Translations under genes and position numbers: made by a program
Origin: Odiellus spinosus
Lineage: Eukaryota > Arthropoda > Arachnida > Opiliones > Phalangiidae
Direction of reading: 5' to 3'
DNA length: 64,000 bases
Assembly: GCA_963920705.1 (NCBI GenBank)
Contig: OY987232.1
Span: forward strand, 5,583,200-5,647,199
The notes under the pieces: generated by a model
What the model saw: only the letters and a program-made list of their open reading frames with translations
Databases searched by the model: none
What the model was told of the DNA's origin: nothing
Part shown: piece after piece, positions 1 to 64,000 of the stretch
Layout of the letters: every line of letters begins with the position of its first letter
Position numbering within the stretch: the stretch's first letter is position 1

Positions 1-1850
1 GGTCAATTTAATGGGATGCCCATGATATAATATAATAGTCATAATTAAAGGGCTGAAGATGGCTACCCGAGTAGAAGAACCCAGTGAATGTAATTTTCAG
101 TTATCGATAAAAAATAACATTAAAAATAGCTTATCTACTGTTTAATAAATTAAATTTTTGTTCATCAATTTAGAACCACTTAAAAAAGTTCGGCTAGGTT
201 TATGTTTTAACCTATTCGTAATCCATTCAGCCACCTATCTCTCTACAAGGAGGATCAGAGAAGGAGAGGAAATGTGGGGACGGCGCGGTTCCTACTGCGT
301 CGGCCTAAACTCCCACTCTGGGAGAACGGGGGTAGAGACGTTTCGTGGTAAAATGTTGTCGCGTGGGTAAAACGAATCCTTTATGAGACGCGCTAGCTCG
401 CGACCACGTGACAACAGTTTACCTCGAGAATTTCCTATCCCCCCTTTCCACCCGAGTGGGAGGTTGGCTCTTCTCTCTCTAACTCAACGCAGCCCCACAT
501 TTCCTCTCCTCCTCTGATCCTCCTTGCTCTCTAGTACTTCATATACCTTATCAATCTTTCATTATTGAAATCTTTGTTTAACCAAGAGAAGCACCCGGAC
601 TCAATAAACTATACTTTCTCTCCATTAACTCGAATTCAATGGATATTCCTTATCATTCTACTGTTTAAGAAATAAACTTTTTGTTTACCATTTTGAAGCA
701 ATTAATAAAGCTCAGCTAAGCTTATGATTTCACCCTTTTGTAACTGATTCAGGCACCTTACTTCCTATTACTTCATGTACTTTATTAATATTTCATTATT
801 TAAATCTATGTTTAACTAAAGATACTCTCGTACCCGAAAGAAGTCTTATCAAATTTTGTCAAAGTACCTTTGTCTCTATTAATTCGAATTCAGTGGACGG
901 TGGGATATTGGATACCCGTGTAAACGCACTTTTATATAGATAGCCTTTACTTCCCGTTATACCTTTGCTTTTTGGACTAAATGATATATGGAAAACAGCT
1001 TAGCGCGTGCTGCAAACTCAAGCTGGTTTTAAACGGTCACATTTCTTTAAATTTTTGAACAATATCTTAAATATCTTCTAAACTATCTCGAATTTTAAAC
1101 TGATTTTTCAACTGAATTATTAATTAGATTAAGTTTAACCATTTTGATATTTTTAATTATAAAATAAATTAATATTGCGTTTCATTTCCCTAAACGATAT
1201 CACACCATAAGGCTCATTTGCATTCACTTCAAAAAGGTAGTATATAAACCGTTCGAAGGCCTTTATGAATCGAGTGATGAGGCCATGAAGTTGGGAGGAA
1301 CACCCCCTCTCTTCAAAGTCTAGACGTTTATCGTAACCCTAGGCACGTGGTAGGCAACGCTAATTTACCCATTGGTGGGGCGATGTTTGGAGAGTGGAAG
1401 ATATATGTGGACCGTATTAGTGAGGGGCGCCTCGCTAGTATGGCCCGCTGAGATCAGAAACTGGAGGTTGGACCTTGGTGTGGGGATGGTCGGAGGTGAT
1501 TATAACAGTGGGAGACGTCCCATTGCTTATAATCGCCTTCAACTGTCCAGCATCAAGGTTTGACCGCAAAGTGGACGGTGAAAGGCGGTGAAAGGCGGTA
1601 ATAATACATTGGGAGACGTCCTGTTGTATATAATTGCACGACACCTGAATCTCAATGTGGCAGCCATGCTTAAAGGAGGTAATTCCCGTTAAACGGAATT
1701 GAACGATAAGTTCGCATGATTAAGTCTCTAGACTTTTTGCTCCACGAGCTAGGTCACGTGATTTCCGCTTACACAGGAAGTGACACACAGACACACACAC
1801 GACCAGTGTAAAACCTCCCCCTGAACTAAAGTTCAGTCGGGGAGGTAAAA
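1..1850 (+). repeat. Family F repeat, copy 1
   Basis: A long interspersed repeat. Its reverse complement is found at about 27436-28995, and parts recur at 45310-45603 (same strand) and 46925-47920 (opposite strand). One end, at about 1810-1845, is a hairpin of the form ACCTCCCC...GGGGAGGT around TGAACTTTAGTTCA. Other shared landmarks are a motif reading GGATACCCGTGTAAACGCAC near 917-937 and a GC-richer block at 1340-1660. Short reading frames here are not conserved between copies, so I regard it as non-coding. The transposon class is unknown; no transposase or reverse transcriptase is visible. The copy may continue beyond the window start. Confidence 0.75.
246..526. mobile_element. 281-bp MITE/foldback element in family F
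   Basis: The ends are long inverted repeats: the left begins CAAGGAGGATCAGAG and the right ends CTCTGATCCTCCTTG, with pairing continuing inward through AGGAAATGTGGGG and its complement. It is flanked by a 7-bp direct repeat, CTCTCTA, at 239-245 and 527-533. The inverted F copy near 28770 lacks the element and carries only one copy of the target, so an empty site is present in the same window. There is no coding capacity; it is a non-autonomous element of unassigned superfamily. Confidence 0.8.
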
Positions 1851-1859
1851 AATCGCGAT

Positions 1860-3386
1860 AAGACACAGTACTGATATTACGCAGTCTGAATAGGAAACAA
1901 TAATGATGGGATGCTATCTAAATAGCACATAATCTTGATGTATATAATCTCAAATGGATCCAATATCGATAGTGCACTCGAAAGCCCGGTCTAATAGCGC
2001 AAATAAGTACACAAAACTTGAATTTCATGGATCTTTTAAAACAGATTCGTTATTTGTCATTTTTAAACTACATTTTTGCAATATTAAAACTAATCTCGGA
2101 TTTTGAAGCAAATATATTTTCAATGCTTATGTTTAAAAAAGTTAATTTTTGAATTATCTGTTTTAAAGACTTTAAAAAACAGTATATTTTATTTATTTTA
2201 AACCGGTTTAAACCATGTGATATAATCAGGACTGGCTAGTTATTGAAAACCCCTCATTGTGTTCTCCTGGTTCAAGAAATTTTTCAGCTTTCCATGACCA
2301 TTTTTTCAATTAGCGATTAAGTTTAATTTATTTAATCCCTTCAACTCGCTTGTCCATCTTGTAACTTTTTATGTTAGGTTAGTTAACCTCACGAGCTTGC
2401 CCACCCCTTTAAATAGTTATTTCATTGGGCTAGCACATCCATCTCATATCATCATGGTCGCCGTAGCTACGGCCTAGGTCGCTTCCTAGGCCCTATGTCG
2501 CGTGGCGGAATAGTAATCCCATGACATGCCTTCGTTTAAAAAGGTTTCTCATCCAAATTCTTCCGCTTTCGATATTAGAATAGCTTTTGTACATATTATA
2601 TGAAAGCATTGTATAATTTATTACCAATAGGGTACTAATTATCTCCGAAGATTTACTAATACAGGTTTTCATAAGTCAAATAGTGGAAAATATCGCTAAG
2701 CCTCGTTCACCGTAGCTTAGGCTGCTCCGCTGGCCGCTGCCTAGGCCGCTATGCGCTCTTTCCGCGAGGCGGCCTCCCACGTGACGCTTTTCGGTTTGAA
2801 TTCGGTCGTATGTGTGAACCAAACGAAAATTTTGACGCAGAGGCTCTGCGTAAGAGCTTTTTTTGACGCAGAGCTGACGTTTTCGGTCAAGTGGGAACCT
2901 ACCTTTAAAATTGGATTGAATTATTATTATTATTTTTATCTCATTGTTAATTACTCAGCTTTACACGGTGATATTGTGGCGGAGGAATTCACCCCAAGCC
3001 ATTCCTTGTAGGAAAGGCGGGATATGTGGCAGCATTGGAGGATCACGCTTTTCTGCATATTCTTCAAAAGGTAAGTACTTAAGCCCAGTTTTTATAGATT
3101 AGGTTTTGGGTTTCTGGAAACAACCCCAGTTGCCGAAATCTTAATCGGGATTGTACGGACTTATTTTTGCTTCCAAATTCGTTGAATTTCTATACATAAA
3201 TTGCTATATTTATTTATTTTGTCAATTTGTTTTCTGTAGATTTTGGATCAACGGGACCGCGTTATCAATTAGGGTGGTGTGCCCAGAAAGTTTGTCAACC
3301 AAAATGATATCTGGACGATTGTAATCAATTGTATTGTCTGTAATAAAAAGTTTATCCCAATAGAGCGTGGTACATTTGGATTCAAG
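1860..3386. other. AT-rich DNA with two short GC-rich blocks
   Basis: No gene is recognised. Two GC-rich patches (about 2455-2510 and 2710-2785) both contain CCTAGG-type sequence and are partly complementary (GTAGCTACGGCCTAGG against CGGCCTAGG and CTAAGCTACGG), which suggests a decayed inverted-repeat element of about 330 bp. The rest is AT-rich sequence. The flanks of the downstream hAT-like element are visible at its right end. Confidence 0.4.
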
Positions 3387-3394
3387 AACTGAGG

Positions 3395-4851
3395 CAGGGC
3401 GTAGGAACGTTTTTCAGATTGGAGGGGGCAAAATCCGCAAATGTGATAATTTTTTTGCATTTTTTCTTACATAGAAATTTATTTTCAAATGTATAACTAT
3501 TTCAGATGGGAGGGGGGGCAAATAACATAATTTTCTTTTTACACTAAAAGGTATTTTCATTTTTCAAATACATACGTCCTAGTCCTACCCAAAGGTATTG
3601 TACAACACAAAGTATTGAAGAATGCTTTTCAAATCATTAGAGTAGAGAGAGCTACTCCATGGTTCAAAATAAACAGTTTATTAAATAAACGTTTTCAGGA
3701 GGGCTTTCGGACGTATATTTGTTATTTTTGTAAATTTTGTAATGTTAGATTAGAAAGGGATTGAAATGGGAGTCGCTACTTGTTGAGGTTTAATTAAGCC
3801 ATCGAGATATCGGAAGCAATAATAAAAACTGATTAACACGATAATTGTTTATTAGCGAAAATATTCGAACAACGCGATTACATATCGAAATAGAGAGTGC
3901 AGTAAAAATAAACATTAATAACAAGGTATAAATATACAAAATAAAAAACGTTATCTAATGTAAAGAAAAAATAAACGGACGAAGGTAAATTAAATTTTTT
4001 TAATAAGATCTCGTTATCACTCGAACTTCAACACTACTCTAGTAGGTCCGAAAGCTCTCATATCCATTTAATAAACTGTTTCTTTTAATTATGCAGTATC
4101 TGACTCTTTAATTTTTTTGTTATTATTATACGTTATTCACCATGGTCAAGTTGGTCAACAAATTTTATGTAAAGGCCCATACATTGTATTTACCTTCATA
4201 TTTTGATTTTATGTCCGCAATATACTCCGTCAGTTTTCTTTTTTAGACGCTACTTAAGTTAAAACGTTAACGTAGAGAATTCTCACAACAGCCCAACGGC
4301 CAGTCTAGTCTAGTCGGGGCTGAGGTTCGGGAGTTCATGTTTTTAACTTTTAATTTTTGTTTTCGCCATTATGTTTTTGAAGTATACTATTTGTTTTATT
4401 TTAAGCGATTAAAGCGAAGCGTGGGAATATCTATGTATTATATTTTGACAACTTTAAAGGCTAACCTTAGTAGTTTTTCTGCGGTCTTAGCCGATGAGTA
4501 GCCAACTCATTATACTACGGTGTTTTTTAATGACAGTAAAAAAAATTTATATGAGCATAATGAACTAGGTCTAGTAGTATCCAAAGAAATACATGTTTAG
4601 AGCTGCACGATTTTGATATTAATTATTTCTACCAATATAGGATAATTAGAACTATTTTTTAAATAATTATTGGGTGTTTAGCAGGGAAAATGTTTTACTC
4701 CACAAAATCTAAACATTTCGGAGGAGCAGTCTATAAGTTTTGGAGAGGGCAATCTAAACATTTTGCATGGGGCAAGTTCGACATTGCAGGGGGCAAAGGA
4801 ATTTATTGCAGGGGGCAAGATTGGCATTGCCCTCTAGTTGTTACGCCCCTG
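3395..4851. mobile_element. hAT-like non-autonomous element (1457 bp)
   Basis: The left end reads CAGGGCGTAGGAAC and the right end, reverse-complemented, CAGGGGCGTAACAAC. Both are flanked by the 8-bp direct repeat AACTGAGG (3387-3394 and 4852-4859). CAGGG-type ends plus an 8-bp duplication are the hallmark of the hAT superfamily. No transposase frame is present, so it is non-autonomous. Near both ends the motif GGGGGCAA (or a close variant) recurs several times (for example about 3422, 3512, 4770, 4788, 4812), as expected for subterminal transposase-binding repeats. A second inverted-repeat unit is nested inside (3668-4090). Confidence 0.85.
3668..4090. repeat. Inverted-repeat unit nested in the hAT-like element
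   Basis: The segment around 3668-3715 (AACAGTTTATTAAATAA, then GGCTTTCGGAC) reappears inverted at about 4043-4090 (GTCCGAAAGC, then TTTAATAAACTGTTT). About 330 bp of AT-rich sequence lies between the arms. No coding sequence is seen. It is probably a small insertion within the larger hAT-like element, but I found no clear target duplication. Confidence 0.5.
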
Positions 4852-4859
4852 AACTGAGG

Positions 4860-5274
4860 CGGAATCGTATTTCTAATAAGCGGGAGTCGATGATATAAGT
4901 GCATGCTGAAGCCGATGAAACCCTCCTTTGAAGTCTATTACTCGCGGGTCTTGTCTACCCATCTCGGTATGGGTTAGTCTCAAAAATCGCGATTCGTACG
5001 CCTCCTAAGGGTAGATATTTTCGGAGCGGGAGTTCGTCAACCAAACGTCGTCGTATGTGGAAAGAGAGAATTTCCAATTTTCCGTAGACAGGGGTATGAA
5101 GTAGGACCCCTCCGATCTCGTAAAATTGGGAACCTAATTAGAATTTTTCTCTAGAAAAATTCTGTTATCTGTGGCTCTAGTTTTCCGTAGACGGTGAGCA
5201 GCTCCTTTGTTTGGGCTGTATTAACTCCAAAGGGGAAATAGCATAGGCTTCCAAGATCCGAGATTCTTATACAT
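4860..5274. other. Unassigned AT-rich DNA
   Basis: No gene, RNA or element end could be recognised. The short frames here show no resemblance to known proteins. Confidence 0.4.
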
Positions 5275-5459
5275 TAGCTACGTTCACACTTGACACTTTG
5301 GAACCGTTTTCAAACCGTTTCGAATGTTCAAATCGACTTTTTAAGATTTTAATTTTGTTTCTTGATCGAAGATCTACAAGGGTGACCCCAAAATTTTATC
5401 ATTTGACCTTTCCAAAACGGTTCAAAACGGTTTCAAAGTCTGTAGTGTGAAAGTAGCTA
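5275..5459. mobile_element. 185-bp MITE
   Basis: The ends are inverted repeats: TAGCTACGTTCACACT on the left and AGTGTGAAAGTAGCTA on the right. Pairing extends inward through matching AACCGTTTTCAAACCGTTT-type arms. The interior is about 80 bp of AT-rich sequence without a frame. This is typical of a MITE; the flanks suggest a TA-containing target but the duplication is too short to be decisive. Confidence 0.75.
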
Positions 5460-7978
5460 TTATGGAAGCTCAAATTTCATGGGATTACCCATGACGCTTT
5501 TTTTGGTACACTTTTAAGTTCAGTGTGTCTGTACCTAGAGTCGTCGATCAGAAAGGCCGATCTCTAATTTGGAATATCTTTGTTTTCTTTTTTTGAGTGA
5601 TTTAGTTTATATGTCGATGTGTGTGCTTTGACCTTTTTTTCAAAAATAAGGCTTTAATATAAAGTAAAATTAATTTTAAATCTATGATATACATAATAGT
5701 CACTCGCTTTGCACGCGTTGAAATTACGGTTGCCTCTAGCTAGTGCATAAACGGCCATAGAGTATTTGCACTGCACGCTTAGACAGCCCGCTTAGGCAAA
5801 AAAGGCTATATCTTCAAGCTCTATCATTGCTATGACGCTAAGCTCTTACGCGTTGAAATTCCGTATGGTTCCAACTCTAGCCAATGAACACGTCGTCAGG
5901 CGGTTAACCATCCCGCATATAAACTCCCTACAAGCTGCTGAAAAGCGACCATTCACTATATTTATTCTGGGATAGAGAATCAGAAAACACACCCCTTTAC
6001 CTTTATACCCGCTGAATTTCGGAAGTGAAATAAGCGGGAGAGTATAGTGAAAAGAGAGAAAGAGACGCCATAAAATGTTTCATCGGTTAGTTTAGTAAAA
6101 CTACTATATCTTTAACAAAAGACGAATATGGTAATTATTCTTGTTTTATTTATATTTGAAATGTTTTACTTGTATTTTTATTTCCCATTTGGACTTAAAT
6201 ATTAACTAAATGAGCTGTTATAAATTATAATCCAAGGCTTACTGGGACCATCTCTTCAACGTGGACTTTTTTAGGTCAGGTTTTACTCGATAGATGTCAC
6301 TAGTCTCTCCGCCGACAGCCCTCGTTGTTCAGAATTACATACTAAATCCAGCGATCTCCCCCTTCCTTACCCTTTCTTCCACCTTCCTTCCCCCTCCCTC
6401 CATTTTGTTTTACTGCCACGACAGTTCAATTTCGAAACAACACCGTTGGTAATTACGATATTTTTATCCTCGGTAAGAATTTTATTTCTATTGACACGGT
6501 AGATAGTTGTGCCACGCAACGATAAATTCGATTACGAAATTGAATTCATTTACTTTATATATATGGCATGTCCATGTAATTGTTTCTCTCGATCGTGGCC
6601 TAATGTAAGCGGTTCCGCCAGAATTTATTAGTACACGTTCGGAAACAATTTTTTTATTCCGCGAGTCGAACCGTTCTATTCTTTTTATATCGAATTACTT
6701 TTTGCGTTTCCTTTTCTCCTTTTGTGGGAAAAGTCACGCATGTGTTTGCGCTATATTGAACCACCCCTTTCATTTTATTTTCAATATCAGTAGTAAATGG
6801 ACCTAGTGACATTTCCTGCACTTCAGTATATTGGCGAGTGTTGGTTAAAGTTTTAACCTTTTACTTTAACTAGAGCCTAGTTTATATATGAATATAATTT
6901 AATTGTAATTGCACTTTTTGGTTTAGAGTAAATAGACGACGCGATATGTTTATATTTCAGAAGGCGAGTCAGAGTTTTCGAGAAAAAAATTTTCACTCTA
7001 TTTTTGGGAGAGCAGCCGCGGAACAGTTGATTTTCGTTGATCTGATTCCGATTGGATAAAATATTTTTAAAGATACGTTACACTGCTCCATTTATGATTA
7101 GTTATCTAATCAAATTATCGGAGTCATTAGGACTTGACAGATATTGCAATGTTCAAACCCGAGATTAGCGCTCCTAAATGCGGCTAGGTCCCGAGATAAA
7201 ACTGAAAGTTTAACTGGTTCTGAATTGGATAAAGGGATTTTTTAATCTATCTGCGAGAAAAGGATAGTCGTTTCTATTTTCCAGTCAACTGTCAAACGCT
7301 ATTTTAAATGAATAGTAGCGTAGAATTAGATCTATTGTCAAGTAAATGCGTATTATTTCACCGAAAATAATAGAATTATAATTAAACTGTCAGATATCCG
7401 TTTGAGTATAGGCTAACCGGTAAATATCTGGTCAAAAGGTGGAATCAGTTTGAATAGATAACTCGGAAAAATAGTTAAAAAGATATTCAATAAACAAATG
7501 ATGGAATTTATCCGCTTATTTGCGCAACAGATAATGTGTCCTATAAAGATGTTGGATCACTGTTCGAATTAAGGCCCACATTTTTCCGTCCTACCAAACA
7601 ACTGGAATTACCATGGCCATATCGAAGACCTCCCTGTGGTAAACATCAGTTGGAGTTTCGTTCCGTTAACTCTACTTCAATGGTAGAGTGACTACCATGT
7701 AAGAGGAAGGTTCTAGGATTAACACGGCCACGGGTGAGTTCATTTAACACTACTGTATTCTCAAGATCAATCGAGGGCAAAATCGAGGAGAATCGGGGCA
7801 CTTCGCGAGTGGCCATATGAAATTCGCCATTAGTCAAGCTATTGTAACAGATAAATGTTGATTTCAGACAAAAGCAGCTACACCATAGATTAAAATTGTA
7901 GCTATTTCTAAAGCTTAATAGTATGAGAAAATGGTAAACTTCGAACTGAATGAAAAAAATATGAAAACTTAAGATAAA
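5460..7978. other. Long AT-rich intergenic stretch
   Basis: About 2.5 kb without a recognisable gene or RNA. A pyrimidine-rich patch lies at 6340-6410. The decamer TAGATGTCAC near 6290 recurs, in either orientation, near 26055, 26170, 26360 and 36275, which hints at an old dispersed repeat, but its boundaries cannot be drawn. Confidence 0.35.
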
Positions 7979-7986
7979 TAGCCGTG

Positions 7987-9648
7987 CAGAGACCTGCACG
8001 GGCCGACTTTTATAGGCCCGATCCGAGCCCAGCCCGGGGTATAGCAATGAAAAAGGCCCGATTCCCGGCCCGGCCCGATTGGAATTGCGGAATTGTAGGC
8101 ACGATTAGAAAATCTGAGGTTATACATAGTATTCACGCCTGGGCGGAGCTTAGGTTTTCCCCTCTTCCTAACAGGGGGGTTGGAATTTCAAACTGTTTGG
8201 CGGTAAATCAGGAAATCTCTCGGCATTTGGGTGGTCAAATATTGTGTGGTTTTAAAGGCGCTTTGCGTATATGATAATTTACATTTTATTTAAAGTAAGT
8301 TTGACCTTAATATCTTTAGTATTTATATATCTGGTAAAACAACGTTGAATAAGGTTCGCGGAAATATATTCTTCGGCGAGGCCGTGATCGAAATCATCGC
8401 CCGTTTTAGATCGTAAAGACGAAAAGCGTTACGGGGCCTTACGCCTTAGTAAGCCTAGGCTCGTTGGTCTCGCGCTTATTCCGTTCCCACACAAGGCTGC
8501 CGACGAAAAACGACGGCTAAGAGAGGAGAGAGAGGGTCGCCGCTCTCCGTAGTCTTTGACCGACGGGCGATAGGCTTATGCGGAACGGAAAAAGCACAAG
8601 CGCCGGGAGCTCGAGACCAGCAAGCCTAGGACTACAAACGCGGAAGGCCCCGTTCCCCCGTAACGATCTTCACGAGCGAAGCGAAATTTAATGATACCAC
8701 GGGCGGAAAATTCGACGAAAAAGTGTTAAGAAAGCCGCGGAAGGCAACTGAAAAATCAGAGAAATAAAAGGAAAGAAAACCGGATTTATCTTCCAATTAA
8801 TTTAAAAATATTAAATACGAAAGCGAGGCCTATCTCTAGTGGGAATACGGTATAGCAGTAGTAGGATACCGAAAAATGACCACCCAAATGGTTTTACAGT
8901 TTAACCATTCTTGCAATACTACAATATTTATCCTTGGGGATATTATGGATTCTTGGAGCAACGTCATTGATGACGTACGCGTGAATACTATGTATAGGCC
9001 TGGTCCGGCCCGGGTCCGATTGGTAATTTTGGAGTTGAAGCCCGGTCCGGCCCTGCCCGATTGGAATTGCGGAGTTGTAGGCCCGGTCCGGCCTAGGCCC
9101 GAAAAATAAATGTGGCTTACGTAAAACAAAACTAAAACTATATGAGGTTAGGAATAGAAACTTCTAGTTTAGGGGGAAAGTAACTGAGTGAGACAGAATG
9201 AGAAGCCCCTCCCCGCGTAAATTTGGTGAACTTTATATGTGTAGCAGTAGTAGAGCGAGAGCCGAGAGGCTTTGGCGTGGGAACATGGGAAGTTGGACTG
9301 TTAGTCAACCAGGAACAAAATAACCAAATTAAGCGCAGTTGAAAGCTGGTATCTTTTTCATATCATCAAAACATAAATGATTTGAATTCATATTCGATTA
9401 ATTCGTGTATTATTAATAAATAATAGTAATAGTTTGTCCCAATGTCACATTTGTTGTTATAAGCTGATATGCTTTGATTTGATGTAAAGGGAAAACCGTC
9501 CAAGCCCAATCCGGCCCAGCCCGAGTTTTGAAATCAAAATTAAAGCCCGACCCGGCCCGGCCCGTTAAATAAAAGAATTATGAAGGACGGCCCGGCCTGG
9601 TAAATTTCTAAATTTTACCGATTGGACCGGACATCGGGCAGGTCTCTA
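7987..9648. mobile_element. hAT-like element with CCCGG-rich ends (1662 bp)
   Basis: The left end begins CAGAGACCTGCACGGGCC and the right end, reverse-complemented, TAGAGACCTGCCCGATG. The 8-bp direct repeat TAGCCGTG flanks it (7979-7986 and 9649-9656). The subterminal sequence on both sides is a run of GGCCCGG/CCCGGCC words, also seen internally at about 9000-9108. There is no transposase frame; the short frames over the GC-rich ends are compositional. A relic of the same family with the same right end lies at 35869-36196. Confidence 0.85.
8395..8690. repeat. GC-rich foldback unit inside the hAT-like element
   Basis: A GC-rich island in an AT-rich context. The left arm (CGTAAAGACGAAAAGCGTTACGG, then GGCC and AAGCCTAGGCTCG) pairs imperfectly with a right arm (AGCAAGCCTAGG, then GGCCCCGTT and CGTAACGATCTTCACG). 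The centre contains GAGAGGAGAGAGAGGG. No coding signal is seen. It is probably a separate foldback insertion. Confidence 0.5.
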
Positions 9649-9656
9649 TAGCCGTG

Positions 9657-11179
9657 AAAAGAAATTCCCATATAAAAAATAACATGCCTTTCTGACAATA
9701 AATTTGTTTAAAGGGACACATGGAGTTAAGAAATGAAGAGTCTTTGAATTGGTTTTCGGAATCACCGTGTCAAATAACGTATTCGTCATTTTTTCTGAAG
9801 TGTGGTTAAGTTTCAATGTAAGTGAAGTATAAATTCGGGCCAATCATATTATTGCAGCCTTCAAAAGCGCTTGTAATGCCCTAATATTAAAATCCTTATT
9901 CTATGAGAAAGTTAACGTTCATTGTAAATATTTAAAAAACACCTCAACCACGAAATATTACAGCGTTACAAATAATCTGGTAAAAACGTCGCCAGATGGT
10001 GCTAGCGACGCCTTTACAAAACATATGTACCGTCTGTTGAAGGCAGGAACCGTTGGGTTCATTTGATTGCTTCGAATTTCTACTTCACTTAGACTCAAAC
10101 TTAACCAAACTTAATAAGTAAATTTAAACACCTAAAACCTTCCAATTAATAGAGTATTATCAGAGCAATACCCTTTAGCTTATGTGCTTTCTGTTCCCCA
10201 TTTCAGTTTGAATGTTTGGAGGACAAGAAGAATTTAGCAGACGACAGAATAGTAGTCAAATAGGTTAGTGATTATCTTTACTCCTGCATTAATTTGTACT
10301 TGTTAATTATTCAGTGACGTATTTTAGAGAAATGTCAATGTCAAAGGTCATGGAAAAAGTTTTAGCGAAAACATTACAGTTATCAATGACTAAAATGATT
10401 ATTTAATTAATTGAGAGTAAAAATAAGGCTTTATAACCAACAAGATCTTACGAAATTATTTTTAACAAAGCTCCTTTAAATTCCTTAAACCCAAAACCCG
10501 TTGCTCTTGATAAAGCTACAAATCTTCAATTTTTCTAGGAAAGTAGCCTACGTTTAACAAGCATCGAGGAATTTGATATCTCGTTGTTAAAGAGTTTCCT
10601 GCCAATCTAGCTATCTAACTCCATGGATTATTTTAAAACCTTTTTTCAAGTAAAATATTGAATTCCAGCCTAATATCCAGCCTTCTACTTTGATTATCGA
10701 CGCAATGTGATGCCTTTGAAATGTTTCCCCAAAATCTTTTAGGAGGAAGCCACACGTTCCAATAGAAGTACTAGTACCTACGGTTTTAATTGTCGAAAAA
10801 TATTTTGACGCTCCGTCTGGCATTGTGCCGGTCTTGTTGGGTCACTGTTACATAATAGAGGCCGTATGGCACTGCTGTGTGGGTTCTGGTCGCCAAGCCA
10901 TATACCTTTCCTTCTGCTGCCTTAGCCCCTCGGCACGTGTGTGCGGGAGCACTGGTCTGGGGTTCTTCGGCTCTCGCGCATTGGCCTTGCTTCCCGTTCC
11001 GGGCGTGGTTTCACGTGCGGCACTTACGCGGACAAATGATTAGTCGCATGGATTGGCGGGGGTGTAGTGTACTTAGCTTACGGAGCACCCCCTTAACAAT
11101 TCACATGATGAGACGCTGAACTGGGAAACGCTGTTTCGCAAACCGCTGACTTACCTACAAACCAGCTGCACTTTGTTTT
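9657..11179. other. AT-rich DNA followed by a GC-richer lead-in
   Basis: 9657-10800 is AT-rich with no recognised feature. 10810-11070 is GC-richer with two overlapping short plus-strand frames that I do not recognise. It precedes the HEEADT-type relic and may belong to its 5' region. Confidence 0.35.
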
Positions 11180-13828
11180 TTGGGCCTTCGCGGCGCTTGG
11201 AAATATGTTGAAGGATGTGGTATTGATCAATCCTGGGTTGAATCAGGGATGTACTCTGCCGCTACAGTGACCCGAATTTTGACTAGACGGCATTTGTATC
11301 GATGCATAGATCCTCATACGATAACGACCCTCGCTCTATACGAATTATACATATCTTGGGTATTGAAAAAGGATCCAGTTGAATCTGAAACTATTAAAAA
11401 TTTTAGCGTCTGAAATTAGATATTCCTACCAAATGGGAAGGAAGGAGAATAATTGTAGCGAGTACTTGAAGGCAACCATTGCCTCTCTCGCGATCAAGGG
11501 CACTCTTTTAAAGGAAATAGCCACTTCAAAAAGCAATTCGACTATAGTTACGGAATTTGTTCTCAATTACATGAGACAATTTTTATCAATCATGGACTTT
11601 ATCCGCGCTACTCGCAACGCTGATCTTAATTACACCTGAAATTAACTCAAAATATAATTAAATATTTTTTCGCCCATGATTATTTGAACTATGCAAGGAA
11701 CTGAAAGCAAATAACAAAAGGTTTGGCAAGAACATAGAAAAGGTTATTGAAGTGTTAGTAAACATAACGTTCCATTTACTTCTATTGGTCCCGATCATGC
11801 GATTGAGCACGAAAATCGTCGCCTTAAAGTAAACGGTGGTATCACCGGAATAACCAGAAAGCAGATGCCCTTCAACGTTTTTTTACAATATCTCCTATGC
11901 TTACTGACTTGGTATCAGATTTCGAATCTCGTTTCGGTATAGCTGTCAGTTCGAAAGAAAATAAACATCATGAAAGTTCCGGCAGAAAGTCGAAACAGAT
12001 CGATGAAAACGTTTACAAGCTTCGAAACGTTTTAGCGTCTCACTGTGACCCTTTCCTAATTCAAACTACCGACCTTCGTAATCTCATGACCCATAAAGTG
12101 ATGGACTCAACCACTACTCACGATATCTTGAAGAGAGACGAAATCGCTCAAAAAAGCTTTGAGTCGTTTGTTTCTGAACGCCTAAATAATGGAAAACTAA
12201 GTTTTTGGGCTCCGATGAAAAAGATTAAACTTGGCACATTCAAGAAGGACAATGCTATTCGATCATTTCGCGTAAGAGAGAAGACCATAAAAGTTACGGA
12301 AGAACGCGACCTTTTCCAACGTTTCATAATTGTAGCTAAAAGACTAGAGCTGGACTTGAAGGAATGTATAGGAAGGCTTGAGTTTGGGGCTTTTCCACGT
12401 GCATTGTTCGCTGGCGATGGTTCTCTTCTCTTGCCGAACGATAAAGCGAAAGCTGTGCATGTTTTAGAATCCTTCCCTTTGGAAATGGTTAAAGAAGAAT
12501 TGGAGAGAGACAAGAAATGCGAAGTAAGATGTTGATCCTTTAGCCAGAAAGTACCTCTATAATGGATTGGAAGAGCAAGAAAAAGAAGAAGGTACCCACA
12601 ATGTACTTTTAATAGATGGGATGGCGGCTGTACAATCAATGAAGAAAACAGATAAAAACTTGTAAGGATCTGGCAGATACGTTTGTTGGCATCATAGGTA
12701 AAATGTCAGTCGGTTACGATGAAATACGATTAATCTTTGGTACCTACAAAGAGGTTTCCCTCAAGGAGCAAACCAGAAGCAAGCGAACCGAAAAATCAAC
12801 TTACTATCACATAAAAGATAGCACACATATCCTTCACATTTTCGTCAATACGCACAAAGTCCGAACTGACTCAGTATCTGGCTGAATTCACAATTACAGT
12901 AAAAAGGCTTCAAATCTAGGTGTCAAGAAACTATTTTTATCTTACGGAACAGTCACTAAAGGCAACATTCCTGTGGATACATCACTCGCTACTCATTCCC
13001 ACGAGGAAGCCGATACTCTTTTAATTTTGCACGCTTTACGAGTAAACAAATCAGCTAATCTCTTCATCGAATCGCCTGACACCGATGTGTTGCTACTTAT
13101 GGTATACTTCTACCCTTCTCTTCCAAAATGTTCTTTCCTTATTAAAGGTGGAAAATTAAAAAACGGTTTTACGAGTATCCACCAATACATAAAACTCTTG
13201 GAATTATGCCAACGCCACACTTGGTTTTCACGCGTTGATATGACAGGATGGTTTTTCAGCCGCTCTAAAGAAAAGTCCATAAAAGAAATTCTAAAATGGG
13301 GTGACAAAATGCTTGAAGCGCTCTCTTGCCTTGGGGCATCAACGGCCATAGGCAATCAAGAAACTGAAGACAATCTTCTACGACATCTCTGTAAATTATA
13401 TAATTCTAAGATGGAAGAGAAGAGCGTTGAAGATTTTCGCTGTAAACTATACTCATCCAGCGGTTTGCAAGGGGAAAATCTTCCCTCCACAAGAGGCGCA
13501 ATGAGGCCCCACATCTTAAGGGCTCATTACAGGACTATGATTTGGAAATGTTCAAAATACAGGGAACCTGACATTCCGTCTTCACTATTTCGGGTGGGCA
13601 AATGACATGAAATTAACAGCTTCAAAGAAAAATCCGTGTTTTGAGCTTCCAGCCCAAGAGGCCATTCTGAAATTTTTAAAATGTGCCTGCAAGAGCTCAT
13701 GCAAGGGGAATTATTCTTGCCGCAAAAATGTATTAGAGTGCACTGACGCTTGCATGTGTACCGAAGAGTGCGCAAACCTCCCGAAAATGTCCATGGTAGA
13801 GTCGGATTTGGATACCGAGGTATTGTGA
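11180..13828 (+). pseudogene. Decayed HEEADT-type repetitive protein gene
   Basis: Fragments in changing frames together resemble a large uncharacterised protein family that is repetitive in fish and arthropod genomes. The order is: an N-terminal piece with WVESGMYSAATVTRIL (11180-11413); a piece ending FIRATRNADLNY (11379-11639); a stretch encoding DHAIEHEN then VNGGITGITRK (about 11790-11870); the longest intact part at 11897-12535 (NLMTHKVMDSTTTHDILKRD, ESFVSERLNNGK, ALFAGDGSLLLPND); 12703-12885 (SVGYDEIRLIFGTYK, YYHIKDSTHI); and 12973-13605 (SHEEADTLLILHALR, ESPDTDVLLLMV), where the spaced acidic residues recall PIN/FEN-type nucleases. It ends in a Cys-rich CXC-like stretch (13670-13785). 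At least five frame breaks or stops make it non-functional. The copia relic abuts it near 13790. The family name and function are not established. Confidence 0.6.
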
Positions 13829-15983
13829 AACTTCAACAAGGTTTTTGATCTCGAAGTGGTCGTTTAATTTTCTTGCCAATGCATGAATGAGTGCTTCCGT
13901 TTGGTTGGTCACCAGTAAATCATCGACATAGAGTAACACATAGGTCCACGCCATATTTTTCTCCTGTCTGTTGTACAGGCATGGGTCAGCTTTACTCCTA
14001 GTAAACCCTTCGGTTATAAGTGCGTGATTCGCCTTTTGGTTCCAAGCTCTAGCTGACTGTTTTAGGCCGTATATATTGTGCTTTAATTTGCACACTTTGT
14101 CTTCGTGTCCAGGTTTTATGAATCCAGGGGGTTGCTCCATATACAAATCTTCCCCAATTTCTCCGTGGAGAAATGCGTTTTTACGTCGAAGTGATGAACG
14201 TGCATACTTCTTGCGGCTGCTATACTTAATAATACTCGAACTGTTTCGTATTTGACAACTGGTGCAAAAGTGTCATCATAGTCTACGCCGAATTTCTGGG
14301 AGTATCCTTTTGCTACGAGTCGTCCTTTATACTTATGTATCTTCCCATCTTGATCGTATTTGATCTTTAATATCCATTTGCGGCCAATTGTCTTCCGATT
14401 TTCTGGAAGCTGTACTAGTTCTCAAGTATTTCTATCCTGTAGGGATGTTATTTCTTCTTGTGCGGCAGCTATCTACTTGAGTTTTTCGCTATTCGCCAAG
14501 TCTTGAACTTCGCTCCAGCTAGAAGGTTCACGCGCATGTTCGGTTGTAACTTTATAAGTTAATCGTCTTGGAGGAATGCCCTTGTTGGTCCTGTTAGAAC
14601 GTCGAGGTAGATTTATTGCTTGAACTTCTTTGTCAGTGTCTGTATCATCGGACTCTGAGGCGGTTTCATATTTTTCATCGTTTTCAGAATCGGACGACAA
14701 ATCCGTGCCTTTTTGCGTTAGAAATTCGGACGAGATGTCTGATTTTTCGTCTTCGGTAATTTTCATTTCCCCTTCCGACTGAGATGAGGAAGTAGGCAAG
14801 TTAGCCTTCCTGAAAACTATGTCTCCGTGCCATTCTCGAATCGAACGCTTCTGCTCTTTATGATGGTGTTGGTCTTTGGCTTAAATATCCTATATACTTT
14901 GCTGGCGGCCCCATAGCCAACCAATATACCTTCGACTGTTCTGTTGTCCCATTACGATCCTCTATCTTTGGGAATATATGAAAATTCTTTGCTGCCAAAT
15001 ACTCGTATAAGCCCAATTCTTGGCTTTGAACTGTTCCATAACTCATACGGAGTCTTCTCTATTGGATTGGTAGGAAGGTTATTTTGCAGGTAAGTTGCGG
15101 TCATCACAGTTTCACCCCAAAATTTGTTATCCAGATAAGCATCCAACATCATGCATTTTGCCATTTCTACGAGAGATCTATTTTTCCTTTCTGCCACTCC
15201 GTTTTGCTGTGGCATATACGGAATAGTCAACTGATGCTCAATACCTTCTAATTTCAAGTATTCACGAATATCTTTCCCAATGTATTCTCCTCCGTTGTCG
15301 GATCTAATGGTCTTCGGTTTGTGTTGAAACTTATTACTTGCCATTGAAATAAATTCACGGAGTTTATCGAAGACTTCGTGTTTCTTCTTGACCAGGTAAA
15401 CGTGGGTGAAACGTGAATAGTCATCGATGAAAGTTATCAGGTATTTATTTCCACTGAACGTATTTTCTTTCATGGGCCCGCAAACATCAGTATCAGATCC
15501 AGTGGTCTTTGACTTGACGTTTCAGACGATTTTGGGAATGGCTTAAAAGACATCTTCCCTTTGATACAGCACTCGCATTTTATGTTGGCATTTACGCAAA
15601 TTTATTCCTGATGCTACTTCTTGGTCTTGTAATTTCATAACAGCTACAGGATCTCGATGGCCCGTTCTTCGATGCCATAAGTGAAGACATCCGACATGCT
15701 TTGGTACGATCGTTGCAGCATTAACCGTTTCCTTGCAATGTAGTCGGTAGAGCCATCCGTCCATTACAGCAGAAGCTGCAATTCGTTGCCCTTCGTAGAT
15801 GCTACAGCTGTCTCCCTCAAAAATAACCTTATGACCAGTCTTTGCAAGTCTGTGCACTGACAGAAGACTGCCTCCTAATTTAGGTACATAAAGAACTTCT
15901 TTTATGCAAATTTTCCGTACTTCTCCTTTTGGACCAACACATTGAAGGTTTCCTTGGCCAATACCTTCAGCTTCGATGAACAA
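13790..15983 (-). pseudogene. Ty1/copia element B, truncated pol
   Basis: A minus-strand copia polyprotein fragment running from 15983 down to about 13790. It starts in the protease-to-integrase linker (EVLYVPKLGGSLLSVHRLA, then LWHRRTGHRDPVAVMKL, the pre-integrase zinc region). It continues with the integrase core at 15473-14952 (FIDDYSR, IRSDNGGEY, NGVAERKNR, supplying D, D and E). An acidic linker follows (14799-14473), then reverse transcriptase with KTIGRKWILKIKYDQDGKI, GLKQSARAWN and the catalytic YVDDLLV (about 13925-13945). Frame breaks lie near 15540, 14950 and 14470, and an internal stop near 14110. It lacks gag, protease, the 3' half of RT, RNase H and LTRs. It adjoins element A at about 15985 and the HEEADT relic at about 13790. 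Confidence 0.9.
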
Positions 15984-15989
15984 GACGAG

Positions 15990-18107
15990 CTCGGTATCTT
16001 ACTATTTTACCATTTTCATTGCGTTTCCGGGTATAGACCCATCTATTACCTAAAACCCTTTGGTTTTCTGGTCTTCTGACTTGAGTAAACACGCCTCTTT
16101 CTTTTAGTGTATCGACTTGATCTTCCATTGCTATATTCCATTTCTTAGCGTCCTCAGAACTTATAGCTTCTTGATACGATTTGGGATCATCTATGTCAAC
16201 GTTACAAAATTCTAAGTTATGAAATATTTCAGCATACTGAGCTTCCCCAGTTCTTCTAGCCTTTGATCTTCCACCGGTAGGGTATTCTTCTGGGCTAAAT
16301 CACAAGGTCCCGAGTAAGTATTCTTTGACGAAAAATCCAGAAGATCAGGATTAATATTGATATTTTCTTTCTGACAAAAATCAAGGATATCTTTTGCGGT
16401 TTTAAGATCTTTGTTCTCACCATATTTATAATAAAATGTCATATCTGTTTGGATACATTCCCTTATTTCGTTTTGTAGCCCTGCGATACCAATTTACGTT
16501 TCATTTATGCTGTTTTGTCACTGAGGGAATGTCATCTTCTGTCCTTGTTAAATTCTCTTCAATTGATATATTTGGTTTTTTCTCCTTAATCTGTTTAGCC
16601 GCTGGCTGAAATTTTATTGATGAACTTCCTGTCGACATTTCGATTTCATTGTAGTTATCTTCAATATCGTGAAACTGCACGTACTCTTCCTCGTCCTTTT
16701 CACCTTTTTCATAATTTCGTAGTTCATTAAAACGAACGTTGTCGCATTCAATAATTTTGTTAATATCAGGATTCCATATCCTATATCCTCTAGTTGAAAA
16801 TGCATATCCGACTAATATTCCCTTTTTCGCGGTATCTGAAAATTTATTTCTTCTGGTTTCTTTAGGTACGAAGTAGTGTACAGAACTCCCAATTCTTCTG
16901 AAGTGCTTAAGGGAAGGGGTATGCCCATATCTTAGTTCATATGGCGTTTTATCGTCTAGCTTCTTCTGCAGAAAACGATTTTTCATATAGTTGAAATTAT
17001 ATAGCATCTCTACCCAAAACTTGGGGGGTAATCCACCATCTTTTAGCATAGCTCTTGTTGAGTATAATGCAGTTCGGTTGTATCTTTCTGCAGTACCATT
17101 TTGCTGAGGGGTATATACATTGGTTCGTTGATGTTCAATGCCCAATGAGTCTAATAAAGTTCTCATTTTGATGCTGCAATATTCCGTGCCATTATCACTC
17201 TTCATCGTGGTAACTTTCTCTCCTGTTTTCCGCTCCATCTGGTTTATGAAATCTCGAACTTTATCGAAAACCTCCCATTTGTGCTTCATGACTGCTACCT
17301 CGGTCCATCTTGTGAAATTACAACAAAAGTTATAAAATAAATACAACCAGAACCAGAACGAATAGCTGCCGGACCCCATACATCCGTGTGAACTAGTTGG
17401 AGTATCTTCGTGGTTCGCCTCTCTGAAATTGCTTTTCGATTTAGTTTCGTCATTTTCGTTTCATTGGAGACGTCACATTCCAATTTCTGATTTCTAAACT
17501 TTGGTAAATGTCGAACACAATCATTTTTGGACATTCTGATAATAGTCTGAGCGCTATGATGTCCTAGTCTACGATGCCAGAGAACTAAGTTCGCATTGTT
17601 GTTTTCAGCTAAGTGATTTTCGGCCTCTACTTCCTTATTTTCGGTTTCTGCAAAGTGAGGTATCTCTCCGGTATAAGGTTTGCCATACATACGATATAAT
17701 CCTTGTTCCCCTTGGAATTGGTTAATCTTGTCTCCTTTGTCATTACGAATTATCACTTGCATCTTTCCACCAACCCAATGGTGTCCCGCTTTATCAGTCT
17801 GAAATCCGCTAATAAGATTTCTTCGCCCTTTAGGTGCATATCCAACATTGCGTAATATCAATACCCGAGTTTGTCCATCCACTTCATGTTCTATGGCTAC
17901 ATCACCCATTCCCGTGACTGTAAATGTTTCGTAGTACGAACGCATTTCCATAGGTTTAATTGATTTAAATCGAGTCATCCACTTACGATCATTGCAAAGG
18001 TGAGCACCTGCTCCAGAATCCCAAATCCATTCATTTGAGTTATTTTTCGTGTCACCTGAACTTGATACGGTTGAAATATCAAATTCTTGTTTCCCAATAG
18101 TTTTCAA
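15990..18107 (-). pseudogene. Ty1/copia element A, pol fragment
   Basis: Minus-strand pol of a second copia element. The protease signature WIWDSGAGAHLCND lies at about 18010-18030. The pre-integrase zinc region LVLWHRRLGHHSAQTIIRM is at about 17550-17590. The integrase starts LVHTDVWGP and, after a frameshift near 17330, continues with MKSDNGTEYC, YTPQQNGTAERYNR and a C-terminal part with GILVGYAFSTRGYRIW. A stop at 16501 ends the long frame. Remnants resume at 16210-16000 with RVLGNRWVYTRKRNENGK and RYRARLV, the start of the RT domain, where the element is cut off by element B. Confidence 0.9.
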
Positions 18108-18876
18108 AGTTTTTTTTGTTAGAATTCCCTATAGTATATTTCTTGGGTTTTCTACAGTACATTGCAATATGACCTATGTTCCCGCAATTATAGCAAGTTC
18201 TTGTATCTGTACGTTTTGGAGCTCTACTCCTGGATTCATCTTTCTTCGACGGTGCTTGTGTAACCATTATATCCGATGATGGTTCATTATCATCATGTCG
18301 AATTCTTAGTCGGTCAACTTCCGCCGTTATCGCATTTTTTACCTTATCTGATACGAAATCAGGATCCGACCATTGATATAAATTTAGTACCACCCCGTTA
18401 TATTCGGGCGGTAAATCCCCAATCATCTGGTAAGAAATTTCTTTATCTGGCACAGTTGCACCTGCTTCAGCTAACGCCGCTGCTGATTCTTGAACTCTAT
18501 TAAGGAAACATTCTATTCTTTCTCCGCGTTCCGGTTTGCATGTAATGAATCTTCGCCTCAACATTGCTATCCTCGCTCTTGTAGTTGGTTCATACGTAGT
18601 CTTCAATATTTCCCATGCCCTTGCCGGATCAGTTGCCGAACTAATAAGTCTTTTAATATCTCTTGATAAGGTAAGGTAAATGAATCCCAATGTCTTAGCC
18701 TTTTTCTCAGAAAAGATTGCTAGAAGAGTGTCATCAGTTGGAGTTGTTAATGTGGAATCTATGAACTTGTCTAGTCCATTTGCAGCCAATGCCATTTTTA
18801 CGTCAACCTTCCAATCTACATAATTCGTTCCATCCAATTTCGGAAACGAAAATATATCTTCTCCTTTTTCCGCCAT
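18079..18876 (-). CDS. gag: Ty1/copia element A Gag
   Basis: A 265-residue minus-strand frame starting with ATG at 18876 (MAEKGEDIFSFPKLDGTNYV, the typical copia Gag opening). It contains the UBN2-like capsid region (AWEILKTTYEPTTRARIAML, LNRVQESAAALAEAGATVPD, GDLPPEYNGVV) and a single CCHC zinc knuckle, CYNCGNIGHIAMYC. It would form the particle and bind element RNA. It ends by running into another frame at a run of eight A residues (minus strand, about 18105-18112); pol continues one frame away, consistent with a 1-nt indel in a single-ORF copia element or, less likely, a programmed shift. This is the best preserved part of element A. Confidence 0.85.
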   Translation of the reverse strand: MAEKGEDIFSFPKLDGTNYVDWKVDVKMALAANGLDKFIDSTLTTPTDDTLLAIFSEKKAKTLGFIYLTLSRDIKRLISSATDPARAWEILKTTYEPTTRARIAMLRRRFITCKPERGERIECFLNRVQESAAALAEAGATVPDKEISYQMIGDLPPEYNGVVLNLYQWSDPDFVSDKVKNAITAEVDRLRIRHDDNEPSSDIMVTQAPSKKDESRSRAPKRTDTRTCYNCGNIGHIAMYCRKPKKYTIGNSNKKNFENYWETRI

Positions 18877-20985
18877 TTTTGTAAGGCTTCTTTTCCACCG
18901 TTTATAATTAAGCCTTGTCTCTGTCGCTTACGAGACTCTTAATCTTTGTTGAACTTTACATTGATTTGTTGAATCCAATCTATTCATTATCAACGAAATA
19001 CTTTTAAAACTTAACTAATTCATTTAAAAGGTGACAAAATAAAACGTGACTATATTTATGAACTTTATTAAGAACATGTTATTTTATCATACAATAAAAT
19101 GGCAGACGACCTTTTAGTCAATAGGTTAGGAAATAAGCTAAGATTAGTTAAACTGAACGAACTGGTACAATATAGGAAATAACTTAACAGATGGTATGAA
19201 GCGAAACCTCGGGCAGTAAAGCTTCGGTCGAATATTAAATTAATTCAAATTGAATTGTACTGTGTTACCGAAAATTGTAATTTTCAGGAAAACTTTGCAA
19301 ACTGAAATATGCTTAAGAATTTAACTTTTTTCTGTTATGGTGTGGCTATTTATGCACTTTAATGCCACTGCGATCGTAAGTTGTACGTAATTCATAGTAC
19401 TACAATGTTATTAAAATAAAAAACCCATTGAAAATATGCTAATAAAGATTGAAAAAAATAAAAATTGCAGTTTTTCATATAAGATTTATATTTCTTGATT
19501 CAAAATAATATCTTCGTTGCATCTCTAAATAGATAATCAAATGTTTGGTTGGGTTTTATTCTTGTTTTAAAGCAATTACTTAAAGCATTCACTATTTTGA
19601 AACCCATCGTTTTGGTTTTATTCAAAATGAAAATAAAATTATAAAAGGTTTGAGAGTATAAATAAGAAGAAACTAGACCTATGTCTATATTGAAATTGAA
19701 GTTCCAATTTTTAATTAAGTTTATTCTATAATAATTATGGAAAAAAGCTAAATCAATTGATTCTTCGTGAAAGCTTGATGCTGGACTTACGTTAGCATCG
19801 AATTCAGTTGATTCGCAGGTTCATTTTCCATCATTCAAATATTCATCGTCGCTTAGGTTTGCGTCATTTATTCGAGTGTCTCTCAAAGCAGAGCTGGGAT
19901 TATCGTTTATGAAAGTGTATGATTACATTCGTGATCGTTTCAAGGGGATTATTGTCTTTCATCTTCTTAGTGTTTATTTTCATACCAAAGATTAAAATTT
20001 GGGACCCAACCTGCAATTCTGGATTCAGTTTAGCTGGCTATAAAAACACTGCCTATCAAAAGCCAGTATGCGTAGATATTAAAATCATTATCTTAACATT
20101 ATTAAAATGTAAATGCTTACCACATATTTTCACGTGTTTAATGTTTTCATATTTTATTTTAAAGCATGAATCCAATTTGGCTCGGTTTACCGAGGTCCTA
20201 TTTTTACACTTTTTTTAAATAAACTGGATAAGATAAAATTGAACTCTTCTTTGTTTGCCCGCAACAACGCAAAAAATAACCATTTTCGCCAAAAATTAAT
20301 CTACTTTAGCTTTAGGAAGTTAAATTAAAATCTAAACATGTAGTCTAAAAACAGGCCTGAAATGGCTCCAAAATATCTGTTGGTCATTGAGACGTGATTT
20401 TTGAAATGCTGATGTGACGTCATAGTCACGTTACTTCTTTTAGACCTACTAAGTGTCAGTCTGTTATGAAAAAATTCTCTAATACTCTTTATTTTTGCGA
20501 TGTGATTCCGAATATAAATTCAAAAGCTGTTCCAATTTTAGTTCAAAGTTTCGCTTTAAAATATACATGTTATTTGTATATTAATATGTAAAATATATTT
20601 ACGAGAACTTTCAAAATTTGATAAATTGAGGTAAGTACACCTTTAGCAGTACTAAAAAATGGTAGCACTGCTAAAAGCTGGTCTTTTCTGACTGGCCAGA
20701 TTGGTCATTTCCCAAAAGTTTCAACCTAGGCTAGATATTATAAAAATGATTTATATTTAACGAGCAGTTAAGGAATATTAATTCCATTGTTTTCCATTTT
20801 AATTATGCAGTTTTTTTCCTTTAAGTAATCTGTTATAATCAAAAAGAAATATTTTTAGAGAAAATTTCGATGCTGTTTACATATTGGGATAACGAAGATA
20901 AATAACTTGTTAATTTTATTGGATTAGAAGTGCGTAGAAATATTACAATTCATCATCGATGCTATTTAATTTAGTTAACGATAAG
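18877..20985. other. Upstream flank of copia A and AT-rich DNA
   Basis: Immediately upstream of copia A Gag (18877-19080) there may be leader or LTR remnant, but with no matching second LTR no boundary can be drawn. The rest is AT-rich. A 99-codon plus frame (19919-20218) is hydrophobic and matches nothing I know; I treat it as chance. Confidence 0.35.
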
Positions 20986-20987
20986 GA

Positions 20988-21088
20988 ATTTTCATATAAA
21001 AGTTTAAAATATTTCATATAAAAGTTTAAAATTTTTCATATAAAACTTTAAAATTTTTCATATAAAACTTTAAAATTTTTCATATAAA
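20988..21088. repeat. 22-bp tandem repeat, about 4.5 copies
   Basis: Consecutive units of the form TTTCATATAAAAGTTTAAAA, with A/C variants (AAACTTTAAAA in later copies), occur at 22-bp spacing. It is purely AT-rich and non-coding. Confidence 0.8.
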
Positions 21089-22490
21089 ATCATGTTTTTC
21101 ATTACTGACCGACAAAAACACAACAGGCATAAGCCTCCCTTTTTTATCCTATTCGCGACGACTTGTTGGTGGTTTTCTAGTTTTATTACTGACAGTCTAA
21201 AACCAAAATATTATAAGCTCCCTTTTAACCCCGCTCGCGAAGAAAACGTATTATCGCTTGCGCGACGACTTTTTACCTCTCCGAGTGAACTTTAGTTCAC
21301 GGAGAGGTTCTGTCCTGATCGTGTGTGTGTCCGTCGTTCGCGGTGTTCGCAATTACGTCATCGCAAGAAAATTCTATTTTAGTTCACCACTCTTCTCATA
21401 GGTGGCGGCACAATTTCCAAATTCTGAAATTTCCCATTTAAATAAAACGTCTCACAGGTGGTCTCCCTCCCAGTTACTGTCCGCGCTCGTCGCTTGCTAG
21501 CTTTTGGGATAACCATGCGAACGCTCTAACGACTTTGCTATAAGCACTTGTTGGAATTTTAGATAAAAACCTCTTAAATCTGGAAGGGGTGCACTACGGA
21601 AGCCAGGCCGTGTTATAGTAGCGTCGCGTATATGCTTTATATGTATACAATTAAATTAAAAATTTAAATTATACATTATAAATTTAAATTTACATTATAA
21701 AATAAAATATTACTAGTCTTAAACGATCATAATATAATATTCAAATTTAATTATATTTATTAAATAAATTTGACGTTAACTTTTTGTCACTAGGTGACGT
21801 TAGATTAGTAGGAAGTAGGACTACAGCAGTATAACGAAATAAAGGCGTACGGTTTTTTTAAAAACTTTAATTATGCTTGATTTAAATTCTATAATAATTA
21901 GTTCTAGTCCTCTCTTAAAAAAACAAATTTAATTATATTTTGTAAATTAACTTTCTATCTGTAGGCATGGAATAATTAGTAGCTTTTGCTGTAGGTGACA
22001 CTAGTTTCCCTCGAACTCGGCTGAAAGCTTACCTTAATACCTTTCAGTCAAGGAAAGTCAAACTCATTTAGTCATTTCCTATAATTTGTTTAATCACATC
22101 ATTCTCTTTAATTCAGTCTTAGGTTTAAATTAATTAATAATAAATAATCTAGAAATTCAGTTGTGTTTATTCTTGTAAAATCCATTTCAACTACAATTTG
22201 TTTAATCATAGCTAATTTGATTCTATCATCATTACGTTTAATTTAGTCCTATAGCTTGAAAATAATTTAATTTATTGTTTTAATTTTGGTTAGAATAATT
22301 TTAATTTAAGATAAACTTCAACTATTATGTATCTGTAAAATAACAGAGGCTCGAAAATTAAGGTAGTGGTATGGCGCGTCCGTGCTTGCACGGAGCGTGG
22401 GGGTCTCTTCGTAGAATATTCGACTCTTTCGAGAGAGTGAAAATAAAACTAAGCATGAAACTGAATGCGTCGCTATTATTATTAAGAAAT
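21089..22490. other. AT-rich DNA with a family-F-type hairpin
   Basis: At 21276-21309 a hairpin ACCTCTCCG...CGGAGAGGT surrounds TGAACTTTAGTTCA, and is followed by CTGATCGTGTGTGTGTC. It is a diverged version of the terminal hairpin seen in family F (1810, 27440, 46935). The rest (21400-22490) is AT-rich without recognisable genes. Confidence 0.5.
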
Positions 22491-22500
22491 TTATTTTATA

Positions 22501-23440
22501 GTTATTTTAATACGATTTTTTCGTATCATTTATGCTTAATAAAATAGTATTAGTCTTCTTCTATCATAATATCATATTTAAATTTAATCTTATTTTGTAA
22601 ATAAATATGATGTAAACGTTCTACCAACAGGTGACACTAGTTTCATCGTGTAAATAGTGTAGCGACAAAAGTAACCTTATAGCAAGAAGTGTGCCACTCC
22701 TCTTTCTTATTTTAACCCAAAAACTATAAAATAAATTTTTAACATCGTCTACCTGGTTTCATTAGTTTTCTTGTTTAGCATTGTTATTTTAATACGATTT
22801 TTTCGTGTCAGTTATGCTTAATAAAATAGTATTAGTCTTCTGCTATCATAATATCATATTTAAATTTCATTTTATTTTGTAAATAAATATGCTGTAACTT
22901 TCTACCAGCAGGTGACATAAGTTTCATCGTGTAGTGTAGCGGCAAAAGTAACCTTATAGCAAGAAGTGTGCCACTCCTATTTCTTATTTTATATATATAT
23001 ATTTTACCTATAAGGTAAGATTATACTTTGAGTGGGATCAGCTGTAACAGGCGTAATTCACCGCCTATCTACCGGAAACTATTTTATAGTATATATCAGA
23101 CCTTGACCACTTCCGGAAACCAAAATTATTTTTTTTTTGTTTCATTTTTTTTCAGTTTTTTTACATGGGAGAGGTTGGGTTGGGTTAGGTTAGGTTAGGT
23201 CCCACCAAAAAAAAAAAAAAAATGTAAAAACCTACCAAATAATTATTTATTTTTTATTTATTTTTTTTGGTTTGCGGAAGTCGTCAAGGTCTGACATATA
23301 CTATAAAAATAGTTTCCGGTAGATAGGAGGTAAATTACGCCTCTTACGGCTGATCCCACTCAAAGTATAATCATACCTATTATAAAATCAATTTTTAACA
23401 TCGACTACCTGGTTTCATTAGTTTTCTTAATTACAATTAG
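22501..23440. repeat. Tandem duplication of a 292-bp AT-rich unit
   Basis: The unit starting GTTATTTTAATACGATTTTT at 22501 recurs at 22793 with few changes, including CAGGTGACA, TTTCATCGTGTA and AGCAAGAAGTGTGCCACTCC. The second copy is interrupted at about 22990 by a foldback element and resumes near 23379 with ATTATAAAATCAATTTTTAA and CTACCTGGTTTCATTAG. No frame is conserved, so this is a non-coding duplication. Confidence 0.75.
23013..23378. mobile_element. Foldback element with TTAGG core (366 bp)
   Basis: The arms of about 110 bp are nearly perfect inverted repeats. The left begins AGGTAAGATTATACTTTGAG and runs through GGGATCAGC and CTACCGGAAACTATTTT; the right is its complement, ending CTCAAAGTATAATCATACCT. 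The loop contains TTGGGTTAGGTTAGGTTAGG followed by a run of A residues. It is inserted in the second copy of the 292-bp duplication. It has no coding capacity. Confidence 0.8.
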
Positions 23441-23462
23441 ACTTGGGACGAGGAGAGGTAAA

Positions 23463-23481
23463 ATTTTGGTTTCCCAACTTG
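23463..23481 (-). repeat. Isolated end of the family G element
   Basis: ATTTTGGTTTCCCAACTTG, preceded by GGAGAGGTA, is the same terminus found at 50800-50820 and, inverted, at 43974-43993. Here only this end is visible. Confidence 0.5.
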
Positions 23482-23991
23482 TTTTTTTGCTGTATTGTGA
23501 AGATATAACAAGTTTTTTACCTCTATCATTACAAGCCTCCGTGGACTAGAGCTAGGGCGTCCGTCAATCGATCGCAAAAGTTATGCGGCATCGAGCGCAG
23601 TCAGTGGCTGGGTGGGAGACCCCGAAAAAGCATATATATTAAATACATGTTTATTTTTATATACTGATTGGGACATCATGTCGTGACGTCTGGTGTATAA
23701 GAAACGAATGTTTTATCGATACGATGACGTTTTTCGTCATTTCTGGGACACCGACTTCAGACTTCAGACTACCAGCACGACTCAAAACACTAGCTAGACC
23801 ATGTACAGGTACTTGGGTCTAGCTAAAAATTCGACCGATAACCAAACGATAAAATATATTATTTTTTATTTAAAAACGAATAAATATAAATCCGATGCAT
23901 TAAAATACCTTTGAAAGTAATCCCAAATAGGTTTGGCAAAAAATACAATTTATCTAAAATTGAAAAGCAAGTTGATTTTATTAGAGACCCC
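23482..23991. other. Unassigned AT-rich spacer
   Basis: No gene or repeat boundary is recognised. Confidence 0.35.
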
Positions 23992-24815
23992 ACGGTTTGT
24001 ACCCATTTCGCCCAAATATTTCTATTCCCATGTCGCCCAAGACATTTTTAGCCCAAAATAATCTATTTGCATTTCGCTCAATCCTACTTCACCCAAACGT
24101 ATTATCATTTGGCTCAAAATTATCGATTCCCAGTTCGCCAAAACTAAAAATTCCTTGTTATAATTCGCCCAGTCCCACTTCGCCCAATCGTTTTATCAGT
24201 TAGCCAAGATCTATCTATTCCCCTTTCGCCCAACCTAAAAATTCCTCTTGCAGAGTCACCTAAAATTATTGGGTTGGGTTAGGTTAAGTAATGTTGGGTT
24301 GGGTTAGGTTACCAAAACTTATGAAGTAAATTGTTCTTTAGATTGCGTTGGGTTTGGTTAGGCTGGGTAAGGTGCGGCTGGGTTAGGTTATATTAGGTTA
24401 GGTTATATTAGGTAGGTTGGGCTGGGTTGGGTTAGGTTACCAAAACTAATAAAGTTAATTGTTCTTTAGATTGGGTAGGGTTAGGTTACCAACACTAATA
24501 AAACGAATTTTTCTTTAGATACATCTAGAAGTGCGTGCATAAATAATTAAACGGGACGAAGGAACCGATCAAGAGGAAATATTTGGTGAAGGCATATGCC
24601 TTGGGAGTGGATTCCAGGGCGAAATAAGAATTGGACAAAAATTGAAATTAGGCGCAATGTGATTATGCGAGATGAGAATTAGGGGAAATGGATAGTAGGC
24701 CAAATGGGACTTGGGCGAAATGGGAATTGGGATATATGGATTGTGAATTGGCCAGTTTGGATTGGTCCAATTTAGATTGAGCGAAATGGACTTGGGCCAA
24801 TCCCGGTAGAACCGT
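23992..24815. mobile_element. Foldback-type element with TTCGCCCAA repeats
   Basis: The left arm (23992-24240) is an irregular tandem of CCCATTTCGCCCAA-like words. The right arm (24560-24815) carries the inverse TTGGGCGAAATGGGAA words. The outer ends begin ACGGTTTGTACCC and, on the other side, finish GGTAGAACCGT. The centre (24270-24490) is rich in GGGTTGGGTTAGGTTA, a telomere-like composition. Arms built of short repeats are characteristic of foldback (FB-type) elements. No transposase is visible, and the short frame through the left arm is a by-product of the repeat. Confidence 0.7.
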
Positions 24816-26460
24816 CAGACGCAGGTTTATACCACAATATTAAAATTAGAGAAAGCCTCATAACTGGGTATATTTTAGTAGACTGCAAGATGACTCATAT
24901 TTATGATATTCAGATATTTTCAAACAAAGGGTTTCAATGGGCACTCAATTCCAAATGAAGGCTAGCCTAAAATATAGCGAAGAAATTCAATGCATCCAGC
25001 CCATTTTCCGGGTAAATGTTTGATTGATTTTGGGATTTACTGGTGGACTAGGCATATTTGGGAATCCATAAAAAACAGTTTGTAAGAATAATTTGTAAAT
25101 TAAAAATAACCCAAAAGGTTTACGATTCAAATATCCGCAACTTTGACCTATCAAAACAAAACTGCTTCAAATGTTTCTTATAAACATATCAATTTACGAC
25201 ACTTTAAAGAATTAGCGTAATGAAGGAAATAAAAAAAATCACTAATCATGTGTCTTAGATCGAACCCATTTTAGAATTATTACTCACAGCTCTCGTCTCT
25301 ATAACACCCAGTTATAAGGACAAACTGGGATCGGACCAATATGATCATTTGGGTAATAATTTGCACTAAAAAATCCGTGCAATCTAAATTACCAAATTAT
25401 TATTTTTTTCTTTTCTCTTTGCACATTTGAAAGAAAAGAGTGTATCTATACTACCGGTAGGAGTGAAATCAAGAATTCGACAAAATCACCGGATGTATAC
25501 TTTGATACTTGTTACGGGTATTTGAAAAGATTACTTCCGAAATTTTGTTGTTAATATGAATGATTTTAGGGAAATATTAAGCAAAACGTAAGAACGTTTT
25601 ATGGAAATTTGATGAAATATTTAAATGAAATATTTGGGAGACTTTAGGGATCCAACCAATGCGATCTATTGTTTAGGATATGTTTTTTTTTATATAAATA
25701 AGCCAAAAATGATTACAACAGAAAGAAAGTGGAATACGCCTGCCTAACCCAAACATTTGAATTTAAATAGTTAATATTAATATAAAGCATTAAAAACTTT
25801 AGAAAGCTTTTTTTAAAATAATTTTATTTTACCGTATTTTAAATAAGATAAATCCATTCACTCGAATGGTAATCGGTCGAATACGAGACAACGATCAACG
25901 CAATCGTTTTGGATTTAATTGGATGAACAAATATCGCGGGGATTTCATCCTCAACTCTCTGATGGAACACTGCCTTCTCTAATACTTGGCCTCGAAATAC
26001 CAGATACAAGTTTTTTATTTTGGTCATTTTCAATTTGCAAGTTGTCCGAGATAGATGTCACTTTCCTGAGGAATCTTTCTGGGGATTACGTAAGGAATAA
26101 GCAATCGCGAGGCTCGCTTCGCCAAGATCGAATTAGATAAGGCTCTATCGAAGTATGATCGTAGAACCCATAGTGACATCTAGGTGGTAATACAAAGATC
26201 TTGAGTAAATTTATGATTTGATTTAGAAATTGTTAATTTTAAATATAAATATTGTAAAAATCACTGTTAAATTATTTAACACTTAAAATAAATCCCAATT
26301 CTTACAATTCTTTATGAATTTTCCGACTACATTTGAATTTTACGCAACTTTTTTATCCTCAAGAAAGTGACATCTAACGATATTTTTTAAATCGGTACCT
26401 CCGCCCCATTTTTTTCACTAAGGATATGCCTAGTATTGGTGAAGGCAGTGTATGGAAACT
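24816..26460. other. Long AT-rich stretch, no gene seen
   Basis: No coding, RNA or element boundary is recognised, apart from two occurrences of the dispersed GTGACATCTA word (26170, 26358). Confidence 0.35.
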
Positions 26461-26463
26461 ATA

Positions 26464-27436
26464 GTTAATATCAAGAATATATTTAATACGAGAATATTGA
26501 AGCGTTATACCTTTGTATGCACGCTAGTCACAATAGGGTGGAGCCTATGGGGGTCTTACGCCGCCCCTCCTGTCACGTGCGCAGGAAGTGGTTAACGGTT
26601 TTCTACGATAAGTGCGGGAGGATATCAGGCTTCGCGGATGGAGGCGCTGGCATCAGAGCTAACTGAGTGTCTCGGACCTCGAAAGCTCGTGATAGGGTTA
26701 AAATAATATCATATAAATACGTCAAATATAGCAAGCTCCTCCCATTTCTGAATAGCGTTATACTGGAGCTAGAGGTCAGGTTTGAACAAGATTATCCACA
26801 AATATTTGGTTTATCCGAGGGGCCAGACATTTGAAAAAATCCCGTACACTTCTGACGAAAACCGAAACAAAATCCGAAATCCAGCAACAAATCCGACATG
26901 GATTTATGATTTTTTAAAAATCCAAAGAATTTCTTCAAAATTACGAAATCCGAAAATGAATCGCGAAATTCGACAAGAAATCAAGAGATCCGTGAAGAAT
27001 TTGAAATCCGACTAGAAATCAAGAAATCTGATAAAAAAATCAAGAAATCCCGCAAAAAATCGTGAAATCCGAAATTAAAATCAAGAAATCCAAAATCCGG
27101 AAAAATTAAGAAATCCGGCAAGAAACCCAGCAAAAAAATCAAGAAATCCAATATCCGGGAAGATTTTGAAATCCGAGACAAAATCCTGAAATCCGGCAAA
27201 AAATCACGACATCCAACATTTCAAAATCCCGTACTAACTTTTAATAAATTTCCGACCCCTCTTGTTAGTCAGTTAATAATAAAAAATGATCGGTAAATTA
27301 TTCGCGATAACATTGCATTTATCATACACTGCCCGTGGATAATGCCAAAATATGAATAAAGATAAAACAAACAAATTTTCTTATCCAAACCCCGACCTCT
27401 AACTGGAGCAATAGCGTACGATTCAATATTCTTGTT
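26464..27436. mobile_element. MITE family X, copy 1, split by an hAT-like element
   Basis: The left terminus, around 26464-26516 (TTAATATCAAGAATATATTT, then GAATATTGAAGCGTTATACC), and a body with GTCTTACGCCGCCCC and GACCTCGAAAGCTCGTGATA match the complete copy at 51056-51405. The match stops at 26769 and resumes at 27402 (AATAGCGTACGATTC, then ATATTCTTG). The intervening 632 bp are an insertion. The right terminus is cut where family F begins. Confidence 0.75.
26770..27401. mobile_element. hAT-like non-autonomous element with AAATCCG repeats
   Basis: The ends are TAGAGGTCAGGTTTG (left) and, reverse-complemented from the right, TAGAGGTCGGGGTTTG. The 8-bp target duplication ACTGGAGC lies at 26762-26769 and 27402-27409. 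The interior (26860-27230) is a degenerate array of AAGAAATCCG and AAATCAAG words. This creates a long minus-strand frame of Phe-Leu-Ile-Ser repeats, which I consider an artefact. No transposase is present. Confidence 0.8.
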
Positions 27437-28995
27437 ACCTCCCCGACTGAGCTTTAGTTCAGGGGGAGGTTTTACACTGGTCGTGTCTCTGTGTGTGTGT
27501 TTGTCTGTCACTTCCTGTGTAAGCGGATATCCTATGTAAGGGGATATCACGTGACCTAGCTCGTGGATCCAAAAGTCTAGAGACATCATACCAGCTTATC
27601 GTTCAATTCCGTTTAACGGGAACTACCTCCTTTAAGCGTGGCTGCCACATCAAGTTTCTAGTGTCGTGCAATGATATACAACAGGACGTCTCCAACTGCA
27701 TATTATCACCTTCCATCATCCACTTTTACGGTCGAAGCTCGATCCTGGACAGTTGAAGGCGATTATACGCAATGGGACGTCTCCCACTGTTATAATCACC
27801 TCCGACCATCCCCACACCAAGGTCCAACCTCCAGTTTCCGATCTCAGCGGGCCATATTAGCGAGGCGTCCCTCACTAATATTGTCAACATCAACCTTCCA
27901 CTCCACTCAACTCCTCCCTCTACGGGTCTTTGTGGTGCAGTCACCGAATGACTAGGGTTACGATAAACGTCTAGACGTTGAGAAGGGGGGGGTGTGCCCC
28001 CAACTCTTCTCGGTTACTCGCTCGATGAATAAAGGTCCGCGAAAGCTAACCTAACTATTTCGGCCTTCCGCCGCGGTATCTTTTAGTGAATTGAAGCGAA
28101 TGATGCATTTATATTTTAATTTAAAATAATAATATTGTTTAACTGTGTCTAATTAAAAACGAAGCTGAAAAAGCAATTTAAAATTCGAGATATTTTAGAA
28201 GATATTTAAGAAAATGTTCAAAAATTTAAAGAAATGTGACCGTTTAATACCAGCTTGAGTTTGCAGCACGCGCTAATCTATTTTCCATATATATTCATTT
28301 AGTCAAAAAAGCAAAGTTATAGCGGGTTGTGTAGGCTTAGGCTTGCTGCAAACTTCGGGTGGATTCAAGAATCTAAATAAAGGTGCGTTTGCACGGGTAT
28401 CCAAGATCCTAACGTCCACTGATCCCGAATTCGAATTAATACAGACAAAGGTACTTTGATAAGACTTCTTTCTGGTACGAGAGTATCTCTAGTTAAACAT
28501 AGATTTAAATTATGAAATATTGATAAAATATATGAACTAATAGAAAGTAAGGTGCTGAATTGGTTACAAAAGGGGGAAATCAAAAGCTTAGCCGAGCGTT
28601 ATTAATTGCTTCAAAATGGTAAACAAAAATTTTATTTCTAAAACAGTAGAATGATAAGGAATATCCATTGAATTCGAGTTAATAGAGAGAAGGTATAGTT
28701 TATTGAGTACGAGTGCTTCTCTTGGTTAAACAAAGGTTTCAATAACGAAAGATTGATAAAGTATATGAAGTAATAGAGAGAAAGGTGGCTGAAGGGGTTA
28801 CGCAAAGGTTAAAACATAAACCTAGCCTAGCTTTATTAAGTGGTTCTAAATTGATGAACAAAAATTTAATTTATGAAACAGTAGATAAGCTATTTTTAAT
28901 GGTATTTTTTATCGATAACTGAAAATTCCATTCAATGGGTTCTTCAGCCCTTAAAATTTGGCTATTATATTATATCATGAGTACCCCATTAAATT
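27436..28995 (-). repeat. Family F repeat, copy 2 (inverted)
   Basis: Reverse-complement counterpart of 1-1850. It starts with the terminal hairpin (ACCTCCCCGACTGAG, then GGGGGAGGT) and ends at about 28995 with the region matching the window start (TATTATATTATATCATGAGT, then ACCCCATTAAATTCACC). It lacks the 281-bp MITE present in copy 1 and so gives the empty target at about 28770. No coding signal is seen. Confidence 0.8.
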
Positions 28996-29500
28996 CACCT
29001 TAATTTACTTAATTATCCCTCTAATCAGCCGATCCCGAAAACTAGTTTAGCCTTAGCTCGGGATATTTGTAATATTTTAGGCAAGGCTAGGTTAAGTTAG
29101 TTATTTCCTCGAATTACCCCATCCTTCCAGCTATTTAGTCCCTCGGGCTACAAATTCCTTCATATTATCCTTAAGTTAAGGTTAAATTAGGTTAATTAAT
29201 CCCTGGAAATAGCCCTAGCTCGGGCTAACAATGCCTCTTGAAATATTTTAAGTAAGATTAAGTTGGGCTAGTTAGTCTCTTGAACTAGCCCTTGCCTATT
29301 TTACTGCTTTAGGTAAGGTTAGATTAGTTAATCTCGGTCTTTCGAGATTTGTACCAGGCTCTTAATTACGTATAGATTTAAGCCTCGTTTAAACGTTATA
29401 ATTTTCATTCAGCATTAGTAAGAATTAAGATCCAAAAGACCTATAAAGCAAAACAGTGAAATGTGGAAAAGATGTATATTTTTGGTAAAAAAGGGACAGA
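28996..29500. repeat. Degenerate tandem repeat, AGGTTAAGTTAG-rich
   Basis: About four loosely repeated units of roughly 110-130 bp, each with GGTTAAGTTAGTTA-like sequence followed by CTCGAATTA or CTTGAACTAGCCC. It is non-coding and has no sharp ends. Confidence 0.5.
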
Positions 29501-29728
29501 AATTATAAAAAAAAAGGTTGCTTCGCACCCTTAAAAAGGGCCCTCATCTATTTTGAATCAAACCCGTGAAGGGACACAAATTAATTGTTAGAGAAAGATA
29601 AATTTAATATGTTTTAAATTATAGGTTGTATAGTTAAATATTTTTTAAAAAACGGGTAAAGACGACCTAGGTCGTCTTTACCCGTTTTTTGGAATATATT
29701 TAATAATAAAACAAATCTTTGGAGTAGT
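29501..29728. repeat. Palindrome-family repeat at the Ty3-1 junction
   Basis: Homologous to 38840-39045. The stretch with CTTCGCACCCTTAAAAAGGG (29520-29540) and AATTAATTGTTAGAGAA lies inverted relative to that copy, whereas 29691-29728 (AAATCTTTGGAGTAGT) is in the same orientation. The two half-copies meet head to head at a perfect palindrome (29647-29690). Homology ends at 29728, where Ty3-1 sequence begins. Confidence 0.65.
29647..29690. repeat. Perfect 44-bp spacerless palindrome
   Basis: The left arm runs AAAAAACGGGTAAAGACGAC and the centre is CTAG. The right arm is the exact complement, GTCGTCTTTACCCGTTTTTT. There are no mismatches and no loop beyond the central bases. It marks the head-to-head junction of two element ends. 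Confidence 0.9.
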
Positions 29729-29821
29729 TGTTCGCGTCGCTCCCGGCGCCAACTCTACTTGGCCCCCGAATTCGGGCCTTTGGAAAGTCGCCCGCGCTCT
29801 TCTTCACGTATTACTTCGGAG

Positions 29822-30892
29822 ATGGCTACCGCGGCGGATATAGCTGCCGCTGTCACTGCAGCGTTAACCTCCCTGTCACTGAAGCAGGACCTACCGAAAT
29901 TCAACCCGGCCAACACCGACATTAACGACTGGCTCGAAATATTCAAGCAGACTACTCCCGCAGGCGATCGCGTGGCGTGCCTCGCCAAAGTACTTCAGGG
30001 GACCGCCCTCACTTGGCTCGCCCTGCAACTCCGCGACCCTACCTCTACCAACCGGAATTGGACTTCCTCGGAAACCGCTCTCAAAACGGAATTTGGCCGC
30101 TCCTCCCGAGCGCTATTCAACGAGTTACTGTCCCGCCAGCAGAAACCTGGCGAAGATTCCATAACCTACTACCGCGATGTTCTGGTCCTATGTTCCCTGG
30201 CCAACCCCACCATGTCCGAGCACGAAAAAACCAACCACCTCCTTCGCGGCCTCGCCCAGACCACTCGTGACAAAATGATCTTGATGGAACCGGCCTCAAC
30301 AACAGAGTTTCTGGCGAAACTTCAACTTCTGACCAGCATCACCAGTTCCACACCAGCCCCCGCTGTCACTTCATCCAGTGATAGCCGTATCTTGGACCTC
30401 CTCGCCACCGTGCTGAAGAACCAGTCCATCCCGGCTCAAGCCGTTTCATCGCCGTCCACTTCAGCCCCTCTGCTCTATACCCAATCCTCACACAATGATT
30501 ACGACTCTCTTCGTACCGAAGTCCGCGGGCTTCAACGTGACGTCGACGAGATCCGTCAACTCCTGCGCCGCCGCGACACAAGTCCTGGTATACGATGTTT
30601 TACTTGTGGCTCTCCCAACCACATCGCCACTTACTGCCAGACTCCCCGCGAATCACGCGGCCAAGATCGTTCCCGCCCGCAATACACCGAGCGCCGTGAC
30701 CACTATCGGCCACCGTCAAGCGAACGCCGGGATAGCAACCAGGGCACCCCTGCCTATCGCAACAACCATCGGGACCCGTATCGACCACCTTCGACCGATC
30801 GTCGTGGGCGCGATGGCTCCCCCTGGCGGGGTCGAGGTAATTCACCATATCCCAATCGACAATCGCGAAACGAGAGTCGACGACCGCAGTAG
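29822..30892 (+). CDS. gag: Ty3-1 Gag
   Basis: A 356-residue nucleocapsid precursor that would assemble the particle and package element RNA. I chose the ATG at 29822 (MATAADIAAAVTAALTSLSL); the frame is open slightly upstream but only with non-ATG codons. Residues 30-190 resemble the retrotransposon Gag capsid domain (NDWLEIFKQ, QGTALTWLALQL, LLSRQQKPGEDSITYYRDVL, LLRGLAQTTRDKMIL). A coiled-coil-like stretch (DSLRTEVRGLQRDVDEIRQL) follows. One CCHC knuckle, CFTCGSPNHIATYC, starts at residue 259, and the tail is rich in Arg, Asp and Pro. It ends with TAG at 30892. The pol frame opens at 30841, giving a 52-nt overlap in the -1 frame. Confidence 0.9.
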   Translation: MATAADIAAAVTAALTSLSLKQDLPKFNPANTDINDWLEIFKQTTPAGDRVACLAKVLQGTALTWLALQLRDPTSTNRNWTSSETALKTEFGRSSRALFNELLSRQQKPGEDSITYYRDVLVLCSLANPTMSEHEKTNHLLRGLAQTTRDKMILMEPASTTEFLAKLQLLTSITSSTPAPAVTSSSDSRILDLLATVLKNQSIPAQAVSSPSTSAPLLYTQSSHNDYDSLRTEVRGLQRDVDEIRQLLRRRDTSPGIRCFTCGSPNHIATYCQTPRESRGQDRSRPQYTERRDHYRPPSSERRDSNQGTPAYRNNHRDPYRPPSTDRRGRDGSPWRGRGNSPYPNRQSRNESRRPQ

Positions 30893-33800
30893 GAGAACGC
30901 AGGCCGTCTAACCACATCATCCCTCTCCTACTCAGCTCCACCGACAAACTAATCTCTATCCCGGCCTCATTGCAAAATGTCCCCATCAACGTCATCATCG
31001 ATTCGGGGAGCACCAAAAATATAGCCAGCTCGAACATTTGCCATAAACTCGGCATCTTGATTCACCCGGCGGCTCACATTCAACTTCGGGTAGCGAATGG
31101 ATCCCTCATTAAACCACTTGGGATTGCCAATCTTCCCCTTACCATAGGCTCCAAGATCTACGATATCGACGCATTAGTCATCGACAACTTCAACCACACT
31201 CTCTTACTTGGTTTGGAGTTCTGTTCTACCCAGGGGGTAGTTATCAGCTTCCAGACTCGTACTATCAGCCTCCACGAGTTTACACACGCTCTCCCTGATC
31301 ACATTTTCGACCACGCCTTCAAGATCCGCAACGCCACAGACACCACAATTCCACCAGAAACTGAATTGGCACTAGAAGTTTTTTACCCGAACTCCTCCGA
31401 CACGCTTCTGATTGAGGCCGCCGACAACGCCTTCGAACGTTTTGGAGTACTCATCTGCAAAACTCTAACAAATTTCACAAGGGGTACGGCTCTTATCCGC
31501 GTGGCTAACCCACACCATCGTGCCATTTTCATCCCTCGTCACGCACACATCGCCACGGCACACGAAATCTTAGACCTCCACCTTATAGAGGGTACCTCTG
31601 ACCCGACGACGACCACTACCCTCCCCGATGATTTGGACATTGGCAACCAACTCTCGGACTTAGACTCACAACAATTGCGTCACCTCCTTCAGAAACATGC
31701 CTCTGTGTTCTCTCGTCACGAGTCGGACCTCGGCCGGACTTCACTCATCACGCACAATATCTGTACTGGTGACGCCGCCCCAGTTCGATCACAGCCATAC
31801 CGGAAATCCATTACAGAGCGCGAGATCCTTAAAAAAGAAGTGTCGAAACTCTTCAAGGCCAACATTATTCGGGAGTCATGCAGTCCTTGGGCCGCCCCAG
31901 TAATCCTGGTAAAAAAGAGAGACGGCTCCTGGCGCTTCTGCGTCGACTGGCGAAAATTAAACAAAGTGACTAAAAAGGACGTCTACCCTCTACCCCGCAT
32001 TGACGACGCTCTGGACAAATTAGCCGGCTCAAAGCTGTTTACCACTCTCGACCTCGCATCCGGTTACTTTCAGGTCGAGGTGGCCGAGAAGGACAAAGAA
32101 AAAACTGCGTTCGTCACCCCTGACGGACAATACGAATTCAATGTCCTGGGTATGGGCCTCTGCAACGCCCCGGGAACCTTCCAAAGACTCATGTATAGAG
32201 CACTCGGTGGTCTTATGTGGAAAGTGGCAGTTGCCTATCTGGACGACATTGTCATCTTCTCCGCCACACTCCCAGAGCACCTGGTTCACCTCGATCAAGT
32301 CTTGACTTGCTTGCATCAGGCCCACCTCAAGATTAAACCTAGTAAATGCTCGTTTGCTAAAACTCGGATCAAGTTTCTGTGCCATATCATCGATGGGGAA
32401 GGTATCTCACCCGACCCTAAAAATCTTGCTGCCGTCGAACATTTCCCACCACCGAAAACTATCCGTCAAGTACAGCAGTTCCTCGGATTGGCTGGCTACT
32501 ACCGCCGTTTCGTGAAAGGATTTGCACAAATCGCAAAACCTCTCTTCCATCTCACGAAGCAGGATGTACCATTCCTATGGACAACAGAAACTGAATCAGC
32601 CTTTCGAACTCTTCGCACCTGCCTGATCACCCAACCGATCATTCAACATCCTCAATGGGATCAACCATTTGAAATATTCACGGACGCATCTGCCTACGGT
32701 ATCGGCGCTATCCTAAAACAACGAATAAACCACCGCGAACACGTCATCGGCTATTCTAGCCGATTATTGAACGCAGCGGAACAAAACTATAGCCCTACAG
32801 AGCGCGAGTGCTTGGCTATCGTTTACGGTGTGCAAAAATTCCGTCCGTATATCTATGGCCGGCCAGTCACCATCGTCACAGACCACCACGGACTCTGCTG
32901 GTTGACATCCGTCAAGAACCCAAATGGCCGCCTTGCCCGTTGGTCATTGACACTTCAGGAGTTCGACCCAATAATTAAACACAAAGACGGTCGCCGCCAT
33001 TTGGACGCCGACGCCCTCTCACGAGCCCCGCATGAGCCACCTCCAGATATCACCGACACTCTCCTCGTGACGACTACCACACCGTTCCTCAACAACATCC
33101 CTTCACCGGTCAAACGGCTCGATACTTTTGACATACCGGCCCTCCAGAGACAAGATCCGTATCTGCACAAACTAATTACGTATTTTGAGGATCCGGATGG
33201 ACCCAGCAACAGGACCCTTCGCCGAGCCTCCGCCTGCTTTGATTTCCGTAACGACCTTCTCTATCGCCGCGTCTACACTTCCACCGGCATTCACCACGCC
33301 CTCGCTGCCCCGAAAGAGATGCGTTCTGCCATATTATACGCTCTCCACGACGATGTCCAGACTGGTCACCCGGGATTGCACCGAACATGGGACCGTATTC
33401 GCACCCGCTTCTGGTGGCCAAAAATGATGTCGCATGTCAATAACTACGTGTCGTCCTGTATGGCCTGTCAACGTCACAAAAACTACCCATTCAAACCTCC
33501 TGGCTTTCTACAGCCCATCCCGCCTACCACCAAACCATTCCAACAGATCGGAATCGACAAACTGGGTCCCTTCCCGGTGTCTCACGATGGCAACGTACAT
33601 ATCATAGTCTGCACCGACTATTGCTCAAGGATGGTTGTCGCCGCCGCAGTACCACGCGGTACCGCCGACGAAACTGCACGGTTCCTCGTTAACCAGGTTA
33701 TACTCAAATATGGGGCTCCTCGTGACCTCATCTCGGACAGGGGTACAGAATTTCTGAATAAAACGGTCGGCGAAATCACCAGGCTCTTCAGCACCCACCA

Positions 33801-34650
33801 CCATCGAACGACGGCGTACCACCCTCGCACCAACGGCCTCGTGGAACGCTTCAATAAAACACTGGCTGGGATGATCTCACAGTACGTCTCAGAAGATCAT
33901 AAGGACTGGGATCGTTTTCTGCCGTATCTCGTATTTGCGTACAACACCTCCGTCCATGAAACCACCGGATACTCTCCATTTTTCCTGCTACATGGGTATG
34001 ACGCCGATTTGATGTTGGACGCCGCCTTGAACCTTCCCGCTACCACTATTCAAAGTCAATTCGGCCTGGAAAACATCACGTACGCCCACCGGGCCCGGGA
34101 TATTGCAGTAGAACGCCACGCCATATCTCAAGCAAAAAGCAAGGTTCGATTCGATACTAGCCGACGGGCCGTTCCATTTGGGGAAGGAGACCTTGTCTTT
34201 ATTCAGACCCCCCGCCGTATCCCAGGACGTAGCGAAAAGTTACTTCACCAATACAGCGGACCCTACCGGATCATCCGTCAAACCGCTCCCAATAATTTCG
34301 AGATCACCGACTCTACAGGGAAAAAATCTGACATCGTATCGGCTGAAAGAATGAAACCCTATCACCCGCGTACGGATTTCGGGGAAGGTATTCCATCTCC
34401 CCTGCCTCGACAAGTAGCCTTTCACTCCATTATCGACACCTGCGCCTTCTCTCCTCGTGACCCCCCTCCGCCCTTTTTATCCCTCCCACCACGACGCCCT
34501 CTACTACACATCAACCCTCCTCCCCGACCCCCCGCCGATCTTCTCGGACTCGGCGAAGTCCCGACCGATATTTTTTCCCTATATAAGACTCCAAAATCCC
34601 ACTCTCCCCTCATTCTCAGTTCTTCGCTTGACCACACCACTCCTTCCTAA
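30841..34650 (+). CDS. pol: Ty3-1 Pol (protease, RT, RNase H, integrase)
   Basis: The frame opens at 30841 inside gag and has no ATG at its start, so it should be made as a -1 frameshifted Gag-Pol. Order of domains: aspartic protease with IIDSGSTKNIAS (about 30994-31030); reverse transcriptase with FTTLDLASGYFQVEV, NAPGTFQRLM and catalytic YLDD at 32236; RNase H with TDAS at 32680; and integrase. The integrase zinc residues are H (33346), H (33367), C (33457) and C (33466), and the catalytic residues D (33556), D (33736) and E (33844), the last two spaced D35E. A GPY/F motif, SGPYRIIR, follows at about 34255. Every signature residue I checked is present. The C-terminus is Pro-rich and overlaps the next ORF in the +1 frame. 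No chromodomain is evident. Confidence 0.95.
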   Translation, partial: FTISQSTIAKRESTTAVGERRPSNHIIPLLLSSTDKLISIPASLQNVPINVIIDSGSTKNIASSNICHKLGILIHPAAHIQLRVANGSLIKPLGIANLPLTIGSKIYDIDALVIDNFNHTLLLGLEFCSTQGVVISFQTRTISLHEFTHALPDHIFDHAFKIRNATDTTIPPETELALEVFYPNSSDTLLIEAADNAFERFGVLICKTLTNFTRGTALIRVANPHHRAIFIPRHAHIATAHEILDLHLIEGTSDPTTTTTLPDDLDIGNQLSDLDSQQLRHLLQKHASVFSRHESDLGRTSLITHNICTGDAAPVRSQPYRKSITEREILKKEVSKLFKANIIRESCSPWAAPVILVKKRDGSWRFCVDWRKLNKVTKKDVYPLPRIDDALDKLAGSKLFTTLDLASGYFQVEVAEKDKEKTAFVTPDGQYEFNVLGMGLCNAPGTFQRLMYRALGGLMWKVAVAYLDDIVIFSATLPEHLVHLDQVLTCLHQAHLKIKPSKCSFAKTRIKFLCHIIDGEGISPDPKNLAAVEHFPPPKTIRQVQQFLGLAGYYRRFVKGFAQIAKPLFHLTKQDVPFLWTTETESAFRTLRTCLITQPIIQHPQWDQPFEIFTDASAYGIGAILKQRINHREHVIGYSSRLLNAAEQNYSPTERECLAIVYGVQKFRPYIYGRPVTIVTDHHGLCWLTSVKNPNGRLARWSLTLQEFDPIIKHKDGRRHLDADALSRAPHEPPPDITDTLLVTTTTPFLNNIPSPVKRLDTFDIPALQRQDPYLHKLITYFEDPDGPSNRTLRRASACFDFRNDLLYRRVYTSTGIHHALAAPKEMRSAILYALHDDVQTGHPGLHRTWDRIRTRFWWPKMMSHVNNYVSSCMACQRHKNYPFKPPGFLQPIPPTTKPFQQIGIDKLGPFPVSHDGNVHIIVCTDYCSRMVVAAAVPRGTADETARFLVNQVILKYGAPRDLISDRGTEFLNKTVGEITRLFSTHHHRTTAYHPRTNGLVERFNKTLAGMISQYVSEDHKDWDRFLPYLVFAYNTSVHETTGYSPFFLLHGYDADLMLDAALNLPATTIQSQFGLENITYAHRARDIAVERHAISQAKSKVRFDTSRRAVPFGEGDLVFIQTPRRIPGRSEKLLHQYSGPYRIIRQTAPNNFEITDSTGKKSDIVSAERMKPYHPRTDFGEGIPSPLPRQVAFHSIIDTCAFSPRDPPPPFLSLPPRRPLLHINPPPRPPADLLGLGEVPTDIFSLYKTPKSHSPLILSSSLDHTTPS

Positions 34651-35425
34651 AAGATCAACGGTGCCTTCCAAGACTCGCACACGCCAACGCCGCCTAAATT
34701 ACGCTGCCAGACTACGGGACCTCCAGCTTCTCGACCCACTTCATCCCGGCCTGGTATCACAACACACCCGTCGAGAACGAAGACGTCTCCGTCGCCAGAC
34801 CACCACGCTCAGTCACTCAGCCATCAACACCTCTACCCAGTCCATCACTGGTCCAGTGCTGTCAACGAATCCAGTCGAAGTCACCGCTACTCAGACTCAT
34901 GTTAATACACTGGTCTCTCCACATCACACGCTGTCCGCCGTCATCGTCGATCACCACCTCCAGCTCGTTCGCGCTTCCACGACCGCATCCATTTTTTCCT
35001 ACCCATCAGCCTTTCTCGATAACCTTCTATCAGAAAGCCCTACGGCCCCATCCATCAGCACATCCACTGACGATGACATTTTTGGCTTCTAAATCATCCT
35101 GATTCCCTGCTTCTACGATCAACACTGGAGTTTGCTCTGCTTCGACCTCTCTACCCACTCCATCGCCCACCTCGATCCTCTTCGGGCCGCTGATCTGCAC
35201 CTCATCTCCATAGTACAAGCGTACTTCGCCCACGAAGCACGCTTACACGGAATTTTGGACCTCGATGTTGACGACTTCCGAATCACCGATCCTTTTATGA
35301 CGCCAGCACCTCCTCAGACTGACGGCGGCTACCATATCTTGGAATACGCCCATCGCATCGTCAACCACCAGGCATTGGATTTCAACCCGTCCGACATCCG
35401 AACCCATATAACCATTAATCTTTAA
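34457..35425 (+). pseudogene. Ty3-1 ORF3, broken Ulp1/C48-like protease
   Basis: A third frame overlapping the end of pol. It starts without ATG (GTG at 34457) and runs to TAA at 35090-35092; the same frame then continues open to 35425. The N-terminal half is Arg/Thr-rich (RRERRRLRRQ). The C-terminal half resembles a Ulp1-type (C48) cysteine protease. TLSAVIVDHHLQLV fits the early substrate-binding helix. LIPCFYDQHWSLLCFDL supplies the catalytic His in HW. IAHLDPL supplies Asp, and APPQTDGGYHILEYAHRIV aligns with the Q...DCG block. Where Cys is expected there is none, and the TAA falls just before the HW strand, so it is probably inactive. The role would be proteolysis or deubiquitin/deSUMO-like activity; this is inference. 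Confidence 0.55.
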
Positions 35426-35496
35426 TTATATGTATATATTTCACTTAAACTTGTATATTGTGCATTTTTGTTTCCTATCGCCGGGACGGCTCTTAC

Positions 35497-35509
35497 TTTT
35501 GAGGGGAGC
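35497..35509 (+). promoter_or_regulatory. Ty3-1 polypurine tract
   Basis: TTGAGGGGAGC directly precedes the TG that opens the 3' LTR, as expected for the plus-strand primer of reverse transcription. Confidence 0.7.
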
Positions 35510-35868
35510 TGTTACACTAGCTCCGGACAGACGAGAGAAACCCCCCATTAGCCCGTCACATGTTTTCCTTCCCCGCTACCGCCACGACACGGGGGGTATG
35601 CCCCAAAGTATAAAAGGGGCCCGTCAAAGCTATAGCAGCATCATTCTCTCCCTGTGGACTGACGCTGAATAAGCGGAGCCACTAACAAGGAATAGAAGAG
35701 GTCGCCAGCTGTAAAAGCTAGCCCTCAACAGAATTCCGATTGCCCCTGCGATTATCCGCATATCTCTCGTCCAAACCGGAACCACGATAGTTAATAAACT
35801 TATGTCCATTTTATGAATAAAGTATTTTATAAAGTACGCTAAGACTCGTTACTAATTCCTACGTAACA
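35510..35868 (+). repeat. Ty3-1 3' LTR (359 bp)
   Basis: Begins TGTTACACTAGC and ends CTACGTAACA, giving short TGTTAC/GTAACA inverted ends. It contains TATAAAAG at 35609-35616 and two AATAAA signals at 35793-35798 and 35816-35821. Downstream flank is the relic of a CCCGG-type hAT-like element. No partner LTR is present in the window. Confidence 0.85.
35609..35616 (+). promoter_or_regulatory. TATA box in Ty3-1 LTR
   Basis: TATAAAAG followed about 30 bp downstream by AGCAGCATCATTC, a plausible start region; AATAAA signals lie 180-205 bp further on. As a 3' LTR copy it would not drive the element itself but could promote downstream transcription. Confidence 0.6.
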
Positions 35869-36196
35869 ATATCATCAAAATATAAATGAATTGAATTCAT
35901 ATTCGATATAGCGTCGTGTATTATTAATTTGTTGTAGCAATAGTTTGTCACAATGTTACATTTGTTATTATAAGCTGCTATTCTTTGATTTATGGAAAGG
36001 GGAAAACCGTCCAAGCCCGACCCGGCCCGAATTTTGAAATCAAAATTAAAGCCCGACCGGGCCCGGCCCGTCTAGATAAAAAAATTATAAAGCCCGGCCC
36101 GGTAAATTTCAAAATTTTAAAAGCCCTACCCGGCCCGGCCCGATGAATTTTTCAAACATGGAAAGCCCGGCCCGGTCCGGCCCGTGCAGGTCTCTA
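35869..36196. mobile_element. Relic of the CCCGG-rich hAT-like family
   Basis: Starting right after the LTR, ATCATCAAAATATAAATG and following sequence match about 9360 onward in the element at 7987-9648. The relic ends with GGCCCGTGCAGGTCTCTA, the family terminus. Ty3-1 therefore landed in, or recombined into, a member of this family. The left half is missing. Confidence 0.75.
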
Positions 36197-36690
36197 ACAT
36201 AAACAGCGTTGTGAAATATATAATAAAATTATAAGAAGCAACCTCCACCGAAAGACTGTAAATGTACTTTGTACACGGTAGTGACATCTATATTACCACA
36301 TTATTTGATACGCATTAAAATTACTTTTAAATATCACGTTAATTACTCGGAGATCCCTAACGATTTTAATAAAAAAAATTATTCATACTTTTGTAAAATA
36401 AGTAATGATTTGGTTTATCGCGATAATTTTCGCGATAGAGGGCGGTATGTACAAATTTAACATTTTGAGTGGGTTCAAACCCCTATGGATGAGTCTAACT
36501 TATAGTAATTATTATTCTTAAGATTTAATATATTAGTAAGACATTAATAAGATTAAAAAGAAATTAGCAATGAGATCAGAGACGCTTGAAACTGCCATAG
36601 TCTGAATTAACGATCAGAGATCGGATAGAAATGGGAATGAAAACACGTAAATAGACCACGTTAAAGAGAGAATGCACCCTAATAGCAATC
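36197..36690. other. Unassigned AT-rich DNA
   Basis: No gene recognised; one occurrence of the dispersed GTGACATCTA word at 36279. Confidence 0.35.
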
Positions 36691-37020
36691 GTTTAAACAG
36701 GCCTAATCCATTTGTTAAAAAAATTACAAATAATTATTAAACTAGAAATAAATTTAAAACTTACTCTGAAAATAGGCTTAGCTGTATTAATGGATATCCT
36801 GAATTTCTTTAAATCGATGAGTCAGAGACTAATCGAATGGTATTGGAAGTCTCGAGGAGATCTCGCCTTAACGGCAAGGCCTTTACTCATTGGTCGCTAA
36901 CCCATCAATGTGAAGAAACTCTGAATCTCCATGAATCCAGCTAAGCCTATTTTTCTATAGTTTTAAATTTATTTCAAATTTAATATTTGTTTTGTGGATT
37001 TTTTAATTCAGATTTTACTA
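36691..37020. mobile_element. Foldback MITE family Y, copy 1
   Basis: Left arm GTTTAAACAGGCCTAATCCA and then TAAACTAGAAATAAATTTAA, with the inverted counterpart at 36925-37000 (TCTCCATGAATCC, AGCTAAGCCTATTTTTC). The right terminus is decayed. A complete copy of the same family is at 42708-43045. The GC-richer centre contains CTCATTGGTCGCTAA. Non-coding. Confidence 0.7.
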
Positions 37021-37137
37021 AAGAAACTAACCACTTGGTCTTGTACACAAATTGTAACCGTGTTATTATATGAAATAATAATAATTAAAACACTTTATTA
37101 GCGCAACAATTAATTGTTTTTGGGGCAATCAATACAG

Positions 37138-37221
37138 AGAGTGACGAAATTTAGGCGGGCCGCGCTTGACTATATTGTCTTCCCTCGACAACTCATACGT
37201 TCCTCCAAAGACTGGCGTTTC
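37138..37221. repeat. Dispersed repeat, paired with 41261-41341
   Basis: Shares ATTTAGGCGGGCCGCGCTTG, TTTGTCTTCCC-like sequence and ACTGGCGTTTC with 41261-41341 in the same orientation. The function is unknown, and downstream sequence is not conserved. Confidence 0.6.
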
Positions 37222-37566
37222 CTCCGTTTACTATTTACACTAGAGTGTCTCGAATCAGAATCTGCCGGTACATTAACATTTAAGAAAATAAAACAAAAGA
37301 GGACACCATAGCCCATCATTTTTTAGTCGGTGGTAGGATTAGTAAAAGCTCTCCCAAAGGTAAACCACCATAGCAAATATGGGAGTACTCGATCGATATT
37401 CTTAATGTATTAAACTCAGGAAATACATAAACATTAACTTCGCTTTTGATTAGGATATTTAAGTAAGCCTTACCATTAGTCGGCATCGAGCAACTTTGCT
37501 TAATATCAACCATGGGTAAAGGAAGAGTGTAAAGGAAAATGCGATGACAGCGAACTAAGTAATTAG
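37222..37566. other. Unassigned DNA
   Basis: No gene is seen. A short stretch, CAGAATCTGCCGGTA (37256-37271), resembles CAGAATCTACCGGTA at 43670, so old repeat sequence is likely. Confidence 0.3.
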
Positions 37567-38236
37567 TTGAGAATATTAAACGTTTCTCTCACGTTTTTAT
37601 TCACACGTTTTTTGCAACGTGCATTTCAAAACGTGAATTTCTTAAATTAGAAACGTGCTAAAAAGGAAGGGTAAAATTAGTGATAATACCAGCAAGTAGA
37701 AACGTCATTATAACGTTATATTTAGCGCCATTTTTTCACCATGTCTTAAAGAACGTGATTTAAATGCGAATGAAACGCTTTATTGCAACGTGTCAATCTG
37801 GTATTTCTTGTTGAGAATATTAAACGTTTCTCTTACGTTTTTATTCACACGTTTCTTGCAACGTGCATTTCAAAACTTTAACTACTTAAATTAGAAACGT
37901 GCTAAAAAGAACGGGTAAAACTAGTGATAATACCAGCAAGTAGAAACGTCATTATAACGTTATATTTAGCGCCATTTTTTCACCATGTCTTTAAGAACTT
38001 GGTTTAAACGCGAATAAAACGCCTTTATTGTAACGTGTTAATCGGATATTTCATGTATAGTATTAGAAACGTTTATATTCTCGCCGTGTAATTGAAGACG
38101 TGGTATACCAAGGTGAATAACGTTGTGATTACACCTAAATATATTCGTTCCATTACTTATGTGTTCTAAACGTGTACATGACGTTTTTCTTCAAACGTTG
38201 AAAGATAGTATTTTTAAAAACCGAATTTAAAAACGT
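37567..38236. repeat. ACGT-dense array with a 244-bp tandem duplication
   Basis: The unit beginning TTGAGAATATTAAACGTTTC at 37567 is repeated at 37811 with few changes, and more diverged sequence follows to 38236. The tetramer ACGT, mostly as AACGTG/CACGTT or AAACGT, occurs about 25 times in 670 bp, spread at uneven spacing through otherwise AT-rich sequence. No frame is conserved. Confidence 0.8.
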
Positions 38237-38329
38237 GTAAGAACCCCAAATTTCTACCAAATAATTTACCCCGGAAATCATGCATAGACTGGCTTTCCTT
38301 TTCAGCCCCCCTTTTTTTTCATTAGGTTT

Positions 38330-38392
38330 ATAGCATTACATAAATGACTACATAAATATTAAACTTCCACTAATGTTCATTTATATGTAGAT
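38330..38392 (+). repeat. 63-bp exact direct repeat, left copy
   Basis: Identical to 39470-39532. It contains an internal inverted repeat (CTACATAAAT, then ATTTATATGTAG). The two copies bracket 1077 bp. Confidence 0.9.
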
Positions 38393-38569
38393 TATGTTTT
38401 AGAAGCCTTTCTTTCCCCGGGCTACTTCTACCTATAAAGAAGCAATCCATATGTCGATATCATTAGGATATACACTTTAGTGTGTATCCCTTTATTAAAC
38501 TTGAATTTCATCAGAAACTGTAATGTTAATTCGGGTGAACCCGCAGCGCTTGATAACTGAAATCTTCGT

Positions 38570-39045
38570 ATTCCTCTTCCCACCGTCCACTGAATTCGAG
38601 TTTATGCAGTCAAAGGTACTTTGACAAAATTTGATAAGATTTTTTCGGGTACAACAGTTTCTCTAGTTAAACTCAGAATTAAATAATGAAATATTGATAA
38701 GGTATATGAAGTAATATAAATGCCAGAATCGGTTACAAAAGGGTGAAAACATAAGCCTAGACGAGCTTTATTAATAGTTTTAAAATGACAATTTTTTTCT
38801 TAAACGGTAGAATGATATTTATTTGAAATATTTTTTCCTATGTCGTCTTTATCCTTTTTTTTTTTTTGAAAAATATTTAATAATAATTAAATCTTTGGAG
38901 TAGTGAACTAAATCTACTAACTATAATTTTAAAGATATTAAATTGCTCTTTCTTTAACAATTAATTGGTTTTCCTTTAAGGGTTTGACCCGAGTTAGATA
39001 AAGAGCCCTTTTTAAGGGTGCAAAGCAGCCCCTTTTTTGTATAAT
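38570..39045. repeat. Composite of family F interior and palindrome family
   Basis: 38578-38830 matches the 630-800 part of family F (TTGACAAAATTTGATAAG, TATATGAAGTAATA). 38840-39045 matches the palindrome-family repeat at 29501-29728 (GTCGTCTTTATCC, CTTTGGAGTAGTGAACTA, TTTAAGGGTGCAAAGCAGCC). Non-coding. Confidence 0.6.
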
Positions 39046-39469
39046 AGTTCTTAAACGTTTCTCAAAAAACGGGAGTACCGAAAAAGCGTTTATACGAAAC
39101 AGTATTATCAGGAGTTCACATTAGATTAGGTCTGTTTTTTTTATGTGAAAAGCCGCTGTTCTGAGAGCCAATCGTTTTGAATCTGAGGAATCGTTGTTTT
39201 CTGAGAAATCTTTGACAACGATTAATACAAACCTACCCACCACCCGATTTACGGTAATTTAGAGGATAAATATACTTAAGTGCTGAATTGCGCCTTTCCA
39301 TTTCGAATTGTAATAAAACTTTATTCGATTTTTTTATCTTCAAAATCAGTATCCGGCGCGAAAATGTTTTCGACTTGGTAAGGGCTTCTTCATTCAGAAA
39401 TGAGGATTCTGATTGCTTTGAGACACTGTATTTTGAAATCGCTTTATTCATCGCTATCACTGAATACAA
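39046..39469. other. Unassigned DNA inside the 63-bp bracket
   Basis: Two short opposite-strand frames (39233-39473) overlap here; neither resembles a known protein. Confidence 0.3.
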
Positions 39470-39532
39470 ATAGCATTACATAAATGACTACATAAATATT
39501 AAACTTCCACTAATGTTCATTTATATGTAGAT
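39470..39532 (+). repeat. 63-bp exact direct repeat, right copy
   Basis: Identical to 38330-38392, from ATAGCATTACATAAATGACT through TTATATGTAGAT. Flanking bases differ immediately on both sides. Confidence 0.9.
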
Positions 39533-40085
39533 AAAGAATCATGTTTGTGACGTAAATGGTCAGTCAGATTTCTAGGAGGCAACTTAGCCAAGTAACATGT
39601 TCAGATCATGTTCGCGATTAAACTGCTAGATTGTTATGGTTTTGCCTCAACTGACTCAATTAACGGTCCAGTCCCTTACTTTATTAATATCTTTCGGTGT
39701 AGAAATATTTAGGCAGAAGATAACGCAAGATCAAAGAACTGTTTGCTAAAAGCGATTTTATTGTCGTAAAAAATGGACCAGTTTGAAAACTTCACTTTGA
39801 GAGCGAGATTGGAAAATGTAAGTTTAAAAGTTTTTGAATTCAAATATAGACGTAATAACCTCTATTTGATTAAGTGCTAAATTTGATTATATTGTCTATT
39901 AAATTAAATCATACCAGATGATCGAATTTAATAGGTTATTTTAATTTAAAATCGAGTACTCGAATATTTAAGGCTATTTGGACAAATTACGAAATTATTC
40001 AATTTACTATACGACTGAAATTATAGAGATTTCGATCGAATATGAAATGACTGAAATTAGTAGAATATTTGACCGAATTTAAGAC
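39533..40085. other. Unassigned AT-rich DNA
   Basis: No gene recognised. The right part grades into the minisatellite. Confidence 0.3.
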
Positions 40086-40610
40086 TATTTGACCGAATTT
40101 AACGGGCAGATTAATCAAATTTAATCGGCAGATGAATCGAAGTTAATCGTCAAATTAATCGAAGTTAATCGGCAGATTAATCGAACTTAATCGGAAGATT
40201 AGTAGTAGTTAATAGCCAGATTAATTGAAGTTAATCGGCAGTTTAATCTAAATTAATCGGCAGATTAATTTAACTTAATAGGCAGATTAGTCGAACTTAA
40301 TTGACAGATTAAGCGAGCTTAATCGGCAGATTAATCGAAATTAATAGACAGATTAATCGAATTTAAAAGGCAGATCAACCGAATTTAATTGTCAGATCAA
40401 TCGAATTTAATTGTCAGGTCAATCGAATATAATTGGCAGCTTAATCGAATATAGTAGGCTGATTATTCGAATTTAATAGACAGATTAATCGAATTTTGTA
40501 GGCAGATTGTTCGAATTTAATAGACAGATAAATCTAATTTAATAGGCAGATTATTCGAATTTAATTGGAAGATTAATCGAATTTAATAGACCGTTTGAAT
40601 CAACGAATAC
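40086..40610. repeat. AT-rich minisatellite, units of about 22-27 bp
   Basis: About 20 irregular copies of a unit like GGCAGATTAATCGAATTTAA, with AGTTAATC/ACTTAATC and GACAGATT variants. It is diverged and non-coding; not a CRISPR array, because the units abut without unique spacers and drift steadily. Confidence 0.85.
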
Positions 40611-40856
40611 CAAACGGAACTTTTTTTTTCTTTTGTGATTTGAATCATTCGATGAAATGGAGTTATAGTTTATACATTTTTTTGACGATTCCGGACATAT
40701 TCTTTTCTTTTTTGATTTATAGAACGGATAAAAAGAACGTCTAGAAGATTTTATCGTACGATACCATCCGTCAACCAAGATATATTATGAGTTTCTATTG
40801 AAATTTCCGAAGTACCGGTGACCCTATTTTTTTTTTAATTAATCGTAGTATTTATG

Positions 40857-40990
40857 CTTGGGAACACGTTCGTGCAATACAAGACGTTAGCTAAGCAAGA
40901 GTGAAACTTGGGAACACGTTCGTGCAATACAAGACGTTAGCTAAGCAAGAGTGAAACTTGGGAACGCGCGCAGTACGAGGCGTTAACTAA
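40857..40990. repeat. 50-bp tandem repeat, 2.6 copies
   Basis: Copies at 40857-40906 and 40907-40956 are identical (CTTGGGAACACGTTCGTGCA, then ATACAAGACGTTAGCTAAGC). A third, diverged partial copy starts at 40957. Confidence 0.9.
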
Positions 40991-42707
40991 AAAATCATAA
41001 TGAAGACGTGGAACGTGTCAATTTTAATCGAACTTTAAAATATGAAATCATTGACGAAATTAATAAATCATTAATCTAGTAATTATAAACGAAAATAATC
41101 ACTTTATTCCATAAAAGTAAACAGCGCCTCGTAGCTTAATACTATCAGTAAAAGGTCCAGGTAGACGTACAAGCCCATCACTTAAAAATAGCCAAAAAAG
41201 TCATAACCCCTGTCTGGCTAGAATGATTTGGACTCTTCCTCGATATTTTGAGTCCCAAGAGAGGGACGGAATTTAGGCGGGCCGCGCTTGGATATTTTGT
41301 CTTCCCTTCCAACTCTGGAATTTCTCCAAGAGTGGCGTTTCTGATTTCACACTGGCTAACCGATTTGAAACGTTAAAATTAAACCAAGATTCAAATCGCC
41401 AGAAATCGTTTTTACACGACACGCGTTTACGCATTGTCTTTATAAATCGATTTATCGTAGCTTCGTCTGTTGGTTTTTGAACCGAATCGGTATGAAACTG
41501 GTTCCCGAAAGCGACGTTTACGCTAGAGATTTTGCCACCGTTGTTAACAGTTTTGGAAAAGTCAAAATGGAAAAGTTTGATTTCAACTATAGAGATCCTT
41601 TGGCGGTACAAGCTACCGCGCAAAGGATTTCGCATTTAGGAAGCCAAATTTCATCAGTTCTATTTGTTCTATAATAGGACAATGAAACTCCAAATAGGTT
41701 GAACATATTTTCAAAGGCTTTTCTGGATTCTTCGTCTATTTCAGTTACTAAGCGAAAGCGCAACTTATCTTCGTAAATGCACGCTACCTACTTCCGAGGA
41801 CTTAACTAAGAAACAATTCCCTGATATTCTGAATCAGGAACGTCCGATTCCCGCCATTTCAACCGCACCTGAAAGGCGAGAAAGTCTCATTTCAGTTTTT
41901 CTGATAGGTGTGTATGAGTGGTCCACGAGCACTTTTGCCGTGACTCACGGCCAATAAGTTCCAGCCCGCAGCGATTTTCAAATCTTCCTCGTGAAAGCAC
42001 ACATTGATAAGGTTTTTGCAATTTTTGTACCGCGTATTTAAGCCGTCTCTGAAAAAGTTTACCTTTTTTAAATTTTTAATTCACGGATTTTGAAATTCCG
42101 TCATTTTCTTAATAAAATTCACCGAAACCTCGTTATATGTGTGAGGTAATCTCAAGGATTTCTCAAGATTGGTGCAACCTTTGACTTCCGTTATTTAAAT
42201 CACGAAATTCAAAAGTTGCGCCACTCTTGAGAAATTCTTATAGTAAATCTAAAATGTATGGGTAGTCGCTCGTGAATTGTCCCAATGGTATCCTTGGCCC
42301 GCGTCTTGTACCACGAAGCAATAGCTTTACGAAAAATCCATTAAAACCACGGCTTCTTTCGTAATTCAACTGTGAAAGATACGCTGATTGATGCTTAGCT
42401 GTGAAATGATGCTGCGCAAGATTCTCTACTTTTTAACCAGTTCTTCGAGAAATTCATCCATTGTGAATTATGTATAAAAAAATTGAAAGTGAAATTCGTT
42501 TTAAATACCTATGTACTAATTATATCAAAACAATTTTTTAGTATAACATAAATACATATATAGTTATCATATTTTAAAATTACAGTTAATTTTAAGGTGG
42601 ACACCTATTTTGCCAGATTTAAACACTGAACCCCCCAATTCATTTGTAACTCAAAACCTAAAGGGAAAATGCAACCTAACAAAAATTTTTTCCACCGATT
42701 CCTCAAG
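40991..42707. other. Unassigned DNA with one dispersed repeat
   Basis: 41261-41341 is the partner of 37138-37221. Frames at 41273-41635 (minus) and 41477-41674 (plus) overlap on opposite strands, and neither is recognisable. The rest shows nothing I can assign. Confidence 0.35.
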
Positions 42708-43045
42708 GTTTAAATAGGCCTAATCCACTTGTGAAAAAATTTACGAACAAATATTAAACTAGAAATAAATTTAAAACTCACCCGGGAAATAGGGTTAGCG
42801 GGATTCATGGAGATCCTGGTTTCCTCGCGTATACGGTCTAGCGACCAATCGAATGCGACTGTAAGTCTCGTGGATATCTTTAGTGAATGACCGGAATTTG
42901 CTCATTGGTCCCTAGACCTTACACGGAGCCAATTCAGGATCTCCATGAATCCCGCTAAGCCTATTTTTCGGGTAAGTTTTAAATTTGTTTCTAGTTTAAT
43001 ATTAGATTTGTTAACTTTTTATTGGTGGATGAGGCCTATTTAAAC
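42708..43045. mobile_element. Foldback MITE family Y, copy 2 (338 bp)
   Basis: Complete copy. The left end is GTTTAAATAGGCCTAATCCA and the right end reads GGATGAGGCCTATTTAAAC. The arms continue through TAAACTAGAAATAAATTTAA and GCGGGATTCATGGAGATCC with their complements. The central GC-richer block includes CTAGCGACCAATCGAATG and its counterpart. Non-coding. Confidence 0.8.
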
Positions 43046-43165
43046 AATAAGGAAACGATAAAAAATAACTTATTAGGTTATAATAAGAAAATATTTATAT
43101 TTTGGCTCCATAACATGACATTAACCCAAGAATGCGAGTTTTACAAATAAAAACCTATCTGTTTT

Positions 43166-43334
43166 GCCGGGAGTGGTGGTGCGCTCCTGTAAACTGGCAT
43201 CTCAGTGGCAGAGATTGGGTGTTGTCCTGTTTGAGTAGCACGTCCCTTACCCGTAGGACTAGGGAGTGCGGCGAATGGTCCGCAACGGTATGGTCCTTCC
43301 GTTGCGTGGGCAATACCCAGTCCTGATCTCCGGC
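43166..43334 (+). ncRNA. Structured RNA candidate, SRP/7SL 5'-domain-like
   Basis: A GC-rich block in AT-rich surroundings. The start, GCCGGGAGTGGTGGTGCGCT followed by CCTGTAA, resembles the conserved 5' (Alu) domain of SRP RNA. The 5' GCCGGGAG can pair with 3' CTCCGGC to close the molecule, and an internal hairpin CGCAACGG/CCGTTGCG is perfect. It is shorter (about 170 nt) than a full SRP RNA of roughly 300 nt, and I do not see the helix-8 core, so it may be a pseudogene, a 7SL-derived repeat, or an unrelated structured element. Confidence 0.3.
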
Positions 43335-43345
43335 ACAGTCCGATA

Positions 43346-43973
43346 TTCCATCTGTCCTCCCATACCCCCCTTCACAAGACCGACGTTAACATTAGAACGA
43401 GCTCAAGGTCCCAAGAGGGAGCCACTGTAGCTCATAACCATCGATATATAAAAAAAGCTTTATTTTTGAGAAATATTAAATACGCATCTAGGAGCGTTCA
43501 AAATGCTTAATTTCCAAAATCTATAAAATTAACAATTACCAATTTTATGTCCAAATACTAAAGAAATGGCGAGCTCTTGGGTACATTTAACCATAAGAAA
43601 AGTTTCGTTCGATTCCATCACCTATCAGCTACATGTCCCTGTCCATTCCGCAAATAATTAACCAAATCAGAATCTACCGGTATAATTACCCGGACTTTGC
43701 TGTTATTATTAAGCTTCAGGGCGTTGTTTAATTTTATGGAATAAAGTGAATAACTTTTGTTAATCCGAATGATTTTAAAAATCAAAATATGTCCAGATTT
43801 CACTGTTCTTTTAAATTGAAAACCCTTCAACTCTTCGCGTAATACAATGCCTTCCATCGAACAAAATACTCGTGGCACGCTGAATGTCACTTGACACGTT
43901 TATTATTTACCACATCTCGCGCTATAATTGCGCTCGTAATTGGCAAGAGCAATTTACGACATTACATCTTTAA
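43346..43973. other. Unassigned DNA
   Basis: A minus frame at 43890-43618 (90 codons, GTG start, internal ATG giving about 79 residues) contains no domain I recognise and could be chance. No other feature is seen. Confidence 0.3.
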
Positions 43974-44169
43974 ACAAGTTGGGAAACCAAAATTTGCCTC
44001 CCCGACGACGCAACCTAACCTAACCTTATCTTAAATAAAAAAGAAATGTGTTTGTACGTAGGGTAAATGAAGATGAGTGTAATCGAAGGTATTATTAAGT
44101 TCCAATCGATTAATTAGAATTTTAACCCAACCTCTATATTTACCTCGATTTTAAGTTTATACGCAAATA

Positions 44170-45310
44170 GTCGAAAATTAAACATCAAAATACGAGCAAA
44201 TTCAATATCAATCCGGTTTAAGCGTGTTAGTCAACAGTAAATTGTGGTATTACTAAAATGGTTCGATCTGCGCACGCGTACTCGCAACAATCTCGCGCGA
44301 AATACATTTTCGAAACGTGCGAAAATTATAAAATATTTATTTGAAAGCCCGTGCTAGTTATTAAAACCAATTCTTACGCCACTGTTCGCAAATTTGCCAG
44401 AAGATTACAGCATTTCCGCATACATAGAGCTGATTCTCCCAAGAATATCAGAATCGCTTTGATATTTTGCACGCGTAAAGTGGTTTCCGACTTGAAATTT
44501 AGTGGACTACGCGTACTCGCGTGCTGGCGATCTCGATTTTATGCTAGTCACAATGTTGCAAAATTGAAGCTTAACGTGTTTTACGCGCACTAATTTATTT
44601 TAGACATTCGGAGAAATTAAAAAAAAAAATAGAACTCTCTTTAATGCTTTTGGTCATTTAGTTCTGCCAAACGTACCAGCACGCGTTCTTCGTATATATA
44701 TTTATATCTTTACGCTAATGACGTGAATGCACCAATTAATATCCTTAAGACAGCTAAGTAAATTTTCTCATTCGCTATACTCAGCCGAAACGGGAAAAAT
44801 TCCAATGTTCACGCATACGCGCCATATGATGTTCATCTCAATATCTTGGATACCCGTGTTAACGAGCTTTTAAATCTAATCTTTATTATGCAATTTCTAT
44901 CTTTGATACCTGTGTAAACGCACCTTCATTTAAAGTACGCGAGATTGTCTAAAATATAAATCTTTCTCGTGAATTTTACCCTCGCGTACAGTCGACATTT
45001 TCTCGCGAAACACATTCCCAAATATCGGAAACATGCAAGAAATTGAAAAAATAAAATTGAAAGCGCGTGCTTGAAACTGGTTTTTATAACGAAGTCCCAC
45101 TACACTGTTTCCAACTTCGCTAGAAGGTAACAGTTTGTCCCAGTACTTAAAGTGGATTCTCTCAATATTTAGCCGAAAAGAAGAAAAAAATCATTTCCAA
45201 TGTCCATGTATACGAGCCATATAATCATATCTATATCCCTGTGAACGCGCCTTTATCTCTTATCTTAATAATGTCGTGTCTATCTTGGATACCCATGTAA
45301 ACGCACCAAG
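44170..45310 (+). repeat. Left arm of large inverted repeat
   Basis: Contains two diverged tandem versions of the same sequence (44230-44930 and 44930-45310: each has TCGCG-rich sequence, then AGATTACAGCATTTCC or AGGTAACAGTTTGTCC, then GGATACCCGTGT-like motifs). The first version matches the right arm in inverted orientation over TCCGACTTGAAATTTAGTGG and CTCGCGTGCTGGCGA. Confidence 0.65.
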
Positions 45311-45603
45311 TTTGCAGCAGGACTAAGCCTATACTGTCCGTTATACTTTTGCTTTTTGGACTAAATGATATGTGGAAAACAGCTTAGCGCGTGCTGCCAA
45401 CTCAAGCTGGTGTTAAACGGTCACATTTCTTAAATATCTTCTAAACTATCTCGAATTTTAAATTGATGTTTCGGCTATTTTATCAGATTAACTTAAACCA
45501 TTTTAATATTTTTTAATATATTATAAATTAATATTGCGTTTCATTTCCCTATACGATATCACACCATAAGGCTCATTTGCATTCATTCCAAAAAGGTACT
45601 ATA
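45310..45603 (+). repeat. Family F fragment upstream of mariner-like element
   Basis: Matches about 945-1237 of family F, including CTTTTTGGACTAAATGATAT and CACACCATAAGGCTCATTTG. It stops at GGTACTATA exactly where the mariner-like end CAGGGTGTTATTG begins, consistent with insertion at TA. Confidence 0.75.
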
Positions 45604-46925
45604 CAGGGTGTTATTGAAAAGTCTGGCAAAAATGAAGGTGCTTATTCTTTGGGTTATTATGAGTGGAAATGCCTTTTGAACCATGTGCCCAAATCCCACC
45701 GTTTCAGAGTTATGGCCTCCCAAAAGTAGCCTTTAAAATTCATAAAATTGAGAAACACTTAATGCTTTAACCAACTTGTTTTCAAAAATTTGTAAGAATT
45801 GCATAAGCGAACCAAACAAGATAAGAGACTAAAAGTTTATCAACAAAAGTTAGTAAATGAATTCATTGTGTTTAGAAGTGTGCTATCGCTAACAATGATG
45901 TTTTTAGCAAATTGATCTATCGACAGATTTAATGTGATCCTAAAAAAGTGACGTTTATGCATACTTGCGCACGTCGTTTAAATGATTCGTGAAGACGGTG
46001 AAAGATACCCTGAGTGTTGCGGATAGTATCACATCCGTCAATTATCCGTTGCCGAAGGTTCTAGACATCACGAACTTCAGTGCAGTAAATCAAGTCTTTA
46101 AGATGTCCCCAAATAAAAAATCGCATGGATTTAAATCTGGCGATCTGGCTGGCAACGCAACAGTTCCGCCTCGGCCTATCCAGGGAACGTGGCATCAAGA
46201 TGGGCTCTAACTTGAAGACTGAGATGTGGTGGGGCTCCGTCGTGCATAAACCACATTGTTTATCGCAATCTTAAGGGTATGTCGTCGAGTAGTTCTTCTA
46301 AATCATTTACCAGATAGTGCAAGTAAGCCTCTACATTTTACCTGGGCTGTAGAAATACAGGTCCAATCAAACTATCTCCGACCATTCCGCACCAAGCCTT
46401 TAAACTAAATTACACTTGATGTGACCTAACGCTAGTAGCGTTTACCCGGTCCAAAAACCACTGACAAAATTCAAGCTGTCTCGGATAGTCCGCTTCGTTT
46501 AACGATTGAATTTTTGCAAATTATAAGGGTGGAGCTGGTGTGCTTTAAGAATTTTTCAGACAGGATCATGATTGACGTTCAATTGCCTTCCAACCCTTTC
46601 GATGGCTGTTGAAGGATTGTCCACGAAAATTGTTAAAACTTGCTTTACGATGTGTTCGAGAACGCCTCGCCCTTGAGGTCCAGCGGGTTGAAGTTTACTT
46701 GTTTCTCTTAAGCGTCTGTCAACAGCCGCGAATTTTTGGAGAACTGGTAGCTGTCGTTGAGGAAAGTTATCTTGATACAGTCGCCGAGCTTCCATAGCAT
46801 TTCCATGAGCCCGCCCAAACATGAGATACATGTCCGTATACTCTGCATTCGTCTAGTACACCATACTTAAGCTATTGTAAAAGAGTGAGTTATTAGTACA
46901 GCACGTTTATTTAAATACAAATTCG
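45604..46925 (-). mobile_element. Tc1/mariner-like element, copy 1 (decayed)
   Basis: The transposase is on the minus strand. The N-terminal part is intact in frame at 46831-46556 (GRAHGNAMEARRLYQDNFPQ, NPSTAIERVGRQLNVNH), a DUF4817/HTH-like DNA-binding region. Downstream the frame is broken, but MHDGAPPH (about 46235) and LPARSPDLNPCDFLFG (about 46110-46160) supply catalytic acidic residues of the DDE/D core. The 3' terminus at 45604 reads CAGGGTGTTATTGAAAAGTC. A second copy is at 51480-64000. Multiple stops make it inactive. Confidence 0.8.
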
Positions 46926-47920
46926 AGTTTTTACCTCCCCGACTGAACTTTAGTTCAGGGGGAGGTGTTACACTGGTCGTGTCTGTGTGTCTGTCTGTGT
47001 GTCTGTCTGTGTAAGCGGATATCCTGTGTAAACGGAAGTCACGTGACCTAGCTCGTGGAGCCAAAAGTCTAGAGACGTAATCATACCAGCTTATCGTTCA
47101 ATTCCGGGGAATTACCTCCTTTAAGCGTGGCTGCCACATTGAGTTTCAAGTGTCGTGCAAAGACATACAACAGGACGTCTCCCATTGCACATCATCGCAT
47201 TCCACCATCCACTTTACGGTCGAACCTTGATGCTGAACAGCCGAAGGCGATTATAAGCAATGGGACGTCTCCCACTGTCATAATCACCTCCGACCATCCC
47301 CGCACCAAGGTCCAACCTCCAGTTTCCGATCTCAGCGTTCCATACTAGCGAGGCGTCCCCCACTAGTACAGTTCACATCAACCTTCCACTGACTCCAAAC
47401 ATCGCCCCACCAATGGGTAAATTGCGTCGCCAAGCGCCTAGAGATCAAGAATCAGCAAGACATTGAAAGGGGGGGGTTTTCCCCCTAACTTCATGGCCAT
47501 CACGCACGGTTACTTCGATTAATATAGCCCTTCGAAAGGTTTATATAGTATCTTTTTGGAACGAATGCAAATTAGCCTCATGGGGTGATTGTTTAGGGAA
47601 ATGAAACGCAATATTAATTTATATTATAATTAAAAATATTAAAATGGTTCATCTTAATCTAATTAATTAGAAAGTCGAAAAATTAATTTAAAATTCGAGA
47701 TAGTTTAGAAGTTATTTGAGAATTTATGCAAAAATTTAAAGAAATTTGACCGATTAATGGCAGTTTTAGTTGGCAGCATGCGCCTAAGCTATTTTCCATA
47801 TATATCATTTACTCGAAAAAGCAAAGGTATAACGGGCAGTATAGGCTTATCTCTGGTGCAAACTTGGGGTGGATTGAAGAACTTAAATAAAGGTGCGTTT
47901 ACACGGGTATGGAAGATTGA
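46926..47920 (-). repeat. Family F repeat, copy 3 (partial, inverted)
   Basis: Starts with the terminal hairpin ACCTCCCCGACTGAAC...GGGGGAGGT (46933-46967) and runs to GGTGCGTTTACACGGGTAT near 47895, matching 1850 down to about 915 of copy 1. It lacks the outer 900 bp. Together with 45310-45603 it forms an inverted pair around the mariner-like element. Confidence 0.75.
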
Positions 47921-48990
47921 AACAACATAATTTAGATAAGAGATAAGACAATAATAACTTCGATTATACTCGGTGAATTTTTAACCAGTTCAAGGGGAAT
48001 TGGTGTATAAGATTTGAAGCTGAGGCGGATTTATGCATAATGTTAAACCACTTAAGAAAAATGATAGTCGTGAAAACTCTCCTCGAACAGAAGTAGAGTA
48101 GGTTTCCAGTGTATTTGTGACACGTGTAAAATCGAGTTCGCCAGCACGCGAGTATGTGTAGACCACTAAATTTGAAGTCGGAAACCTCTTTACGCATGGA
48201 AAATATCAATGTGATTTTTTTTGATATTCTTGGGAGAATCAGCTTCATGTATGGGGAAATATCGTAATCTTCTGGCAAACTTGCAAACAGTGGCGTATTT
48301 GGTTTTAATTACTGGCACGGATTTTCAAATTAATTTTTTTATAATTTTCGCGCGTTTCGCAAATTTATTTCGTGCGAAATTGTGTACATGCGCAGAGCGA
48401 ACCAGGTTAACGCGGATACACACAGACCTGTTTTTACGCGTTTCACGCTCGTGAACTCATAGAAGTACCATTAGCACGCGCGAGCGAGGTGCAAACCACT
48501 CTAGAAAAATTTTGTACACCTGATTCCAGATTCATTTGATTGTCAGTGATTCCGAATCAATTCGCGTGATTCCGAATTGATTCGTGATTCGCGTGATTCC
48601 GAATCGATTCGCGTGATTCCGAATCGATTCGCGTGATTCCGAATCGATTCGCGTGATTCCGTATCGATTCTCGTGATTCCGAATCGATTCGCGTGATTCC
48701 GAATCGATTCGCGTGATTCCGTATCGATTCTCCTGATTCCGAATCGATTCGCGTGATTCCGAATCGATTCGCGTGATTCCGTATCGATTCTCCTGATTCC
48801 GAATCGATTCGCGTGATTCCATTTAGTTTGTACACCTGATTCCAAGAGTGGTTTGCCCATTGCCCCTCGCGCGTGACCGTGAAAAGCGTGAAAATAGGTC
48901 TGTGTGAATCCGGCTTTAGTCATGCCACAATTAACAATTGACGAACTTTCTTAAACCGGATTGACATTGAAATTTCTCGTGTTTTAATAG
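47921..48990 (-). repeat. Right arm of large inverted repeat
   Basis: Reverse-complement counterpart of 44170-44600, matched at GCCAGCACGCGAGTATGTG, CACTAAATTTGAAGTCGGAA and AAACCGGATTGACATTGAA. It is interrupted at about 48476-48875 by the 20-bp minisatellite block, which is absent from the left arm. Confidence 0.65.
48546..48820. repeat. 20-bp minisatellite with 60-bp higher-order unit
   Basis: About 13-14 copies of GAATCGATTCGCGTGATTCC. Every third unit carries GTATCGATTCTC, so the array has a 60-bp superperiod, visible three times (48661-48840). Each unit holds the palindrome GAATCGATTC. The direct copies of TTTGTACACCTGATTCCA on both sides and inverted GCAAACCACTCT/AGAGTGGTTTGC flanks delimit the block. 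Confidence 0.9.
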
Positions 48991-50760
48991 TCATGTATGA
49001 TATGGTTGACCCAAGAGTGAAATGTAGACAGAGTGAGGAAAAGAATCACGTGATTGGATCTCGTGATGACTGCTAGTTTTAGTTTCACACTTTTTCATAC
49101 ATGAATTTAATGTTAATCCCAATTAAGTATAATAGAACCAGGCTTTTAATGCCTACTGTCGTGTATTTCCGGTAACATTTTAGCTAGTGTGGAGTCACGT
49201 AAAATGACGTTTGTTTCACAACTTGGTATATTTTTACTCAGGCCTGCCCTGTCAGAAAAAAAAAATATAAAAAATTTATGGTAGGGCCAAAAGAGAAACA
49301 TCTATTCTTTACTCACAGCATTATCACCAAAAAACGTGTTTTTAGACGTAGGCTTATAAGGTATCTGTAGGTCGTGTAGCACCAAAAAGCGAAATTGTAC
49401 GTCACAGTTCGTAGTTTAGCGTGTTATGCGGAAAGCTTATTCGTTAATTGTTTATTGAATATGTTTATTTACGGTTATATGACGATACCGAGGTCATAAC
49501 TTGATTTTGATCAAATATTTTGCCTAATGACGTTACTTGGTCTACAAATACTCTAGTTTTCTTAACGCCGATATGATTTTACTGAGGGACCTTGACCTTG
49601 CTTATCTAAATTTTAATTTATTGAACGTAAAATCGTTTCATTTCTTTTGAAATCTTCGACGAAGTTTGTTCTCTAGAGATTTGACTCGTTGAAATTTTAA
49701 ATTAAGTTTCATTCGTTTGAATACAATTTATTGGTAAGGAAGTAATTTTGAATTTGAATCATTTATTTGATGCGTTTATTATTTGTTTGGACATTTTTGG
49801 TATATTTTCATTGACCTGAACTCTAATTTTTATTACTGAGTTGTGACTGAAATATTAGTTTGGAAATCAAAAGGTTTTTTTTTTCTGACTCATTTTTCTC
49901 TGTAGTAATTTTTTGTTTTCGTAAAAGAGTTATTAATGCCTACTGTCGTTTATTTTCGGTGATGTTTTAGCTAGTGTGTAGTCACGTAAAATAACGTTTG
50001 TTTCACAACTTGTGTTGTATACTGAAGCCATGTATAGGTTCAATTTGATATAACATTTTGCCTTTTCACGTTACTTGGTCTACAAATACTCTACAACCGT
50101 CAAAATTCTGATATGGTTTTAAAAGAAGAACCTTGACCTTGTGTATTTAATCTCATATCGAGATTAAATGTTTTTCGCATCTAATTTTAATTGGTTTATC
50201 AATATGTTATTTGTATAGATATTTTTTTTAAGATTTTATATTTTTTAGATTAAAATAAATTTATTATTCCAGAAGATTTTGTAGAATCTAGTTCTCAGGA
50301 TTACCGGTGTTGAAAATTTATTTTGCTAATGTTATCTTGATGTCTGTGTTTTCTGCGCGCTATTTGGTAGTGGTAAGATTAATATTTTTAATTTTAATTA
50401 ATTGACTTATTTGGCGTTTATTTGATAATTTGCTTTACTTAAATTGTTCTTGTAAGGGCTATTTTACATATTACCAAAGATTGCTAATTTCAGTTGTCTT
50501 AATTCTGATTTTTTTTGTTTTAATACTGAATTATGGACTGGATTATTTATCCTGAAATCTATGTGGTTATATCTTATTTATTTTCCTTTTTTTCTCTAGT
50601 TAGGTTTGGTTTTAAGTAGAGAATTATTTAGGGTTGTGTTGGTATACTGAAGAAATGCATATAGGTTCAATGTGATATAATATTTTGCCTATTTCGCTGT
50701 TTCTTCTACTCATCCAATACTCTACATTTCTTTTCATCTTTTATTTTAGGTAGGGTTAGG
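48991..50760. repeat. Three diverged tandem units of about 700-790 bp
   Basis: TAATGCCTACTGTCG followed by TTTTAGCTAGTGTG recurs at 49148 and 49934. GTTACTTGGTCTACAAATAC, then ATATGRTTTTA and CCTTGACCTTG, recurs at 49531 and 50081. A third, weaker version starts about 50640. AT-rich and non-coding; it forms the right part of the family G complex. Confidence 0.6.
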
Positions 50761-50868
50761 TTAGGTTAGATTACCTTAACGTCGGGGTCGGGGAGGTTAT
50801 ATTTTGGTTTCCCAACTTGTATTTAATATCAATAAAAAAATAAATCAAGTAATCTAAAAAGGGTATAC

Positions 50869-51012
50869 ATGACACCCTTCACTTTAAAGCTTTTAGACAA
50901 AACATTGTTGAAATATCTGTGCATGTATCCTAGGAAAAAATCTGCCATTGGACTAAAATGTACGGGTATTTCAAAAATGTTTTGTCTAAAACTATTAAAA
51001 AGAAGGGTCTCA
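50869..51012. mobile_element. MITE of about 145 bp
   Basis: Left arm ACCCTTCACTTTAAAGCTTT, then TAGACAAAACATTGTTGAAA. The right arm is its imperfect complement (TTTCAAAAATGTTTTGTCTA, then AAAAAGAAGGGT). The centre includes CATGTATCCTAGG. The short frame through it is incidental. Confidence 0.75.
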
Positions 51013-51055
51013 CGGATGAACTTTTTAGATTTCTTGATTAATTTCTTATGGATAT

Positions 51056-51405
51056 TAACAAGAATAGATTTAACACAAGAATATGGAAGAGATATACCTT
51101 TGTCCGCGCGCTAGTCTCAAGCGGATGGAGCCTACGGAGGTCTTACGCCTCGCCTCATGTCACGTGCACGGGAAGCGATTAGCGGTTTTCTACGAAAAGT
51201 GCGGGGGGAGGATATCAGGCTGCGGGGATAGGCGCTGCCGGCAGAGCTAGCTCTCTGTCGCGGACCTCGAAAGCTCGTGATAGAGTGAAAATAAAAACGC
51301 ATATAACGTCAAATCTAGTAAGCTCCACCCGTTCGAAACTAGCGTTATACCAGAGGTATAGCGTACGGTTCGATATTCTTGTGTTGAATCTATTCTTGAT
51401 ATTAA
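51056..51405. mobile_element. MITE family X, copy 2 (complete, about 350 bp)
   Basis: The inverted ends are TTAACAAGAATAGATTTAAC, then ACAAGAATATGG on the left, and GATATTCTTGTG, then TTGAATCTATTCTTGATATTA on the right. The body (GGAGCCTACGGAGGTCTTAC, GACCTCGAAAGCTCGTGATA) matches 26464-26769 plus 27402-27436. Non-coding. Confidence 0.75.
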
Positions 51406-52216
51406 GTAAGACTCGAATTAGTATTTAAACAAACGTGCTGTACTAATAACTCGCTCTTTTAGAATAGCTTAAAGTATGGTGTACTAGACGAATGCAGAGT
51501 ATTCGGACATGCATGTCATGTATGGACGGGCTCATGGAAATGCGATGGAAGCTCGGCGGCTGTATCAAGAGAACTTTCCTCAAGGACAAATACCAAATCT
51601 CCAAAAATTCACGGCTGTTGACAGACGTTTAAGAGAAACCGGTAATCTTCAACCCGCTGGACCTCAAGGGCGAGGCGTTCCCGAGCACATCGAAGAGCAA
51701 GTTTTAACAATTTTCGAGGAAAATCCTTCAACAACCACCAGAAGGGTTGGCAGACAATTGATCGTCAATCATGTTCTTGTCTAAAAAATCCTTAAAGGAC
51801 ACTAGTGCCACCCTTATAATTTGCAATCGTTCAATCGTTAAACGAAGCGGACTATCCGAGTCGGTTGAATTTTGTCAGTGCTTTTTGAACCGGGTGAACG
51901 ACTTGGATTTTCCTCGAATTCTGCTTGTATCTGACGAGGCAAATTTTTCCCGTGACGGAATACTCAATTTACACAACCATCATGAGTGGAGTCAATAAAA
52001 ACCCCCAAGCTACTAGTGTAAGGTCACATCAAGTGCAATTTAGTTTAAACCCTGGTGCGGAAGGGTCGGAGATAATTTATTTGGACATGTATTTCTGCAA
52101 CCCAGGCTAAATGGAGAGGCTTACTTGCACTTCCTGGAAAATGATTTAAGAGTACTCGACGACATACCCTTAAGCAGGGTTTTTAGAGTATTGGGGAGGT
52201 TAGAGGCCGAACGTAT

Positions 52217-52849
52217 TGCGACGGCCAGCCGCATATCAATAAAATTTAATTAGAATATTTAGCCCCCTTTCCCAATTTTTCTACTATTAAACATCCCCAA
52301 TTAAAAGAATCGTAACAATATACAAAAAAAAAAAAACCATTTTTAAATTTCTTATGTCTAGCCCCCCTATCCCCACGCTACCCGATAAAAAGAACCCACA
52401 TTAAAAAAAACTAACCCCCCTGCGCTGACCGTCACTTTCTCTCGCCCCAGAAAAACTTAAGTTGAAAATGAGATTAGATGATCTCCAACCTTGGAAGAGG
52501 GAACCCACTTTAGTTAAACAGAAAGTTTTTGTTTAGTAACTGTAAGACTAGTAGTCAAGATAATCTGTTTTTGTTCGTTGTTAAGAAAATAAAATCCCTC
52601 TGAGCATATTGGTCAATTTGAATTAATTTAAAATTATGTCGAGGGAGAATAAATGGTCAGACAGGATACCGGCCGGCGAGAATTCACCATCATCGGACGA
52701 AGAGAATCAGATATCTCTAACTCATTAGCTTTACGATAGATATTTATTATTTTAAAGAGAAAGGGGTTTGAACCATTAATGGGAAAATTCGCTGTATCCA
52801 TTCCTAAATTCCTTGACAAATGGAATCTTGAGAATAGGAAACGGTTACA
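52217..52849 (+). repeat. Ty3-2 5' LTR (633 bp)
   Basis: TGCGACGGCCAGCCGCATAT at the start and GGAAACGGTTACA at the end. AATAAA-type signals occur (for example in GAGAATAAATGG near 52646). I do not see a canonical TATA box. Confidence 0.95.
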
Positions 52850-52853
52850 GAAT

Positions 52854-52866
52854 TGGTGCCGCGACC
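52854..52866 (+). promoter_or_regulatory. Ty3-2 primer-binding-site candidate
   Basis: TGGTGCCGCGACC starts 5 nt after the LTR. The TGG start complements a tRNA CCA end, as expected for a minus-strand primer. I cannot assign the tRNA with confidence. Confidence 0.6.
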
Positions 52867-53449
52867 ATACCCCTTTCCCTTCGCCGCTTTTCGGCTTTTC
52901 TTCTCCTCGCCTTCCCGGTCCGCCATCTTGGCCTCCCCGACCTCGGCTTCAATTTTTTTTCCGTTCGCCTTTTTCGGCCCGTTCTTTTTTGGTGGGGGTG
53001 GTGATAGGCGTTATCTCGCCTATTCATTTGAAAAATTCCTTATTTTAGTTAATGGAAATTTTCCACGACATTATCATTCTGATCTATTACTTTTGATTTT
53101 GATATTTATAATTATAAAACCTTTTTAACAAAACTTAGATGAATTAAACACACAATTTTGAGAAATATTTTCCTATTAATAGCAGGTTATTCAAACACTT
53201 TTATTTAATAAACGAAAATATTATTGTGGCATAAAACTGACGTCACCAAATAAAAATTTAGCTTTTACTACACCCCAAGATACAACCCCTTCTTTGTCAT
53301 CAGGGTCCGAGATTAGTATTAATTGGGAACAACTACAACCAAACGATTCTGGAGAACAATCAGTAGAATCACCTTCCCCTTTAATTACTTATAATATACA
53401 GAATTTGTTACGCCCTTCACGATTACAAATAAATAAGGGAGAATCTATA
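52867..53449 (+). other. Ty3-2 5' leader
   Basis: About 580 bp between the primer site and the gag ATG. A CT-rich, GC-richer part (52868-53000) is followed by AT-rich sequence. It would hold the packaging signal and, if ORF3 is spliced, the donor site. The gag frame is already open from before 53294 but without ATG. Confidence 0.5.
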
Positions 53450-56203
53450 ATGGCGACATCACCACCTACTACAACTGTGCCAACTACTAGTACCCCTCCT
53501 CCTTCACCACATACTCCTGTAATAAGCCCACCTCTATCCCCGCATACTCCTACAGTAAGTCCACCATTAACCATGGCTGGGATAGTAAGTTCACTAAGTT
53601 CTGCAGTAAATATATTAACAATAAATTCCCCACCTGGGAATCAAAGACGTTTAATAAGAGTTGGTACCATACCAAGTGTGGGAAGTATAGCAGGGAGCCC
53701 TGGGTCTCCAGTGTCATCATCTCCACCCGCAATGGGATTACCGTTTGGTAGTATATTAGGGAACACCCAGTTGGGTTCAGGTATGCCTATACTTAATGCC
53801 TCTGGGCATGCCAACCTTACTGGCTCGCTACAAGCGATGTTAACTACGACTACTACAACAACAATGGCAACTGGAACCATGACAACATCTTTGGTTCAAC
53901 CATCGGGAATATTACCTATATCAACACTAACTTCAAGTACTTCGGGTCTGACTGGTCTTCAAGCGTCTCAACAACCGTCAAGTACACAGTCCATCGCTCA
54001 AACTGGAGGTTATGGACAGATACCTTCTGTTAGTACCACATTTGGACAACAGTCACAAACCCAAGCTCCATATCAATATCCTGGATTCATGATACCTCAA
54101 CTTCAATCACAACCAATGACATTGTCCGCAACAACTGTAACAGCAATGGCAACTGGAACTATATCAACGCCTATTGTTCATCCAACGGGAATATCATTTA
54201 TTCCAACGATAACGCCGAACGTTGCTGGAGTTTCAGGTCCTCAAGTATTACAACAGACAACAGTGTCAAAACCAATGAATCCAATAGGAAGTCTTGGTCA
54301 GATACCTTATACAGGCGCCATATCTGGACTAACTCAAGGTCAAGTTCCTCAACAGCAGCAATATCAAATTCCAGGCGTCCAACAACAACAATTTCAACCA
54401 GTGACAACGCAAATAACGCATCCCATAGGATTTAATCCTCAAGCAACGAGTACGTTTGTTCAAGGACCTTCTATAACATCTACACCTGCTCAAGCTTATC
54501 AAGGATGGTATCCTCCACAAACACAGTTGCCACCACAACCAACTTATCCAACTCAACCACAACCAACTTATCCAACTCAACCACAACCGGGATGGTTCCC
54601 AATCCAGACACACTATCAACAAGGTCCTCCCTCGCAATTCCCTTCGGCTTCTCAACCCCCAGGTATTCAGGGAATATCTCCAATTCAAGGGACACCTGTT
54701 CAAGGTCAAGGACAAATATCTCCACCTTTGTCTCCTCGATCTACATCTATGCTAAGGACCGTGACTAAGGTCTTGAAGGAGAATAAAGGCCGCAGTTTAA
54801 AGGAACCTCCTGCCCGTTTAGTCTTCTATGGGACGCACCAAGAGAAGGTCTCCGAATTCTTGCGGGATCTGGATGAATATGCTAAATTCAATGAGCTAAC
54901 GGAAAACCAAAAGATGGGACTCTTGCCAATGGTGATAAAGGCACAAGCTCAGACCTGGTACAGAGGTTTACCCCAGCCGATGGGATGGAATGAATTCGAA
55001 GGGAGGATGAAGCGACATTATCGAGCCGAACAGAAGGAAGCTTTAGCCAAGGCCGAACTAAATCTTCGGTTTCAAGGGCCAAATGAAACCATAGAGGAAT
55101 TTTTCAGCCACTATGCAAGAGTAAATCAAAGTTTGACACCTCCTATCCCGGATAAGGAATTACAAGATATGATCAGGAGAAACATTCGTCCTGAATTTAG
55201 AGGAATTCTAACTTTCATGAGTGCCGCTACCGTCGGAGATCTTCATGATCACTGCCTCAAGTTGGAAGAGAGTCTTGGACTAACGAGAACTACTATGTAT
55301 GGGACAACTATTCAACAGTACGGAACATACCTTCCTCAATTAACATCTCAAGGTCAATTGACTACTCAGATCCCTCAACCACCATTTCAACCATCTCCAT
55401 ATCAACAACTTATGGCGACCTCTCAACAATATACAACGACAACGCTTCAACCGACTACTCAGGTTCCTCAATTACCAGCCCAACCGTTTCAATATCAACA
55501 GTTTTCAACAATTCCGCAATACTCAATGGCAACGATTCAACCTTCTCCGGCGACGCAACACATAAATACTCCAACGACCCCAAGTTCGACTCCAACGATG
55601 TATTTACCGAAGGAAACTCCTCAAGCGCAGTATCCTACCGCAGGAATTCTTCAATCAAGTCCTTCGCTCACAGGATTACCAGCGAAAATATATATTCCTA
55701 CTGGAAATCCTCAGTTACCTACACCTGGAGCATCATGGCTGAATTATCTACAACAACTACAACCTACTACTATATCAGCAAATACGTTTCCGCAAATACG
55801 ACCAACGACTCCCGGTCCTTTTGAACAAATCCCTCAATGTCAGACAGGATATACAGTTCAACCGCAACCCGTTGTTCCGACGTATCCATTAGTAGAACAA
55901 GGAACAGGACAAACTCCGTCACAACCAGTTAGAAGAACCACAGCACGATCAAATGTTCAGGGACAACAACGAATTCCATCAAGGACACCGAGAATAATTA
56001 CTCCTTCGTATAATCGACCTCAAGGACAACAATTTACCAGACCGGCAATTCTACAACCGAATCTCACGTGTTTCACCTGCAACGGTAGAGGTCATCTTTC
56101 AAGAGACTGTCCGACAGTTCGAGTACCAAGAACGACTCGTCCGGAAAACATCGGAGCGGGAGGCCAACAACAGGGGCAACGCCCTCCCGCACCGAACCAA
56201 TAG
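53450..56203 (+). CDS. gag: Ty3-2 Gag
   Basis: 917 residues from the ATG at 53450 (MATSPPTTT), about twice the usual Ty3/gypsy Gag length. Residues 1 to about 440 are low-complexity Ser/Thr/Pro/Gln-rich, with short repeats such as PQPTYPTQ. The capsid-like domain spans about 455-615 (LVFYGTHQEKVSEFLRDLDE, QAQTWYRGLP, LNLRFQGPNETIEEFFSHYA, DMIRRNIRPEFRG). A second Gln/Thr/Pro-rich stretch follows, then one CCHC knuckle, CFTCNGRGHLSRDC, at residue 874. The role is particle assembly and RNA binding. It ends with TAG at 56203. The pol frame, -1 relative to gag, opens at 56089, giving a 115-nt overlap; I see no canonical X-XXY-YYZ heptamer in it. Confidence 0.9.
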   Translation: MATSPPTTTVPTTSTPPPSPHTPVISPPLSPHTPTVSPPLTMAGIVSSLSSAVNILTINSPPGNQRRLIRVGTIPSVGSIAGSPGSPVSSSPPAMGLPFGSILGNTQLGSGMPILNASGHANLTGSLQAMLTTTTTTTMATGTMTTSLVQPSGILPISTLTSSTSGLTGLQASQQPSSTQSIAQTGGYGQIPSVSTTFGQQSQTQAPYQYPGFMIPQLQSQPMTLSATTVTAMATGTISTPIVHPTGISFIPTITPNVAGVSGPQVLQQTTVSKPMNPIGSLGQIPYTGAISGLTQGQVPQQQQYQIPGVQQQQFQPVTTQITHPIGFNPQATSTFVQGPSITSTPAQAYQGWYPPQTQLPPQPTYPTQPQPTYPTQPQPGWFPIQTHYQQGPPSQFPSASQPPGIQGISPIQGTPVQGQGQISPPLSPRSTSMLRTVTKVLKENKGRSLKEPPARLVFYGTHQEKVSEFLRDLDEYAKFNELTENQKMGLLPMVIKAQAQTWYRGLPQPMGWNEFEGRMKRHYRAEQKEALAKAELNLRFQGPNETIEEFFSHYARVNQSLTPPIPDKELQDMIRRNIRPEFRGILTFMSAATVGDLHDHCLKLEESLGLTRTTMYGTTIQQYGTYLPQLTSQGQLTTQIPQPPFQPSPYQQLMATSQQYTTTTLQPTTQVPQLPAQPFQYQQFSTIPQYSMATIQPSPATQHINTPTTPSSTPTMYLPKETPQAQYPTAGILQSSPSLTGLPAKIYIPTGNPQLPTPGASWLNYLQQLQPTTISANTFPQIRPTTPGPFEQIPQCQTGYTVQPQPVVPTYPLVEQGTGQTPSQPVRRTTARSNVQGQQRIPSRTPRIITPSYNRPQGQQFTRPAILQPNLTCFTCNGRGHLSRDCPTVRVPRTTRPENIGAGGQQQGQRPPAPNQ

Positions 56204-59200
56204 CCCAACAGGAACTCAGTCGTACTGCTCCAAGGCCCCAAACCTATCAACTATCAGCAATACGACGAAGACGGGGCTTGCAGAGAAGGAAACCTCATAC
56301 GATCACGACAATATTCGAACACGGAAAATTAAACACAAGAATAGACAATGGAGCAGAAGTCTCCATGATTAGCGCTGACCAATGGATGAAGATACGACAA
56401 TTTAGAGGCGAAGCGTATGTCCCCTTCGAGAAGATATCTGAATGTATAGTTATGGGTGATGGAAGATACACCTTCACAAAAGGATCCATTCTCTTGGATT
56501 TCGAAATCATCTTCGAAAATCAGAAGAACCGGATGTTCACCCATGAATTTCACATCGTTCCGTCTCTCTTATGCGATGCCATTCTTGGTCAAGACTTCTT
56601 AGAGGATTGGGGAATGAAAATCGATTTCGAGAATTTAACTTGCTCGATTCAAGGAGAAACTCTCAAGTTCATTGGATGGTCTAAAGATAAAGGACCCCCG
56701 TCCCCAACCATGGTAAAGAACGTAACCGAAGCTGTCGAAGCAACAGGATTGCCAGATCAAAAGAAGAAAGAATTAAAGGATCTTTTGCTAAACTTTCCGG
56801 ACCTCTTTAGCGACAAATTAGGACATACAAGTCTCGTCGTACACGAAATCCATACAGGAGATGCGAAACCGGTTAACAAAAGAGCATATCGAGTCAGCGA
56901 TGCCAAAAAACGGATTATCGAAGATAATATTCAAGAAATGTTAAAGGACGGCATCATACGACCTTCTACCTCGCCATGGGCTTCTCCTGTCGTTATTATC
57001 GAACAAGACGATGGATCCGGAACCGGAAAAACTAAAACTCGATTTTGCGTGGATCTCCGAGAGGTCAACGCAGTTACCACAAAAGATCCTTACCCGATTC
57101 CTCGAATAGAAGAAACCCTAAACAAGATGGGCAAGCCAAAATACGTCACCGCACTGGATCTAAAAAGTGGATATTGGCAAGTTGAATTGGCTCCTGATGC
57201 CAAACCGAAGACCGCCTTCATTACCCACGCTGGTAAATACGAGTTCAACGTACTAGCCTTTGGTTTATGCAACGCTCCTAGTACGTTCCAGCGGGTTATG
57301 GATGAAATCTTCAGAGATGGCGAACCATTTTCCATCGTCGTCTATCTTGATGATATCCTCATAGCGTCCGAAACATGGGAAGAGCACTTAAACGCTCTGG
57401 AATACGTAATGAATCGTCTCAAGAATGCGGGATTAACTTTACAGTTGAAGAAATGCCGCTTTTCCAAGTCCGAGACCATTGTCCTAGGACATATCATCAA
57501 TGAAAAAGGGATATTCATCGACCCTTCGAAAATAAAGGCCATCCAAGAATTCCCAAGACCAAAAACAATAAGACACGTCCAACGTTTTCTCGGTATGGCC
57601 GGTTGGCATCACCGGTTTATCCCAAACTTCTCCGAAATAGTAGCACCCATCAATCATCTCAAGAAGAAAAATGTTCCATTTCGTTGGGAAGAAGATCAAG
57701 AACAAGCCTTCCAACAAATAAAGGACGCCATTGCAACAGCACCAGCTTTAGCTCCGTATAAAGCGGATATACCATGTATTCTAACAACCGACGCGTCCGG
57801 AACCGGATTGGGAGCAATGCTTTCCCAAGTACAAGAAAATGTAGAAGTACCAATAGCATACGCTAGCCGAAGATTATCCAAAGCCGAAACCAATTATAGT
57901 AACACCGAACGAGAATGCCTAGCAATCTATTGGGCCGTGGGATATTTTAGACCATACTTGGAAACGCTTCCGTTCACCGTCATTACGGACCACAAAGCTT
58001 TACAATGGCTATTCACATTAAAGGAACCACATTCAAGATTGGTAAAATGGGCTATGTACCTGCAGACATTCGATTTTAAAATCATGCACAAGAAAGGAGT
58101 TGAAAATGTCGTAGCAGACGCTTTATCTCGAGCCCCATTGGGATTATTAGTAATGCCGTTTCATCGATTATCAACTTCTGAAGAATCACTGCGAATCTCC
58201 GACAACGAAGAAAATAGAGAAAATCCAAGGGAGAATGTTTTACCACCATTTCCACACGCAAATTTCCATATCTTCAATAGAAATGACATCGTTACTGCTC
58301 AGCGAGAAGATCCAAGCATGGAGGAAATCATCGAAAGACTATCAAGAGAAAATGCTCCCCGAGATCGGATATATATATATTGCGCAATAATCTCGTATAC
58401 AGAAGAGAAACTGGCAGATATCCTGAACGAATATCTTCCAACAAGATTAAGACCAGAAACTCTTCGTTTACTTCACGATCATCCTCTCGCTGGTCATCGC
58501 GGAAGAGATAAAACTATTGCAAAAATAGAAGCAAGATTTTGGTGGCCCTCACTACGAGCAGACGTAGCGAAATACGTGAAGGAATGTCTCCTATGTCAGC
58601 AGTATAAGATAAGGAACACTCGTACTCCCGGACTCATGAAGTCGACCGAACCAACGGCTCCATGGGATAAAATAGGCGTGGACATAATGGGTCCATTCCC
58701 AATTAGTAGAAAGGGATACCGATACTTGATCGTATTCGTCGATTATATGACCAAATACGTCGAACTGGTTCCTATAGTCGCCATGACAGCTGACGCATGC
58801 GCAAGAGCTCTGAAGAAGGTCATCTGTCGATGGGGCGCTCCCAAGCAAATACTAAGTGATCGTGGAACTCAATTCGTCTCAACTCTATGGAAAGATACTT
58901 GCAAGCTATTCCGGATAACTCCTATATACACTACGCCGTATCATCCACAATCGGATTTGACTGAAAGAGTCAATCGAGTCCTAGGAGAAACGATTTCTAT
59001 TTACGTCGGAAATAACCATCGAACTTGGGACGAAACGTTAAATTCATTAGCTTTCGCTATAAACTCCACTCCGCACGATACTACAAGACGCTCACCATTT
59101 TATCTAAATATGGGACGAGAGCCCAGGCTTCCATGGGATTTCGATATCGGAATGCCTGTAGAGGAGTTCGAAGATCGATCAGAAACTTTAAGAACTCTTC

Positions 59201-60948
59201 GAGAGCAATGGGAATTAACTAAAGGATTTTCCAGACTAGCCCAAGCTAAACAAAAGAAGTATTATGACCGAAGACGAGCGGATCTTGAATTTGAACCAGG
59301 AATGCTAGTCTGGAAAATGACTCATCCATTGTCAAGAGCCAATATCGGAAGGATGGCAAAGTTATGTCCGAAATGGTCAGGTCCCCATAGGATAGTCGAA
59401 AAACGAAATCCATTAGTATATATTTTGGAAGACGCTATTACTGGAAAAAATATTGGACCAATAAACATTGCCCAATTAAAATTGTATCATGCGAAAGATA
59501 TTCAAATCGAGGAAATAGAACAGCCTCTACCTGCTGCTCCGGAACCGGAAGTACTTCCACCCGAAGAAAACTTACCAAGGGAGAATGAAGTAGAACCTCC
59601 ACAAATATCTGATAGAGACAAAGACAGAAGATCCTCGGGATCGCAAGTCCGAGTACTTACAAAAGAAAGGCAAATATCTCAAGAAAAGAAGAAGGCTCCT
59701 GCGACTGATTCAAGCGAACGTATGCGTCGACATCTAAGGAAAAAGAGACCTCGTCGATATATATCCTCCTCGTCATCAGAAGATGAAATACCATCACCTG
59801 TTATTAGGAAAGAAGCAAAAACTCCTCCAAGGATTCCCCAACAAAGGAGCCCAAACGTACTCCTTAGGCGACCTCAAGAAAGTTCAGAATCAGGAACTGA
59901 CAGTGACGATGATTCAGGAGGAAAACGAATAGCTAAATTGAAGAAGCAACAAGAGACTGTACCAAAACAAATTGGTTTACCATCAACAGGACTAGCGCTA
60001 GCAAAGGACATACCTTTACCGAAGACGAGCACGGATACACCAACAAAGCCAACTGCTGAATCAAGCAAGAAAACTTTACGAAAAACCCCGGATCTTAGCT
60101 CTAGCGAAATTTCCTCAGGAAGAAAGTGGGAAGAAGAATACCCTATCCTATACACAGGTTCTTCGACAAGTGAAGACCTCAGACAGGAAGATATACGACT
60201 CAAGGAGAAACAATCTTTACTAGAGTCACCTCGAAAGGAGTCCAATAAAGATCTAGACAGAGTAGAAACTCAAAAACGGATAAGAGAATCATCTTCAATG
60301 AACTCTGAAAAACAAAATGATAAACGTTTAAAATCGAGTCGTGTCACTCATACTTTAAGTCCAAGTCGAAGCTCCTCAGAACAGGAATCAACGTCGCTCA
60401 GTACGAGAAAGGAAAAAGAAAAATCAAGGGAAAGTGACACGAAACCCAAAACGAAGAAACGTGAACGAGAAATTTCATCGTCTCCACCAGAATTGGAAGC
60501 CGCTATACAAAGAGGGCGAGAGATTCTAAAAAGGAAACGACAAAGAAAAGAAATTCCTTATTTAAGAAGAATACGAGAGGATATGCCAAGTACTAGCATG
60601 ATTGGTCACGTCTCAAACGAAGAACATATGGAAACCGAAGATCCAGAATTACTTCCGGAAATGGAGACACGCTTAGAATTACCCTTTAGAAAAGGATGGA
60701 GTCGAGAAGTGTGCTACAGACACACAACACACCCCGTAAAGCTAATTATGGATATATATTATTATCCTCCAGTAGCTCCTAGGAAACGATTACGTTCTCC
60801 GAATGAAGTTCAAGCTTATTTAAGAAAACATAATATAGAAAATGTTTCAGTAGACAATTTCGATTTTAAACGCCGTCATATAGCTTGTTCCCCTTGGGAA
60901 AGAATTACAACCGCGAAAGAAAGAAAACAAAACCCTACAGCTTGTTAA
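56089..60948 (+). CDS. pol: Ty3-2 Pol with C-terminal MBD-like domain
   Basis: Opens inside gag with no ATG, so expression should be by -1 frameshift. The protease has IDNGAEVSMIS (Asp codon at 56344), with Asn where Ser or Thr is usual. Reverse transcriptase follows with VTALDLKSGYWQVEL and YLDD (57343), RNase H with TDASGTGLG (57787), and integrase. The integrase has zinc residues H (58480), H (58495), C (58585) and C (58594), catalytic D (58681), D (58858) and E (58963), and a GPH/F motif, WSGPHRIVEK (about 59372). About 390 charged residues rich in Ser, Arg, Glu and Lys follow (59500-60690). The last 85 residues contain GWSREV (60694), MDIYYYPP, KRLRSPNEVQAYLRKHN and VDNFDFKRR (to about 60873), matching the methyl-CpG-binding domain pattern. 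At roughly 1620 codons it is much longer than a typical Ty3 Pol. Confidence 0.9.
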   Translation, partial: RSSFKRLSDSSSTKNDSSGKHRSGRPTTGATPSRTEPIAQQELSRTAPRPQTYQLSAIRRRRGLQRRKPHTITTIFEHGKLNTRIDNGAEVSMISADQWMKIRQFRGEAYVPFEKISECIVMGDGRYTFTKGSILLDFEIIFENQKNRMFTHEFHIVPSLLCDAILGQDFLEDWGMKIDFENLTCSIQGETLKFIGWSKDKGPPSPTMVKNVTEAVEATGLPDQKKKELKDLLLNFPDLFSDKLGHTSLVVHEIHTGDAKPVNKRAYRVSDAKKRIIEDNIQEMLKDGIIRPSTSPWASPVVIIEQDDGSGTGKTKTRFCVDLREVNAVTTKDPYPIPRIEETLNKMGKPKYVTALDLKSGYWQVELAPDAKPKTAFITHAGKYEFNVLAFGLCNAPSTFQRVMDEIFRDGEPFSIVVYLDDILIASETWEEHLNALEYVMNRLKNAGLTLQLKKCRFSKSETIVLGHIINEKGIFIDPSKIKAIQEFPRPKTIRHVQRFLGMAGWHHRFIPNFSEIVAPINHLKKKNVPFRWEEDQEQAFQQIKDAIATAPALAPYKADIPCILTTDASGTGLGAMLSQVQENVEVPIAYASRRLSKAETNYSNTERECLAIYWAVGYFRPYLETLPFTVITDHKALQWLFTLKEPHSRLVKWAMYLQTFDFKIMHKKGVENVVADALSRAPLGLLVMPFHRLSTSEESLRISDNEENRENPRENVLPPFPHANFHIFNRNDIVTAQREDPSMEEIIERLSRENAPRDRIYIYCAIISYTEEKLADILNEYLPTRLRPETLRLLHDHPLAGHRGRDKTIAKIEARFWWPSLRADVAKYVKECLLCQQYKIRNTRTPGLMKSTEPTAPWDKIGVDIMGPFPISRKGYRYLIVFVDYMTKYVELVPIVAMTADACARALKKVICRWGAPKQILSDRGTQFVSTLWKDTCKLFRITPIYTTPYHPQSDLTERVNRVLGETISIYVGNNHRTWDETLNSLAFAINSTPHDTTRRSPFYLNMGREPRLPWDFDIGMPVEEFEDRSETLRTLREQWELTKGFSRLAQAKQKKYYDRRRADLEFEPGMLVWKMTHPLSRANIGRMAKLCPKWSGPHRIVEKRNPLVYILEDAITGKNIGPINIAQLKLYHAKDIQIEEIEQPLPAAPEPEVLPPEENLPRENEVEPPQISDRDKDRRSSGSQVRVLTKERQISQEKKKAPATDSSERMRRHLRKKRPRRYISSSSSEDEIPSPVIRKEAKTPPRIPQQRSPNVLLRRPQESSESGTDSDDDSGGKRIAKLKKQQETVPKQIGLPSTGLALAKDIPLPKTSTDTPTKPTAESSKKTLRKTPDLSSSEISSGRKWEEEYPILYTGSSTSEDLRQEDIRLKEKQSLLESPRKESNKDLDRVETQKRIRESSSMNSEKQNDKRLKSSRVTHTLSPSRSSSEQESTSLSTRKEKEKSRESDTKPKTKKREREISSSPPELEAAIQRGREILKRKRQRKEIPYLRRIREDMPSTSMIGHVSNEEHMETEDPELLPEMETRLELPFRKGWSREVCYRHTTHPVKLIMDIYYYPPVAPRKRLRSPNEVQAYLRKHNIENVSVDNFDFKRRHIACSPWERITTAKERKQNPTAC
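60694..60873 (+). other. MBD-like domain at the end of Ty3-2 Pol
   Basis: About 60 residues with the family pattern: GW near the start, then a strand with D-I-Y-Y-Y-P-P, then R-L-R-S aligning with the F-R-S-K strand that holds the second DNA-contact Arg of MBD proteins, then a helix with an E..AYL core, and finally FDF. The Asp before YYY and the Arg of LRS are kept. The first Arg finger of MeCP2/MBD2 has no obvious counterpart, so methyl-CpG reading is uncertain. Confidence 0.7.
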
Positions 60949-60989
60949 TTTTTATTCTAATCCTATTGAGGAGACAAACATTAACGATA

Positions 60990-60999
60990 AATTTTTCAG
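60990..60999 (+). promoter_or_regulatory. Splice-acceptor-like site before ORF3
   Basis: AATTTTTCAG ends immediately before the ORF3 ATG. The upstream sequence is T-rich (TTTTTATTCTAATCC), with a branch-point-like CTAAT. No donor was pinned down in the leader. Confidence 0.45.
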
Positions 61000-62175
61000 A
61001 TGGAACTATCTACGGATCATTATGGCAAAGAAGGGAGAAGAGAATGGTCTACTGGAGCCGGACGCGGGAGCCCTAACAAACACAACGATCCAAAAATCCC
61101 ATACAACAAAGGTCGTGGAATTTTATTCGATTGGTATCGCGATTTCCTCGCGGAAGATACTGAACACAATCGTTGCGTCGAATCGGATGGGAGTCAAATT
61201 ACTCAAGTCGCCCCTAAGTCAGATCAATTCGAAGACGTTTCAGACTCAGAATTGGGAGCCTGTGCGATGCCCCTCCCTCTTCATTCAATTTCCCGATCTG
61301 GAATCACTCGAGAAGAAAAAACCGTACTACAAGAATTGAGCTACGAGACCATAACTGCTTATCAACAATCTTCCAGTTCAGGAGAAGGAGATACAGCATC
61401 ACGAGTCACGAATCTAAAGAAAAAAGAAAGAATAAATTCTCCTCTGCATTCCAGTGACGTACGCCTCGAGTCACAAAGACTGGAAATAATGTATACTGTC
61501 TCCCATAACCACGTCGACTCTACTTCAGACTTGAATCAACAATTAGAAACCCGAAGAATCATGGTAGGCCCTCTCCAATCACCTTCGAATCATAATACTA
61601 CCAAGGAGAGAAACGAGGAATCTTCATCGGTAGTACTCCGAAATACGACAAGAAACCAGGAACCACAAGGAGTCCGCTCTTCACAAGAACGTCCTCTTAG
61701 GGACACCATAAGCCCTTTCTCCACTCGAGATAATCCGGTCAATGATAATCACACCCTAACCCTCTTCAAGGCCTATGGATCGTTGCCTGTCCCACCGTAT
61801 CGCTTTCTACTCCTATCAGACGAAGCAAAAAGACATCCTCCTCCTTTGCAATCGTCAGCGCCACTGGGAAGACAATTCTTCCCAATCGTCTGGCCAGGGA
61901 TAACTAGAATGGAGGAAACCCAATGGTATCCAATAACCGAAGAGGGATGGCCCGTAGTCAAGACTCCCAAAGAAAACGAACCCTGCGTTGCCTGCAGCGT
62001 CTTTGGGAAGCACTTTGCAAAGTGGTGCCCTCGCAGGTACAAAATCAGACAACGTATAGGAGAACTAAAATCGCAAAGAAAGGAAAAAGATAAACGACCC
62101 CAAAACCCACCGAGAAATGAACCAAAAGGACCAGATGATTCACCAACAGGAGGACATCCTTCCGGCTCAATTTGA
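61000..62175 (+). CDS. Ty3-2 ORF3, unknown protein with CCHC-like motif
   Basis: 391 codons from a true ATG at 61000 (MELSTDHYGKEGRREWSTGA) to TGA at 62175. It is 51 nt after the pol stop, in the same frame, but with five stops between. The ATG directly follows TAAATTTTTCAG, a good splice acceptor, suggesting a spliced subgenomic mRNA. The middle is polar and Ser/Thr/Glu-rich. A conserved-looking block near the end (YGSLPVPPYRFLLLSDEAK, RQFFPIVWPGITRM, EEGWPVVKTP) leads into CVACSVFGKHFAKWC (61984-62028), a C-X2-C-X5-H-X4-C arrangement one residue longer than a retroviral knuckle, and then a basic tail. No signal peptide or membrane segment, so not an envelope protein. A nucleic-acid-binding accessory role is a guess. 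Confidence 0.75.
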   Translation: MELSTDHYGKEGRREWSTGAGRGSPNKHNDPKIPYNKGRGILFDWYRDFLAEDTEHNRCVESDGSQITQVAPKSDQFEDVSDSELGACAMPLPLHSISRSGITREEKTVLQELSYETITAYQQSSSSGEGDTASRVTNLKKKERINSPLHSSDVRLESQRLEIMYTVSHNHVDSTSDLNQQLETRRIMVGPLQSPSNHNTTKERNEESSSVVLRNTTRNQEPQGVRSSQERPLRDTISPFSTRDNPVNDNHTLTLFKAYGSLPVPPYRFLLLSDEAKRHPPPLQSSAPLGRQFFPIVWPGITRMEETQWYPITEEGWPVVKTPKENEPCVACSVFGKHFAKWCPRRYKIRQRIGELKSQRKEKDKRPQNPPRNEPKGPDDSPTGGHPSGSI

Positions 62176-62226
62176 ACTTGACTATTGATTTTTCTGCCTA
62201 ACTCTTTCTAATTATATTTTGTAAAC

Positions 62227-62259
<33 letters not shown>

Positions 62260-62277
62260 GGGGGGGGGGGGGGAGAT
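62227..62277 (+). promoter_or_regulatory. Ty3-2 polypurine tract
   Basis: A run of about 29 A residues, TTTT, then 14 G residues and AGAT, directly before the 3' LTR. The G-run is the likely plus-strand primer. The A-run length is prone to assembly error. Confidence 0.75.
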
Positions 62278-62924
62278 TGCGACGGCCAGCCGCATATCAA
62301 TAAAATTTAATTAGAATATTTAGCCCCCTTTCCCAATTTTTCTACTATTAAACATCCCCAATTAAAAGAATCGTAACAATAAACAAAAAAAAAAAAAAAA
62401 AAAAAAAAAAAACCATTTTTAAATTTCTTATGTCTAGCCCCCCTATCCCCACGCTACCCGATAAAAAGAACCCACATTAAAAAAAACTAACCCCCTGCGC
62501 TGACCGTCACTTTCTCTCGCCCCAGAAAAACTTAAGTTGAAAATGAGATTAGATGATCTCCAACCTTGGAAGAGGGAACCCACTTTAGTTAAACAGAAAG
62601 TTTTTGTTTAGTAACTGTAAGACTAGTAGTCAAGATAATCTGTTTTTGTTCGTTGTTAAGAAAATAAAATCCCTCTGAGCATATTGGTCAACTTGAATTA
62701 ATTTAAAATTATGTCGAGGGAGAATAAATGGTCAGACAGGATACCGGCCGGCGAGAATTCACCATCATCGGACGAAGAGAATCAGGTATCTCTAACTCAT
62801 TAGCTTTACGATAGATATTTATTATTTTAAAGAGAAAGGGGTTTGAACCATTAATGGGAAAATTCGCTGTATCCATTCCTAAATTCCTTGACAAATGGAA
62901 TCCTGAGAATAGGAAACGGTTACA
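62278..62924 (+). repeat. Ty3-2 3' LTR (647 bp)
   Basis: Matches 52217-52849 from TGCGACGG to GGTTACA. The length difference comes mainly from a longer A-run at about 62384-62411. It is followed by the GTAT target copy. Confidence 0.95.
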
Positions 62925-62928
62925 GTAT

Positions 62929-63790
62929 CTCTCACGCAAAATCCCCTAGTTCACAGGCGTTCGAAGCGGGAGGAATCGCTGAAGAGGAGGGGAAAGAAGA
63001 GAGGGGCTCAAACCTTAATATTATACCGGGAGGGCCATCTAGCAACTATTTTCAGAGAATAATGTTCAGGCGGCAAATTTGAATAGAGGATTTTGGTTTT
63101 CTATTCTACATTCTGTTGAGTAACAATTTATACTTCTTTGTCTTACTATTAGGGTTTTAGTGTTAATATTGAATAATTTAAACAGGGTTCGTACAAACCA
63201 GGAAATATCAGAATAAGATTATTCCTGAGGGTAAATTATATTTTTCAAAATTAAGGGAATTAGTTTGCGGTTTCGAACAGTGGATAAAATTTTTCATTTA
63301 ATTAAAACCTGGTAATATCAGGGGAATTTGTAAAAAAAAAAACCTGAAAAATATCAGATTCTTAATTTGTTTGAACCTTGTTAAATTATAATTTTAAAAT
63401 AATTAATATATTATTATTATAATTATTATTATTATTATTGAAATATTATTCTCAAATTTAGCATAAAACCCTGAGTCCCTGACCCCGAATCAAGGACTTC
63501 CACGAATCCGCGCTTAACAAAATCACGCTTACACAGTACATATAGTATTCTAGTTTAAGAAAGGGCCATCTAGCTCCAGAGAGGAATAAAATTTTAATTT
63601 AGCCAAAAATAAATACTAAAAATATTATAAGAATATAAGTAGATTTACACAAAGAATTTTAGAATACATTTTAATAAAAAAATAAGGATTTTTTTTTTTT
63701 ATTATTTTATACGTTCTGTCGCTTGGTGTTGGAACAAACTAATATTTAGAGTTTTGTGGGTGGTGCTCCAAACTCAAGAGATAACCAGAA
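62929..63790. other. Interior of the CAGGG TIR element
   Basis: Non-coding. The first 150 bp are purine-rich (GAAGAGGAGGGGAAAGAAGA). 63180-63380 contains a diverged inverted pair with AACAGGGTTCGTACAAACC and GGTTTGAACC-like complements. (TTA)n follows at 63405-63440, then AT-rich sequence. No transposase frame. Confidence 0.5.
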
Positions 63791-64000
63791 AAACCTTCGG
63801 CCTCTAACCTTCACAATACTCTAAAAACCCTGCCTTAAGATTGCGACAAACAATGTGTTTTATGCACGACGGAGCCCAACCACATTTCAGTCTTCGAGTT
63901 AGAACCATCTTCATGCCACGTTACCTTAGAGGTGGATAGGACGAGGCGGAGCTGTTGCGTGGCCAGCCAGATCGCCAGATTTACATCCGTGCGATATTTT

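What the first reader, a model, noticed from the sequence alone, without database searches (positions are those of the whole stretch)
60694..60948. Methyl-CpG-binding-domain-like module fused to a Ty3/gypsy Pol
Seen: the Ty3-2 pol frame runs uninterrupted through a charged tail into a stretch with GW, DIYYYPP, LRSPNEVQAYL and FDF in MBD order and spacing. Known: some Ty3 elements carry a chromodomain at this position that guides integration to specific chromatin. Inferred: an MBD could steer integration toward, or away from, methylated DNA, or recruit repressors. I am not aware of this as a standard Ty3 architecture. The first methyl-contact Arg seems absent, so the preference may differ.
Basis: partly seen in the sequence, partly recalled or inferred. 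Interest (0 to 1): 0.88.

Follow-up and report, generated by a model that had tools for sequence, protein, structure and literature searches.

The report
Ty3 retrotransposon carrying a methyl-DNA reader
A family of jumping genes in this animal genome carries, fused to the protein that inserts it into the genome, a domain of the kind that recognises methylated DNA, which may steer where it lands; a similar fusion in another arthropod element family was reported in 2019, so the idea is known but this version looks new.

Summary
Window 60667-60876 is a methyl-CpG-binding domain (Pfam MBD, E 6.6e-13) in one frame with RT, RNase H and integrase of a Ty3-type element, between near-identical LTRs. 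One reader detail is wrong: the first methyl-contact arginine is present (34 of 34 aligned rows). The fusion is a family trait: of 42 uninterrupted frames of at least 1200 aa with a related integrase (from a capped search), 35 end in an in-frame MBD. MBD-bearing integrases form one clade (20 of 66 rows, 93/95), including two proteins from other, unnamed contigs. The MBD is under purifying selection. Capture of an MBD by an arthropod retrotransposon was published in 2019 (text not held; Copia by my recall), and this genome also holds Copia elements with an MBD between integrase and RT. The Ty3 case is thus a second architecture; its MBD groups apart from the Copia one, though one shared origin is not rejected (p 0.275). 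Steering of integration to methylated CpG is inferred; flanking CpG content gave no support.

The parts
52213..52216 (.). Target-site duplication GTAT, left copy
52217..52849 (+). 5' LTR (TG..CA)
   Evidence: LTR alignment; direct repeats
52854..52866 (+). Primer-binding-site-like sequence TGGTGCCGCGACC
   Evidence: Read; identification as PBS by recall
53183..56203 (+). Gag-type ORF (zinc knuckle 5e-6; Retrotrans_gag 1.4e-4, just below its cut-off); first 572 residues match nothing
56089..60948 (+). Pol frame (stop to stop): weak protease-like match below cut-off, RT, RNase H, integrase, linker, MBD
57028..57498 (+). Reverse transcriptase RVT_1 (8.6e-35)
57685..58071 (+). RNase H-like domains PF17919 and PF17917 (8.9e-36, 1e-36)
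58438..58611 (+). Integrase H2C2 zinc-binding domain (4e-22)
58657..58947 (+). Integrase core, rve (2.7e-14)
59344..59430 (+). Integrase C-terminal SH3-like stretch (weak in this copy, E 0.01, below cut-off; 17 of 22 family pieces match PF24626)
59431..60660 (+). Charged, serine-rich linker
60667..60876 (+). Methyl-CpG-binding domain PF01429
   Evidence: E 6.6e-13; family alignment A3
60718..60720 (+). Arg, first methyl-CpG contact (MeCP2 R111 equivalent by recall); Arg in 34 of 34
60751..60753 (+). Asp (MeCP2 D121 equivalent by recall); Asp in 34 of 34
60793..60795 (+). Arg, second methyl-CpG contact (MeCP2 R133 equivalent by recall); Arg in 32 of 34
60877..60948 (+). PPWE-like end and short tail of Pol, with stop codon
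60991..62175 (+). Third ORF, 394 aa, no Pfam match, no membrane-like stretch, one zinc-knuckle-like Cys/His cluster (by eye)
62278..62924 (+). 3' LTR (TG..CA), preceded by a G-rich polypurine tract
62925..62928 (.). Target-site duplication GTAT, right copy

Best explanation
This is a young LTR retrotransposon of a Ty3-type clade whose Pol ends in a methyl-CpG-binding domain joined to integrase by a linker. Shown: the MBD is real by profile, in frame, shared across the clade, under purifying selection, and keeps the residues that read methylated CpG in known MBDs. Inferred: when integrase carries the cDNA into chromatin, the MBD acts as a reader that tethers the complex to CpG-methylated DNA (in an arthropod with DNMT1, probably methylated gene bodies or methylated repeats), at the position that a chromodomain occupies in other Ty3 lineages. 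The MBD was probably captured once at the base of this clade, separately from the Copia capture known from arthropods.
For: MBD profile match; 22 of 22 family pieces match MBD and none lists a chromodomain; first Arg, Asp, Tyr-Tyr and Ser of the reading site invariant in 34 rows, second Arg in 32; MBD dN/dS 0.03-0.36 where dS could be computed, lower than the linker in 21 of 24 comparable pairs; 35 of 42 intact frames keep it; one integrase clade (93/95) that includes P0123 and P0124 from unnamed contigs; host has a DNMT1-like locus (assigned by eye) and an MBD2/3 gene; closely similar copies at different sites, so recent movement. Ty3 MBD profile is nearest BAZ2 chains, Copia MBD profile nearest MBD2, and the two sit on opposite sides of a 99/86 branch.
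Against: No binding or integration data. Pooled CpG o/e of 16 flanks (14 of other copies, 2 of the window copy) is 1.05, near the window background median 1.10 (31 chunks), so no sign of landing in historically methylated, CpG-depleted DNA. CpG o/e of the window is 1.13 and of the element 0.98, so neither looks heavily methylated in the past. No DNMT3 was matched. A single origin of Ty3 and Copia MBDs is not rejected (AU p 0.275). One diverged member, L072, lacks the Asp and was not in the 34 rows; three copies with a stop inside the MBD were also left out of them (L006, L009, L014). Fold not predicted with confidence.
Confidence: 0.58

Rival explanations
1. The domain works like the TAM/MBD of BAZ2 proteins: a general DNA or RNA tether without methyl preference, holding integrase on chromatin.
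For: BAZ2B and BAZ2A are the best solved matches of the Ty3 MBD; flanks show no CpG depletion.
Against: The Ty3 MBDs keep R-D-YY-R-S, whereas BAZ2A has Lys, Glu and Lys at the three contact positions and host BAZ2 has Glu for Asp and Asn for Ser. That BAZ2 domains lack methyl preference is recalled.
Confidence: 0.2
2. Counter-silencing: the MBD on Pol or particles covers methylated DNA and competes with host MBD2/3, protecting the element from repression rather than choosing sites.
For: Host MBD2/3 with the reading residues is present.
Against: Position next to integrase in both Ty3 and Copia elements points to an integration role; element CpG o/e 0.98 gives no sign of heavy germline methylation.
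Confidence: 0.12
3. The Ty3 clade obtained its MBD from Copia MBD elements, or both from one capture, by exchange between elements.
For: Both kinds share one genome and the same side of integrase; AU test does not reject one clade (p 0.275); profile-profile match 99.3%.
Against: Copia MBDs group with MBD2/3 and MBD4 (99/86) apart from Ty3 and BAZ2; nearest solved relatives differ.
Confidence: 0.2
4. Passenger domain without function in the element.
For: Not every copy keeps it: for 7 of 42 intact integrase frames no in-frame, uninterrupted MBD was shown.
Against: Low dN/dS, invariant reading residues and retention across integrases 44-100% identical to the window's.
Confidence: 0.04

Closest known systems
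MBD captured by an arthropod retrotransposon family (de Mendoza, Pflueger, Lister 2019, Genome Res 29:1277, PMC6673714; title seen in reference lists, paper not held; its being Copia is recalled and fits a citing passage in PMC11721087)
   Same: MBD fused next to integrase in an LTR retrotransposon of an arthropod; this genome holds such Copia elements
   Different: Here Ty3-type Pol (RT-RNase H-integrase-MBD at the very end); in the Copia elements of this genome the MBD lies between integrase and RT; different nearest MBD relatives
Chromodomain-bearing Ty3 elements (chromoviruses; targeting paper Gao et al. 2008 seen only as a reference entry)
   Same: Chromatin reader at the C-terminal end of Pol; several database relatives list PF00385
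   Different: No chromodomain in 22 of 22 pieces; reader is an MBD
BAZ2A/BAZ2B MBD (TAM) domain
   Same: Best solved-structure matches of the Ty3 MBD
   Different: BAZ2 lacks part of the methyl-reading residues that the Ty3 MBDs keep
MBD2/MeCP2/MBD4-type methyl-CpG readers
   Same: Same reading residues R, D, Y, R
   Different: Ty3 MBDs group outside the MBD2/3+MBD4+Copia branch
Retrotransposons that captured cytosine methyltransferases (de Mendoza 2018, described in passages of PMC12344493)
   Same: Retrotransposon with part of the DNA-methylation machinery
   Different: Writer, not reader

Membership tests
Methyl-CpG-binding domain (PF01429) | Significant profile match | tested here: met
   48.5 bits against cut-off 21; 22 of 22 family pieces
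Methyl-CpG-binding domain (PF01429) | Methyl-contact residues Arg, Asp, Tyr, Arg | tested here: met
   34/34, 34/34, 34/34, 32/34; equivalences by alignment to MBD4, MeCP2 numbering recalled; L072, outside the 34, lacks the Asp
Methyl-CpG-binding domain (PF01429) | Fold | tested here: inconclusive
   Single-sequence models pLDDT 42 and 44; order strand-strand-strand-helix in the second only
Methyl-CpG-binding domain (PF01429) | Preference for methylated CpG | not testable with these tools
   Needs a binding assay
Ty3-type LTR retrotransposon (Metaviridae) | RT, RNase H, integrase in that order with H2C2 and rve, LTRs and target duplication | tested here: met
Copia-type MBD retrotransposon | Integrase before RVT_2-type RT, MBD between them | tested here: not met
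   Window: RT before integrase, MBD last; Copia set has RVT_2 in 12 of 13 pieces
Chromodomain Ty3 (chromovirus) | C-terminal chromodomain | tested here: not met
   No PF00385 among the families matched by the 22 pieces
BAZ2 TAM domain | Groups with BAZ2 in a tree | tested here: inconclusive
   Ty3 and BAZ2 lie together on one side of a 99/86 branch in an unrooted tree; each is its own group

The most novel reading that the evidence does not exclude
A whole clade of animal Ty3 retrotransposons captured a methyl-CpG reader once, independently of the Copia capture and from a different host MBD source, and uses it to choose integration sites; two retrotransposon superfamilies in one host genome have thus converged on fusing the same reader next to integrase.
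Probability: 0.5. Interest if true: 0.75.

Novelty: new variant of a known kind. Interest (0 to 1): 0.62.

Why it matters
Many arthropod genomes are sparsely methylated and what that methylation does is debated. A retrotransposon clade that keeps a methyl-CpG reader beside integrase would suggest that parasites exploit the mark, and its insertions could record where the mark lies in the germline. With Copia elements carrying an MBD in the same genome, it offers a natural replicate: two integrases, two MBD types, one methylome.

Tried and rejected
Chance match: rejected by E-values and family conservation. Host exon fused by assembly: rejected by LTRs, target duplication and many copies. Frame artefact: rejected. 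A direct search with the tail alone in the protein database found nothing (36 candidates, none at E<=0.01); the family profile did. Viral contigs gave no relative of the integrase. Insertion-site test by CpG o/e: no signal in 16 flanks. Of 14 other-copy flanks I scanned 9 ORFs from 7 with Pfam: one (L083) has RRM and poly(A)-polymerase-like matches over cut-off, L079 a SNF2-related and L084 a P2RX7_C match below cut-off; L081 lies in Copia-like sequence. No control set, so no conclusion. Paper searches listed no paper that by title or start of abstract reports a Ty3/gypsy MBD element; I saw passages of eight citing papers and not the 2019 paper (not held).

Rows dropped before counts. MBD alignment A3 (34 rows) was made from the 41 Ty3 stretches without six near-duplicates and the truncated L049; the 41 already left out L006, L009 and L014, which have a stop inside the MBD, and do not include L070 and L072, fetched later. 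Copia alignment A4 used 11 of 16 (four near-duplicates and the array copy L066 left out). One search used 66 of the 215 integrase rows that passed its length filters: 18 MBD rows of this genome (4 of the 22 pieces of A1 were too short there), the window's other Ty3 element, P0123, P0124 and the 45 most similar others; 'no MBD' for the database rows rests on their precomputed Pfam lists. The 42 frames are those >=1200 aa without stops among 125 scored of 2304 candidates. Of the 7 not counted, C261 has a stop inside the MBD, C6:3665734 and C4:2875665 have an MBD match nearby in another frame, C17:6466628 was read and lacks it, and C9:892361, C11:1667639 and C2:26913145 gave no MBD match and were not read.

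Full report
What is there. The window lies in an unnamed 443-Mb genome of 286 contigs. Exact (TTAGG)8 words are plentiful, with a long array near the end of contig C1 (only the first places are listed), which suggests an arthropod (telomere motif by recall; species not identified). A complete-looking LTR element spans 52217-62924: LTRs with 4 mismatches and 16 gap columns over 651 alignment columns and a 4-bp duplication GTAT (direct repeats also). It has a gag-type ORF, a Pol frame 56089-60948 with RT, RNase H and integrase, and a third ORF 60991-62175 with no Pfam match and no membrane-like stretch.

The domain. The last 115 residues of Pol match Pfam MBD with E 6.6e-13; within the 915-residue integrase piece the value is 1.8e-11. 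The nearest solved relatives by sequence are BAZ2B and BAZ2A. A profile of 34 homologous tails finds 33 chains at E<=1: BAZ2, MBD4, MBD2, MeCP2, MBD3, MBD1, MBD5, MBD6, SETDB2 and one attachment-region-binding protein. In the 34 rows two arginines (one of them the first contact), Asp, Tyr-Tyr, Pro and Ser are fixed, and the second contact Arg is kept in 32.

It is a family trait. Searching the whole genome with the MBD gives 150 scored matches of 283 candidates, identity 100% down to 35%; 28 of the 150 lie in uninterrupted frames of at least 1200 aa (my count of the table). Starting from the integrase instead, 125 of 2304 candidates were scored; 42 of them have uninterrupted frames of at least 1200 aa, and 35 of these end in an in-frame MBD, by matching places and frame lengths (L070 and L072 were also read). 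Pfam on 22 pieces: MBD 22, rve 18, H2C2 17, no chromodomain; some pieces are too short to reach the integrase. Copies of five subfamilies, 92.5-100% alike (gaps counted) over the compared 3' stretches, sit at different sites, which shows recent movement.

Selection. Among 34 pairs printed from four subfamilies, dN/dS of the MBD is 0.03-0.36 where dS can be computed, mostly 0.06-0.25. In 21 of the 24 pairs where both values exist it is lower than in the linker; the three exceptions all involve L027. Some dS values are large and rough. One diverged member (L072) has lost the Asp.

One clade, wider than this host. A tree of integrase pieces (66 rows) puts all 20 MBD-bearing rows on one side of a branch, support 93/95; the program warns of long branches, P0123, P0124 and L061 among them. 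P0123 and P0124 come from unnamed contigs of about 5 kb; they were the top two hits, and the only two of the 120 listed (of 159) that list an MBD, in the family-profile search. P0123 nests inside the clade (99/99). In the single-sequence integrase search 0 of 120 listed (of 150) list an MBD.

A second kind in the same genome. A BAZ2B query also found Copia elements: of 13 pieces 13 match MBD, 12 RVT_2 and 11 rve; in L053, shown in full, the MBD lies between integrase and RT. Their MBD profile is nearest MBD2 (2.1e-17), unlike the Ty3 one (BAZ2B, 3.7e-11). In an MBD tree the Ty3 rows form one group (95/78), and Copia sits with MBD2/3 and MBD4 (99/86). With 98 columns this is not decisive: one clade of Ty3 plus Copia is not rejected, p 0.275.

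Host. PF00145 finds two loci; from their residues I read them as DNMT1 and DNMT2 (assignment by eye and recall). No DNMT3 was matched, which is not proof of absence. MBD2/3 was found through its MBDa domain, with an upstream MBD that keeps the reading residues. A BAZ2-like exon is present.

Mechanism. Shown: fusion, conservation, selection, intact reading site. Inferred: reading of methyl-CpG and steering of integration, by analogy with chromodomains at the same place (recalled). My only test, CpG o/e of 16 flanks, pooled 1.05 against a median of 1.10 in 31 chunks of the window, does not support landing in CpG-depleted DNA; 3 of 16 flanks print below 0.80. The sample is small, flanks are short (228-3460 bases) and methylation itself was not measured.

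What is known. A 2019 paper reports, by its title, capture of a functionally active MBD by an arthropod retrotransposon family. I saw only the title in reference lists and one citing passage on copia elements gathering in CpG-dense regions (PMC11721087); that the family is Copia is my recall. No Ty3 counterpart appeared by title or start of abstract in the papers listed. Because the 2019 text was not read, I cannot exclude that Ty3 elements are mentioned there.

Verdict: real, in frame and widespread in this genome; new variant of a known kind.

Noticed in passing
G000:C4:3460926-4274800: 41 MBD matches (418-aa frame in most), spaced mostly about 17.5 kb apart in both orientations. One of them, L066, reads as a Copia MBD piece: looks like a large amplified array holding part of a Copia-MBD element.
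   Followed up: partly
window 60991-62175; L070, L072: A third ORF follows Pol. In L070 and L072 a downstream frame ends in a CX2CX4HX4C zinc-knuckle motif, and the window copy has a looser Cys/His cluster; not env-like by hydropathy.
   Followed up: partly
window 52174-52217 and 63790-63833: Inverted 44-nt arms flank the element, so it may sit inside a DNA transposon with terminal inverted repeats.
   Followed up: no
P0057, P0179, P0195, P0200, P0219: Ty3-type proteins listed with PHD (P0057, P0179) or SET plus chromodomain (P0195, P0200, P0219) in precomputed Pfam columns: other chromatin modules on Ty3 Pol.
   Followed up: no
G000:C9:892361-893320: A related integrase lies in an uninterrupted frame of 3823 aa, the longest listed.
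   Followed up: no
window 13736-15998 and 16504-18927, minus strand: Two Copia-type stretches in several frames (integrase in both, RVT_2 in the first); no MBD in the pieces scanned.
   Followed up: partly
window 29660-34650: Another Ty3-type element with a Pol frame of 1269 aa, whose last 249 residues show integrase C-terminal domains but no MBD; its integrase, a long branch, lies outside the MBD group.
   Followed up: yes
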